Shown: in pieces, positions 1 through 64,000 of the stretch
Numbering within the stretch: position 1 is the first letter of the stretch
How the letters are laid out: each line of letters begins with the position of its first letter
Assembly: GCF_008831285.2 (NCBI RefSeq)
Contig: NC_045138.2
Location: forward strand, 26,879,934-26,943,933
DNA from: Nymphaea colorata
Lineage: Eukaryota; Streptophyta; Magnoliopsida; Nymphaeales; Nymphaeaceae
DNA: 64,000 nucleotides
Direction of reading: 5' to 3'
The notes under the pieces: model-generated
What the model saw: only the letters and a program-made list of their open reading frames with translations
What the model was told of the DNA's origin: nothing
The model's database searches: none
Translations under genes and position numbers: made by a program

Positions 1-2203
1 CAGGGAGGGGTGCAAAAAAGGCAAAGAGCAAGGGCGCAGTACCCAAGAACCAAAGGCGGGCATCGTTCTATAGTATCACATTTTGCCGTGGATGATGGTG
101 ATTTTGTAGAAGACCAGCATAGTTATGTATTGTTTTTTCTTTCAGAATTTAATCTTTTGCTTGTTTGAACATCTACATGATGAACTCATAGTTTTACTTG
201 TCCTTACATGTGAGAATCTTAAATCTTTTAACCAGGGAGCCAGTTGTACATCATACTTTGACTGTGCAATGTTTGAAAGCTCTCTCTCTCTTTCTCTCTC
301 TCGCCCTCTGCAATAGGTCCGGACTTCACTTGATTTAATGTCACAGATAGCTTTAAATATAGTTTTCAGCTTACGGAACTCCCATATACAGCGCGCACAC
401 ACGTATGTAGTACCGTCTGTATTTATTTGCTGCGTTTGGTGGTCATTTCATCCTCTTCTTGGGTTCGTCTTTTACAAATCTGACAGAATGATCATGAAAG
501 ATTTAAAAATATATGTTCAGGAATAAAGAAATATGATGTGTGAAGTGGACTGTAGGGGTTTATTTAAGTTTTTTGTAACTTATTTGTAGGGTTAAGTTCT
601 GGAAAAATGCTTAAGGTCATTCTGCGATAACATGCCGAGCGGTAACCTACGGTTCAAGTTATTTTCTAAGCTATTTTTATAAAAGAACATTGGTTTTTCT
701 ACTATCAACATTTTGATGCTATAAAAGTAGTTTATTGTTTATTATTAACAAATGTAATTAAAGTCAAATTAAAAATATAACTAAAGTAAAAAAGATTAAC
801 ATGATAAATGTTTCTCATGAAATCACTCTGGTGCATAAAAAACACTTTCAAAATTATTTTAGTAGGTCTGGTTTTTGTCCTACTTAGGTGGTCCTGTATT
901 TATTACTCTCATGACATAATATATATATATATAGAAATTAGATCGTTAAGTCAGTGAAGAAAACCAAATTGTTTAAATGTGAATTTACATTGTTTTTTTT
1001 TTGCAATCTAACTTTGTGGATATAATTTTAAGAATAAGTTGATTCCAAACATATATTAAGTTAATTATTTTTTAGATCTTAATAGCGTTTTTATAATAAG
1101 CAAAAATAAATGGCTCCCATACCATCAACATTTCTTTCATAAAAACAAATAACAATTTACAAATCATGCTTTATATCAAAACATTTTTTATCAATTAGGA
1201 TTTAAAATAATTTTTTAGCAAAAAAATTAAAGGGTCTGCTTTTTGTTGGACCTAATGGTCTAGTTTCTGCCAATTTCTCTCTCTCTCAAAATCTTGGCAA
1301 ACTTGACCTCGTGAAATGTACACATTTATCAGCTGTAGAACTGTTGGATGTGGTGTGGTTCCGTGTGTCCTGACGATGGGCGTGTAACTAATCAAAATTT
1401 GCATTTAGATCCTATACCAATGCAAGGCAGCTTCCAAATTCATGCGTAAATACGGGCTCTTTATCATTAGTGAAGAAAGGGATGATGTACAAGCCGAGTC
1501 ATAAAGAACTTTAACGATGATAGAGATAAGTCATCAAGAAGGTTGGCACAAAGGTCTGAGCAGAGGTTATTAAGAGATTAGTTTTTATTTTGAATTTTTG
1601 ATATGTCAATTCTTGCTGCAGATGAAGTTGAAGTACTGCAAGTTGAAGTACGGTAGTGACTGCATTGAAAGCGTGTGTGAAACATGAGCTTATGATCTGA
1701 CATTAGGTTATAAACCCACTTGCCGATTGATGCTTGTCTTCATTGTCCAGTGTTTCAATTTTGAACCACTGCAGATCTTTGAATAACAAATAGACGTACG
1801 GTTAAAAGTTTGTCGAGTTCTTCTGATTAAATCGACGTGCTGTTGCCTTTTGGGGAAACACGTTAGGATGATCTAATGATTAGCTAATGAATTAACCCTT
1901 GAATTTACAAGGAAACCCAAAGTTGGTTTTGATTGAAGAAAGCTTCAATTATAAACAGAGCTAATCACCGGTTTCCAATGATAATTCTGTCACCAAGTAT
2001 GATTGTGTCCCACAAAAATTAATAAGTACAAGATGTTGGTGCTTCCGGTTACTCTATGGCAATTTGGCAAACATCTATATATGTAAAGTTCTGTGGATGA
2101 TGTATGCTTTATTGAAGTTGATGATGTATGCTTTTATTGGTGCACGGAAATTTCATGTGCCAAGACAAATGCTCGTTTACGATACGTGCATACCATGTGT
2201 AGG
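1..2203. other. intergenic, AT-rich, no gene recognised
   Basis: No convincing coding region is seen. The first ~100 bases are purine-rich and open in one frame for about 30 codons, so they could be the 3' end of a plus-strand gene cut by the window edge, but no family is recognisable. An AATAAA hexamer lies at 522-527. From about 837 to 1,260 there is an AT-rich block that resembles the block at 7,400-7,740 and may be an old non-autonomous transposon. The rest holds nothing I can name. Confidence 0.4.
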
Positions 2204-2447
2204 GTGCATATCTAATACATAGTGACTAGATTATAAAACATAAATGGCTCACTGTCACACACACATGTACAGAGATAGAGGGAGAAGACGTGCATATCTA
2301 TTAAATAGAGGCTAGATTAATGAAACACAAATGGCACACTGAGTGTGCATGTAACCAGTTTCACACTGGTATACATATACAAAGAGAGAGAAAAAGAGTG
2401 CATATCTAATAAATAGAGACTCAATTAACAAAACACAAATGGGACAC
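2204..2447. repeat. three diverged tandem copies of a ~50-bp unit downstream of the ascorbate oxidase gene
   Basis: The unit begins with GTGCATATCTA and ends near AAATGGCACAC. Copies start at 2,204, 2,290 and 2,398, so the spacings are 86 and 108 bp. The stretches between copies are CA- and GA-rich. The array lies just beyond the 3' end of the ascorbate oxidase coding region, so it may fall in its 3' UTR or terminator region. Confidence 0.75.
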
Positions 2448-2551
2448 AGTCACACAGACGTACAGTCACAGAGCAAGAGAGAGTTGTGTTCGAATGCCAG
2501 GACCGATGCATCATCAAGAACCAGGTCGCCCTCAAGCCACGACTGTAAGGC

Positions 2552-4845
2552 TCACCCGTGGATCAGCAGATTTCTGGTTAGTCCACAGCCCAGTGCAGAC
2601 AAAGGTATCTTCCCCACAAGCTCCTCCCCCTCCGCAAAGATCACCCCCATGCCCATGTGCAGGTGCGGCTCTATGTGACAATGGAAGGGCCACACCCCCG
2701 GGTTGTCTGCAACAAAGCGGAGGGCAGTCCACCCATAAGGGAACAAGGTCACTGTGTTCCTCAACGGCGGATTCCTGAGGTTGAACCCCTTAACATCCCT
2801 TTTCTCGTCAAACTTTCCATCTCCATACCCCAGAACCCAGAAGTCATGCCCATGCAAGTGCCATGGATGAAGCTCACTGTTGTTGCTAGTCAACGTGTTG
2901 GCGTTTTGGAGTATAACATCCACCGTGGCGTTCAATTCAAATCTGAAAATACCGGTGCTGGTCGTCGTGTTCGGGTTCTGCGGCGGCAGCATGATGTCGT
3001 AGTCGGCCGGAAAATTCTCCGGCGGCACAACACTGTCAAAAGCATTGCTGAGCCCGAACTTGATCGAGCCCAGGTAAGGTGTGACTGGCAAGGAAAGGGA
3101 GACGTTGTTGATGGACCACTTGGTGTAGCCATTCATCTTGTTCTGGGTGTTGAGGAGGATGATGCGCCTTTGGGCGACAGGCGGCGGCCTCGGGTTGAGG
3201 GATGACTTGCCAAGGATCTTTCTAGCGAAGGAGATGCTGTAGCTGGTGTCATTCCAAGCTGGGGAGGGCGGTGGGGGTATGGCGGGCAGTTTGGTATGTG
3301 GGTTCGGGTAGTAGTTCAGTATGGCTAGCCCAGGTGGTGTACTGGGTTTCCTCCCTCTAACGTTTATGGAGACCCAGTAGTTGGTTGATGGGCTCTGGTC
3401 AGTTCTGATGAGCACAGAGTAGCTCTCCCCAGAGTATATGTCTATCTTGTCAACAGTGGTAGGCTCTAGGTAATTGCCATCTGCCTCAACCAGCACCATT
3501 TTGTGTCCCTGTGGTTGAGAATGACATCAGTACTTAAAAAGTAAATCAGTGCCAAAAACAAATCAGTATTAAAAATAAATCATTACAAAAAATGGGTGCA
3601 GAAAGAAATTGTCAACTATATAATGTAGAGTAGATTATTGAAATGATCAAATAAGATGCTTATGTGACCGTTTTGACCGACTTGTGACTTAGTGAAGCCT
3701 TGCAGACTTGGATGAGTTGATTCTGGCTCCTCAGTCTAAGCAGTTTGCTACGTCTTTTGTTGATTGTTTTAAAGAAAATACAAATTTTCAGATCTGTAAT
3801 CACCTAACTTGGACTAATATGGGTGGCAGGCCAACTAACAGAGATGGCGTCATAAATCTTTGATGCATAATATAAAACTGAACATTTCAACACATAAAAG
3901 AAGAAAATTCAGCTTATATATCTCATATTTGAGCTGTATATCGTTACAAAGAAAAGCTTATCCCCATATGTCGGGCGAAAAAACCTGGCTCTTTTGGATG
4001 GACTCTTCTTGGTAATGTGAATGTGGACAATGAGGACATGCTTTTGTGATTGAGGGGATAAGTGCTCCTCAAAATAGTTGGGTTCAAATTTTATCTGGAT
4101 AATTTTTTTCTTGCTTTAACGCGTGCCTGTGGAATCCACTAACGCCAGTGACTCGGGCGGCATGTCTAGACGCATCATTGCAGTAAAATCATAGTCACAG
4201 TATATTATTTTCAATGATCGCGTCTCTTATACTCTTCTATAACGCCAAACCAGCTTTAGAGTCAGAGAGTGCTCCTCCTTGGAGTTAAGCCGAAATTGGC
4301 TTCTAGTCATGGCCGATATCATGGCACAAGGCCTGCATTTTCACTTACTGAGTTGTTTCTTTCAAGATAAAATCGAACCAATACCTTGGATATCCGTATA
4401 TTGCCTAAAGAAAGGAATAGCTTAATCTCTTACCTGCTAAGTAAATTCTAATCACAGAAAGATGGAACATAGTGGATGAGTGGGTAGCTAGTAATGTGTT
4501 GCCATAATAACTGCATTGCTGACTTCCATGCATATATTTCTATAGTGGGTAACGCTCGAAAAGCGCGTATCCCACACAGATCTATCTCACACACATCAAC
4601 ATCTAGCACACAAGGTCAAAAAGATTGTCTAGGTAGAGTCGCATTCAGCCACCAGCAGTCGTTCTCTTTACTTTGTTTAACTGGTGACTGGGATCGCATC
4701 TCTCTCAATAAAGGAAGAGTTTAACTTTTACCTGATTTGTTAAAAGATACAGGAAAGGGACAATTCCGGCTTCCGGCCTTTACACTATTCAGGCAGTTGT
4801 TGGGTGCCTATTCCCGGCAGGTTCTTTTATTCTAGGTAGAGTGGG

Positions 4846-4891
<46 letters not shown>

Positions 4892-6050
4892 CTGTCTAGA
4901 ATGATTCCACGTGAAAGTTCACAAAAGGTGGTGCTTTTCTAAGCCCACTTCTCCAATGTGCCTAAGAGAGTAGGTCATTGATTGCCGATCATTTCCACTT
5001 ATAGAGAAGGAAAGGAAAGAAGGATCTTTTCACTTTTTCTTCTCAAAAAAAATTCAAAAGAAAACTCCACCTACCGGCTACCACCGACTGCTTCCTTGTT
5101 GGTCTCCAGTTGGTACTGACGCTTTTGAGGTCCAAGGCCCTACCTACTCAGAACCGTATCTTATGTTCACTTTGCAAGCTTGTAGTTGCTCGTAAACTTA
5201 ATGATATCAGTAAAGTTGATTAATGGGGAGTAAGCAAATCCTTTTCAAGGATGAAAATCATGTCAAAGATGCCGGTGCACAACTTGGGAAGGCTCTTGTT
5301 TAGCTTGTGGCTCACCGTAACTTCAGACCTCATAAATTCTTTTAGCATTTTGGACCTAAAGAACCGTAACTTGATCTTCAAAATATACTTCTGAGGACAT
5401 AAAGACGATATGGAAAATTCCCTGTTTCGTAATGTTGAGATCTGCAGAATCCCACATCTAAAGAAGTGATAAACTGTGTGGAAAAACCTTACCCCAATTG
5501 CAAAATTAAGAGAAGCAAGCGAAGTGACGCTTGCAATCCTCAGTCTGTAAGTCTTGTTTGGTTGGACACGAAGGACGTGGGGTGTGCACTGGGTGTTGTT
5601 GAAAGCACACATGGTTTCAGGCCATGGATAAGTCCAAGTGGTCTGCGAATAACGCGCAAGCGAGCAATTGAACTGCCCTCTTCCCTGAATAAGCAAACTC
5701 TGCAAACACGAACAGAGCAGAGCAAAGAAAACGATGAGCGAGAACAAAAGGTAAAGTGACGATGGCATGATATCTTAGAGCAAAGACTTCAGTAATATTG
5801 GCTTGCCTGTGGCTCTCCAATCCATTTGAAGGGGATGGAGGAGAGTCCAAGCATCTGCTGATAGATGTTCTGGTGCCACCAGTCGCTCAAAAGAAGGCTT
5901 AGCTCCCCATCATAATCAAATGGCTCCTTTTGTCCATCCGCAACGTTCACTATTAGTGACCCATATAATCCCGCAGATCTTTGCATTCCATAGTGCGCAT
6001 GGTAGAAAAATGTTCCAGCCTACAACAACAGAACTGTCAAAGAGTGCACA

Positions 6051-6093
<43 letters not shown>

Positions 6094-6840
6094 CTCATAA
6101 AGTATATGCACAAAGTAATTAAATCAAAGAACTATATGACGAATATAAATTGTCATATGCAATGTATTACTAACTCGTCATGATCATAATGTGCTATACA
6201 TAACATTAGTTTTTCAAAAACAGATATCAAATATAATGTGCTACTATTGATTTTTTTTGTGTGTGCATGTGTGTATAGAGAGATCTACAGAGAGAGATTA
6301 CTACCTTGTCGACGACAAACCTGTAGACAAATGTCTCTTCCGGATTGATAGCACATTGTGATATGGCTGCAGTTCCATCCGCCCAAGGTGTTCCGAGCTG
6401 AACCAAGAAGAAAAAATGAGGTTGGACGAAACGATGAAAAGAAAGATACAGCAGGAAGACTGACGATTACTACCAGAGACATACAAAAACACGTAAACGA
6501 ATGAAAATGGAGCTTTAAAGCTAGCTAGCTAGAGAGATGGATATATATATATATATATATGGAGATAATTAACCTGTCTGATTCCATGCCAGTGGATGAC
6601 GACGCCCTCAGTGGGAAGCTTGTTCGTCACCTCCACCACGAGGGTGTCTCCGGCTTTTGCTCTGACGGTTGGCCCTGGGTATTGGCCATTGATGCCGATC
6701 ACAAAGGACTGCACACAGTCGGGTGCCCAGTCGAGATAGCCCAGTTCCCATTTCAAGTGCCTTGCCTTGGAAGCGCAGGCTGATTGCAGGAGGAACACCA
6801 AACAGAAGCAAAAAATGAAAGAAGAGAGATTGGAGGACAT
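2552..6840 (-). CDS. AAO: L-ascorbate oxidase, five exons, complete
   Basis: This is a secreted multicopper oxidase that oxidises ascorbate to monodehydroascorbate while reducing O2 to water in the apoplast. Minus-strand exons by frame and splice sites: 6840-6574, 6397-6305, 6019-5807, 5699-5493 and 3508-2552, with all junctions in phase 0. They give 578 aa, the usual length for the family. Residues 1-24 form a signal peptide ending near Ala-Cys-Ala-Ser. Copper motifs are all present: HWHG (83-86), HAH (127-129), HPWHLHGH (474-481) and [12 protein letters not shown] (536-547), with the type 1 ligands His474, Cys537, His542 and Met547. Several N-glycosylation sequons are visible. Intron 2 carries a (CA)n(GA)n microsatellite, and intron 3 (5806-5700) begins with GC instead of GT. 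Intron 4 is 1,984 bp. The start is the first ATG of exon 1 and lies about 90 bp downstream of a TATA box. The family call is firm; which plant isoform it is cannot be said. Confidence 0.95.
3509..5492 (-). other. intron 4 of the ascorbate oxidase gene (1,984 bp)
   Basis: The intron is bounded by a GTAAGG donor and a CCACAG acceptor. It holds a (GA)n microsatellite at about 4,849-4,888 and otherwise unique AT-rich sequence. The open frame that runs from exon 4 into the intron down to 5,220 is read-through and not coding. Confidence 0.85.
5700..5806 (-). other. GC-AG intron (ascorbate oxidase intron 3)
   Basis: Exon 3 ends Gly-Glu-Pro-Gln with CACAG followed by GCAAGC. No GT donor upstream or downstream keeps the conserved protein intact, because the frame hits a stop after five more codons. 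The acceptor is TTTGCAG at 5,700, and exon 4 resumes with Ser-Leu-Leu-Ile-Gln-Gly-Arg-Gly as expected for the family. This is therefore a U2-type GC-AG intron. Confidence 0.88.
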
Positions 6841-6925
6841 GGCTGAGTGGTAATCTACTGAAAGAAAACCAGTCTTAAGCCTCCACAGGCAAACCGCAAT
6901 GGGCAGCAGCTTGGGAGTAGTACTA

Positions 6926-6935
6926 CTATATATAA
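6926..6935 (-). promoter_or_regulatory. TATA box of the ascorbate oxidase gene
   Basis: On the minus strand the sequence reads TTATATATAG. It lies about 90 bp upstream of the start codon at 6,840, a normal distance for a plant core promoter with a short 5' UTR. Confidence 0.6.
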
Positions 6936-7770
6936 CCTACTTGGCTACTCCTCTCCCCCCATTGATCGCTGTTAAGCAGTCATTTTCTGGAGAGAAGAAC
7001 AGTGTGAAAGGAAGAGAGTGGGGGTTTGAGGGGGGGACCGATGGAGTGTGTACCTCAAAAGCACGATTTTGCAGACAAACCCACAATAATATTCTTACAT
7101 TGAAGGCTTGATTTACTGCACCTTCTGCACATTTTCCTGTTCTCTTGTTGTTCTGTTTCAGTTGGGTAATGGCGATTCATAATCTGGGAGTCCTTTAGAA
7201 GTAATGGATTAATTGGCTTTCTAGGTGCAATGCATTTCCTGGCTAAAAGAAAAGGTCGAAAGTAGCAAGCTATTGATCTAAACATTTAAAATGTGAAAGC
7301 GGGCTAAACTTCAATGCAGATGCACTTTTTCTTCTCCCTATTGGCAGCCACGTTTATGTGTATATATGTATTGGAATAATTGCTATAAGTCAAAGACAAA
7401 AACTAGACTGCTTAAATGCAATGATAAAGGTATCCTTTTTCTTGTTAAGACATGATGTCAAGAACAAGTTGATTTTGGAAAACATATAAGAAGCTCATTA
7501 TTTTTTGAGTTTAATTGTATTCTTATATTAAATAAATTTGCACCCCCCATATGACATCAAATTTTGATTGCAGAGAGATACCCATTTTTCTGTAGAAACA
7601 ACCTAAGAAACTAAAACATGTTTTTGTATTAAATAAGTTTTATAAACATTTAGGACATTTTTATTTTGTTTAAAATAAATTTTTAACAACAAATTTTAAG
7701 TGTCTGGCTTTTATTTCTAACATAGCATATGAGATCTACCAATTTTCATTGTATATGACATGGATTTCTA

Positions 7771-7862
7771 GTATATATATATATAAAGAGCTGACAATTT
7801 TGACTAGCCTTGCTATATATATATATATATATAAAGAGTATGACAATCTTGACTAGGCTTGC
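7771..7862 (+). repeat. tandem duplication of a ~45-bp unit
   Basis: Each copy has a (TA)n stretch followed by AAAGAG, then TGACAAT, TTGACTAG and a CTTGC end. Copies are 7,771-7,813 and 7,814-7,862 and differ by a few substitutions and by the length of the TA run. Confidence 0.75.
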
Positions 7863-9034
7863 GATCTCTTTTTCTGAATTTTGTAACATTGAGCATTTAA
7901 GGGAAGAAGATAGATAAAGAACTCTGAGCTCTTAGAAATATTAATGGAGCCAACACACACTTGTCCCACAAAAACACATAAAAAACACGTGTAGTGCAAT
8001 ATGAAGATAAAGTAAATACAGTGAGTTTTATTGATGGTTTATAGGGTGTCACATGTAAAGCTACCTTTTTTCAGGAAAAATGAATCCCAACATATGGTTT
8101 AATCATAGGTTATCTCATCAACCTAAATTAAGTGAGCGATAACCTATGATTTAGTCATTAATGAAACAATATTTTTGATTGACAGTATTAAAAAATTATA
8201 TGTAATTTTATTATTAGATTTTTGGAATTTTTTTATCAAGAAAATTTCTTTCTCCCTCTTCCTTTCCTCTCTCTCTCTCGCGCGCACGCGTTTTTCTTTC
8301 AGTAACATTCGTTCACATTGTAATCTCAGGGAGAAAACTAAGCATTCATTCACACAATATTGCATGCGGAACCCAAAGTTTGATTCGTAGACCTATTTAT
8401 GTTGGACATTAAGTCCGATCGACTTTAGATCTTTCGTTTGATAGAACTTGAATGTTGGTATTAAATTCTTATCACATCTGCATAAGGGTGGCAAAACAGG
8501 GACAGAGATTTAGAATCCAAGGCTTTCTAAAGGACCCCTTATCAACTGCATTTCGAGCAACATTATTGGAGACATGAATCACTACTGTTTGGAAAATTTT
8601 TCTTGGATTCATTCCCGCTGGCGGTATGTGCTTTGGACACATTTAGCAACTTGGTGTTTGCTTCAAGATCTTCTTTCTTAAGTGTTTGTAGTTTTCTATT
8701 CTGAGCTTGCTGGTTAACTTCAAAGAAAGTTACTTTCTTACCTTTCCTTCGCTCGATTTGATAAGGGACAGCTCGAGAACTTCCAATTAAATACATTATT
8801 TTCTCCTTATTTTTACCTTCATGTGTACTCTAGCTAGTAGGATAACTATGTCCTCCTCATATGATCTTTTGTGGTAGCTGAGTCTTCAGCATCATGTTCG
8901 GTAAAGTGGGGATGCAAATCAGATTTGGCTTGGCGTTTTGCGATTTTCCATAAATTGTTGAGCTATTTGGATCCCATCCGGATCCATCCGTCTGAATGCT
9001 AATGCATGAAGCATCATATATAGTCATTAGTATT

Positions 9035-9205
9035 TTTCATGAAGATGGTCGAATTATCATTTCAAAATTTTAACACACCTGAAATATCATTTTTCAAAAT
9101 TATTATATAAGGCAAGTGATTTTTTTTTAAATTTTACATATAAATCTCTTAAAATATTTTTTTTTAAGAGGACGGCCAAGGCCCCTGCTGGGTCCATGTT
9201 TCCGC
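9035..9205 (-). mobile_element. decayed non-autonomous element with GGGGCGGA-type end
   Basis: Read on the minus strand, the segment starts CCAGGGGCGGA and runs into poly-A/T-rich DNA. A related, opposite-facing copy is at about 19,575-19,710; both contain GGTCGAATTAT, a TACATATAAAT stretch and a run of A/T. This start is common in short plant transposon relics. Neither copy has an open frame, and boundaries are approximate. Confidence 0.4.
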
Positions 9206-10559
9206 CCCTGGTTTGGTTTCAGACACAACCATAAACCCTAAAGGCAAAGGGCAAATGAGAGGGAGAGAGAGAGTTTTTATTTTTTATTTTTTTTGGGGTT
9301 TCAAAGTTCTTTTTTTTTCAGTTAATTTTAATTGATTTTTCAATTTATCGGCTGTTGGTGTGCCAATTTGAGATGCTAAATGTTGGATCAATTTATAATA
9401 ACTAGATGATGGATGATCAGTGCCACAGATGTGACTGAAAAAAGTTAGTAGTAGAAGATGCATAGAGGAGGGGAAAAAAAAGGAAAACAATAAAAAAAAA
9501 TTATGTGAGTGCGTGGTTGGCAGTGGCCATTCAAGCATTCAAGGAACCATTTGTTGCTAATGAACATAATAACTTAGAAAGAATAAGTATCAGACTAATA
9601 TTTTCAAGGAAGGAGGAAGAAGCCCTTCAGAGAGAAAGAAACTGTATGCCGATAAAATAGGAATGCAAGGAAAATTTGAGGACAAGAAGTTCTCTAGATA
9701 CAAGAACAAAACAAATCCTGCAATAAAGAACTAAAGAACTGAGAAACAGTACGAACAAAGAAGTTCAACAGTAAAAGGCGCCAACAGAATTTCCTTTTAT
9801 TGTGGCTCATTTGCGCACGTTATTGCCATTTAGACGACCTCTATTATGATATGAAAAGAATGTGAATCATGTGTCTTTTCCAGCAAAAGGATATACAATA
9901 GTCGATGCTTTGGATTGTAACACTCGGTAGAAGTGATGCGTTAAACTTATCAGTCTCCAGGAGCTCGGTAATAGGTTTTTACTGTACAGTCATTTTACCC
10001 TAAAATTTGGAATAGATTTACTATGTTACAGTATTTCATGAATCTATACTAATTATTTGACGAGATAATAACAATTTGTTACTTGTGTCAAACAGTTTCT
10101 AAGATTGGATTGCTAACAAAAGATCTTAATTAATTACATGCCAAGTTGTGAAATCCTGCCGCTCTCGGATCTGGATTTAGCTTTACAAACTCAAGACCAA
10201 ATTCCAATTTGAGTTTCCATTGCATTGAGGAACATTTGACTCATTGTCCGCAAGATATTTCGTGACTTTTTTCTCGATTTTTTTTACTAGTTTCTCATTT
10301 ATTTCATTTTTTCCAGTTGTTAGGATTTTTTATTTTTAAAATTTGCTGAAATCTTTTCAAAAACTTCTTCCTGAAAAACTGCATCGTCAAAAAATACCTC
10401 AAAAAGCCTTACCGATACTTTCTCAAATATTTGTGACGATCATTTGACCGAATGGGATGTGGTAAATGGTGGATTGCATCTTTAACTATGAACAAGCTAC
10501 AAATATGCTCATATTCTGAAAACGCAAAAACAAAACAAATTGGCAATCTCTCTCTCTCT

Positions 10560-10601
<42 letters not shown>

Positions 10602-13095
10602 CACTGTAGCATTTTTTGGCCTTTTGACGACACATAGGTCCCCTTGTTATAACTGTTCATTAAAGCTGACAATCCGAATACTGATGATGTCGGTCGATGG
10701 AGTAGCGGGTCTCTGCAAAGAAGAAATAAGGGGAAAAGAGTTGCAGCAATGAGTGCATACTGCAATTATCAACGTTCCTATGAATAATGCCTTTTTCCTG
10801 CAATTTTTTTTACTTTGTGTTAGCATTTCAGTGCTTCACTTCGCTTTGAAGAAAAGATTTACTGAAGATCAGACTTTCCAGCAAGTATGTGAGCCGAATG
10901 AACTAAAATACATAAGAATTCGGGTGCGGAGTAACTTTGAAACCAAATCCAACCTGTTTACACCAATATATACTAGCGATGTATGAAGCTATTTGTAACA
11001 CTTCAAAGATTTAGTTTTGTAATGAAAATTGTGAGAGATCTTCAAGTGTTTATAAAAGAAGTTGTTAAATAAACGATTGTCCTGATTTCCTAGCTTTTTT
11101 GAGATTTGAGCTGAAACTGCTAGGAAGCAAGCTGAGATCGATCGAACCAAGAGCCGAAAGCCTAAAAATGGGTCGAGTTGTTACACTGGCTAATGAGTTT
11201 TGAGGCAAGCATTGAATTGAAGATAACCCAGATGAAAGTCGGTTAAGGTTACAGTACTCTATGAATCTGTGACTCCAATATTTGGCGTAGATATATGAAA
11301 CAGTTACATACTGTCGTTGTTGTCAAACGACGGCTAAGTTCTTCTTCCAACTCATGGAACAGGTAAAACAAACTACTCTTTGAATATCCTTTCATATTGA
11401 CCCGCATCACGTGACAATGAGTTAGGTGTTGTAACTAGCACCGGAATGACAGGTTAATAAAATTTGGAAAGAAAATCTCATTTCTTAGCAATCTTTCTCG
11501 TCTCAACGAGTTTAACGGAGTTCTTAGTTATATTTAGAGGTTCAAAAAAAATTGTAAGAAATTCTTATTTCTTGCTCTTTACGATGCGCTTAAATTAGTT
11601 CTTAACAGTTACAAAAAACGCATTACTTTCGAAAAAATGCAAAAAAAAAAAAGCAAGAAATTGAAATGCCATTTAAAACTAAAAAAGAAGGTGTTTTTTT
11701 TGAAAAAAATGTGAAAAACGAAAAAAGTGCATTTTTAACTTGTTTTTTCTCGTTTTTTTACTTTTTTTCATTTTTTTATTTTTAATTCCAAACAATTTTT
11801 TTTATCATTTTTTTATTGGTTACAAATCTACTTATTTTTTGATGTTTGTATTATTATTTTCTTACTTATTTTATTTTTTTCCATTTTTAGTTTTTTTTAT
11901 TCTTAAAAAAAATACATTTTTTTCATTTTTTCTTATATTTTTAAAAACTACCATATTATACTGAAGAAAAACCTAACCGTTTAAAACTCCAAGTCGTTAT
12001 ATTTTCTAGATAAAAAGCTCTACTGACACAGTTTGAAGAATCATATAGTCTTCATCAAATTCAGATCATAATTGGAATCAGATCTTTTGGATCTAGATCC
12101 GATGGGATTGTACTGGAGCTCATTTGGACTTTGGCTCTTACTGCGCAAGTCAATTTCATGGACCATGGTGTTGACTGGGAAAGCATTGCTTTAATTAATC
12201 ATAAAGGTAAACGAGTTAGGTCATTGAATTTATTATAGTTTTGAAAAGTTGTCTCGACCAAGCCAACCGGCACATACGTAAGCACCCACTTAGTCAAGAA
12301 AGTCAGATCCACTGGCGAAAGTGCTGCATATGCTTTATTAGAGAATTTGCTTTTAAAAGTTAAAAAGTGACCATATATATATATATATATATATATATCC
12401 CGATACCATCCTCAATATCACAACATAAAACTACTACCATATTAATTTCCACATCTCAATATACTCTAGTGTTTTCTATCAAGTGGCTATATTAATTGTC
12501 CAAAAGTAAGCGGCTTTCTTTATAAAACTTTCATATTGAAAAGAACCAAGATGGGCAACACTTCTAATATAATCTTCCAAAATTTTCAGTTTCAGACCTT
12601 AGCTAAGGGGCTGGGTTCGATTCCTAATGGACACCGTCGCACCGACCCTTCATAAAGATCCTTTTACCGCTACTCTCACGAGGACTGGTAGGACAGAGGG
12701 TGCACTTCAAAAGATTGCCTAAAAAAGAGTAAGACCAAAAAGTGCACTTTGGAAGACAGAGGCCCGAGAACTTCAAGCTCCTCCAAAGGTGGAAAAAGGC
12801 AGGAGAGTCGCATGACTGTCGACGGCAAACTCGCTTTGCTTGTTGCTTCTCACTCCATTCCTTCATAAATTCTCAGTCAGTTCTGTCACTCCTCTCCTAA
12901 CCTCCTTCTTGCTTGGCCATGTTCCCTACTTCTTCAGATACTAATATATGTATAAGCTTCAGGCCAAAGGATCATAATCTCTTTTCTTCGACCTCCTTTT
13001 TCTGTCTATTTTCACATCAAAATCTATAATCTATCCCCATGTTCATCTTTGTTAGTTTGGACCTCTTTATTTTCGAGGATGAAGAAATTGCTGTC

Positions 13096-13760
13096 ACGAC
13101 GTAGGAGACGTGACTGGCTGGTTTAACCAGTACCAGCTTACCAGACGGTTATTACTTTCCCAAGTATAAAACTCTACAGGGAAGGCTTCTTGAAGCTCAA
13201 GTACTGTCGAGGCAAAGACAGTAAAAGCTATTGTGGTGGTGAAGACAGATGGTCCTTCCCGTCGTGCTCGTACCAGGAGTTAAGAATTGGGGTTTGGCCT
13301 GGTAAACGAACAGAACAAGCTATACTCACCAGACGGTATTGACTTGCCGATCAAAACTCAAGCTTAAGCCGGCCTCTGTCCTTGCTCGAGTTCAGGCCAA
13401 ATCCAGCCAATTAAGGGCGAAAGTATAAGGACAAACTTATAGATCTAGCTATGAGCATGTCAACAGCTCTAATCTTGAGAATCGCTCAAACCTGTCCCTC
13501 TGTAGCAAAAGTTGTGGCCAAGGGGAAAATTCTAAGAAAGATGTGATATAGTTGATTGAAATGATCTCAAAAGAGCTTGCGGTTACAATGGCCAGAGATA
13601 GATCATCAATAGATGTAGAAACATGCAATGTACGTGGTTTCACTTGAACAGCATTGTTGTATGAAGGTCTTCCGGCAATGGCTGTTATGAAGTGTAAAAT
13701 CAAGCAGAAGACTTCATTGTAGATGAAAACATCCTTTATTCTCACCTTTCCCCTATTTAT
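13096..13760 (+). mobile_element. possible LTR fragment (weak)
   Basis: The stretch opens with TGTCACGACGTAGG, the kind of TGTCACG start seen in many plant LTR retrotransposons, followed by short inverted motifs around CTGGTTTAACCAG. Inside is a direct-repeat pair around ACCAGACGGT at about 13,141 and 13,329. No target-site duplication, primer-binding site or second LTR was found. A 98-codon minus-strand frame at 13,449-13,745 matches nothing I recognise. Confidence 0.25.
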
Positions 13761-15143
13761 TTCATTTTCCCCAACAGATAAAATGGAAGAATCGCCAGTT
13801 TAGTTGGGTTAGGTGGAATTTACTCGGATGCCCAACCACAGTAGCCAGCTGTTGTCCAAAACTGTCGGAAGCTCAAACGTACTTTTTATGTTTCAAAGCA
13901 ACAAATTGGGAGATTGACATGCGTCAAGTTGGTCGCAGGAGAGGACTTAGCTTAACTGTCGACTTATTTCTCACCTTTGCTGCTTCAAAAGCATGCAACG
14001 GGAAAACAAACTTCCAATGCAGGCATAGAAGCAAGTAAAGAAAAGTGGCATGACAACAAACGGCAAGTCCACAGGTCACTAGAATAAATCACTGAAACAA
14101 TGAACAAGAACATGAAGTGAAAAAAATTTGAAAGGGAGCACTCCCGTTAAACAACAAAATATGTTATCATGCATAATTAAGACAATAAGACCTAAAATAA
14201 CAGAAAATGAATACCAAAAAGGGAAATGAAAAGCAATACAAGTTGTAAAAAAAACATTTTTACACCATATAATCTTTAAATATTTGCCACATGTATTCAA
14301 TGAATAACATATATACGGATACTAGGAAATGAAATACTCAAACTTGACAAGGGTTCTTCAAAAGCATTATCAATAGCATCGTTCAGCAAAACTTGCTAAG
14401 CAGTAAGAACAAGCATATAGCATACTAATAGCGAGATGAGTAAATAAACTACGGCAAGTCATAGCGAACAGAAAATAACACATTTCCTCAGTACATCCTG
14501 TCATTCGAGCATGCATCTGCAAGAGGTCCAAGGTAAGCAGGCATAATAAAATACAATCACTCGTCCGTTAAGTATGAGCACAATTACTGGCAAGTTATTT
14601 ACTATGTACTTGACTGAGGGTGAACATTATCAGTGAAATTTACCTCCAGACAGTTGCATAATTTTGACTTGTTTTTCGTTAATCCTCTTGCAAGAGGCTG
14701 AGAGGAGCCTTCTTAACTAGGTCGATTAAGAAAAAGAAAAAGAACATGCACTTAAATTCTTCAGTTACAAAGGAAAAGTGGAGACAAGACAGAAAGGGTA
14801 CGAATCACAATTTTCCTTTGAATGATCTACAAAATACAAAGAAACTGAAAATGCATGTATAATGCAAGCTGACGTCTTTCATATCTAGTAATTATATCCC
14901 AAAAGCTTAGGAAGAAAAGAGTGGAACACAAAGATGATCAACCATAAAACCGCTTGAGGGATGTGATACTCATAACCAAAAGTATTCATACTATGCAGGT
15001 AGTAATAACAACGCCTTAGATTTACAGACAAATCTAGCACAATATGGGAAAAGGAAGAAAGAAAGGGACAACCGTGTCAATATTTAGGGAACTTTCTTAC
15101 TAAGTGTAGCATGTATTGCCAACCTTGCACCCTTATGTACCAA
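13761..15143. other. intergenic / 3' flank of the receptor kinase gene
   Basis: The sequence is AT-rich without recognisable coding signal. The part next to 15,144 should include the 3' UTR of the minus-strand kinase gene. No clear polyadenylation hexamer could be assigned. Confidence 0.45.
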
Positions 15144-17247
15144 TCACCTTGCATCAGTTGCCACAATTAGTTCATCAGGAGGGCAATCATCAAGCACATT
15201 ACTAGGCTCAAGGGGCATTTCATCATAAGTTGTTGAGAGATACTTCTGCCCAATAGCTCTAAGCAGTTGATAGACTTCAAACATAGAGGGCCTTTCCTTG
15301 GGAGCGGAGAGCACACATGCACATGCCACTCGTAAAAATTGCAGTAACTCATCATCAAAACCACGACCTGCCAGGGATCGATCTATGGCGTCTTGAACAA
15401 CAGAATTGCTTGAAAGTTGAGTAATCCAATCAACCAGATTTCCCTTGAAGCTTTCAGGGGCATTTGCCACATGAGTGGATTCTTCACCAGTTACTATTTC
15501 CAACAGAACCACCCCAAAACTATATACATCTCCCTTTGGTGTAGCAACAAGTGTCCGTGCATATTCAGGGGCCACGTAACCCAACACACCAAATTCACCA
15601 TTCACGTAGGTGCTAAGATGCGTGTCAACAGGATTCATAAGGCGTGCCAGGCCAAAATCAGAGATTTTTGGCTCATAGTCATCATCCAACAGGATACAAT
15701 GGGAACTAATATTCCGGTGGATGATACGTGGATTGCAACTATGATGAAGCCAAGCCAAACCTCTTGCAGCCCCAATGCTTATTCTCATTCTCGTTGGCCA
15801 CGCCATAACTTCAGATTCAGCTTTAAGTACATGTAACTGTTGATACAAGGTGCCCCTGGGCATGTGCTTGTACACCAACAGTCTCTCCCTTTTAGCAACA
15901 CAGAAGCCAAGGAGAGGAACCAAATTATGATGCCTTACTTTCCCAAGCGTTTCCATTTCAGACTTGAATTGCTTTTCAGTATGTTGAGAGTCCTGCAATC
16001 GCTTGACTGCAAGAAACGAACCATCTGAAAGTGTTGCTTTGTAAACTGTTCCTGTTCTTCCTGAGTTTATGATATTATGTTTGCTGAAGTTGTTTGTAAA
16101 CTTCATCAGATCTCTCAGCTTCAACTTCGGAATAGAATTCTCAAACACAGAAACCTGGTAATCCAACGCAGAAGGCATTGTTAACAAATCAAGAATTTCA
16201 AAGGAAATATATAAATCAAACAGGAAAGGTATCTGAAATGATGAACTACATGAATCCACACATGCAAACATGGTGGTATGTGGACAAACAGAACCAATTT
16301 GTCGACCAAAGATGAATAAAGTTGAAGAAAGAGAGAGCGAGCAGGGAGGGAGGGAAAAAATTTGAAGAGTGTGTAAGAGTAATTTTGCTTGCCTTTACTC
16401 CCTTCTGTGCAATCATGTCCTTGGCCCATTTGTTGCCTTCAATATCTTCATCCTTCTTCTTGGGCTTCTTACGGCAAAACAGCATCAGAACAATGATAAT
16501 GAGCAGGGCAATGAAGAGGATTCCACCACTAACGGTTGCAGCGGTAACAACAGCATGGTTGTTCTTTGCTTGAGACTGACAATTTGGTAACGGAGGCCCG
16601 CAAAGCCCTTCATTACTTGCAAAACTCTCAGGAGGTTGAGGATTCACGAATGGAGGAATATTCCCCGTTAATTTGTTACTTGCAACGCTGAAAGTCTTGA
16701 GCCGACTTAACTGCCCGATTCCAGGGGGAATTCCACCGGTAAACAGGTTACTATCCAATTTTAATGAGTTGAGATAAGTACAGTTCTTCAGATTATCAGG
16801 GATTTCACCAGTAAACTTGTTTTTCGACAGATCTAATGAAGTCACAAATCCCACATAATGTGAAATGTTAGTGGGCAAGGGCCCGGCAAGCTGGTTGTCT
16901 GAAAGATCCAACCCCGTCATGCTGGTGCAGTTCGCTAGACCAGTCGGGAACTGCCCCTGGAGGCCCATGGAGGACAGTCTTATGTTGAGCACTCTGTTCT
17001 CGTTTGGGTGCCAACACTCTACCCCAACGAAGTTGCAGATGTATCCTTCTGAATTGTTCTGAAATTTCCAGGACGCCAAAGAGTTGTTGGGGTCGTCTAA
17101 AGATTGTTGCAGGGATTTCAGGCACTCTATATCAGATTGAATGCAGTGGCAGTTATGTATGCTCGTCAACAAAATTACCACAATAAAGAGAGAACTCATT
17201 CTTCCATAGTTCATGCCCGCCGTCATGATCAACTCAACATAACCCAT
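15144..17247 (-). CDS. BIR1: LRR receptor-like kinase of the BIR1 type, two exons, HRN in place of HRD
   Basis: This is a plasma-membrane receptor-like (pseudo)kinase resembling Arabidopsis BIR1 (At5g48380), a BAK1-interacting negative regulator of immunity. Exons are 17247-16393 and 16154-15144, giving 621 aa. Order: signal peptide (to about residue 35, ending HNCHC), a short ectodomain with an N-terminal cap and about five LRRs ending in a Cys pair ([10 protein letters not shown]), a membrane span at about 236-257, a basic juxtamembrane segment, and a kinase domain from about 318. The glycine loop is GRTGTVYKA, the Lys is in LAVKRL (about 336), the catalytic loop reads IIHRNISSH with Asn replacing the catalytic Asp (about 433), and DFG is intact (451-453). 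HRN is also known in the BIR family, where these kinases are annotated as probably inactive. The start is the first in-frame ATG; its MGxxxLIM context recurs in a duplicated fragment at 24.7 kb. Confidence 0.93.
16155..16392 (-). other. GC-AG intron with an overlapping GT donor 6 nt upstream (receptor kinase gene)
   Basis: The exon end reads GGAGTAAAG followed by GCAAGC. Using GC after AAG gives Gln-Lys-Gly-Val-Lys joined to Val-Ser-Val-Phe, as in BIR1 relatives. Using GT inside GGA|GTAAAG would also stay in frame but delete Val-Lys. The acceptor is TACCAG at 16,155. The GC donor is the better fit by homology; both could be used. Confidence 0.75.
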
Positions 17248-17299
17248 GTTTTCTTCTTTTTTCCGCCTATCCACCACCTCAGCGTGTACTAATTCCAAA

Positions 17300-17740
17300 A
17301 CTTCTCAGCAAAGACCAGCTTACTCAGACCAGAAAACAACTAACGGACTATCCAAATCAAATTCCGCCGAAATTCAGCCTCTATAAGCAACCGAAAACAC
17401 TAATACACAAAAAAAAGCAAACCGAATACCCAAGAATTCTAAGATTGAGATCCGCCACCACAATCAATTAAGAGAAACCAATTTCTTCTTATGCAGAATC
17501 CGAACTCTCCACATGAAGAACCCCAAATTCAAGCCTCCCCACGTCAAAAACAAAGGAGAAAATCTACGACGAGACCGAAGGAGCTCTGAAGACGTAATAA
17601 ATCTACCTCAAAGCAAACAGGAAAAATCCTCCCTTTTGTATGCGCAAGAGCCTTCAGAACACAAGGATCAGAAGGATAAATATGAACCACCGGATTTGTA
17701 GGAGAAGTACGAGGAGGAAGCAAGAAGAAGATGGTACCTT
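17300..17740 (-). other. probable 5' UTR intron of the receptor kinase gene
   Basis: A CT-rich leader-like stretch ends GGAGACAAG followed by GTACCATC on the minus strand at about 17,738, a good donor. AG acceptor candidates lie at about 17,282-17,310 just upstream of the first in-frame ATG. A longer upstream open frame (17,668-18,096) starts in this leader but has no recognisable domain. Inferred only; RNA reads would settle it. Confidence 0.35.
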
Positions 17741-17879
17741 GTCTCCTCCATGGAGGAGGGAGAGAAGAAGAGACCAAGAGAGCAGAACAGAACTTCGCAG
17801 AGGCAGAATACCCTAATCATTGTGGCTTTTGCCTCCTCTTGTTTGTTGTCACAGCAGATGACCCAAAAAATAATTAAAT

Positions 17880-20800
17880 AAAACAGAAAATCTGCCGGCC
17901 CCATCACGTCGACTTGACCAGAGGAGCTGCTCACTTTACTAGGAGTCGTCCTCTCTCTAGATCTGTCTTGACCAGGCGCCAAAGAACTCACACACTCTCT
18001 CCAATTACGCGAAGGGACGGGTCCTAACGCGTCAATCCCAAGCACCTCAGACTTCCGTCCGAGAGTATTCACTCTTCGTTGAAGATGCTTTTTCATTGAA
18101 GACGCGGTAGCAACCAGCTACTCCTTCAACCCACCAATCTGCTCTCTATTATCTTCTTTGACAAATAGAATTCTCATACTTCAGTGCCCATCTATGCGCA
18201 TTTCTCGGACCATCCCTCCAACAAGGAGCTTTTTAGTTTGAAATTAACAAAGTTCATGTCTAACTTCTTGGAACTCAATTCAAAACTCAGTTGCATAAAC
18301 TCAATTCTAACGTCCTGTTGTTTAATAAGCAAAACTGAGTTAAGGCAAATCAATTCAGATCATGGGAAGCAAGGAATGAGAAGAAAAAGATTAGTGGAAC
18401 TCGCTTTCTTGTGAAAAGGGTGGTGGTAATGCTGGCCTTCAAATGTTCCTTTGTCTCCTGCTCACCAAATCGGTCCTCCTTTTCCTCTCAAAAGTAATCG
18501 TCTCATAATTCTGCAGGACAAGGACAGGGGAAGCTGCCCGGTCAATCACGGCAAACATGGCCCGATCCCACCACCACGACAAGTGGCCATCCGAGTTCAT
18601 GCTTACCCCGTTCCACAGTCCCGCCGTGCCGCTCAAGTCGGCCCTTCTTCGTCCCTCCCAACTCCAAGACTTCCATTCGTGTTCAGATTTGAGTCAGACT
18701 TTAGTTTAGTACCACCTTTTATGCGTTACTCCACTTTTCTTTACAGCCCATGATAATTAAAAAGAAAAATATGTTCTTTTTCTTTTAGTTTGAGAATAAC
18801 AGAGGTAAAACCGGATGGAAAATATTACAAAAATAAAATGGGTTTTTTGTGACATATTGATTTGCTAACAATAATAAGATACTTCGAAGATATGGTGTTT
18901 TTTTTTATGTATATTATATTGGGCATTGACGATTCTACACTCAAGGGAGAACTTGGTATTTTAAGGGAGATATAGTCAAGATGACTTGTTGAGTAAACGA
19001 TCGTGTGGGTCCGCTCTTGCAGGCCTCGAGCATTGAACACTAGAGCTCCTCCTTAAAATATTTAAACATAACTTATATTACAAGATAACGCGAAAGTTTG
19101 TAGGTCTACATAATACTTACGTAAATATATGTTTATATAGGTTCATTGCTAAAGGAGTTAAAATACTTTTTTATGTCACAAATATGAAGAACCTAAATGC
19201 GGGATTGTTTATCATGTTGACTTGGTGTTAAGAACTTGTCTTTTACTGGAAAAAATAATGGCATGGACACTTCTCAAGGTTTGAATCGCGCCAGGAAACA
19301 GAAAAACATGCCAAACCATGTTTCTTGGGAGCATTTAGGATCATTTAAGACGAAAATCGATTAGAAATAACAGGTCCATAGTTAAATTAGTGAAAGTTGA
19401 TACACTATTTGGTTTGAAATACTATGGGATCTACCGTAACCATGAAAAATGTTTGAGAATTTAGTCAATAAACCTCTTGTTTTTAAGTCGGATCATGAGA
19501 AAACTGCACCCAAGTAGAGAGACAATGTCAATTGCTCAACACTGTAAAACCTGAAGGTTAGTAGGCTCACCTCTAAGCAGGAGGAGAGGAGCTAGAAATT
19601 TTTTTATTTGAGAAGGTCGAATTATAATTTTAATATAAATCAAAATATAATTTTTTAATTTTTTTTATAAGCTAAATAAAAAAATACATATAAATACGCT
19701 TGCCCCTAGCACAATGTATTAATGTGGTAGGGACCTGCTGTGCATCTCACCAAGATAAGGAAAAATTAAATGCTTTTTATGGCACATGAAGATGGCGCCG
19801 ACTTGGTTGACAGATTGGATCATATCTGTAAATTTTCCACAAGAAAGACGTGAAAGCCTTTATTATCCGGGATTTCACTCCTTCCAAAATAGACTACATT
19901 TGCCGCAACGTTGGAAATGTTGCAGATACCATTAGAATTTGTATGTTTTGCTACATTTAAGTAAGTTTCATTGGTAATTAAGTTCATAATAGCACAGATT
20001 ACACATCTAGCGAGAGATTATAGCAAGCTAAGTGTTCATAGTTTGCTGCCCATTTGACTTGGGTTTAGATAAAAAGTTCAGATTAAACAATTATGTGATG
20101 TATGCAGACGAATATGTGTCTAGAAATACGATAAAATTTTTAGCATTTTCGCTTTGTTTTTAAAACAATACATACATTTTTTTTTTCTAAAGGCTAAATG
20201 AATTCTTAACTACATTTGCAGGAATCCTGCTATAAAGGAAGTTGATCGCCCATTAATTATCCTAGAGTAATATAAAGAGCTTGATTTCTCATCAAAACGA
20301 GGTGTGGCACTTTCTCCCAAACAATGGATTCTCGGTCCAGTTTTAATCTGGATCTGGATCTAGTACTAGATTGTCGGAGTGTCGCCAGGATTACGGACCC
20401 ACTCTAAATAGGGTGTCAGTCCAAAGAATTGGCAGGGCTCGGTCAAAAGATGGGACTCGTTCAACACTGGACAAGATGGTCTTGTACTACATTTTTTATT
20501 TATTTTAAATATATAATAATAATAATAATAATAATTTTTTTTTGCAAATGGATTCAGCTGAATCCATCCATTTTCTGTTGGACTCGATTCAGTTTTTAAT
20601 TTCTAGAAAGCTAGATGAAACTTGAATAGACACTCTTCATTATGAATTAAAAAAAATAGAAGGGCAAGAGGATGAGGTGTCAAGATCATGGAATATCAAG
20701 GCATCAATGTCGTCGAGTGGTTCAAATTTCAAAGGTTTTGATTTCCCTTTTGTAAACTCTTTCAATGGTCAATCAATTTATTGCTATTATCTTTTGGGCG

Positions 20801-21150
20801 GTTGGTGCAAAGACTAAGAGAAGAAAACTGTAAATTTCTAAGTCATCTTTATGCTTCACTGAAATCAATTTAATAATTTAACCAACAATATGCATTTCAT
20901 CTTCATAGCGCACACACAAGAAAGCTAAAATTGGTAATATAATACTAATTTGAAGTGCTTAATACTGTACAAGTATGAGGACCTTTGATTTCCACGGACG
21001 TTATGCTCCTCCCCAGATCTATAATGACATAAAGCAAACGCATACCGACTCCACATCGGGCCCCCACTCAACCCAAGTGCCTCTACTTCCACTCAACCAA
21101 CCATATAGATGATGAACATGGCATCTTGACAGTCAAGTCAAGACCTTCAA
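17880..21150. other. intergenic; promoter side of the receptor kinase gene and old repeats
   Basis: At about 18,550-18,700 a stretch containing GCCGTGCCGCTCAAGTCGG resembles 23,440-23,480 upstream of the truncated paralogue, so it is probably homologous promoter DNA left by the duplication. At 19,575-19,710 lies a GGAGAGGAGCTAGAAA...GCCCCTAGCA element related to 9,035-9,205. An (AAT)n run is at about 20,507-20,535. No gene was seen. Confidence 0.45.
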
Positions 21151-21164
21151 CTTGTTTTTACATT

Positions 21165-21323
21165 TGGATGACAAGAGGGTACCCTTCAATCCAACTGTAA
21201 AAGATTTCTTTGTATCTCATAGACTCAAGCGACCAATCTATAGCATGTTCAGATCCACAGCAGTCCGCTTTCAGTTCTTTTTTGAGAGCCTGAATTTCTT
21301 GAGACATGGTATCGCACCATTGT
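21165..21323 (-). pseudogene. Ty1/copia reverse-transcriptase fragment, degenerate
   Basis: A minus-strand frame of about 52 codons starts with Gln-Trp-Cys-Asp-Thr-Met-Ser-Gln-Glu-Ile-Gln-Ala-Leu, which fits the start of copia reverse transcriptase (consensus W..AM..EI.AL). Further on, SLESMRYKE and IEGYP look like eroded SIERYKA and IEGIDY. Neither the catalytic YVDD region nor LTRs were found nearby, so this is an isolated relic. Confidence 0.5.
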
Positions 21324-21814
21324 TGAATTTTGACAACAGTTTATAGTTCTATCGATGTTGGTTATGTCGGATTTGGATGGTGTGAAGGAATGTCTAAAAT
21401 TGGATTGTCTTCAAACGGAGGCGGTTGAAAGTAAATCCGACTCTAGACTTGGCAATGGCATAAATATAGCAGATTCGTTCATTTTCAATATGGTCGTGAA
21501 AGGGAGCACTGCCAATTAGGATTTAGGAATGCTTCACTTTTTCCAAGTCTACACAGGCATGGATTAGTCTGCGTTTACAAAGATACAGACCGTGTTTCCG
21601 AAGTCTCTCGTACTTCTTGAAACAAGTTTACAAACAGAAAGACTGTGTTAACCAACGACGATTATTATGAGTTCTGGCCCTCTTTCATCACCGTTTCCTG
21701 TTTCAGTTTTAGAGCACGATGTTCTCTTTCTTTATTTGAGAGCCATCAGCGATAGTCTCTCTTGATTTTCTGATTCTGCACATACGTGATCGTCGGTGTG
21801 ACAGTTCTTCTTCG

Positions 21815-22349
21815 GTTGGAGCAGATCTCATGTACTTCAAGTTCGTGATCATGGCATGTAGCTCAGGAAAACAAATGGTGGTGCTTGGAACTCGATTTCT
21901 TCGTCTTTGTATTAGGTAATAAGTAAAAGGTCTCTGATCGTCATAATTTCAGACAAAGAAAGGTCAGATGCCAAGCACTTCATATCTGTAACTCAATCCC
22001 ACCACAGGGCAAAGGGCAAACGTTCAGCCTTTCTTCTTCCTACTTCGAACCTTCTCAGAACCATGCATCATATCGAATTTTTACTTGTAATTGGATTCAG
22101 AGTTAATTTGAGTTGAATTCAAAGGCAAAGCTGCTTACAAGGACCTTAGTTTCAGCTCTTGTCAAATACAAAATGCATATCTGAACCACAGGAGTTGGGT
22201 AAACATCCGTTCGTCATTAAACAAATCTTTAACGCTGATATCTCCAATACATATCTCACTTTTTCTTTTTTTTTCACTTGATCTTCCAAACGACTATGTT
22301 GAGAGGAAATCACTTAGGTTACACAATCCTTTCAGTTGGAGCAGATCTC
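21815..22349. repeat. cassette copy A, bounded by 15-bp direct repeats
   Basis: Non-coding copy of a segment also found at about 23,160-24,140 (copy B) and 24,778-25,735 (copy C). Shared landmarks include TGGTGGTGCTTGGAACTC, TCATATCGAATTTT, GGATTCAGA, AAGGACCTTA and CTATGTTGAGAG. GTTGGAGCAGATCTC occurs at both ends (21,815-21,829 and 22,335-22,349). Copy A lacks about 200 bp present in B. It lies immediately 3' of the truncated receptor gene. Confidence 0.8.
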
Positions 22350-22365
22350 TATTCAAAATTTGTAC

Positions 22366-23139
22366 TTACTTCTTATAGATCAACCAAACAAATGAGCAAA
22401 CCAGCATCAAAACAATGACAAAGAGCAGAAAAATGAAGAGGAATACACCAAGAGCTCTAGAATCTATAACACGGGTTTGCTTCTTCGAGTTACATTTTGC
22501 TAAGGGAGACCCGCAGAGCCCTTCATTATTTGCAAAATTCTCAGGAGGTTGAGGGTTCGCGAATGGAGGAATATTCCCCGTTAATTTGTTACCTGCAACG
22601 CTGAAAGTCTTGAGCCGCCTTAGCTGCCCAATTCCACTGGGAATTTCGCCGGTTAACTGGTTGCCATCCAACTTGAGAACGTTGAGATAAACACAATTCT
22701 TAAGATCATCGGAGAGTTCACCAGTAAACTTGTTCTTGGACAGGTCTAATGCAGTCAATACTCCCACATAATGTGAAATATCAGTGGGCAAGGGCCCCGA
22801 AAGCTGGTTGTCTGAAAGATCCAACCCTGTCATGCTGGTACACTTCGCTAGACCAATGGGGAACGGCCCTTGGAGGCCCATGGAGGACAGTCTTATGTTG
22901 AGGATTCTGTTCTCGTTTGGGTGCCAACACTCTACACCAACGAAGTTGCAGATGTATCCTTCTGAATTGTTCTGAAATTTCCAGGACGCCAAAGAGTTGT
23001 TGGGGTCGTCTAAAGATTGTTGCAGGGATTTCAGGCAGTCTATATCAGATTGAGTGCAATGGCAGTTATGTATGCTCATCAACAAAATTACCACAATAAA
23101 TAGAGAACACATTCGTCTATGTTTGGCTTCCACCATCAT
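22366..23139 (-). CDS. kinase-less BIR1-like LRR membrane protein (truncated tandem copy)
   Basis: The 257-aa product is close to the ectodomain and membrane span of the receptor kinase at 15.1-17.2 kb, with long identical blocks ([36 protein letters not shown]). It has a signal peptide, cap, about five LRRs, GLCGSPLAKC, and a membrane span at about 229-253, then stops after WLIYKK with almost no cytoplasmic tail. The kinase exon is missing; downstream lies cassette copy A. The open frame extends further 5' through a (TTC)n microsatellite read as poly-Arg, but without an ATG, so the start is set at the first ATG (23,139; another follows at 23,136). Last codons read AAGAA then GTAAGTA, a good donor in phase 2. 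It may be a receptor-like protein that could sequester BIR1 partners, or a pseudogene. Confidence 0.75.
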   Translation of the reverse strand: MMVEAKHRRMCSLFIVVILLMSIHNCHCTQSDIDCLKSLQQSLDDPNNSLASWKFQNNSEGYICNFVGVECWHPNENRILNIRLSSMGLQGPFPIGLAKCTSMTGLDLSDNQLSGPLPTDISHYVGVLTALDLSKNKFTGELSDDLKNCVYLNVLKLDGNQLTGEIPSGIGQLRRLKTFSVAGNKLTGNIPPFANPQPPENFANNEGLCGSPLAKCNSKKQTRVIDSRALGVFLFIFLLFVIVLMLVCSFVWLIYKK

Positions 23140-23159
23140 CACGAATGCAACAAGACCCT

Positions 23160-24140
23160 TTTCTTCTTCTTCTTTTCTTCTTCTTCTTCTTCTTCTTCTC
23201 CTTCCTTCTCCTACATGCACACTTATCCCAACTAGCGTTCGTTCATCACAGTCACGAAGCGGAAAGAATGGTTTTGGTAGGAAAATGTTGGTGCTTGGAA
23301 CTCAATTCTTTCATCTTTTTATTCTCCAAAAGTGCAAGTCATATTTATGATAGACAGTTGACATGTCAAGGACGCCTGTCCCTAACTCATCCCCACCATG
23401 TGGAAAACGGCAAACTTTCAGTCATTCTGCTTCTTCCTCCGAACTCCGAGCCGTGCCGTTCAAGTTGGTCTGTCTTGGTCCTCTTGGACTTGGTCACCAA
23501 AAATTTCAAAATTTTCATTGATGTGCTTTCACTTCCTGCCAAAGCTTAGGAATGCGAACAGTTTAGATTCATATTGGACCCAAGCGGCTACCAAATCCAA
23601 CTTGAACCTGAGGTGGACCAGCAAGCGGATGTTTCCGGGCTCCATTGATAATCCTCATATCGAATTTTCACGTGTATACTGGATTCAGATTTCGTTTGAT
23701 CTTGAATTAAGACGCAAAGCGGCTTATAAGGACCTTAATTTTAACTTTTTCAGGTATAAAAATCATATCTGTGGCTGAGTAATTGGTTTTTTTTGTTTGG
23801 CTGGTAATTTAACCAATGACATCTCTAATACCATTCTCAACTTTTTTCTGTCCATTTGTTTTTCTAACGGACTATGTTAGAGAGGGATGTTTTCTTTTTC
23901 TCAAGAAACTTGTGATATACTTGTTAGATCAAATTCGATGATATGGCAAATGTTCTTTTTATCAGGTATGTCACCATAAAAAGTATACTTCCACAATAAC
24001 CAAAAGTTTGAGGTTTGAGGTTATGACGCTTTGAAAATATTAGATTAGACATTGATATTTTGCAGTGAAATAACATTGGATTTTTTGGGCACATTTTCTC
24101 TTCTATTGATGTGAAGAGATGAAGAGATGATTTTATAAAG
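23160..24140. repeat. cassette copy B (upstream of the truncated receptor copy)
   Basis: It begins at the (TTC)n tract and runs through TCACGAAGC, AGGAAAATG(G/T)TGGTGCTTGG, CTCCATTGATAATCCTCATATCGAA, CTATGTTAGAGAGG, TTTTTATCAGGTATGTCA and GACGCTTTGAAAA. Copy C has the same order with about 20-25% differences by eye. It contains the presumed promoter of the truncated copy. Confidence 0.8.
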
Positions 24141-24487
24141 ACTTTAATGATGCCCATGAATTTCAAGAAATAATGGGAATTTCTAATCCTTGTTAGAGAT
24201 CTCTCAACGGGGTCGGCGCAATGGATGGAGTAAAGGCTGTAGTCACTAGTCTTCGTTTCGATCTTCAAGACATCAACTCTTTGTACTACTAAAAAGTGGT
24301 CAACTACTGTGAAGTTGAAGGGTGGCGGATGTAACACCAAAATCAGACTTTGTATCTTAGAGGGACCAAGGGTTGAGTGAGAATTTTAGCTCTTATATGT
24401 GTAATACAATGAAATAATGTTTGAATAAACGCGAGGGGGCAAGGAGACGGGACCTCAATTCTCCTCCAAGAAGGAAATGTTTCAAAC

Positions 24488-24660
24488 AGCAAGAACAAGG
24501 AACTAACCATTTTGTGAGCTCCTTGGACAGGCTTCGGTTACGCCCGGACGAAGTAGCCTCACGAGTGAACGACAATAAAATGTCCACAAAAACCAGCTTT
24601 GATGAATAGGAAAACAGAAGCGAAGCCAAATATACAGAAAATGTTTGGTCGATCTGTATG
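24488..24660 (-). pseudogene. OST5 gene fragment (intron 2 end, exon 3 part, exon 4 part)
   Basis: Minus-strand similarity to OST5 at 26.6-26.9 kb: the end of intron 2, then exon 3 coding for REATSSGRNRSLSKELT, then GTTCCTTGTTCTTGCT from exon 4. The acceptor AG is changed to AC at about 24,565. About 130 bp covering the rest of exon 3, intron 3 and the start of exon 4 are missing. Because intron sequence is kept, it arose by DNA duplication and not by retrocopying. Confidence 0.8.
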
Positions 24661-24665
24661 TCATA

Positions 24666-24781
24666 ATCAATCCAAGAAGAACCACTTCTATGCTTGGCTT
24701 CCATCATCATTATCAATCCAAGATGACCCACTTTTATACTTGGCTTCCATCATCATAATCAGTTCAAGAAGACCCACTTCT
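24666..24781. repeat. 46-bp tandem repeat, 2.5 copies, derived from a receptor 5' coding end
   Basis: Copies begin at 24,666, 24,712 and 24,758, exactly 46 bp apart, with ATCAATCCAAGA and TTGGCTTCCATCATCAT in each. Read on the minus strand, one copy encodes MGHLGLIMMMEAKHR, matching the N-termini of the receptor kinase (MGYVELIM) and the truncated copy (MVEAKHRR). A (TTC)n tract follows, as in copy B. This is a third, nearly erased receptor copy. Confidence 0.85.
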
Positions 24782-25735
24782 TCTTCTTCTTCTTCTTCTA
24801 GACACCCATTTATCCCAACGCGTTTTTGTTGGTCAGCGTCACGAAGCTGGAAATTTTGTTTTAGTAGGAAAATGGTGGTGCTTGGAAGTCAATTTCTTCA
24901 ATTTTTATTCATCAAAAGCTCTCTGCTGACTTTGTTCCAGGGCGGGCCAAGTAGTTTAACCTCGGATTTGAGTAGGGTCAAACTGAACCCAAATAAAAAA
25001 AATACATTGCACAACTAACAATTTTTTATTTTTCTAATGTAATTTTTTTTTTTAGGTTAGTTAGGTTGGGGCCATGGCCTAGGCAGCCCCTCCCCTCCCT
25101 CCGCTCTGTCCGAGTCATGATTTTGCTTAAATTTCTGTCAAAATTCTAAAATTTTCTCTGATGTGATTTCGCTTCCTACCAAACACTGGGGATTTGAACG
25201 GTTTGGACTCGTATTAGATCCAAGCTTTATGAAATAAAACTTAAACTAAACGAAACCTGCAAGTGGATATTTCCGGACTCCATCGACAGATAAGTCTCAG
25301 ATCCAATTTTCACATGTAACTGGGCTCAAATTTCATGAACTTGAATTCAGATGCAAAGGTGCTTAGAAGGACTTTAATTTTAACTCTGTCTGGAGTAAAA
25401 TCTAAATCCAAATCTGAATCTGAGTAATTGGGTTTAAATTTGGCTGGCTTTTTTTTTTTTTTTTGGGATCTTCTAAAGGGCTATGTTGAGAGAGACACAC
25501 ACATTTTCCTTTTTCTCGAGAAAATTTGTGATAAAATTCGATGATATCGCGGGTGTTCTTTTATCAGGTATGTCATCGTAAAACTGATATTTCCGCAAAA
25601 AATCGGAAGTTTTGATTATGGCGCTTTGAAAAATATTACGCTAGGCGTTGAGGACTTTGCAATAAAATAACAAGACAGCAATTTTTTAGGCACAGTTTCA
25701 TCCTTGATTTATATGAAGAGATTTTTTCCTAAAGG
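24778..25735. repeat. cassette copy C
   Basis: Collinear with copy B: TATCCCAACGCG, GTCACGAAGCTGG, TAGGAAAATGGTGGTGCTTGG, TTTCCGGACTCCATCGACAG, GGGCTATGTTGAGAGAG, CTTTTATCAGGTATGTCATCG and ATGGCGCTTTGAAAA occur in the same order. An insertion of about 150 bp near 24,930-25,110 includes a poly-T run and a GC-rich string not in copy B. Confidence 0.8.
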
Positions 25736-26607
25736 CTGTTAATTAACACCCATTAATTTCAAAACACAATTTCTGCATCCTTAAAACAAAGGATTCAAAA
25801 CCTTGGTAGAAACCACCGATCCAAGATCTTGAAATCTAAAATCTTAAATCACCGCATCCAAACACAAACTGTTTGATAGTTCCAGCATGTTGTCTGTGGT
25901 AATGTTTTATGCATTAGGTGTGGCAAGAAAATAGTATGACCAAAGCGAGATTATTTTGCGTCTGATGGCCATAGACAAGATGTCCTTAACAATTAGTCAT
26001 GTGTTTCGTGAAAGAGTGCCTTCAAATCCATGGAAACAATAGTTAAAAACTTAAAATACTTCCAATGAGAAGCTCGTACTTTGCGATTCACAGTTTCCGT
26101 TAAAGAGTACCCTCATAACATGGAAACATTTGACAAACCAAAAGAGAAAAGATGCATTCGTATTTACAGTTTGTACAGCGACTGAACTTTCTCGTACTCC
26201 TAACTCTCCCATTCGTATCGCCAAAAAGCAAGGACCAAACAGGAAGGAGCAATGAGACAGGGCCTCTCTCCCTCTCTATCTCTAGATTTCCTTTTGCCTA
26301 TCATCCATGATCAAAACAGCCGCCCCTATCAAGGTTACAAAGCTTTTAGAGATTATGCCTGTTTAGGTCCACTAAGGCTCAAATGTTGAACAAAAGTCGC
26401 GGCTATGTTCAGACCAAATAGAGAATACAGCCTCACATCTTTGACAATAATAAACGTTGTTCAGGTCCGATGAACGAGTTCAGAATTTCAGAGAGAGGAA
26501 AAGAGAAATCCAAAATTTGTCTAGCGCTATCTATTGCAATAACTTTATGTAGTATTCAAACTCATCATCCTACATGTCCAACAAACTTCATTTCATGCAA
26601 AAAAGGT
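25736..26607. other. intergenic; 3' flank of OST5
   Basis: No coding signal was recognised. The part next to 26,608 should contain the OST5 3' UTR on the minus strand. Otherwise AT-rich unique sequence. Confidence 0.45.
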
Positions 26608-29600
26608 TCAAACATACACTCCTGAAGCCAAGAGCAAGAACAAGGAACCAAAACCCTGCAAGTAAAAACGAAGGAAGACATGAGTTCAAAGACATAAATA
26701 CCACATACAGCAGCAAACCCATGAAAGCTTCCAATAACCTACCAAGAATAGAGAAGCCACAGCACCAGTTGTGAGCTCCTTGGACAGACTTCGATTACGC
26801 CTGGATGAAGTAGCCTCATAACTGAACGACAAAAAAATAATGTCCATAAGAACCAGATTGATTTATAGGAAAACAGAAATGAAGGCAAAAATAAGGAAAA
26901 TATTTTATTGTTCCGTGTATCTATTTCCGAGAAAACTTAATGCAACCAAATGCTTCAACTCATTCAGCATGTTGAATAGAAAACGATGACGACACCCATT
27001 TGCAATAATTTTAGAAGCTAATTTTCAAACAGAAAGCAGTAAAGCACACAGCAACTCATACTTTGAAGGCTTTTAAGAGACACGTACTAGAAATTTCACC
27101 AACAATCCTTAGAGCAGGCATACATGTCAAAGCACAGGACAAAGACAGGATTGATCACCCCAGTTGATACTCAGAAACCTATGGATAGCTTTAAAAATTT
27201 AAAAACTTTAAAAAATAGCATTAAAAAAAACAAAATAAGTAGGTCTTGGGTGCCTAACAGGGTTCTCGCCCAAGCATGCACTTCAAGGTGCCAGACCTGC
27301 ACCTGGGCAGCCCTTTGGAGGTGCCTAGGCACAGATTCAACCTATATAGCAGATATCACAGCCTCAGGTCAGAGATCAATTAAATATCCTATAATCCGTT
27401 TCGAAAGGAATGCTAATTCATCTAGGCAGCCCTCCGGAGTATGGATTGCACACCCCTCAACTAGGAAAATATCCTATGAGAAAAATACATGTTTCAAAAG
27501 GACTAATAGTTCATTGACAAGAAGAAATCGGGCATGTGACAGGAAGTCAAGGAAAAAGAAGCACAAGGCAGCATTAGCAACCATCCTAATCTCAGATTCT
27601 TAAGTTATAACTAAAGCAGTGCTCGCCAGCTGTCACCGAAATCCACTTGCAAGCCTACTAAGACTGCTTCCTTAACAGTTAAGTTCGATGCAGCATGCTT
27701 CTATCTCAGCCAGCACAAGGCCCTATCTTTTATGGTTGCACGTTTCAGAGAAGCATTTGATGCTTTTAAACCAACCAACACAACCAAGCTAAGAGGTATC
27801 ACCATGGCCTGGATGATCTTCCAGACCATAACCATAGGTTTGGTCCAAGGGCTCAAAAGTAGTTTTGCTTATATAAGTAGCACTGCACCAGGCTCGCTTG
27901 TTAGTCAAGTCATGGCAAACAAGAAGGACTCCATTTTTGTCATAAAAACCAAGGAAATTAATCACCTATCAAAAACACATCACAGAAATATGGCCAGACA
28001 CCGGCAAATAAGGTTCCAACCAAAACTAGCTTTTCAATCACTCTTCCAGAACAGAATTTATGTATAGGCAGTCAAACTATATGGGGAGCTCAAATCTTCT
28101 TGTGCATGAAATGTTTCCAGCCAAAATTATAGAAAAAGATTCCCATGAAAAATAAAGTAAAATAAAAACTTATAATGTGAAACCATATAACTAAACTAGC
28201 TCCAGTTGCACCTCAAACTGAAAAAAAATCAACATCATCAAGAGCATCATATAGATACTTCATCTTCAACTCCTGTTTTTTAAATCAACAAATAAAAATG
28301 TGTCTCTCTTTCTGTGTGTCTATGTGTAGAGAGAGAGAGAGAGAGAGAGAGAGTCAAATATACAGCAAACCCATGAACCAGATAAGCAGCATTTTGTCAC
28401 GAGGAAGAAAGAAAATATGAAAAAAATTATTCACACAAAAAGCAAAAAAAAAAACGGATATGTGAAGTTCTGAAAATAAAATATAATAGGGTATAAAATA
28501 AAAAAAAAATCCCCCTAACTGGGGCAACTAGATAGTATAACGAGTAGATTAATTCAATAAACGCAAAAGCACATCAAGGTATCAATCAAATATTATCAAA
28601 TTTTTAACATGTTCTTCCATCTTTTTGCTTGCTTGATTGCACAAGCATGAACCATGAGAACTACCAAAATGTATCGCTATAGTATAAAACAATGGAGCTT
28701 TCGAATTAAAAAACAAGAAATTAGTAACACAAGAATGAGCCAGGTACCCTTTCAGGCTTTCAGCAGGATCTATCCCAGACATGCAGTCCCATTACAGGCT
28801 CAAGCCTTGACCACCTCTGAGAAAGAATCCTCATGTTGTATTACCATTAACAATTAAGGCCAGCCTACAAACTCCACACAAGTCTTATCTGCACATACCA
28901 GACGCCAGAAACTATTTCCAAATGTATATACGGACTTTGTACTTTGACTTGAACTATAATCTGCTATGCATACTCTGTTACACAATCTTACACTCAAGAT
29001 TCAATGAGCACTCAAATAGGCCATTTCCTCTAACCAAGCATGGTCAACAGCCAGAAAGATACTCCACGAGGAAGTGAGCATTGGACTCTTACTGTCAGAC
29101 CTTGTTTTTCCAGGAAACAAGGTCCGTCTTTCAGAAATGAAACTCCATCTTTAAAGCGTATGCAGATTAGAAACAACTTTACAGTGTGAGATGCCTATGC
29201 TGGACAACATAAGTTTCATCAGCTGATCTTCACTGACATTCCTCCTTCACGCTTAACAAAGAATAATGCAAGAGAAGATGATGCTTTCCAGCAAAGAAGG
29301 ACAAAATTTTTAAGAAAACACATAGTCCTCAAAGAATAAGCGTAACATAGCTAAGGTTCAGAATTTGTCTCACTTCTCCTATCTCTTATCCTGTTAGTAT
29401 GTTGGATACATAAACTGCGATCATCAACTGCCGGGGACAACAATTAATCATTCACAAAATAAAAGGTTCTCATAACACAAAAAGGATCAAAGTTTAAAAA
29501 AAACAAAGACGAACGTTCAAAGGAAATTTAACCATCAACTAAAGCTGGATCTAGAATCAAAAGTGCTTCAACATCTAACTTGACTTCCGTATCTGATCCA

Positions 29601-30217
29601 GCAAAGGACCAAAATTTGCTAATGATTCCACACTCCAATCCAAAAGCTGCCTCCACAATTACTAGAAGCATCAAAATCCAGCAACTCAGGATAGAAAATT
29701 ATTATAATCAACGAATCAGGTTTATGTATCATCAGATGTTCGCAATTCTCACTTACATGATGAAATCATAACTAGAAATGAGCACCCGGCGAAGCACAAT
29801 ATTGATAAAATGTAGAAGATGGAAGGCTATGAAAAACAAAATATTAAAGGTAACAAAAAATTCTCATTATAAATTAAAAAAAAAAAACGCAGATAAAAAA
29901 CATAGATAGCATGCGAAATGCACGCTAAAAGGAATCAAATCAAAGAGAATAACAGGACGGTACATGAGAACCGAATCAAAGCTTACATGAAAAAGGAAGC
30001 GGTGATCATGAGTCCAATCCCCACAAGAAGAACGGCAAGGGCTGGGTACCAGGTGACTGGCACGGGGCTCCCAATGGGCCTCAACTCCGAACCCTGAACC
30101 AAGTTTTCAAACAAAGGGGGAAGAACCAGAAACAAATTAACCATGAGAGGGATCAAGTGCAGAGAGAGACGAAGATGGCATAGAAAAACAAGAGGAAAGG
30201 AGATGGAATTTTACCAT
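26608..30217 (-). CDS. OST5: oligosaccharyltransferase subunit OST5 / TMEM258 homologue, four coding exons
   Basis: A small ER membrane subunit of the oligosaccharyltransferase complex, which transfers the N-glycan from dolichol to nascent proteins. Minus-strand coding exons: 30217-30215 (only the ATG), 30093-29987, 26821-26743 and 26655-26608, giving 78 aa; human TMEM258 has 79. Two membrane spans are visible: WYPALAVLLVGIGLMITASF (about 16-35) and GAVASLFLGFGSLFLLLASG (about 56-75), with the short basic loop YEATSSRRNRSLSKEL between them. Conserved family features include FF.YE.TS, KEL, VASLF.GFG.LFLLL and the C-terminal YV. Introns: 121 bp; 3,165 bp (split Ile codon); 87 bp; all GT-AG. There is no ATG in frame upstream in exon 2, which supports the ATG-only exon. 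Individual exons are too short to appear as long open frames. Part of the gene is duplicated at 24.5 kb. Confidence 0.9.
26822..29986 (-). other. OST5 intron 2 (3,165 bp)
   Basis: The donor is CAT|GTAAGC and the acceptor GTTCAG|TTATG. The intron has a (GA)n run at about 28,328-28,353 and several plus-strand open frames of 60-160 codons (for example 27,124-27,603) with no recognisable domain and biased composition, so they are taken as chance. A short GC-rich hairpin-like string lies near 27,245-27,335. Confidence 0.75.
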
Positions 30218-30330
30218 TTAGATCGAGAAGGAAAAAAGCACAGATCTGTCTCTCTCTTTCCCCGTCTCTCGCGCGCCGAAGAAGACGAGACCACTGTGAA
30301 TGAGGGCTAAATCGGGTCTCGGGATAACCA
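30218..30330 (-). promoter_or_regulatory. 5' UTR / core promoter zone of OST5
   Basis: The minus-strand sequence before the ATG is CT-rich (TTTTTTCCTTCTCGATC directly before the start) and is preceded by GAGACGGGGAAAGAGAG and a CGCGCGAGAG island. No TATA box is evident, as is common for housekeeping genes. Limits are approximate. Confidence 0.4.
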
Positions 30331-30895
30331 GACCACACTGGATCCAAATTTTAGGTTCGACTTTGAAGCAGGTCTCCTGAGGCCCAAGCGTGTCAAGTCA
30401 ACGGATCGGGCCTACCAAACACTAACCCAATTCAGGAACCATTTAGACGGGTCCGATACAGAGTAAAATCCAAGTACTAATGAGATCCAACTCCCAAGTT
30501 GGGCGTAGAGTTTTGAACTTGTGCCGATATCCAAGTCTAAAGGTCCCAAAAGAATGCAACCAATTTACCTCATTTTACATGTAGAAGGAAAACCAAAATA
30601 AGCTATGAGCATGAACCGGATTTTAGACCCGATCATCAGATCCAATAGGTGAAACTTAAAAAAGTACGGGTCCGGATTCAATTAGGGCCACCATAGTTGT
30701 TTTCATTTTTTTTTTTTTTTGGTCTGGACCTTTTTTATTCGATTTCTTTCGTTGGTTCAAGATCCAAAGTAGTTAAGAAACATTATTTAAGGGGGCATGT
30801 GTGGCTGCATTGAATAACTGAAGATTGATTAGTTGAGTTTAACCCTACTTCATTTTCTAATGAACAATAGGGAACTAAGTGGCAGTAAAGATTCA
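30331..30895. other. intergenic between OST5 and a MITE
   Basis: No gene seen. There are a poly-T run at about 30,706-30,720 and short GGATCCAAATTTTAGG / AGATCCAA-type motifs of the kind found in decayed plant elements, but no boundaries could be set. Confidence 0.35.
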
Positions 30896-31099
30896 CTAGG
30901 GCATTTAATGGTTTGGAATTTTGATTCAGAATAAAAATTTTTAGAATCATAATTCTTCTTCAAACCGGAATGAAATCAAAATTCCAAGTTTTAGTTTTCT
31001 AATTCCAGAAACAAAATACCTTTTTTGTTTAATAAATTTTAATTTTTGAAAAAATAAGCATTTTGATTCTAAAATTACATGATTATCAAACGCCCCTAA
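30896..31099. mobile_element. MITE with terminal inverted repeats, ~198 bp
   Basis: The left end is GGGCATTTAATGGT at 30,899 and the right end, reversed, is GGGGCGTTTGATAATC, ending at 31,096. The interior repeats GAATTTTGATTC-type motifs in both orientations. Flanking CTA and TAA triplets would fit a 3-bp T(A/T)A-type target duplication as in PIF/Harbinger-derived elements. No open frame. Confidence 0.6.
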
Positions 31100-31824
31100 G
31101 TCAATTGAAATTTGAACTTAGGTTCGATAGAGATTTATTAAAAGCTTAGTTCTTAACCAATATCACATTCTGTTTCTTTTTCACCAACCCAACCAAAAAT
31201 TTTAGCCGGAAGCAAAAATTATGTTCCTAATTATCATGGTTATCAGCAAACCAAAGAAGATAAGTTTAATATTTTAGTATGTCAACCATGGTAATCAGGA
31301 GAGATTACTCAATGTAATCCTGCATTTAAACAGGAACATGTTTAAGATGCAACCATTATCAAAGTATGAAAAAACTTAAATACATGAATTGAATGATAAT
31401 CTGCCAACGATGTCAAAAGTCCTGCAGAAATCTCGAGATCTTTGGAGCTTGTAGCAGGAAAGACGAAGAGATTGGCATCGGGACGCTGTGAACCAACGAA
31501 TCTGAATATAAAACGGTGTATAAAATATTATTATTAAAAGCTACTTTCGGTGAATTTTATATTGGTTGGCTGAGACTGCCCGCCGGGTCGCGTCAGATAT
31601 TGCTATATGTAATCCGCACCAACGAAGACGAGTTCGATCAAAACTCCATCGCCCCCGTCTTTCTCCTCCATCGTCGCTTCCCCCACGGAAGAATTTTTTT
31701 CTTCTAAAGGTCATCGCCGCCCATCTCCGGCCGATTTTTTCGTGTGCATATCTGGTGTTGGATCGCCTTGGCAATCTCCGTCAAGCACCACCTCCGGCTC
31801 AAAAAATGGGTATGGAAATCTCAG
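31100..31824. other. intergenic, GC-richer stretch from about 31,560
   Basis: From about 31,560 the base composition is richer in C and G than neighbouring DNA, and overlapping open frames exist on both strands (plus 31,566-31,829, minus 31,541-31,774), but none shows a known domain. It may be the 5' part of a transcription unit that contains the foldback at 31,825. Confidence 0.35.
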
Positions 31825-32022
31825 AGTAGCCCTGCAAACTTAAATGGCTGGGGGGCAAGTCTCTGCCGGAGCTCACGAACCTCTCTAAAGCTCAGGAACA
31901 CGCCAGACCCCTCTGAACAAGTTGCAGCCATGTCCAGTGGGTCTCTCGTGTTCTTGAGCTTCAGAGAGGAGACCATATCGTGAGCGAGATCGATCTGCTT
32001 TTGTAAGCTTGCAGGGACTACT
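31825..32022 (+). ncRNA. candidate foldback RNA / MIRNA-like inverted repeat
   Basis: Arms of about 85 bp (31,825-31,910 and 31,939-32,022) are imperfect inverted copies around a ~28-nt loop. The outer part pairs AGTAGCCCTGCAAACTTA with TAAGCTTGCAGGGACTACT; the inner part pairs CCTCTCTAAAGCTCAGGAAC with GTTCTTGAGCTTCAGAGAGG and CAGACCC with GGGTCTC. Length and pattern suit a young MIRNA formed by inverted duplication, or a MITE foldback. AAGCTCAGGA is shared with miR390, but the rest of the mature sequence differs, so that identity is not claimed. Confidence 0.4.
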
Positions 32023-32278
32023 CGATCGGTCGGACCCGTAGAGAGAAAGAGCGGCCGGTGACCTCTCAAAATACCTGTTTTTTCTGAGAGCCTCGAGGTG
32101 GTGTCTGACGGGGTTGGCCAAAACGATCCTTACACTCAGAGGATGGATATACTTCCGGCAGGCATATGTCTTTCCCCGAATCATCATTTTTCTCTTTTTT
32201 CCATGTCCGATTACACTTATACATCAGATCTGATCTTTCTAACATGAAAAATAAGGGCATCAAATCCCTCATCCAGTT

Positions 32279-32344
32279 CCAGAAATGAGGGCTTGAGCCC
32301 CCATTTTCCTGCCGGAAAAATGGATTTGAAGCCCTCACTTCTGG
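32279..32344. repeat. 66-bp hairpin with a 4-nt loop
   Basis: Arm 32,279-32,309 (CCAGAAATGAGGGCTT...) pairs with 32,314-32,344 (...AAGCCCTCACTTCTGG) at about 24 of 31 positions, with loop TGCC. A small perfect palindrome (TGAAGGCT/AGCCTTCA) follows at about 32,355-32,374. It lies 260 bp from the larger foldback. Confidence 0.7.
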
Positions 32345-32399
32345 CACCAGACATGAAGGCTTCGTAGCCTTCACACTCTCCGACATTTCTCTCTCTCGG

Positions 32400-34253
32400 G
32401 TGCCGTTCACCCTCGTCTTTGATTGAGGGCTTCGTGAGGTACACTTTCAGACTCGTTCACGCTCATCCTTTCATCCTCTCTCTTGGATTTGGCCGGCCAT
32501 GGGCTTCACTTTCACCGCTTGAAACCCTCGGCCACGGGCACTGGACATCATGGCGTGACGTCTCCCGCCATGGCCTCCTGCGTAGATCTCGGATCTGTGG
32601 GGGACGACTGACCTCCCCCCATCTGTGTTAGGGTTAGGGTTTTGCGGTTGGTGGAAGCTAATAAGTGTGGGCCGACAGTTTTCAATTTGGTCCGGGTCTA
32701 GATTGGCCCGGATCTGAACCAATCATATGATTTCAAAGATTGAACTGGATCCCATCGGCCTCCAAACTAAATCTGACTTCATCCAAATCTGAATCCGAAG
32801 TGGCCTTCGGATTCTAGTTCTATGCCCCGAATGTCAAAATGAATCGGTTCTGGATCGGATGTCTGAGTAAAACCAATCCATTTTCATCCCTCATCCGGTC
32901 AGGAGGCTTGCAGAAGTAGGGTTTGGGAAAACGCTCTCGTCTCCGTGGCGTCTCTCTTCGCGCGGCTCATCTTGCGATCTCCACGAGGCACCATTTGGAT
33001 TCTGCAGACGCTTGGTTGGGGAGATCCTGTCTTTCCTCATTTATCTTGAATGGCCCTTCACTGTTATGTCATTTTCCTCGCATTTGTTGTCCCTCTCCGA
33101 GGGGAAGATCACGGGGAAAAACCTTTACCCCTGAAACTTGTGAACTTCTCTGGCCCATCGGGGCGTGTAGTTAAGTTTCAGGGGGAAGGACATACGGAGT
33201 GATGTGGAAGAAATGGTGAAATTGTCAAAATGCTATTCAGATAAATGAAGAACAAGAGATTTCCCTCCGCCATCCTTTTGCGGGTCCAAATGGTTCCTCA
33301 TGAAGGTAACAAGAATGATCCAACTTCAGATTTGGTTACCTGTGTGTGATCCGACTTCAGCTTCAGCGTTCATGAAGGCAACAAGAATGATCCAGCTCCA
33401 CCAAGACAACGGAGGTAACCTTTTTTTCTTTTTTTTCCTTGAAAGGTTTAAATCTGAAGCATGACAACAGATCTAACGCCTCTCCTCTAGCCTGTGACCT
33501 CAGACCAACTCTAAAGACTCATCTGAGATGGACTGTCTCGTCTAATAAAGGATATATGTTACTTTTGAGTCCCACCTTAGCGCAAGCGCGAAGAAACGAT
33601 TGGACGAAAAATGGCATAAGACAGGCCGTCAGTACGATGCCGCTCTCACCTTTCAAACGCCGGGAAAGCAACACGCAAGGGGTTGGCAGATTGTTTAAGA
33701 TGGTTTCATTTTGGACATCTATGTGCATCAACTCCTGATACCCATAAATCCACCGGAAGCGGTCACTGAGTTTGGGGTTCGGAATACTAGTTGTGAGGTG
33801 CTTGGGGCCTTAGCTTGTTCTGTGAATCAACTGCGGATGCGAACGCGGGATGTGCGGCGTGCGCCCACTTGCATTCATCAGCGTTGAGATCCTTTAGAAG
33901 CTTTATCTACAATGCTATGTCAAGGACAATGCAAATGCCATTTTTGTTGTATCAAATTTCTGTCTGAACTGATCTAGCAGTGGTTTTGATAAAAAGTAAC
34001 GGATGTATTACAGAAAAATCAATGGATATGCAGGGGTTTATAGTATATTAGTTTCAGTACTTCGAAGTTAGAAAAAACTACGAATCATGAGGAAAACATT
34101 GTAGAAATTCAGCGTCATCCATGCCTACATGAAGTATGAATACTTATAGCAGCTGTAAGTAACATCTTACAGTTCCTCTATCACAAGTGATTTTTGTAAT
34201 GTAAGAGTTTGAGTGCATACCTGAGCTAGTGTGGATGGAAAGTCCTTTTTATG
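32400..34253. other. intergenic, no gene recognised
   Basis: The first part (to about 33,200) is relatively GC-rich with short open frames on both strands but no domains. A ~30-bp direct repeat containing TCATGAAGG(T/C)AACAAGAATG starts at 33,298 and again at 33,370. The remainder is AT-rich. Confidence 0.4.
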
Positions 34254-35060
34254 CAATTATCTAAATTACGAAGTTGGCATTTATTAAAATTTTAGCTGCC
34301 ATAGAATGTTTAGGCCTTGAGAAGTTTGACCTATGCAGCAATTTGGGTTATCCCGAGATGAAATTTTCGCTAGTATTACATCAAACGGCAGCCACCATTT
34401 ACGTCATAAGAACAAATTTTGTGAGATTGCTGGGCCTTCTTGTCTAATTGATAGGGGCGGAACATATGTGTGCTTCTGGAAACTCAAACTGACTGGCCGC
34501 AGAAAAAGCAGCTTGGAAAATAGATAGGTAGCAATAGCGTGGCCCAGCCAAAAGTAAAATAGATCTTGTTAAATTTGAGAATAAGGAAAGATGGTGCTAT
34601 CGTTACATTTTTCAGGGAAAGGAAGGTCCCATTCTTCAGGGCGTTACTGGGGCACCTTTTTTCTTCTTTGATTATCTAAATTACAAGGTTTGGCATTTAT
34701 TAAAATTTTAGCTGCCATAGAGTGTTTTGGGCTTGAGAAGCATCCGACCTATGCAACAATTTGGGCCATCCCGAGATCAAATTTTCAGTAGTATTATGGC
34801 GAACGGTAGCCATTATTTTCATCATAAGAACAACTTTTGTGAGCCCATCTTGTCTAATTGGTAGGGCGGAACATGTGTGCGCTTCTGGAAATTCAAACTG
34901 ACTGATTCGCAGTTAAAGAAGCTTGGAACATAGATAGGTAACATGGCCCAAAGAGAAAAGTTAAATAAAAATTGAGCTAAGGAAAAGAAGGTGCTATTGT
35001 TACTTTTGATAATAAGGACGAGAAGGGGCCTATTCTTCAAGGCCTTCCTGACACTTTTTT
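34254..35060 (+). repeat. 415-bp tandem duplication
   Basis: Copy 1 starts with ATTATCTAAATTACGAAG (34,257) and copy 2 with ATTATCTAAATTACAAGG (34,672), 415 bp later. Both continue through GGCATTTATTAAAATTTTAG, CCCGAGAT, CATAAGAACAA, TTGTCTAATTG, GGCGGAACAT and a CATTCTTCA/TATTCTTCA region. A 64-codon frame in copy 1 is not kept in copy 2, so a coding role is unlikely. Confidence 0.85.
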
Positions 35061-35929
35061 TTCCTCATTGATGTCCGGAGGACATTTTTTCTATTTATCG
35101 TTGTTACATTTTTGTTGATATCAAGCATGTTTCAAGATGTGTGTTGGACTGTAGGACGTTGATAAGCACCTTCGTGACAAATAAATAAACAGTTTATTTG
35201 AGCAGCCGTGTATATTTATGCAGAAAACTTAACAATTGAAGTTCAAAGTTTTTTGGAAAGTATATTCAAATTTGTCCTTAACAACCACACGTTTATGTGT
35301 TCAAATTAAAGTCAAGATCATGTCCATATGCATGCCTTATGTGTTTAGATTTGTCTTGGATATAAACTGTCTATGAATACCCAATTTCTGCACACATATA
35401 AACTGCTTCATGTGTTCAAGCGCATACATTGAGATCCTGATTTTGGCTTATTATTGTTCAATTACATATGGGTCCGATGTTAAGTGGTATTTTCTATTAT
35501 TTCCGTGTAAGTAGTATTTTCAGTATTTGTCATGGACTGATGTTAATAATGCTTTTCAATGTTAGCAAGCAGACGATAGGTGGTGGGGGACAGTTTTTGT
35601 GGTACTTCTTTGTTGTTCTCGAGATTTGAGGATATTGTCTCGGTTTGGGTAAAATAGGTCAAAAAAAATGGAAGAAAAGAAGATCAGAGACAGTGAGAAG
35701 GTCAAATGGACAAATACCAATCATGGTACACAATAACCTCTATCTGGTTGAAGCCTATAAGGTATTGCAGCAACATCCTTGAGTTTGGAAACAGAGCATT
35801 GGCACCACAAGAGAGACACTTTTGTTGAAACGAAACATTGATTTTATTAATCACAACTTTAGTCTAATTTTAAATTTTCAGTGATTTTGTACTGTAAATA
35901 GTAGTACTGTATCTAATATACCTTGACAG
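35061..35929. other. intergenic, AT-rich
   Basis: No gene or clear repeat was seen. The last bases form a polypyrimidine-poor but AG-ending acceptor (CTTGACAG) for the beta-galactosidase-like exon that follows. Confidence 0.4.
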
Positions 35930-37160
35930 TTCACAATAGATGCTCCTGAAGGGAATGATCCAGTGGCTTTAGACTTCAGCAGCACAGGGAATGGTCAGGC
36001 ATGGGCCAATGGGCATCATATTGGTTGTCATTGGGTCTCCTCCACGATGTGGCCGCTGATTCCAAGTCTGAAGCAGTCTGATGTATCCTCATCTAAATCT
36101 TGTGCTCAATTGTCTTCATGCTTTAGCGCAGAGCAGAAGATACAATATAACCCCCCCACCCACCACCCCCCCACAAAAGTAAAAAAAGACCCACCCACAA
36201 ACACATATCAATGCAATCATCATCTTCATTACCAGAATTGTTCCAGCAATGGTAGGCTTAAAATTTTGTTGCAGATGGAGATGAGCTATCCTATCTAATT
36301 GGCGGAACTAGTTTTAGATGGTCCAAATTTGTACTTCTTTGTGTTAGAAGCAGCAACATCTCAGAAATTAATTCCTTTGTTTTTAAAATATGCTGTTTGT
36401 TTTGGTAAAGGTTCTAAGACTGAAGTAGAAAAAAGGTGGAAAAGAGAAAAAGAATGCCAAGTGAAAATGGGCAAATAGCCTCTTTTTTAGGAGGAACTTC
36501 CGGAGAGATAAATTCTGTGAAAATCTATGTGCAATGATATGACGTCTGTTGCAATTTTTGAGACTCAACCTACATCTACATGATCGTCTTGCCACAGATA
36601 TACCTTTCCAGTAGAGGACCACTGAAGTGGATCCAAGTTATCTGCTAAAATTTCAGAACTTGATCTTGTCTGATACTACCTGATTGTGATCATTGGGATT
36701 GGTGCTAAATTTGTCAGTTGGTTGATTTGTATAAGCTACCGCTAATCTTTGGTAATCAATATGAAATGCTTTGCAACTCTGTTGCATCTAGATGTTGTAT
36801 TGATTTCTTGCTGCTGCTTTTGTGTGCCAATGAATATCCTTAGTTCTGTATGCTTCTCAGATCGATGGCTTTCTATAGTCCAAAGTTCCAAAGTGTTGAG
36901 CAGCCTCGTAGTTCAACGTATGCTTCATTTACTTCATAGCTTATACTAGTGCTGCTTAACTTTTATTTGTTAGAGTTAACGACTAGAACTTCTTATGTTT
37001 GGCTGCCAACTCTGATAATTCTGCAGTTCAAGCTTCTGTGTGTCACCATGTGCTTCCTGCTGTTGAGTTTGATCATTGATGGATATTTTGAGCACAACCT
37101 GTAGATAGTGTGCAAAATTAGGCAACCAAAATCGACAAACAAATTCGTCAGTGTATGTCA
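35930..37160 (+). pseudogene. plant beta-galactosidase (GH35) relic
   Basis: After CTTGACAG the frame reads [16 protein letters not shown], then [16 protein letters not shown], closely matching the conserved C-terminal half of plant GH35 beta-galactosidases (family form DAPEGxDPVALD...GKGQAWVNGHHIGRYW). The frame then loses similarity. At about 36,598-36,668 the DNA again resembles the next conserved exon (YHVPRSWLxPSxNLLVxFEE) but with frameshifts and a stop. At about 37,028-37,065 SVCHHVLPAVE may be the later VCxHVSE exon. Upstream catalytic exons were not found. This is a degraded fragment, not a working gene; the first exon is the certain part. Confidence 0.6.
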
Positions 37161-40100
37161 ACTATTCTGTTTGCAATCAACTGAACAATCGCTGCTCCTT
37201 CTCTTCCTCTGTTTTTTTAATCTCCATCTTATCATCATTCTAGAAGCCCGATTTCTATTGAATAATAATTTAAGCATCCAATGCAGATATGAAAACTGTC
37301 GCTCCATTAGCACTCTTGCATTGAAGTGCAAAAATGGTTTCCATATAGTGTAGCAAAGCCATAATTTTCTATTTTACTAAATTGCCAACACCACGAGATA
37401 GTTGATTTTCAATTAGTTTGAACTTGTCAGGGGAGCTTGACAATCGTTCTTGACTCTTATTTGAAAGAAATGAAGTCAGAGCAACGCATTGTGTGGTAAA
37501 TGACTACCAACTAAAAGCGGTCCTGGACTACGATCCTGATAAAACATTTGCAAGAGAGAGAGAGAGAGTGAGAGAGCTCCCCATTTCTCTGCAAGTATAT
37601 ATGCACAATCGCAGAATTGATTAACGGGGGTACTTAGATATGATCGATCCCTGTGATCAAAGAGATTGCATGCGGGATTTCTTTTGTTCTTTAATTACAC
37701 TTGAATTTAATCTGATTTTTCCTACATCTGAATACAAATGAATATTTTTTCGCAAGCACTGGTAATATTATTCTGAATTCAATTGAATAACATTGGTAAT
37801 GTTATTCTGAAAGTGGTATGAAAATCCAAATATCTTTTTCTAATGTTTTATGGATGCTTGTTATCCAATATTGGTTCCTTGAACTACCCAAAGACATTTT
37901 TTTCTGGAATCATGAAAAAGATGCGGTATCTGTGATTCTTGGTCGACCTTTCTTTTTCTGAAATGACATGTGGCATGTGTGTTTGCACTTATTACTTATT
38001 GAAAACTTTGTGGTCCAATCTTTTGGCATCTTTTAATGTAATATACTGTAATTTGTCATTCATGTAACTAAAAGTTCTTGTTAGCTTCATGAGAAAAATC
38101 CAGTGCAATCAATGTCAGGTTTAGAAGTATATATTTTTAAGTTTTGGTTCAAGGTTTTTACTGGAGTCGTATGGAACTCCATATAGGTATCTGAAAATTA
38201 TGCATGTTATGTTAATTCCAAGAAGAAACGGTTCATGAATGCAAACATATGTGCATGCACCAGACAAGAAACATGGTTTCAGTCTTGTGCATTATGTTTC
38301 TGTCAGCGGTATTATTGATAAATGTTGGTAGTCACGTTGAGTATTTCTAAATCACTTTTTTTTTTCCTGTGATTTTTGGCAGTATTTCATATGCTGATCT
38401 GTCTCAAAGAAGAATTTCATGCCAATTAAACTAAAATCCCCAAAAGATGCTCAGTTCATCTTAGTTTTCAACGACATACACTGGTGTCCCACTACAGGTG
38501 ATAACCTTTCATTTGAGTAGTTAATGTACTTATGACACAATGTGGTATGTTGACTAGATGCTTGTAATACTGATGAAAATGCACTGCAGTTAAATGAAGG
38601 TATTAATAGTGTAACTTTTTCAGTATACATATACCTCATAGTGCTAAATGAAGATTGCTTCTGAAATATTTGTCCCACGATTCTTGTCACAGTGCCTTTT
38701 TGGTTGCACACGTATTCTATCAGTTTTTATCCTATTTCCGTTAACCGTTTCTTTTTACCAACTTCACAGTGCTAAATGAAGTCATCCGCATTTCCCTTTA
38801 ATTTGCGAACCCATTTTGAAACCGATCATATTAATCATAGGTTGAGGAGGAACAAGATGTCATGTTTTTGTTTTAGAGAAAGAAATTCTTGTTGGGTGAC
38901 TATTTTGCCGATGACTCCTCTCGGAATGAGGTTGGTTACTGAATGATCCAGTCACTGAACGAGAGACCATATGATGAATATGATGTTTATATGATGAATA
39001 TGGTATCTCGGCCGACGAATTTTAAATGCACCTTGTGACTGAGCGACGTCGCCTTCTTGTATGGCCGGCACTCCAATTTTCCCATCGTTATGATTCATCG
39101 TGAAATTGAGGAGATGGCCTTTAAAAAGAATCACTAATTGAGACAAAACCAATGGAGCGCCTTGATGTGCAACGTAAATGAGCGGTGAACTCAGTTCTCC
39201 GGCAGACTCTTGATGCTCAGGTTCTCTATCTATTCCCACGTTAAGCTTTACTGGCACCAGCACAGATGGCGAGGGAAAAGCCATGAATCTTGTTCAAGGA
39301 AGAGTATGAAGTATCTGATACCATGAAACACAGGGACGAGTTCAACGATGGAAATTCCATTTCTCAGTGTGCTGATATCAATTGTAATGACAGATAGTAA
39401 GATGCATATGTGGAATACAATGAATGAACTTATCAGAGTGCGGCAGAAGAAAGATCAAGATCCTAAATCACAGAAACAGAGAATTATTTCTGCTTTCATT
39501 GGATCCTCTTTCTTTTTATCTGAACAACATTCTACAGCTCCTCGTGGTCCGTTGCCAATTCTGGCTCCCTTATCTTCTCAAGATGTCCTTTGCCTTAACA
39601 AGACCCCAGGGTCTATGACTGCTTGGTGGACCTATAGGTGCAACAGATATAGAGCTGACATCCTTTGGAATTCGAAACTCGACCATCCATGAAGCCTTCT
39701 CCGACCACACTCCACCCACCCAAAGAAACCCCACAATAGCGACATCAATCTTTAGATAGAGCATCAACGGATAAAATGTACACATGATCTAATCAGGTGG
39801 GAGGTAAAAAAGAGTTCTTGGCCGTCCTGTGAAATACATTAAAGAAGTTTTTATAGCTAGTGGGAACCACAAAGATGTTATGAGATACTTTGATTATGAG
39901 AAAATCAACAAAGTTTCTCTTGCTAGCCCTTTTTGTGGGATTGACCAAAAATGACATGCAGATCTCTAAAATTAAAAGGTGTGCCCACTAAGATCTGAGT
40001 ACATACCCCGACTCAAAATGTTTGAGGATTTGGCATTCAGTTAAAAATAATTGGGAATATCTCGAACTTATATCTGCAGATATAAGCAAACGGGTGTTTC

Positions 40101-40634
40101 AAAGTCGCAGAGAGTAGTCTCATTATTAGAAAACGGAGCCACGAAAACTTTATACATCTAAGATTGTAGAGGCTGTCACTTTATCAAATCGGTGTTGGTA
40201 CACCAAAGCCCAACTTGCAGGCCAAAGGAGGAAAAAAATGTGGGATTGGGCTTTAAATTGAGCAGACATGATATATTAAATGTGGTTGTTGTGAGGCTTG
40301 GTTGAGACAAATTAACAATGTAAGGAGAACATACTTTTTGACTATATAAAATGGCTGCTGGTAGATTATTATCTAGGTATATATAATATTTGATTGTCCA
40401 CAACCTTCATTCGTCAACAGTTTTATTGTTATTTGATGTAGAAACCGCTAAAGAATTCACTTATCAATCTGTTCCTGTAAATGAGATCTGTCTAGACGGA
40501 GCTCGATCCTTATCCCCAAGACTTTACCTAGGGCATAATATGACCTTCCTGTTCTCTTTCTACTTTTTCTTCCGTTTATTATCATTGGAAACTGTATTGC
40601 AACCTTTGATATGAGTAATGCAAATTGCAAACTA
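37161..40634. other. intergenic, no gene recognised
   Basis: Mostly AT-rich. Two frames of 110-114 codons (minus 38,952-39,284; plus 39,348-39,692) have no recognisable domain. A (GA)n run lies near 37,554-37,572. ATGAATATG(A/G)T repeats occur around 38,970-39,003. Confidence 0.4.
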
Positions 40635-40785
40635 CTAGGGGTCCTTTGGCAGTGAGAACAGTAACAGATTGTTCCATAAATCTATTCTGAAGATTGTGGT
40701 AGATTTTTTTTATGAATCTGTAACCATATTTGGGGTAGATTCATGAAACAGTTTGTTGCCATTTTCATTATCAAATGGCCCCTTA
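40635..40785. mobile_element. MITE with terminal inverted repeats, ~145 bp
   Basis: The left end GGGGTCCTTTGGCAGTGA (from 40,638) pairs with the right end, reversed, GGGGCCATTTGATAATGA (to 40,782). Subterminal blocks CAGATTGTTCCATAAATCT and AGATTCATGAAACAGTTTG are also inverted copies. CTA and TTA flank the ends, suggesting a 3-bp target duplication. Related sequence without clear ends occurs near 9,985, 11,240, 43,140 and 46,090. Confidence 0.65.
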
Positions 40786-43700
40786 GAAATTGAATCTTGC
40801 TATCAGAGTTCCTTTTTTGTCTTGTGAATGAATTTTGGGACAAGCTCAGTTGCATGAAATGGGAACTCCTATGCTTTTATCATAGTGAAGTATGTATAAT
40901 ATTGACAGAAATGCCAAAAATTGTGTTTAACCTATGATGAAAACCCTTACCATCTCGCACAACCACCACCCAAAGTAGGTGTTGGAAAGAGAGAGAATCA
41001 CTGTTAAGAATCAGCAGTTGCCATGCATTTATTTACTCACAAAAGCTATCCTTCCAGCACATATTTGATGCGTCCCCATTCAATGAAATCTGTTTCTTAT
41101 TCCTGCTGCTGCTGTCACACAGTCAGTCACCTAATCGTTTAACTGCACTATTGGCTGTTAAGATATTGTTATTTGATCTCAAAGTCTACACATTTTCCAG
41201 GGATTACATCCTTCATTATTAACCATTACATAACCATTATCCGTTCATTATGCAACCACCAAACAAAAAATTTCTACTTTAGCCATTGAATTCCCCTTGT
41301 TTTCCATCTTGATGTGAAAACACATCAAGACTTCTCGAGAAAGGCAAGAAGGCAATCCAGGGAGTACTTGCTCTTTAATTAGTCGGGCGCCTTTATTTCG
41401 GTAGCTTTCCCATGGAAATGCTTTGTCGGTAAAACGAAATGGACAGGAAAATGCCGAAGAATCCAGATTTTTCTCTCGGGTTTCTTGAAGAAATAAGCGC
41501 CGACCAGTGCAGACTTATCAGATGGGGAAGACTTGTCACGGGATTGACAGTCTGACTCTGACATGATCTCTTATAAAATTGTTCCACGCCGTGTTCTTTT
41601 GTTCCTTTTTGCTTTGCACTACCGAATCCCACACACAGACCACTTTCTTGAGTAATTTAATCACATCTTGTTTATGAGAGAAACTTTTTCTCTCGTGGGT
41701 GGTACATTATTTTCAGGAGGCCCTTCATATGCCTCTGCAAATTGAGAAGTTTATGTCCATAAACTCCGGCATCAGGCAGCAGACCGCAGTATTGGATTCA
41801 TAAACTGCATTCCTCCAAGATAACATGACGAATGAATTACAAACTTTTAGTACTAAAGAGAGAAGCTTGAAGGTCAAATGATTCAACGTCTAATCGATGA
41901 AATCGCCATTATTGTCCACAACACAGCAGTGGACATAAAGCCCATTCGTATTCTCAGAATCTCAATCTGTCGCGTTTCAACTGGGAACAAGGCAAACGTC
42001 TAGTCAATCCGTCACCATTGATTGTTACTGAAAGGTAGTAAGGGCCTTGACCAGAGGCGCCCAAGCATGTGCTTCCATGGCCTGCCGTCTTCCCAGTTCC
42101 GCACAGCAGGTAACAAACAGAAGTAACTAATAGAACTGTAGCCAATAGAACATCCGGAAGTCCAAACCAGGTTAGGCAGGGCTGGTAACTAGCACTTTTT
42201 ATTAATAACCAGCAGTGGCAGAGCCAAGAATTTTAGGTAGGGAGAACGTACGTGTAAATTTTTAATAAGAAAGCAAATGGGTCATCTGTAGATAAAAAAA
42301 TTCTTTTGGCAAGTCGACAGATCTGTTTTATTCACTGGCAGGAAATTGATTCGAATCTGCAGTAGGTGATGTTCAAATGGCCTGCTTTGTGGTTCTTTCT
42401 TCTTTTCTGTTCCCAAAGGAAAGGAACTCTTGAAGAGATTCTGCGGCAAACTTTGGAACGCAAGTCACGAGGCAAGCAACCAAGTTGCTTCATTCGCACA
42501 TGAAAAAGAAGAAGACCAAGTTGAGAATTCTAAAGCACTTTAACCTCCACAGAAGCAGAAAATTTGAAGTCTGCAACAACAGCAGTAGGGGGCAATGGAG
42601 TACTCATAATGATGGATTTGCCGGTCGTAAAACTTAGTTCTTTTGAAGATTCTGCCAGTACATGAAACCACGTGGAGAGGCTTACACTTTTATGACGTTG
42701 ACTCACTGACGAAGATTGCACGAAAAGATGGATTTAATAACGTGGAAAAGGTGTGCCGCTCAACGTCTTCAGCGGTATTGTTCAGCAACAGCTGAGGGAA
42801 AATGTTTCCGAGATTTCGAGGGCCGTCCAGGTCTAGCAAACGGGAATTAATATATGCATTTCCCTGGTTTTTTTAATGTTTTTTTGAGCGTTTTAATATT
42901 CAGTTTAAAATGGATCCTAACACGCTTGATAACTGGTTTCAACAGATTGATCGTAGAATATCAATTGCTTGGTGATCCGTTTGAATCACTTTAAAGTAGG
43001 GACACTCTAAGTTTGGTGGCCAAAAGTTGGCAAAGGAAGACTTTGACAACAAAAATACTAACATAATTTTTCTTCAATTTGTTACAAAGATTGAAGCAAA
43101 TTCATGTTCAATTTGTTACAAAGATTGAAGCAAATTCATGTAACACTGCATTCTAGTTTCATGAATTTAGTGCTTCGTGAATCTACTCCAATCATTGAAA
43201 CAGACAGATTCATGAAACATTGTATTAATGTTCTTATTAAACAAGCCCAAACGCATTCTTGGTGAAAAAATTGGTTTACATTCAAAATGAGAAGTAATAA
43301 AAGCATTTGATAATATTATTAGCCCACAACATGAGGTTGCATGCGATAGGCTCGGATCTTAGATCCGAGGGTGCATAAAAAGTGTGTTTTGGTAGATTCC
43401 AGTTTAAACAAACTGAAGATCTCAATAACAACATGTTAAAAACCATGAATTTTCAAAGCCGATGGAAAGTGATCTGATCTTAATCCATGAATCTGAGATA
43501 CTAGGATCTTAGATGACCATGGATCTCAGATCAGCAGGGAAACAAACACAACTTAAATTTCTTAAAAGTTCTTCAAAGTGCTCAATTTAAGACTTTGTTC
43601 AAGTCCTTTTTCACACACCAAGTGTGGAAGGAAAGATGGTAGACGACAACTTTTAGGAGTACATCATGGTCAATCGATGACAACGACTCAATCGACCAAT

Positions 43701-45424
43701 GTCTTCTCGTTCTAATGAAATTGTGTAAAAGCTACACTCCGCCTAGATCTACATAAATAGCCACATCTCCGTCCTTCCAAATCTTAGAAATTGTAGTGCC
43801 AAGAACACTAAATCCATCGGCATAACCCATAAAACTTCATATATAATAAACTAAAGACTCGACTCTGGTCGAACATGCATGTGCGCCGATGTGATAGATT
43901 AAACTTACTTGTCCTGAAATATATATGCCTTGTGGGCTATCAGCAGGACATTATTTGTTCATCACAACCTTGATTATATACATTTCGTATTCATATGATC
44001 ATGAGACCAGTGGAAATTTTATATTATCAAACGTTCTTTAGTGAACAAAATTAAGCACTAACGCCGACCATATCTTGATTGAGGCACCGGATATCAAGAA
44101 GGCCATATCTCAACAAGATCGGAGTCGACAGAGAAATTCATATAAAACGAAGAACTGTGTTCCACCAACTCCATCACGAGGAACACGTTGGTCCATCTAC
44201 CCGATTCTGCCTTTCCTTGCACCGACCCTGACCGGATCCATGGACAGGTACTGGGTTTTGATGATACTCGCGATTAACATGTTATTATTGTACAAGAATC
44301 AAATACAAATCGATAAAACACTTGTTATGTATGTCTTAATTTTTTATAGGACAATAACAATGTGTTACAGCTACCAAATGACCCGTTTGCATAAGACTTA
44401 GGTGAGTGGTTAAGCATTTAAAGTCATGAACAGAAAAGAGAGTAAAAAAAATCGGAGGAAAAAATTTCACTCATTTTTATAAGCAGCAGGTACGTGAGGT
44501 GGGCCACGTCTTGACAACCACCTCCTATCCTATCAAACAAGAATAGTGCCCATCCTTCGTCCTATATGCAGCGCATCCTCACTTATCGACATCTCGTCTC
44601 CAATCTCTTTGAAAACTCCACTTGTTTTTAGAAGAATCTTACCAGACCTGTATAAAAATCAATTTAAAAGTATTTTTACTACCTTTCTTCGCCGAGAAAA
44701 AAAAAAAGAAACAATCAACGGCGTACAGCAGATCTGGTAAACTGCATTTTTTTTTTAAAAAAAAGAAAATTTGTATTGTGACCAACCGTGCATTAAAAAC
44801 AATTAAAAAGGAAGAGAGTAACCGAACAAATAGAATATGATGTTTACGGCAGTCGGAAAAAAAACAAAAAAAAAAAAAAGCATTCCCGACAAAGGCGATT
44901 TTTACGACGGTGTTGGAGAGGAAGAAAGGCCGGGGTGGTGGGTCCGGTGGCCGTGATATGAGTCCAAAGGACGGGCCAACCTCGCGGAGGCAAGATCTGG
45001 GTGTCGTAATCGCAGGTCGCTTCACTGAGAAAGCAGCACGGCAGCGCCATGGCGAGGCTATGGCTCTCTTTGCACCGAGCAAGATTCCACGTGGGTCCGC
45101 AGAATGAGCCAACCGGACCGGAGCAACGCCGCACCGGCGGACAGCGGAAGGCGTACGCAAAGGGAAACAAACATAAAAACAAGGGCAAAGAAAGCTCCAA
45201 GTAAAAAAAAAAAACACAGGCGGGGCTGACACGGCCAAGAAGAAGAAGAAGAAGAAGCATCAGCTGACTGGCTTTGGAAGATTCCCCTCCCACCCACGCT
45301 GGTCGGTGGAGGGAGTAAATGTTGGTTGGCTTCTTTGTTCTTTTCCCCACCCCCCTCTTCACGCTCTTCTTTATTATCCACCCTATATAAAACTTATCCA
45401 TCTAAATGGATATAAGTTAAATAA

Positions 45425-45455
<31 letters not shown>

Positions 45456-45545
45456 TAAGTAAATTAATAAACTACTTTACCTTGTTAGGAAGGTAAGAAA
45501 ATCAAACAAAAGGACATGCTTTTTATCTATCAAGGGAGAAAGTAA
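40786..45545. other. intergenic; microsatellites and a perfect 34-bp tandem repeat
   Basis: No gene recognised. A perfect tandem pair of 34 bp (starting TTCAATTTGTTACAAAG) is at 43,073-43,106 and 43,107-43,140, followed by MITE-like sequence to about 43,260. An (AT)n run is at 45,427-45,452. Open frames around 44,640-45,400 are caused by homopolymer and GA/TTC-rich sequence. Confidence 0.45.
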
Positions 45546-45559
45546 GTTTAAAATGAGCC

Positions 45560-45790
45560 TTTGCTTGGAGGACTGAGGCCAGGCCAGAGACGGGTAAGCA
45601 ACACGTCACTGGTTCGAATGGTATGAGTGCCACTTTTGTAGCATAGGAAGGAAGTCTCTTCTCTCGCAGTCGAGTCGGGTAAGAAGCTAGAGAAGTAGGT
45701 AGCGGTCATGCCCATGGTAGCTGACCTACCTTGCTAGGCATTTCCTGCTGCTTAAGGAGAGTTTAATTTTTGATGGGAGCAAAAAAAAAA
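45560..45790 (+). mobile_element. candidate SINE
   Basis: A Pol III B-box-like GGTTCGAATGG sits at 45,611-45,621, with a G-rich A-box-like stretch 20-40 bp upstream. About 150 bp later the unit ends TTTTTGATGGGAGC followed by ten A residues, the usual 3' architecture of a plant SINE. A clear target-site duplication was not found, and the A box is imperfect. Confidence 0.4.
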
Positions 45791-46759
45791 TACCAAATCT
45801 AAAGCAAAGTCCACACTTCACATATATAAAAAGTGTGAAGGTAGTTAGTACTTTTGTTGTTTACAGCATTACCATGGCTAGTAGACCTCACCTACAAGCA
45901 CACCTAACCTTCGCTCATTCTTATTAGCCTGCTCACCACTTTTTCAAAAGTCATAGTTACCTCCTGTGTAACTGAAACTTACCCTCCAGCCATCAATCAA
46001 CCATGCTCACATGCTTGTTGACCTTATTTAGAAGCAAGTTGACTCATAAACCCTTCTTATTTTTTTCTTTTTTATCATATAAGAGTATTATGTTGAGGTA
46101 GATTAATATAATATTCTATGAATGTTGGAGGAGATAACAACTTGTTATTATTGCTAAACAGACACTAAGTAAAACACCTTTTAACCTTATGTGAAGCTTA
46201 GTTTCTTGCCTCTAGATTGAGTTGAGTGGACCTAGCCCACGGTTGCAGCCAACAAGAACTTGATTGGGCTTGAGGCTTGGTTCTAGTAGAGTTTGATCTT
46301 TGAAGTGAGCCGTCGAGCATGTTGGAGGTTCATCTCAAGCAGAATGGAGCGGACCGACTGTGCACCGGACTAGACCGAGGCTCGAGCCAACTCTGATGGT
46401 CGACGAGCCGGTAGGCGAGAGGCATTTGCGTAAATTTAGCGGCGAGATCTCCACCGTCTTCCACGGCGAAGGGCAGGGAGTCATCCCCTCTGAGAAAAAG
46501 GTCAGGATCCAAGGAGGCCCCGGTGGGAGAAAAAAAAAAGTTACCAAACCGACGGTCGCCTTGTCTTCTCTTTATCACATCATTCCATGAGATGACGCCA
46601 CGCGTCCGTCGAGATTCACAAGAAACGCATCCATAAAAGCCAAGATGGCTCCGAATCGCCACCCTTATCCCTCCCCTCTCCGCTCGCACTTTTCCCCTCG
46701 CTCTCTCTTGACGGCAAAGGATACTGCTCCGGCCGGCGAGTCACATTTCCGGAGGGAAG
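45791..46759. other. intergenic and 5' flank of the A70-like gene
   Basis: Contains an AGATTAATATAATATTCTATGAATG stretch at about 46,095-46,125 related to the MITE family of 40.6 kb. From about 46,340 the DNA is GC-rich, as is the following gene. CATAAAAG at 46,632-46,639 lies about 120 bp before the start codon and is a possible weak TATA element. Confidence 0.4.
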
Positions 46760-47416
46760 ATGCTGGAGGAGTCGATCCCCGCCATCTGGGCGTCCATGCA
46801 CAGTTGGTTCACGCCAACCGTTCTGTTCGTGCTCCTCAACCTTGTTATCGGCACCATCATCGCCACCTCCAGCGGCGCCGGGCAGAAATCCAGCGGGACC
46901 GGGCAGAAATCAGGCGACAAGCCTCTGGCGAGACCCCCCTCCATGATGGAGCGCGTCCGGTCCATCAATCTCCATAAGCAAACCGTGGAAGATGTCCCGG
47001 CAGTTACGGTGACGAAGCCCGCCGAGCCGGAGGAGATATCGGCTGTAGAGGAGATCTTCCGAGACGGCGGGCAATCTGGGGATGGCGTTGCTGCGCTTAG
47101 TACTGGTGGCGGTGATGGTGCTGGGGCCGACGATGGCGGTGCTGCCGAAGAGACTCCGGTGAGACGTCGGAGGATGAAAAAGTGGGCGAGCGAGAAGTTG
47201 CCGGCCACCACCGGCTTGGTTAAGGAGGAGCAGCCCAATCGGCGGGGGGAGTCCGTGAGAGGCCACCGTAGGGTGGAAGAGTTCGACGATGATTCCGGCG
47301 GGGAGGAGGTGGACGCGAAGGCTGACGACTTCATCAACCGGTTCAAGCAGCAGCTGCAGTTGCAGAGGATGGAGTCGATCATGAGGCATAAGGAGATGCT
47401 CAACAGGGGCAGATAA
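46760..47416 (+). CDS. A70: DUF4408/DUF761 protein, PAMP-induced A70-like
   Basis: A single-exon gene for 218 aa. The N-terminus, MLEESIPAIWASMHSWFTPT followed by a hydrophobic helix (about residues 19-38), is the DUF4408 signature of the plant A70 (PAMP-induced) family. The middle is acidic and Gly-rich and probably disordered, with a basic RRRRMKKW patch. The C-terminus VDAKADDFINRFKQQLQLQR plus MESIMRHKEML is the DUF761 helix. These are membrane-anchored proteins of unknown biochemistry, often induced by stress or pathogens in Arabidopsis. The first ATG matches the start of relatives. Codon use is GC-rich compared with the surrounding DNA, which also creates long shadow frames on the opposite strand. 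Confidence 0.88.
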   Translation: MLEESIPAIWASMHSWFTPTVLFVLLNLVIGTIIATSSGAGQKSSGTGQKSGDKPLARPPSMMERVRSINLHKQTVEDVPAVTVTKPAEPEEISAVEEIFRDGGQSGDGVAALSTGGGDGAGADDGGAAEETPVRRRRMKKWASEKLPATTGLVKEEQPNRRGESVRGHRRVEEFDDDSGGEEVDAKADDFINRFKQQLQLQRMESIMRHKEMLNRGR

Positions 47417-49380
47417 AGGGAGCCAACCCGACGAAACCAACCCCACCATCTCCCTCCCTCCCTCTCTTTCTGTTGTTTTTGCTCTTTCCTCTTCGTTGGG
47501 AGTTAACAGGGTTTTACATGTAGATCTCTTTCTAGGCGATCAAAATAGAAGAAAAACGAAAGCATAGTCCAAATCCTCCATGGTTCACTTCTTTGCTGCA
47601 CCATTGATGGATCTGTGAGAAGTATCCTTTTCCTCAGTAATTTTTTCAACCTTTAAAAGTGAAGATAGGAAAGGAAAAGATGGGGATTTTTTATCTTGGG
47701 TTTTTGGATCAAAGCATATAATTTTTGTTCCGGTTGTTTATGATGTATTATCATCCACCATTTATGAACATGGCAATAGGACTCTCTCTCTCCCTCTCTT
47801 TATATATCTCTCTTTCGCAGTGTAACAGGCACAAGAACAGCACTGTTACTGCATGTTTATGGCATTTATTCGTTGCTGGTGAAACGCCTTCATTTATTCT
47901 GTTTGGGCGCTCTCTGTGTTTGATCTCTGCATCTGCCTTCTGCCTAGGGCAACTAGTAACAGAGCACATGGGATGGTGGGAGCCCTTCCCCATCTCCTTT
48001 TCGTTTTGTCTTTTTTTCCCTTTCCTTCTTCTTTTGCTCTCTTTCGAGCTGGGGTGAGGGCGGCCGGTGGAATTAAAAACGGCTCTGAAGCTGGCAGGCC
48101 CAGTTGTTGGCTCGAGACTCGTGTTTGATGAGACCAGACTTCGTTCCCTTCGAGTTTGCATTGTTTAGAGAGATGCCGCCATTGAAGATAGACGACAGAT
48201 CAGATCACTGATAAGCATCCAAACGAGCATTTAAGATCAACTGTGAGGAGGTCTCCGTCTTCCTCTTGTTTACTGGATATAGTGGGCTTCCTTCAGTGGG
48301 AGAGATCGACGGCTCAAATGCTTCGAAAATCAGACGGAAAATGTGATGTTCTTAGTTATAAATTGATCCTACCATCGGATCCATCTATTCTGCTATTAAA
48401 TGTTTTGGAACATAAGATAGAATAGACAATCCGAGTCTAGTTCTGGTCACACGACCCGGTTCGTTTTTCTTCGTCTTGACACTTCTGTCCTCATCCTGAA
48501 AGCGCCCCTCGGTTGACGCACCGACATGTTTCCGGGAACCTGTCTACCATCCAAGGGTATTGTCGTCAAGTTTGGATTCAAAAGAACGAGGGCACGATAA
48601 CTTAACATTACGATTAAGTTGATATATATATATGTAACGAAGAATATAAAAGATGTGAATTATAATGGTGAAGAACTTTGCAGGTTCTAACGGGTATAAA
48701 CCCCATGATAAACATATTTATATAAGAAGAAAGGAATGAACGTGTTGGTGATTCCGTAAGATGGGTGCAGACAGAAAAACTTTTCTATTGTTCGAGAATT
48801 TTGTTGGCCCCCGGATTGAAGGGCAAGTCTGACAGAAGCGGGTGCAGTGCATCTGACTCATCGAGCCTTCTAGACGGGCAGGCACAGTGCATTCCATGGT
48901 TAAAAATGATGATATTTTACCTGGTTTTATGGAAGTAACATAGAAGAAATAAACTTATTCGGTTTCTCGGTAGAGGTATTTCTCAAACTTTCGTTTCTGT
49001 GATGCATCGACCAATGTACTGCGTCTTTTGATGCCATCTTAGCGCAACTTATGTGTTGTGCGTGTGAGAGCGACAGACAGAGAGGCCAGAAGTTTAGTAT
49101 TCTTTATAAAAGATGATAAATCCTCCCTCGCCAGACCACCTAGTCATTTCGCCAAGATTTGATATCTAGATCTAACTTTTGATGCCTCAAGGGGCATAGC
49201 ATAGTTTTATTGCACGTTAAGTTGGGCTGAAGGGTGCCTTGCCTCGTCTCTCCGTTATGGGGTCGAGCGAGCGTGGTGCGACACGAAGGTGAAGGCAAGA
49301 CGAAGGGAAAAAGGCCACAGTGGCATAGCTACATGGTGACTGTTCACACCAGTCTCGTAAAAGTTCTTTATTTTTAAATA
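47417..49380. other. 3' flank of the A70-like gene and intergenic
   Basis: The first ~300 bp likely include the 3' UTR (CT-rich, then ATCAAAATAGAAG). A (CT)n-rich stretch is near 47,781-47,815. No other gene was recognised. Confidence 0.4.
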
Positions 49381-49385
49381 GGAAT

Positions 49386-49386
49386 G

Positions 49387-49447
<61 letters not shown>
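49386..49447. repeat. (AT)n microsatellite, ~31 units
   Basis: Uninterrupted alternating AT for about 60 bases. It creates false open frames of Ile-Tyr repeats on both strands. Confidence 0.97.
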
Positions 49448-49451
<4 letters not shown>

Positions 49452-51183
49452 TGTTCCACCAAAAGTATTTTTAAACAAGTGTCCCTCCAATGAATTTTTT
49501 CGCTCCATCACTCGAAGAAGGGCTTTTGCTCTATATTTGGAGCTGTGAATTTTAATCATCTCACTAAGTACCCGGAATGATATAAACATTTGACAACATT
49601 TTGGTATGCAATATTGGAAGTTTTAATTAATTTACATTAGAAACAAAAAAGAATTATTAGGACGTCAAAATGGTAGTAGCTGTCTAGCTGAGTCCAAGCT
49701 TCCGAAACAACGTTCGAAAGTTCATATCTAAAATTATATAGTGCACTTCATATTTAATTCCTGCTGATTTCGTTTTAATCAATCATCCAATCCTACAACA
49801 CACACACACACACCCCTTCATGTGCGCATAGCATACACATACTCAAGCACACCCCAGCAAGAGCGCGTGCACATGTGGACACACACATTGAAAGCCTCAA
49901 TTTTCTTCATTTTAAAATTTTTTTTTTTTGTGAAAAAGTAAGAGGCTACATTTATCACAAAATCCAGGGTAGAGGCTGGCGCCTAGAGGTGCTAGTATTC
50001 GGAGAAATAATTTTGTGCACAAGTCCACGATTTGGTCATCTTTTTTCCACGGACATTATTTGTTAGCAGTTGACCAGCGAAAGAATTTATTGTTACTCTG
50101 TGTTTGTTCGATATACTTATGATCCCAACCTGTCCAATCCGCATCAAACCTACCAATTTATTCAACTTTCCAGAGAAAAATTGGGGCTGATCACGTACAT
50201 GTTTGATTCACTTCCTAGAAATTTCAAGAAAGACAAATAATTTGTGCTTGTAAATATGGACCATTTTGATGATACTTCAGACTACTAAAGTACTTGGAAG
50301 GAAATCTCATATTATTTCTCTTTTGGAAGAGTCCATATCGTTTTGGAACTCATGAATCCCACTGTCTCTTCCTTGTTTATGATGTTGATTTGTTGTATTT
50401 TTTGCCATCAAATAAAGCAAAGGTTCTGATAAAGGTCACACAGACTTGCTTTTCACTTCAGCTACTTACGTCAAAAGGCACACACCCACATACATAGAGC
50501 TTGTGATCGTGTTAAGCATGCATGTGCGTGTCCACATGCTCGCGCTCATAGCTTTGCAGGTAGATCATGTGGGCAACCATGAGCCAGTGCGACCACCACT
50601 GTCATTTTTCTTGAGTTTCCTTCAAGAAATGCTCGCTTTTCTTCTTTTGAGGGAGAAGTTAAGAAGTTAGTCATCTTCTTTGCGGCGGAGAGTTTTGTGT
50701 GGATCCAAGATAGAGGTGCAATCAACTGAAAACACGACCATTATGAGGTGTTACAACTAATTTGCTATTTGTCTGATCCAGAATTGCTTTCATATATATA
50801 ATCCAGGAGTGAGTAAGAACTCAGCAGGACCCGCAGTCTGCCCCCGCTTTTTCCGGAGAGATTTGGCATCTTAATCTTCGGTCCCATCTTCAATGATGAT
50901 CCTTCATTTCACGGATATGATATTATTAATGCCCATATGATCTATCTTAGACAGTGACTGGTAGATGTTACCATTTCTTCTAAAATGCTAAGAAGCTGGA
51001 TGCATCAAAGTAACCAATTCGTGGCATGTACTTAAAGAAAGATGTACGCAGCGATGCGGGTTTTTCCGGTGATGTTTTCTGCTCTTCATGTTGAACTGAA
51101 AAAGCTTCGATGCTCGCAAACTCAAGCATATTCAATTGTCAATGGAGAAACCATGCCATCATCCGTGCCGCATCAAAAGCATT
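49448..51183. other. intergenic, no gene recognised
   Basis: AT-rich sequence with a (CA)n-rich patch at about 49,797-49,814 and short open frames without domains. Confidence 0.4.
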
Positions 51184-51520
51184 TGTTAGTGATAAGATGA
51201 TCAACGATAATCAAGGAGAGGATACGATCTATGGTTACACCAACTCAGCATCAATCTCCTCATGATAAGGAAAGAATTATTTCTAAAACAGTCTCATGTA
51301 AGCTTGCTCAAGTCTACCGTGTAAATCAAGATCCTAAAATCAAGGATCTCAATTGTACACAGTAACTTTAAATAAGTGTACTATCTTGGTTGAATTATTG
51401 AAGAATAGAAGAGAGTGTTATCCCTGTGGACGTAGGCTGAGTTTAGCCGAACCACATTGCATCTGTGTTCTTCTCTGTCTCTTAGTTTTTGTTCTCCTTC
51501 TTTAACTGTTAGATGATCAT
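51184..51520 (+). mobile_element. probable Ty1/copia LTR remnant
   Basis: It opens with TGTTAGTGATAAGATGA and near its end has GTGGACGTAGGCTGAGTT and GCCGAACCAC, a block typical of the 3' part of plant copia LTRs, followed by a pyrimidine-rich stretch. A matching 5-bp target duplication and internal domains were not found, so it is a solo or truncated LTR. Confidence 0.45.
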
Positions 51521-53628
51521 TGGTGCTTTAGTTGCGCTTTAAAGAGTGTTCCATCTGAATTAATAGTGATCAAGAAACGCGTTAGAATAAAAATAGGCAA
51601 ATAGTACTGTTTTACCTGCGCACTAGTTCTAACCTCGACGTTCATTATATTCTTATAAATTGCTTCCTGAACTGGGCTTCATTTTGAGTATAAGAATCTA
51701 ACTCTTTCTGCTAAGATTTAGTCCAATATTTATTGAAGCACGTAGTTGCATGCACAAGCACCTCACTGAGGTAAGTCAAGTGCACTAACCATTTCGAGAT
51801 GATGGGTTGTTAACCTCCTCACGTATATGTGTGTATGTATGTGTGCGCGCATGTGTGTTAACGGTTTTCGCATGTACGTGTGCCGTCCTCGAAAATCATG
51901 CTGTTACCATGTCCAAACAATATGGTCACTATCATTATGATAATATTCATGTCTAATGACTGCAAAATCCAAAACCAATTGTGGACATCTACCATATACC
52001 GATTTTCCTCATGCTCACGTTGGAGTTAGTAAAGCTGCCCATAATTGTGATTGTAACTTTCTTATCTTTATTAAAGATGTCAATTAGATAAAACTTATAT
52101 GATATTGAATCGTATCAATTTGTCCCAGTTGCATTAACATAAATGCAAATGTGACAGTTTATTAATTGAGCTCTCTTACACGAAACTGATAAGACGCAAC
52201 TCGTAGGAAATCGACAGACATGTAATGCACATGATGGGGGATCAGAAACAAAAAGCAAACAATCTACTTTAATGGGATTTTAAACTAGAGGAATTTTCGT
52301 GCCTATGTTAATACACGAAGAAACTGTATTAAGAAAAGGGGACGTTCTATCTAGGGGCTTACCTTTGGGTAAGAAGATGTTGTGCATGTGATTATATTGT
52401 ATGTCAAGAAGAACACATGTTACGGTCGTTCCTAACTCAAGTAAAAAGCCCAGTTTGAATGAAACGAGAGTGATCTTTGTATTACATAACATCTCAAGTT
52501 GGAAGAACAATATGAAAAAACATGAAATTTCAATGTTTTTAGCGTTAGTTTTAATTATGGCCCTTATTTTGTCAAGTATTCAGCAAAATTTGGGTTTGGA
52601 TTAGAAAATTAAATCAGAAATTAAATTATGTCAAAAGTGGCCAGCTTCTAAAGTCAACCATTCATCCAAATATGAGCGACCACTTGTTGCATGTGAACTT
52701 AGTTTTTGTTGCATATGAGCTTAGTTTTATCTATCTATACGAGATAAATTTAGCATTTGCAAAGTTACCATCCAGATCCAAACATGTTTCGGCCGCCGTC
52801 TCCGATATCTCCCTTTTCGTTCCTTTCCTTTCTTTCCCATTCATGATTATTCTCTTTCCTTTCTTTTCCATTCATGAGTATTCCCTCCCTTTCCTCTATC
52901 CAACCAAGCTGTAAATTCAAAACTCAACCAAATCTGAATCTGAATGTGAATTTAAGCGAGATGAACTTGGGACCGGCTTTAGCTGATCCAATTCCAAAGC
53001 AAATGAAAATTTGAAGTCAGTCACCATCAGGTCTGATCCAATTAATTAGAGTAGTGAAAAGGGTTCCAATCTTTTAGATCCGGCAGTGTCGATTTGACAA
53101 CCAAACCAGCACCTACCAGGCCCATGTGGGCCGTATCAAGGTTCAGATACCGTAGGGATCCAGACCAAGTTATGGCCTTGGATAGATCTACTCCCACCCA
53201 GCTCACATATCCATCAAGGGAAGCCTGCTCATGTCATGAACATTAGGAAAATGACTCTGTTACTGTTACAATACCTTTTTCTTAATCTTCTACTTATTTG
53301 TTTGTTTGGGAGTTTCCACATTATTTCCATGTATAACATGAGACTCTGTAATTACTTTACTTTTTTCCTCCCGGTTCTCTTATTTGATTAAATGCTTCCC
53401 ATGGTGGCTTCGTTTTTAGCCTGAGCCATTGTTCTTTCCCCAAGTTATTTGACCTTCTTCTTATTCAGGCCGAAAAACTTTTGTCGCTCGCGCATCTGCA
53501 TAAAACCCTGAGGTTCAGAGCTTATGCTTGTTTATACTTAGAATTAGGCATTTAACCAGCTGGTCGCTAGCCCAACCAGCTATACGAAACCTCTTGGGAC
53601 CAAAGAGGGGCTCATTCATGCCGGGAGA
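51521..53628. other. intergenic, no gene recognised
   Basis: AT-rich, with a GT-rich patch at about 51,826-51,858 and a repeated TTCCTTTC..CATTCATGA motif near 52,815-52,878. Frames of up to 80 codons carry no domain. Confidence 0.4.
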
Positions 53629-54060
53629 TGTCACGGACTGACAACTTCAGTCCGTGCGGCATAGCAGGCACCTTATGCCGTCAGCCTTAAACAATCGAAA
53701 TGGGTGCAGAGGTCATTTGGAAAGCAAAGTGTATAAAAAATACAAAGAGTGAATAAAGAAAACTCGAAATGTATTTTTTTATGAAAAGCTTGTAATGAGG
53801 AAGGTAAGAAAGAAGAATAATCTTAACTTGTTTACATAAGGTTGACTGAAGCGACTTACAATATTTGTGCCGACCACCCAAAACAAGGAACCCAATGCCT
53901 ACACTTGGGACCGGATTGGATGGTGCTCCGTCGTAGGTGAAAACTCAAGCATAAACTAAAGACTCAACATAAACAAAAAAAATACATAACAAAGCAAATA
54001 CAGACTCTAGACACAGGAAAACAGAGCTGCGCACTACAATTAGTGATGTCAATTATTTAT
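53629..54060 (+). mobile_element. possible LTR start (TGTCACGGACT type)
   Basis: TGTCACGGACTGACAACTTC is followed by the inverted partner AGTCCGTG, a terminal hairpin seen at the start of some plant LTRs, then GCCGTCAGCC. The far end and target duplication could not be placed, so the end coordinate is arbitrary. Confidence 0.3.
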
Positions 54061-54849
54061 AAGTTAGCTACATAAATCTTACGGCCTCTTTTAAGCACTG
54101 AGAAGTTAAGCAAGTAACATAAGCATTTTAAATTGTATACGAAGTAGACATTCATACGAAACCTTGAAATGTAGATAAGAGTGCTATTCAAGGGCATCTC
54201 AATATTTTAGGGCCAAATGAAAAAAAAAAAAAAAAAAAACTTTTGGATTAATTTATGCAGATTCTTCTCAAGACAAAGATATTATTAGCTAATACGTCGG
54301 AACATGATCATAAATCTCCACAAACTGTCAATATAACAATTTTAAAAGTACATACATACTAAAACAAGTTTTTGTCCCCTGCTCTTCTTCTTCAATAGCG
54401 GGCTCTCTCCTCCTACTCAGCCTCGACTCGTCCATGCCTATCTCAAATATGCAGCTAATTAAGCTCCATTTTTGCTTACAAAAGCCGCTAAAAATTTGTT
54501 TTAAGTTTTACATGGGAAAATGAATCACTGTCATTTCCTCCATATAATGTAGTCAGTGACAAAGATAAACGCAAAACCTAATCTTTTGATGGTTGTATGG
54601 GAAGAAGTAAAAGAATCAGTATGTGAATGTGATGCTTATTATATCTTATTATATCTAAGTAAAGAGGTGTATCGAAGAATCTGATGAGTGAATAAATAGG
54701 AGAGAGCGATGTTCATACTTCTCCCTTCGCCCCCGCATCAGTACCTTCGTACGGACGACCTCTTCTTCCCAACAGCAGTGACAGGCTGCAGCTACCTCCC
54801 ATCTAGGCTTCGCTGGCTCCACTGCAGCGAATCTTCCCATTATTTCCCC

Positions 54850-54888
<39 letters not shown>

Positions 54889-57800
54889 AATTTTGGACAG
54901 ACCACCAAGAAATGTTGATTTTTTTTAAAAAAAAAAAAATTTGTCAATGAAATGACCGAAAGCCTTTGTTAAAAATAAGATATATTTAAAAATAACTTTT
55001 TTATTTTTTAATCATCCAACAATGCAACTACAATATCTATATACCAAGCCATTAGATGTTGGATCAGTAAACTATAAATTTGGTCATCCATATGTTTAAG
55101 TTGAATCATTAGATGTTGGATCAGTAATCTATATATTTTGTTATTCATATCTTCAAGTTGAATAATTGAAAGAAAAACAAGAAGAAAAAGAAGATGGGTG
55201 GATCGCTCCAGCCATCGTAAGGAATCCGGCCTTTCGTATGGTCAACCCGATGCAATACAGATGAGTCGCAAGGAAGGATTGTATATACGTAAATTGGTAC
55301 ATGCCTGACCACTTAAAGTAAAAAGCCAGACAATCTAGACCTACTAAAAATGATTAGTAAAGATATGATCTTAAGATTGACTTGATGAGGAATATGTAAT
55401 AAGTTAGTCATTTTTTAACTTTATTCGTGTTTTTTAATAATAAAAAATGAATGGCTCTTTTAGCATCAAAATTTTGATAATAGAAAAATCAAATATTTTT
55501 TTTTTAAAAATAACTCGAATTAAGACATAACATACATTGAATTACAGTAGATAAACACGTTAAAATGATCATATTTAGTTTACAATATAGAAAATTGGTT
55601 AGGTGAATGGACTTGAAAGCAATGTTGTTGGAATGACCTTGAATAAAATCAATTCGATTAAGTGGGGATTCACCATTCTGTTAGTTTTTCAAACTTTGCT
55701 TTTTTAAATTTTTAAAGTTTTTCTTATATATTTTTGGCCGATTCACAGTTAGTCGGTCCCGGATCCGATGTTTTGCAGAATTGCTTAAAAACCTTGGAGC
55801 CAAAGGTGGTCCAGGATTTAATGCTTCAGGTGGGCGCACCCTTAGTTTTTAAATATTCATAAGCATCAATGAGGTACCTCGAAGTTGTGTATCATGAACA
55901 CAATCACATGACATAAAGGAGAGGACTATACACATTAAAGATGTAGATGATCTCTTACTCATCAACTAGTGTCATGGCTGGCTAGTGGCTACCCTTCTCC
56001 AAATCTAGCCAGGAGCGGAACCACATGTGGGCAGTTGCCCACACAATCCCACAAGATATATTTACATTTTGGTTGGCCTCAATTATTTTTACTTATTTTT
56101 GTATTAGCGCCCCTCAATTATTTAGTCATTTTTAAATCTCTACTTCATATCTAACTTGAAGTGATGTTAGAACTTGAAATCTTAGTTATCAAGATTTCAA
56201 ATCCTTGGTTTCTAAAAGGATCTGAAACCCTTTGGTTGAAAGCTTCAGAAATTATGAAACTCAACTCAGAAAACCTTACTAGCTTTCCAAAGTATAGATT
56301 AAAGATGAGGCGCTTTATGTAAGCACAATCAAATGTTGGCATATTTGATGGGTGCAGGATTCTCCACTTGAGGTGAAAAAAAAAAATCCATCAACCACTC
56401 CTTCCCTGTAAACACGGAAGACAGATATAATCTCCCAACTTCTCCGTGAATTGTCCTTTTTTACATAAGAAAGGTGGTGAGAAAAATCGAATCCGTAAGA
56501 GTCCACACATTTCTTACTCCGGCAAATCCACTGCCGATGATGCCCGGAATAAATTATCCGGCGCCATCAAAGCACCTTAGCTCTTGTACCAATTTCATCT
56601 TCCGCTGCAACTCTGTTGGGGCAGGCCTCCGTCCTTTATTAGCAAAAATTGAAATTTACCAAAAAAAAAAAAAAAGGATAGGGGAGCTCCTGAACTAGCG
56701 ACTGAGACCGAAAAACTTTTTAAAGGGGCACTGATTCACTGGTTTTCATATATGAAGGAGCATTTACACTTATAACAAAGTAAATATTTAACAATCTTAA
56801 TATAAAAATAGAAGAAGATTGAGAAGCTGGCCTATGTACGGCTCCGCATTGTCAGTACCAATTTAATCTTTGTATCTTTTATATTTTAGTTGACAGAAAT
56901 CACCCAACGAGCCAAATAACTATTTTTTTTAATATTTTATTTATATATATATAATATTTTATTACTATTAATTATTTTTATGTATTCTTGTATATTAAAA
57001 AATATTTTTAATGTAATTGGGCTGAGCCCAGGCCGAGCTCTGGTTTTTTTAGTCGAGCCAAAGCCTGGGCCCGACTCATTATCGGGCTGGGTGGGCCCGA
57101 TGCCCAGGCTTACCTCTATATCCATTTTTCCTTGGACTTAGAAACTTTGAAATCTTTTTGCTAACTTCTGCTCATTTTCTTAGTCGTGATGTCTGGTTAA
57201 CTTGGTATTTTACAAGGCACTGTTCTTTAAACACATAATTTGCGTATAAGAAAATGCAATAGTTAATGGTATGAAACGTACTATAAGAAGATATTCAATT
57301 TGAATCCCACAATTTGATTGAAACCAGCTTCCTAGATTTACCTTCGGAAAGAGGTTTCAAACTTTGTAGTGCTTTGGTTTTCTCACAGGGATGTAAAAAA
57401 TAATGAACTGATACACGTAAATAGATCTCATCCCTACCCAATCCATCTGCAGTTCCATATTTGGATCCGATCCGTGAAAAAAAAAAATCCTCAATATCGA
57501 TGCTACCAACATTGATTTTAATATATTTGAAATCAACAGTGTAAATGGATATATATGTTCAACATATATCTTATTCTGTGGCTGGTTTTTCCAACGTTTT
57601 CCCCTTACCCTCTCAGTCACTCTTTTTTTCTCTACTTCCTTTTCTTTTTCATTATTATCACAACCAACATTTAGATTTTAATATTGGAAAATTATAGAAA
57701 AACTTGAAAATTCACTCTAAAAAACAAGAGGGGTTTACTCACGCCCCTTTATATATTTTAGTCCTGATTCCCTTATGATAGCGGATCTACCAAAAAAATT

Positions 57801-57900
57801 GCATTGATGTGTGCTTCCCTTCAACTTAAATTCATAGCTAATTAATGATATTTTAAGTATTATACTTGTTCCTTGAAGAGGTAAAGTATCAAGGATTTAC
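54061..57900. other. intergenic with repeats
   Basis: Holds a (CT)n run at about 54,855-54,888, a 57-bp tandem pair beginning ATTAGATGTTGGATCAGTAA at 55,051 and 55,108, an AT-rich block at about 55,300-55,560 resembling 837-1,260, a GAGCGGAACCACATGTGGG transposon-like string at about 56,013, an AGCTCTTGTACCAA string (56,579-56,592) close to the reverse of a copia primer-binding site, and a GGGCTGAGCCCAGGC / GCCTGGGCCCG repeat at about 57,018-57,110. No gene recognised. Confidence 0.45.
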
Positions 57901-59897
57901 ATTACACAAAACTTGGTAGTGAATAAACCAAGAAAGTTCACTACGTTAATGTGACATAGAGCTGGCATCATGCTAAGCATTGGAAAATGCATATATAAAA
58001 GTAAAATTAGAACAAATGTGTACGTAACATGGGACAATACATTAATGTGATTTTCGTCCAGAAAAGACCAAACTGCCGTCCCAATAATTGTGGGGAGAAA
58101 GTCAAGAGAGGTAGATTTGGGGAGGAGTGTGAATGACAACTGTTGCCTGCTAAGATACCACACAGAGAATTGAAGACAGAGAGAGAGGTGACGGCATCAA
58201 TTCCCCATTACACGAGGTGTGTGGAAGATACAAAAAAAAAACCAGCACCATGGTTGGCAGCGTCAGCTGCACGTGACCCTACGGCCAACGCAACCACTGC
58301 AGCCGTGACCACCACCAATTACCAATGGGAGAGAGAGAGCGTTCCGGCCGTCACTGCCCGGAAAATGGCGTTCGATGGTGTTGATATCTCCCTCTTTTAC
58401 TCTCTTCTTATCTCTTTCCCTGTTCAGGTTTGACTGTTCACATATACAATATAGTGAGTAGCTTCACGTTTGCCAAGAGCTGGTTTTCTAAAAGTAAAGG
58501 ACTGAAGCAAGTCAATTGAATCGCAGTTGAGGACAACATGACACGTTGTTGGTGAATTGCTTTAAAAGCTTTCCTGCTTCATGGTTGTAATTCAAAATTT
58601 ACGGCGCCCTTTCTTCACCGTGACTAAAGATTTGCTTGAAACTTGAAAGAACAACAGAAAGTAGCGTGGAAAAGAGATGCTTCTGTATCTGAGACTTTCA
58701 AAGGAGTTGAGATTCATTTCGCCATGGGAAAAAAGTTCCCAAACCCAGGTCGGTAGTGCAATTGTCCAAGGAACTCAATGCATAATACATAAGAGACAAG
58801 CTTAAAGTGTCTTAGTGCGTTAGATTAAACATGCGAATATATGTTCTTGGGTCTTTCTGATTTTGTCGGACGACTAAATGCTACAAGTTGCTGGTCATGG
58901 TTGGATGTATTAGTTGACTCGCTTTTTATTGTTCTCAAGTTTTCTGAATCAACTGTTAGATGGCTATGTATGGTTTGGTGGAACCATTGATTGAAGTGGA
59001 CATATTAGTGAGACAAGGCCTGTAGATGACGAGGCAAAACGTTTGAGCATAGGTCTCTTTCTCTCACTCTAGGCTGCATAAACGCCCTTCATTTTTTTAT
59101 CCCAGTCAGGGAGAAGATTATGCGGAAGAGAGTCCTATCTCTCTACTGTCAACATGAAAGCAGAAGCCTTCTAGGAGGGAAGGAGCATGCACCATAGTAT
59201 AAGACTCAAATTAAACTTGCTAAGAAACTGCTCTTCTTCTGAAGATTCACTCTGTGTTACCTGCTTCAGGCTATACACAGCTCTCCTGAGTTGTGTAACT
59301 TGTGCCAACCAAATAACTTGTGTCCCTTCTGTTGCCTTGTCCTTTTCATTTTTTTAATAACTGTGGTTTATCAGAAGAAAACAGGTGTATTATTACCTGC
59401 TGATTTCCTACACTGATGCTGCTTTTACTGCTTAAGTTTGGGGAGAAAAATTTCAAGCATTCGCCTCTGGAGATACAAAGGGAAAAGGCTGCAAACCGGA
59501 CATTGGGCTCGATAAATATATGAAATCATACAGACCGATACGGACAGGCCCGGGAGTGAAATTACGGACAGAAAATCCACCTAAGAGAGATAGTGAGATC
59601 TATGTATCTGCCGACGTACCTATGGTCGCAGAGTTCAAGAAAAGGAGAGCCTCGTCTATATTCCAGAGTTGACTGCCACCTTGTAGGACCTGTAGCTCAT
59701 ACACGATTGAGGGAGAGAGCGAACGAGAGAGCAACTAGGAATCATCTTCTACTAATAAACCTCTGGTCCTTATTACCCCCCCCTGCGGAGTCCCGCTCCT
59801 TCATCCCTCCTTCTAGCAAGCACTTTTTTTCTCACACACTCTCTCTTCCTCTGCAATTCTTTTAGTAGCCATTTATCCGTCGACCTTCGTCTCAAGA
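57901..59897. other. intergenic and 5' flank of the polyamine oxidase gene
   Basis: No gene recognised. A plus-strand frame of 96 codons at 58,143-58,433 is Ala/Thr-rich without a domain. From about 59,700 a CT-rich leader-like sequence runs to the ATG at 59,898. ATAAATATATG at about 59,515 is a distant TATA-like string. Confidence 0.4.
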
Positions 59898-61538
59898 ATG
59901 GTGGTGGCAAAGAAACCAAGAATCGTGATCATTGGAGCAGGAATGGCTGGCCTGGCTGCAGCAAACAGGCTTTACGCCCACGCTGGCTCCGCGAACCTGT
60001 TTGAGCTCAGCATAGTGGAAGGTAGCGATAGGATAGGAGGGAGGATCTATAGCTCGGAGTTTGGAGGTGACAGAGTAGAGGTTGGTGCTACCTGGATTCA
60101 TGGCATAGGAGGAAGCCCAGTATACAACATAGCGCAGCAAGCGCAGGCCCTTCATTCTGAGATCCCATGGGAGAGAATGGATGGATATCCAGACAAGGAG
60201 ATAACCATTACAGAAGATGGGTCCACTGCAGACCCTTCTCTCCTCAGCTCCATTTCAATGCTTTACAGAGGACTCATGGATTTTGCTGGGGAGAGGAAGA
60301 TATTTAATGATACTGGTGTTGACCATAAGATTAGAATTGCAGAGATGGCTGCCGAGAGATGCAGGAGCAATGGGTTCTCTAAGAATGGGGTGAGCATAGG
60401 TTCCTTTCTACGCTGTGGATTGGACTTGTACTGGTCCTCGATGGACACTGAGGCACAGAAAGACCTGCGCAAGATTGAGGAGGATGTCTTTGCCATGCAT
60501 GAAAATACAGAGCGCACCTATACCTCCGCTGATGATTTGACGGAACTAGATTTTGAGGCAGAGAGTGAGTACAGAGAGTTCCCAGATGAAGAGATCACTA
60601 TAGCCAAGGGGTACTCTACTGTTGTCCATTCATTGGCATCTATCCTCCCTTCTGGTTGCATACAATTGGGCAGGAAGGTGGAGAAGGTGGTGTGGACGAA
60701 GGATCCAACCGAGCTAGCGAAGGATTCCCATTACCCCGTTTCTGTGTGGTGCAGTGATGGAAGTGTGATACTTGCTGACCATGTTATTGTAACTGTTTCA
60801 TTAGGTGTCCTCAAGGCCGAGACAGTAACTAATTCTGCAGGTATGTTCAGCCCTCCTCTGCCTTTGTTCAAGAAAGAAGCAATCTCCAAACTGGGTTTTG
60901 GAGTAGTGAACAAGCTTTTTCTGCAACTAGAGCCATCTTTGTCTGTGGACGACGGCGAGGGCTTCCCCTGCCTGCAAATGGTTTTTGATCAAAAGAAGTT
61001 GAGAGAGAAACAGAATCACGATTGCGGAATCCCATGGTGGATCAAGAAGACAGTTTCCTTCTGTCCTATACATAAGAACTCCAATGTTGTTCTTTCCTGG
61101 TTTGCTGGTAAAGAGGCTTTGGAGATGGAGTCCCTTAGTGATGATGAGATCATCGATGGTGTTTCCACAACACTATCCTGTCTTACTCTCAACTCCCATA
61201 AACAGTGCCTAAAGGAGAATGAGCGTCAACTTGGCAAGCTTCGCAATGCCAAGATTGCAAAATTGTTGCGTAGCAGATGGGGAACGGACCCATTGTTCAG
61301 AGGTTCCTATAGCTATGTAGCTGTAGGTTCAAGTGGGGAAGACATGGATTTGTTAGCAGAGCCATTGCCTAAGATGCCTAGAGATAATTACGTCCCCTCT
61401 GGTTCACCTCTGCAACTTCTGTTTGCAGGAGAAGCAACACACAGGACTCATTATTCCACCACCCATGGAGCCTACTTCAGTGGTATAAGAGAAGCAAGCA
61501 GACTCCTTCAACACTATGGTTGGGCAGGAGCTCCCTGA
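59898..61538 (+). CDS. PAO5: polyamine oxidase, PAO5 type (FAD amine oxidase), intronless
   Basis: A 546-aa flavin amine oxidase expected to oxidise spermine or thermospermine back to smaller polyamines. The FAD-binding GxGxxG is at residues 13-18 (IVIIGAGMAGLAAANRL), followed by the IVEGSDRIGGRI Rossmann segment, and VGATWIHGIGGSPVY is the conserved GATWIHG motif. LGFGVVNKLFLQ carries the conserved Lys near the flavin. The C-terminus LLFAGEATHRTHYSTTHGAY followed by SGIREASRLL is the second FAD motif. There is no signal peptide and no peroxisomal SRL-type tail (it ends AGAP), which suggests a cytosolic enzyme. Arabidopsis PAO5 is likewise intronless and of similar length (533 aa). An insertion-rich middle (DCGIPWWIKKTVSF) also fits the PAO5 clade. 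AATAAA at 61,876-61,881 is a possible polyadenylation signal. Confidence 0.93.
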   Translation: MVVAKKPRIVIIGAGMAGLAAANRLYAHAGSANLFELSIVEGSDRIGGRIYSSEFGGDRVEVGATWIHGIGGSPVYNIAQQAQALHSEIPWERMDGYPDKEITITEDGSTADPSLLSSISMLYRGLMDFAGERKIFNDTGVDHKIRIAEMAAERCRSNGFSKNGVSIGSFLRCGLDLYWSSMDTEAQKDLRKIEEDVFAMHENTERTYTSADDLTELDFEAESEYREFPDEEITIAKGYSTVVHSLASILPSGCIQLGRKVEKVVWTKDPTELAKDSHYPVSVWCSDGSVILADHVIVTVSLGVLKAETVTNSAGMFSPPLPLFKKEAISKLGFGVVNKLFLQLEPSLSVDDGEGFPCLQMVFDQKKLREKQNHDCGIPWWIKKTVSFCPIHKNSNVVLSWFAGKEALEMESLSDDEIIDGVSTTLSCLTLNSHKQCLKENERQLGKLRNAKIAKLLRSRWGTDPLFRGSYSYVAVGSSGEDMDLLAEPLPKMPRDNYVPSGSPLQLLFAGEATHRTHYSTTHGAYFSGIREASRLLQHYGWAGAP

Positions 61539-63274
61539 AGCAGGTGAAGAGACGACAGCAAAAGACCAAAACTTTCATTTTTGTTTTTCTTACTATTGCT
61601 GTTTATTCAAGTAACTAGTTTCCAATGTTTTGTACTCTTGGCTCTCCATCTTTTGCGCGATTACTTGAGATGGAAAAAGATGGAAAAAGCGAGAGAACTA
61701 GTGTACTGGACCAATTGTTAGTGAAGCTTAATTCTTCAAGTCTGCTGCTGTGGCCTTTTACGTGTTATTTCTCATTAGACTCACCCATATGGTGTGGAAA
61801 GTCATAGGCAGAATCTACTATTTGGCTGATGAATTACAGAAGCCATCTCTGCTATGTTTGAATAGACAGGATACCAATAAAAGGCCTTTCCAGCCTGGAA
61901 TACCTTGAAGTCCACTTTAAAAGATGTGATACCGTCCAACAGAGTCAGGTTCCTGCTGCGGATGTCTCACCTGTCTCAACTTCGTAATAATACTGCCAAC
62001 TTCTCTTTGGCAACAATTGTATTTTAGACATTGACTTCCGCTTGAAGCATTAACTCGCCTTTCCCATCGTTCTAACCCAGTAACACTAAGGATTGTGATC
62101 TTTCCTCCTAACTTATTTTCACATGGTGAATAATCTATCGATAGTCATCGAGCAATTTGAGTAGCATGTCGAAGTCAGAATTTCAACCGAGCATGAGAGA
62201 AGTGGTTTCAAGCAATTGCGCCACCTCAGATCTGGGGAGCAATAGTAGGACAAGACTATGTCAAGCACTAAATATATAATTTTTCTGTCACTTTTCTGGA
62301 TAAACTCGTTTTACCACTCAACTGAGTTCCAACTAGTATGCCTTTCTTGACCAATTTAAAGAGTCTGAGAACCTGAATGGCATAACTGGTATCTTCGTTG
62401 AGTACAAGATGAATTTGTACAAACTTACAGTCAGCCAGCGTTTCTGCTTGGGGACAACGTACAACCCATTGTTTTGTGCAATACTTCTTTTGTGTTAATT
62501 TGATGTGCTTTTTTAATCACCTTCCTGTGATGTGCGTATCGGAAAGCCAATCTGGTGCCTCCTTCATTCTGATAAGGCTTAGAAAAGACAAAAGAAGGAG
62601 AATCTCAAAGTTGACCGAGCTATCAATGAATTAGTAGGGTACCCCTACATCAGTTGAAGGACACCTAGGAATTACCTTCATACCCAAATTCTAGTCTCAC
62701 TCATTCCACTATTTGTTTTTAGAATATAGCTAGAAGTTAGGTAACTTCACATTATTGATTGCAGCTTATTGAGCAATAGAATATTGCACATTTTGACGTT
62801 GCATGACAAGACATAGCTGCATTCCATATATAATTGCATGGCAACAAGATGAAAGCAATGCGGCTGCATATTTCTCCACTAGTATATTCATATTTTATTG
62901 CCTTTGCGTTGCACTTGCGACCAATGGCGATAAATAATCTTGTCTGGATGTACTTTGGTTTTACTTGAAGATGATGGTAGCCATGAAAATCATATGCTTT
63001 CACTTCATAAGTTCTGCCATTCTTGTAGGGACCCTCGGGGCCGGCGGGGAGGGGGGAATAATTCTCTTCTTGGTTCAGTTCGTCCATGAGCGCCCTCCGT
63101 TTCTGGCAGTCAATTTTGGTCCCTCTTTGCAAAACCGTGTCTTTTTCGCTAAACTCTCCGTGTCATTTCATCGCTTTTGGCACTTATAATCAAGTGTAGT
63201 TCACAAAGCTAACCTAACCTCACCCGTAGGCTTCGCCTCAGTTAAGCTTCACCTTCCATGGTTCTTACGCTTTT
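61539..63274. other. 3' flank of the polyamine oxidase gene and intergenic
   Basis: No gene recognised. A minus-strand frame at 62,752-63,132 (126 codons) has coding-like composition in its N-terminal half but matches no family I know. Confidence 0.35.
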
Positions 63275-63487
63275 GAATGAGCTAACTTTCATCAGTGAGT
63301 CCAAGCTCATTTTCTTCAACTTGAGTACCTTTGTAGAACACAATTAATCTCGACGAGATAGGTAGACAAAATATCTTTGCATAGAGGAATCATTACGTTC
63401 CAGGCAGAGAAAGAGAGAGAACCAGATAGAGAGAGTCCTCTCGCAGAATGAGCTAACTTTCATCAGTGAGTCCAAGCTCATGTTCTT
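63275..63487 (+). repeat. perfect ~41-bp direct repeat, 171 bp apart
   Basis: GAATGAGCTAACTTTCATCA and the following ~20 bases occur at 63,275 and again at 63,446. The DNA between and around is rich in AAGCTCA / GAGCTCAG-type strings, as seen in old transposon ends. Confidence 0.85.
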
Positions 63488-64000
63488 GTGAACTTTAAAG
63501 GGCAAGGCATTGATTCTCAATTTAGGTCCTCTCGCGGGTCAAGCCATCTATAGCGCTTAATTCTTCTTGACTAAACTTGGCTTAACTCAGGTAAGTCAGG
63601 CTCAGCTCACTTGGATTGGAAGGTCTACTCAACAGGAACTAAATGACTGCACCCTAAAGCCAATTTCAAGGTTTTTTTCTTTTCGTTTGCTTTTTCAATT
63701 TTGTGGTGATGTACTACACGTATCATTCAAAGCTTTAGCTGCCAAATAGTCACTTAGTGCCGGACTGATGGCTAATTGCTAGCCCAGATGTGGCTTAAAA
63801 CTCTAATCTGACATCTTAGGCTCCTGGGTATTCGTTTGAGTTGACAATAGAAGTAAGTTGTTTTATTAGCCAAAGCACAGAGCAACAGCGAATTCTTATG
63901 CAAGTGATTAACAACAAACAAAAAGTTGAGGTGGAGATCTGCTTAGAGAACCCAAGAACAATAACACTGCAGAAGGTTGGGGGCCTTAAACCACAAAAAG
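63488..64000. other. intergenic to window end
   Basis: Contains GGCTTAACTCAGGTAAGTCA and GGCTCAGCTCACTTGG strings similar to the flanks of the 41-bp repeat, otherwise nothing I can name. Confidence 0.35.

Follow-up and report, generated by a model that had tools for sequence, protein, structure and literature searches.

The window analysed here is a 64,000-nucleotide stretch of the Nymphaea colorata genome (NC_045138.2, positions 26,879,934 to 26,943,933), and the features described below lie on its minus strand. It contains a complete two-exon gene (17247-15144), that we call c1, which is open throughout and encodes an LRR receptor kinase of the BIR1 type. BIR1 is a receptor that acts as a brake on plant immunity. 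Exon 1 of c1 (16393..17247) is predicted to encode a signal peptide, an LRR N-cap, LRRs, a membrane span and a juxtamembrane part, with Pfam matches to LRRNT_2 (E 3.8e-8) and LRR_1 (E 5.3e-12). An intron with GC-AG ends (GCAAGC...TTACCAG), predicted from the sequence at 16155..16392, is followed by the kinase exon including the stop codon (15144..16154; PK_Tyr_Ser-Thr, E 7.1e-37). The frame across the intron reads GVK|V, as in AtBIR1 from Arabidopsis. The AtBIR1 sequence used in all comparisons fits five of five published positions.

Over the whole protein (593 residues) c1 is 57.5% identical to AtBIR1. It is 49.8% identical to the other close BIR-like protein of the same genome, and the nearest other scored genome match to its kinase exon, on C3, is at 57%. 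The N-cap has the C-W pair of BIR (LRR X) ectodomains, as CWHPNENR, and the kinase domain is BIR-type by its Pfam match and its identity to AtBIR1. We also searched structures with c2, the copy described below, whose N-cap half is nearly identical in c1. This half gave BIR2 (E 1.3e-29) and BIR3 (E 5.5e-22) as top matches. With the whole of c2, BIR2 and BIR3 led the single-stretch matches and long repeat-rich receptors ranked higher overall; the C-terminal half of the ectodomain did not single out the BIRs. These sequence and structure matches support a BIR1-type assignment of the locus.

A kinase-less copy of c1

About 5 kb upstream of c1 and on the same strand is c2 (22366..23139), a copy of c1 exon 1 that is predicted to encode 257 aa comprising a signal peptide, N-cap, LRRs, a membrane span and almost no cytoplasmic tail. 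Its frame ends just past the span, at LMLVCSFVWLIYKK followed by the stop. The two copies are 84.7% identical by blastn over 789 columns (23175-22396 against 17262-16474) and their proteins 76.5% identical over 251 residues, with a longest identical block of 44 residues (c1 aa 42-85) that spans the N-cap Trp-His. The E-values exclude chance as the origin of this likeness. The 106 differences among 744 aligned sites of c1 and c2, together with their dissimilar flanks, make an assembly artefact unlikely.

The first start codon of c1 is lost in c2, which starts seven codons later. In c2 the span has stayed hydrophobic, with a mean hydropathy of 3.36 over 19 residues against 3.03 in c1, and past the hydropathy peak only SFVWLIYKK follows. 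Three of the five N-glycosylation sequons of c1 are gone from c2; this loss is not above chance (random 0.13), and we do not treat it as a meaningful change. With the c1 kinase exon as query, tblastn against the window matched only c1's own exon. Thus, with its frame ending at 22366 and no kinase, c2 is BIR-derived and not itself a BIR receptor kinase.

A local family of upstream modules

The locus holds an array in which an upstream module occurs three times, as local copies A, B and C. Module B (23116..24174) consists of the upstream DNA and first codons of c2 and matches C at 67.7% and 71.8%. Module C (24687..25770, the limit of its homology with B) has a start-codon trace at its 3' end: 24918-24687 is 71.8% identical to 23332-23116, in an alignment that stops within the first codons. 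This coding trace (24661..24800) covers about 15 codons in c1 numbering and is internally repeated (24781-24753 against 24689-24661, 89.7%). Module A (about 21864..22316; nhmmer matches to B at E 1.1e-16 and 7.4e-16 and to C at E 2.3e-14) lies directly behind c2 and has no coding region. It stands between two copies of the direct repeat AGATCTGCTCCAACnGAA, one immediately past the c2 stop (22331..22348) and one on its far side (21811..21828). Divergence between modules is 0.21-0.39 (K2P).

A genome search with module B (24190-23190), in which very common words were skipped, found only A, B and C of this locus. We therefore rejected repeats as the origin of the modules; the dispersed part is an insert of about 170 bp in module C (24928..25104), with 83-90% matches at dozens of genome places. 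The DNA past the C trace (24733-24507) resembles fragment D (26764..26999; nhmmer E 1.3e-25), which is its best genome match besides itself (E 2.3e-30); the array thus reaches further upstream. Part of this DNA also has four weak matches elsewhere in the genome (E 5.5e-8 to 4.3e-6). In the DNA upstream of c1 we found no clear match to the modules (best E with an A/B/C profile 0.071; one weak match, E 0.006).

The initial annotation had described a BIR1-type locus with three states on one strand, namely a full receptor kinase at 15.1-17.2 kb, a copy reduced to ectodomain plus membrane span at 22.4-23.1 kb and a trace of the first ~15 codons near 24.7 kb, and each of these was recovered. It had also noted shared identical blocks, which are present, and put them at 15-20 residues, which is too short. 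A simple picture of one locus duplicated and then eroded is not supported, because A, B and C are a local family that lacks a clear counterpart upstream of c1.

Signs of constraint on c2

In the LRR part (184 codons) dN/dS between c1 and c2 is 0.34 (bootstrap 95% 0.19-0.59), with dS 0.27 between the copies; a value as high as 0.59 would be expected if only c1 were constrained. The tail plus span gave dN/dS 0.69 and dS 0.49, and this drift would fit the kinase side having been lost some time ago. There is no frameshift and no stop in the c2 exon, and the single gap among 780 aligned exon sites is in frame. With the noncoding divergence of B and C as the neutral yardstick, although mutation there may differ from that in the exon, a neutral c2 branch would be expected to carry 5.9-7.2 frameshifting indels (P of none 0.003-0.0007). 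The simulated chance of no stop on such a branch was 0.04-0.09, rising to 0.15 and 0.30 for branches of d 0.08 and 0.05.

The 187 residues of the ectodomain contain 28 amino acid differences between c1 and c2. A neutral c2 branch of d 0.11-0.135 would alone be expected to bring 40-48, and 28 or fewer were seen in fractions of 0.0185 and 0.001 of 2000 simulations; at d 0.08 and 0.05 the count was no longer unusual (0.373 and 0.984). Of the 28 differing residues, 6 match the C3 outgroup in c2, 3 match it in c1 and 19 match it in neither copy. Three-taxon codon models, which have no power to reject neutrality on either branch, were compatible with neutrality of c2 (p 0.35 for the LRR part, 0.23 for the whole exon) and of c1 (p 0.93 and 0.95), and placed the higher dN/dS on c1; in these models the outgroup branch ran to its upper limit. 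The 5' half has 2 silent differences in 69 codons against 21 in 116, which was as extreme in 30 of 300 shuffles. An identical run of 101 nt was matched in 0 of 5000 shuffles, which ignore codon constraint. Gene conversion of the 5' half is thus suggested without being significant, and we did not adopt it.

Taken together, c2 shows signs of constraint since the duplication, part of which may predate the truncation. The label "decayed" from the initial annotation is therefore unsupported for c2, whose frame is intact. The duplication stands; "fairly recent" is too loose for the dS and module divergence given above.

Discussion

Several features of c2 make a decoy role mechanistically plausible. 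In Arabidopsis the N-cap loop of BIR1 packs on BAK1, the two ectodomains alone suffice for mutual binding and Trp71 of BIR1 is essential; W71A abolishes BAK1 binding in vitro and in plants resembles bir1-1 (PMC5717402). The AtBIR1 residues named there for BAK1 contact are W71, H72, T128 and F150, with T103 between the interfaces (PMC5717402). W72, H73, T104 and T129 of c2 align with W71, H72, T103 and T128 of AtBIR1, so that four of the five (W, H, T, T) are kept in both c1 and c2, and F150 is Tyr in both.

With BIR1, which is probably its direct parent lineage, c2 shares the ectodomain family, the Trp-His contact and the membrane span, but it has neither the juxtamembrane segment nor the kinase. 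By its predicted layout of a short LRR ectodomain and a membrane span with no kinase, c2 is a kinase-loss receptor with RLP44-like architecture. One genome match, a gene on C4 that we take to be RLP44-like, was considered as a second kinase-less BIR and rejected as not being a BIR truncation; no significant kinase match was found in 9.5 kb around it. Its protein ends in MPDY, in keeping with the conserved C-terminal Tyr of RLP44 (PMC8572011). SOBIR1-dependent LRR receptor-like proteins (RLP23, Cf type) are likewise membrane LRR proteins without a kinase; they are characterized by GxxxG within the span and an acidic stretch ahead of it (PMC8290556). By contrast, the ectodomain of c2 is short, and KCNSKKQTRVIDSRALGVFLFIFLLF has a basic rather than an acidic stretch before a span without GxxxG. 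Overexpression of the BAK1 ectodomain alters immunity in Arabidopsis (Dominguez-Ferreras 2015, as cited in PMC5717402 and PMC6331536); this too is a kinase-less half of the BIR1-BAK1 pair, but an engineered one and the other partner.

We put at about even the chance that c2 has been maintained as a gene encoding a BIR1 ectodomain anchored in the membrane, which would bind BAK1/SERK without signalling. This reading draws on the intact frame, the BIR-type LRR ectodomain with its Trp-His, the hydrophobic span with almost no cytoplasmic part and the signs of constraint; the codon models, the upper bootstrap bound of dN/dS, the lost first start, the lost sequons and the simulations on shorter branches count against it. 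On this model c2 would be expressed, reach the plasma membrane and bind the BAK1/SERK ectodomains on the same face that receptors with bound ligand use, adding kinase-independent sequestration of co-receptors beside full BIR1. In a variant, it would compete with full BIR1 for BAK1 and loosen the brake. The likely origin is a rearrangement in the local array by which module A came to lie immediately after the codons for the membrane span in a BIR1 copy.

With somewhat lower probability, c2 may instead be a fragment of a pseudogene that is young enough, after duplication and truncation, to be still free of disabling changes; the constraint would then belong to c1, or to c2 from the time when it had a kinase. 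Neighbours A and C did lose their coding parts, neutrality is compatible with the codon models, the tail and span have diverged and the possible conversion tract could keep c2 young-looking. However, about 6-7 frameshifts would be expected where there is none, there are too few amino acid changes if the branch was neutral with d 0.11-0.135, and where C3 polarises the differences c2 is not the faster-changing copy. A GTAAGT consensus donor (22364..22369) overlaps the c2 stop, and c2 lies upstream of the c1 kinase exon on the same strand, as would an alternative ectodomain exon spliced to that kinase or to something downstream and not an independent gene. We consider this improbable: the donor is in phase 2, so splicing it to the kinase exon of c1 would shift the frame and add about ten new residues before a stop, a use we therefore rejected, and the window has no other kinase-like exon. 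About as improbable is that c2 acts like RLP44, which interacts with BAK1 and BRI1 (PMC8572011), and joins BAK1 with another receptor, promoting signalling instead of sequestering BAK1. The layout is the same, c2 is 38.6% identical over 233 residues to the C4 gene, and the best genome matches of that gene besides itself are BIR ectodomains. Yet the conserved acidic tail with phosphosites T256, S268 and Y274, which RLP44 needs for its brassinosteroid role according to PMC8572011, is lacking in c2, and the Trp-His that c2 keeps is absent from the C4 protein.

Among the matches listed in open-licence PMC articles, covered by titles and the starts of abstracts, there was no natural kinase-less BIR1 copy, which shows its absence from print weakly. 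We think it rather unlikely that BIR receptors lost their kinase on two or more occasions, with RLP44 as the ancient product and c2 as a later, independent one. If true, BIR ectodomains would be a recurrent source of kinase-less membrane proteins that bind BAK1, the newest of them beside its intact parent. On the basis of point mutants and binding in vitro, the BIR1-BAK1 structure paper argued that BAK1 can be restrained by the BIR1 ectodomain alone (PMC5717402). If c2 is maintained, it would illustrate a route from receptor kinases to kinase-less co-receptor binders and be a natural test of that claim in an intact plant.

A BIR1-type receptor kinase and its kinase-less copy

The genome searched, judging by its genes probably that of a plant, comprises 408 Mb in 783 contigs, with the window at G000:C1:26879934-26943933. 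Open frames and Pfam domains define a minus-strand LRR receptor kinase (c1) with two exons, 17247-16393 and 16154-15144. The c1 protein shares 57.5% identity with Arabidopsis BIR1, in a version of that sequence which fits all five residue positions named in PMC5717402, and 49.8% with the other close BIR-like protein of this genome, on contig C3. A genome search with the kinase exon gave C3 as the second match at 57%, the others reaching at most 48% among the 120 of 1965 candidates scored. The inferred intron (16392-16155) appears to be GC-AG instead of GT-AG, with AAAG/GCAAGC at the donor.

The initial annotation had proposed aligning c1 exon 1 with its kinase-less copy (c2; 257 residues, 23139-22366, minus strand) and estimating dN/dS. 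The two are 84.7% identical in nucleotides and 76.5% in amino acids. Homology stops within the membrane-span and juxtamembrane codons, c2 ending in CSFVWLIYKK-stop where c1 has CRKKPKKK, and the c2 frame starts seven codons downstream of the c1 start. A consensus donor (GTAAGT) overlaps the c2 stop, in the wrong phase for joining to the c1 kinase exon. Of five N-glycosylation sequons in c1, c2 has lost three (N106K, N127D and T157V in c1 numbering; c2 residues 99, 120 and 150), a loss not above random expectation (0.126).

Probable constraint on c2

Pairwise dN/dS between c1 and c2 was 0.48 over 248 codons, with 0.34 in the LRR part (184 codons; bootstrap 0.19-0.59) and 0.69 in the tail plus span. 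The exon pair has a single gap, in frame, in 780 sites. Three homologous modules of upstream DNA lie nearby: A (~22316-21864), B (24174-23116, upstream of c2) and C (25770-24687). B and C diverge by K2P 0.32-0.34, and their alignment has 20 gap events against 821 ungapped sites, with lengths not divisible by three in 19 cases; A differs from B and C by K2P 0.21-0.39. Scaled to the c2 half of a dS of 0.22-0.27, about 5.9-7.2 frameshifts would be expected in a neutral c2, and none was seen (P 0.003-0.0007). When a neutral branch was simulated (2000 runs), the fraction of copies without a stop was 0.0895 at d 0.11 and 0.0415 at d 0.135, and the fraction with at most 28 ectodomain changes was 0.0185 and 0.001; on shorter branches these fractions were 0.1475 and 0.373 (d 0.08) and 0.30 and 0.984 (d 0.05). 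At the 28 differing ectodomain residues, c2 matches the C3 outgroup at six, c1 at three and neither at 19. Codon branch models with this outgroup, whose branch ran to the upper limit, rejected neutrality neither for c2 (p 0.35, 0.23) nor for c1 (p 0.93, 0.95). Weighing dN/dS, the missing frameshifts and the simulations against these models, we conclude that c2 has probably been under constraint for much of its life, the times before and after truncation taken together. The earlier description of the array as decayed is thus not supported for c2.

A local array of upstream modules

B aligns with C at 67.7% (699 columns) and 71.8% (234 columns); its alignments with A are at 79.7% (118 columns) and 68.5% (178 columns). 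In a genome search that skips very common words, B matched A, B and C alone. An A/B/C profile had no significant match in the c1 upstream DNA, where its best score, E 0.071, fell at the start codons; another search yielded a single weak match in the same orientation (18655-18466 to 23482-23303, E 0.006), so a remote kinship of the modules with that DNA is possible. Module A begins directly after c2. This orphan module is flanked by 18-bp direct repeats with one mismatch (22348-22331 and 21828-21811), perhaps the scar of its insertion. Fragment D (26999-26764) resembles the DNA after the first-codon remnant of module C (24733-24507; E 1.3e-25), a segment for which the genome search found no other location. 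Parts of the locus therefore occur four or five times locally, their states running from a complete copy to upstream DNA left as an orphan; the range of states initially proposed stands, in a richer array than its three.

Module C also contains a dispersed repeat of ~170 bp (25104-24928), found at dozens of genome places at 83-90% identity, with partial opposite-strand matches at some, which looks like a small non-autonomous element. Elsewhere in the window are a ~415-bp tandem direct repeat (34256-35072, 77% identical) and, by Pfam, multicopper oxidase pieces (2552-5768, minus), a DUF4408/DUF761 protein (46760-47416, plus) and a flavin amine oxidase (59898-61538, plus).

Comparison with known kinase-less receptors

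In a sequence-based structure look-up, the N-cap half of c2 pointed specifically to BIR2 and BIR3, and the C-terminal half did not. The genome also contains a kinase-less LRR gene (C4:7063278-7064090, minus strand; 5591-4779 within G000:C4:7058500-7068000) that we take to be RLP44-like. After itself, its best genome matches were the C3 BIR (E 1.6e-38), c1 (9.4e-34) and c2 (4.2e-33), followed by others at 4.5e-27 and weaker, which suggests a possible origin of RLP44 from an ancestral BIR. A 60-residue stretch at G000:C1:15035152-15035331, in a 113-aa open frame, is 92% identical to part of this protein and is perhaps a fragment or partial copy.

Receptor-like proteins without a kinase are an already known kind. 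RLP44 interacts with BAK1 and BRI1 and requires its phosphosites for its brassinosteroid role, according to an excerpt of PMC8572011, and is the closest functional parallel to c2. Unlike c2, the C4 protein lacks the Trp-His pair and has a tail. Both motifs given for the SOBIR1-binding type in an excerpt of PMC8290556 are missing from c2, which by this criterion does not belong to that type. With these absences and its BIR relationship, c2 is, as judged from sequence, BIR-derived with an RLP44-like layout and a member of neither family.

Proposed mode of action

In the crystal study of the pair (PMC5717402), BIR1 and BAK1 ectodomains bind in vitro, the N-cap loop of BIR1 packing on BAK1. Either W71A or H72N abolished this binding; in plants W71A was bir1-1-like and H72N normal in appearance. 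A 44-residue stretch identical in c1 and c2 spans this Trp-His (W79/H80 and W72/H73, respectively). Both proteins retain the equivalents of T103 and T128, and in both F150 is replaced by Tyr. BIRs sit at the BAK1/SERK surface that ligand-bound receptors need, and their kinase domains are termed pseudokinases, in passages of a review (PMC10317173). Given these reports and the retained contact residues, a c2 protein, provided that the plant makes it, would be expected to engage BAK1 on the outer side with no kinase of its own. It could then either add to the brake or free BAK1 from full BIR1.
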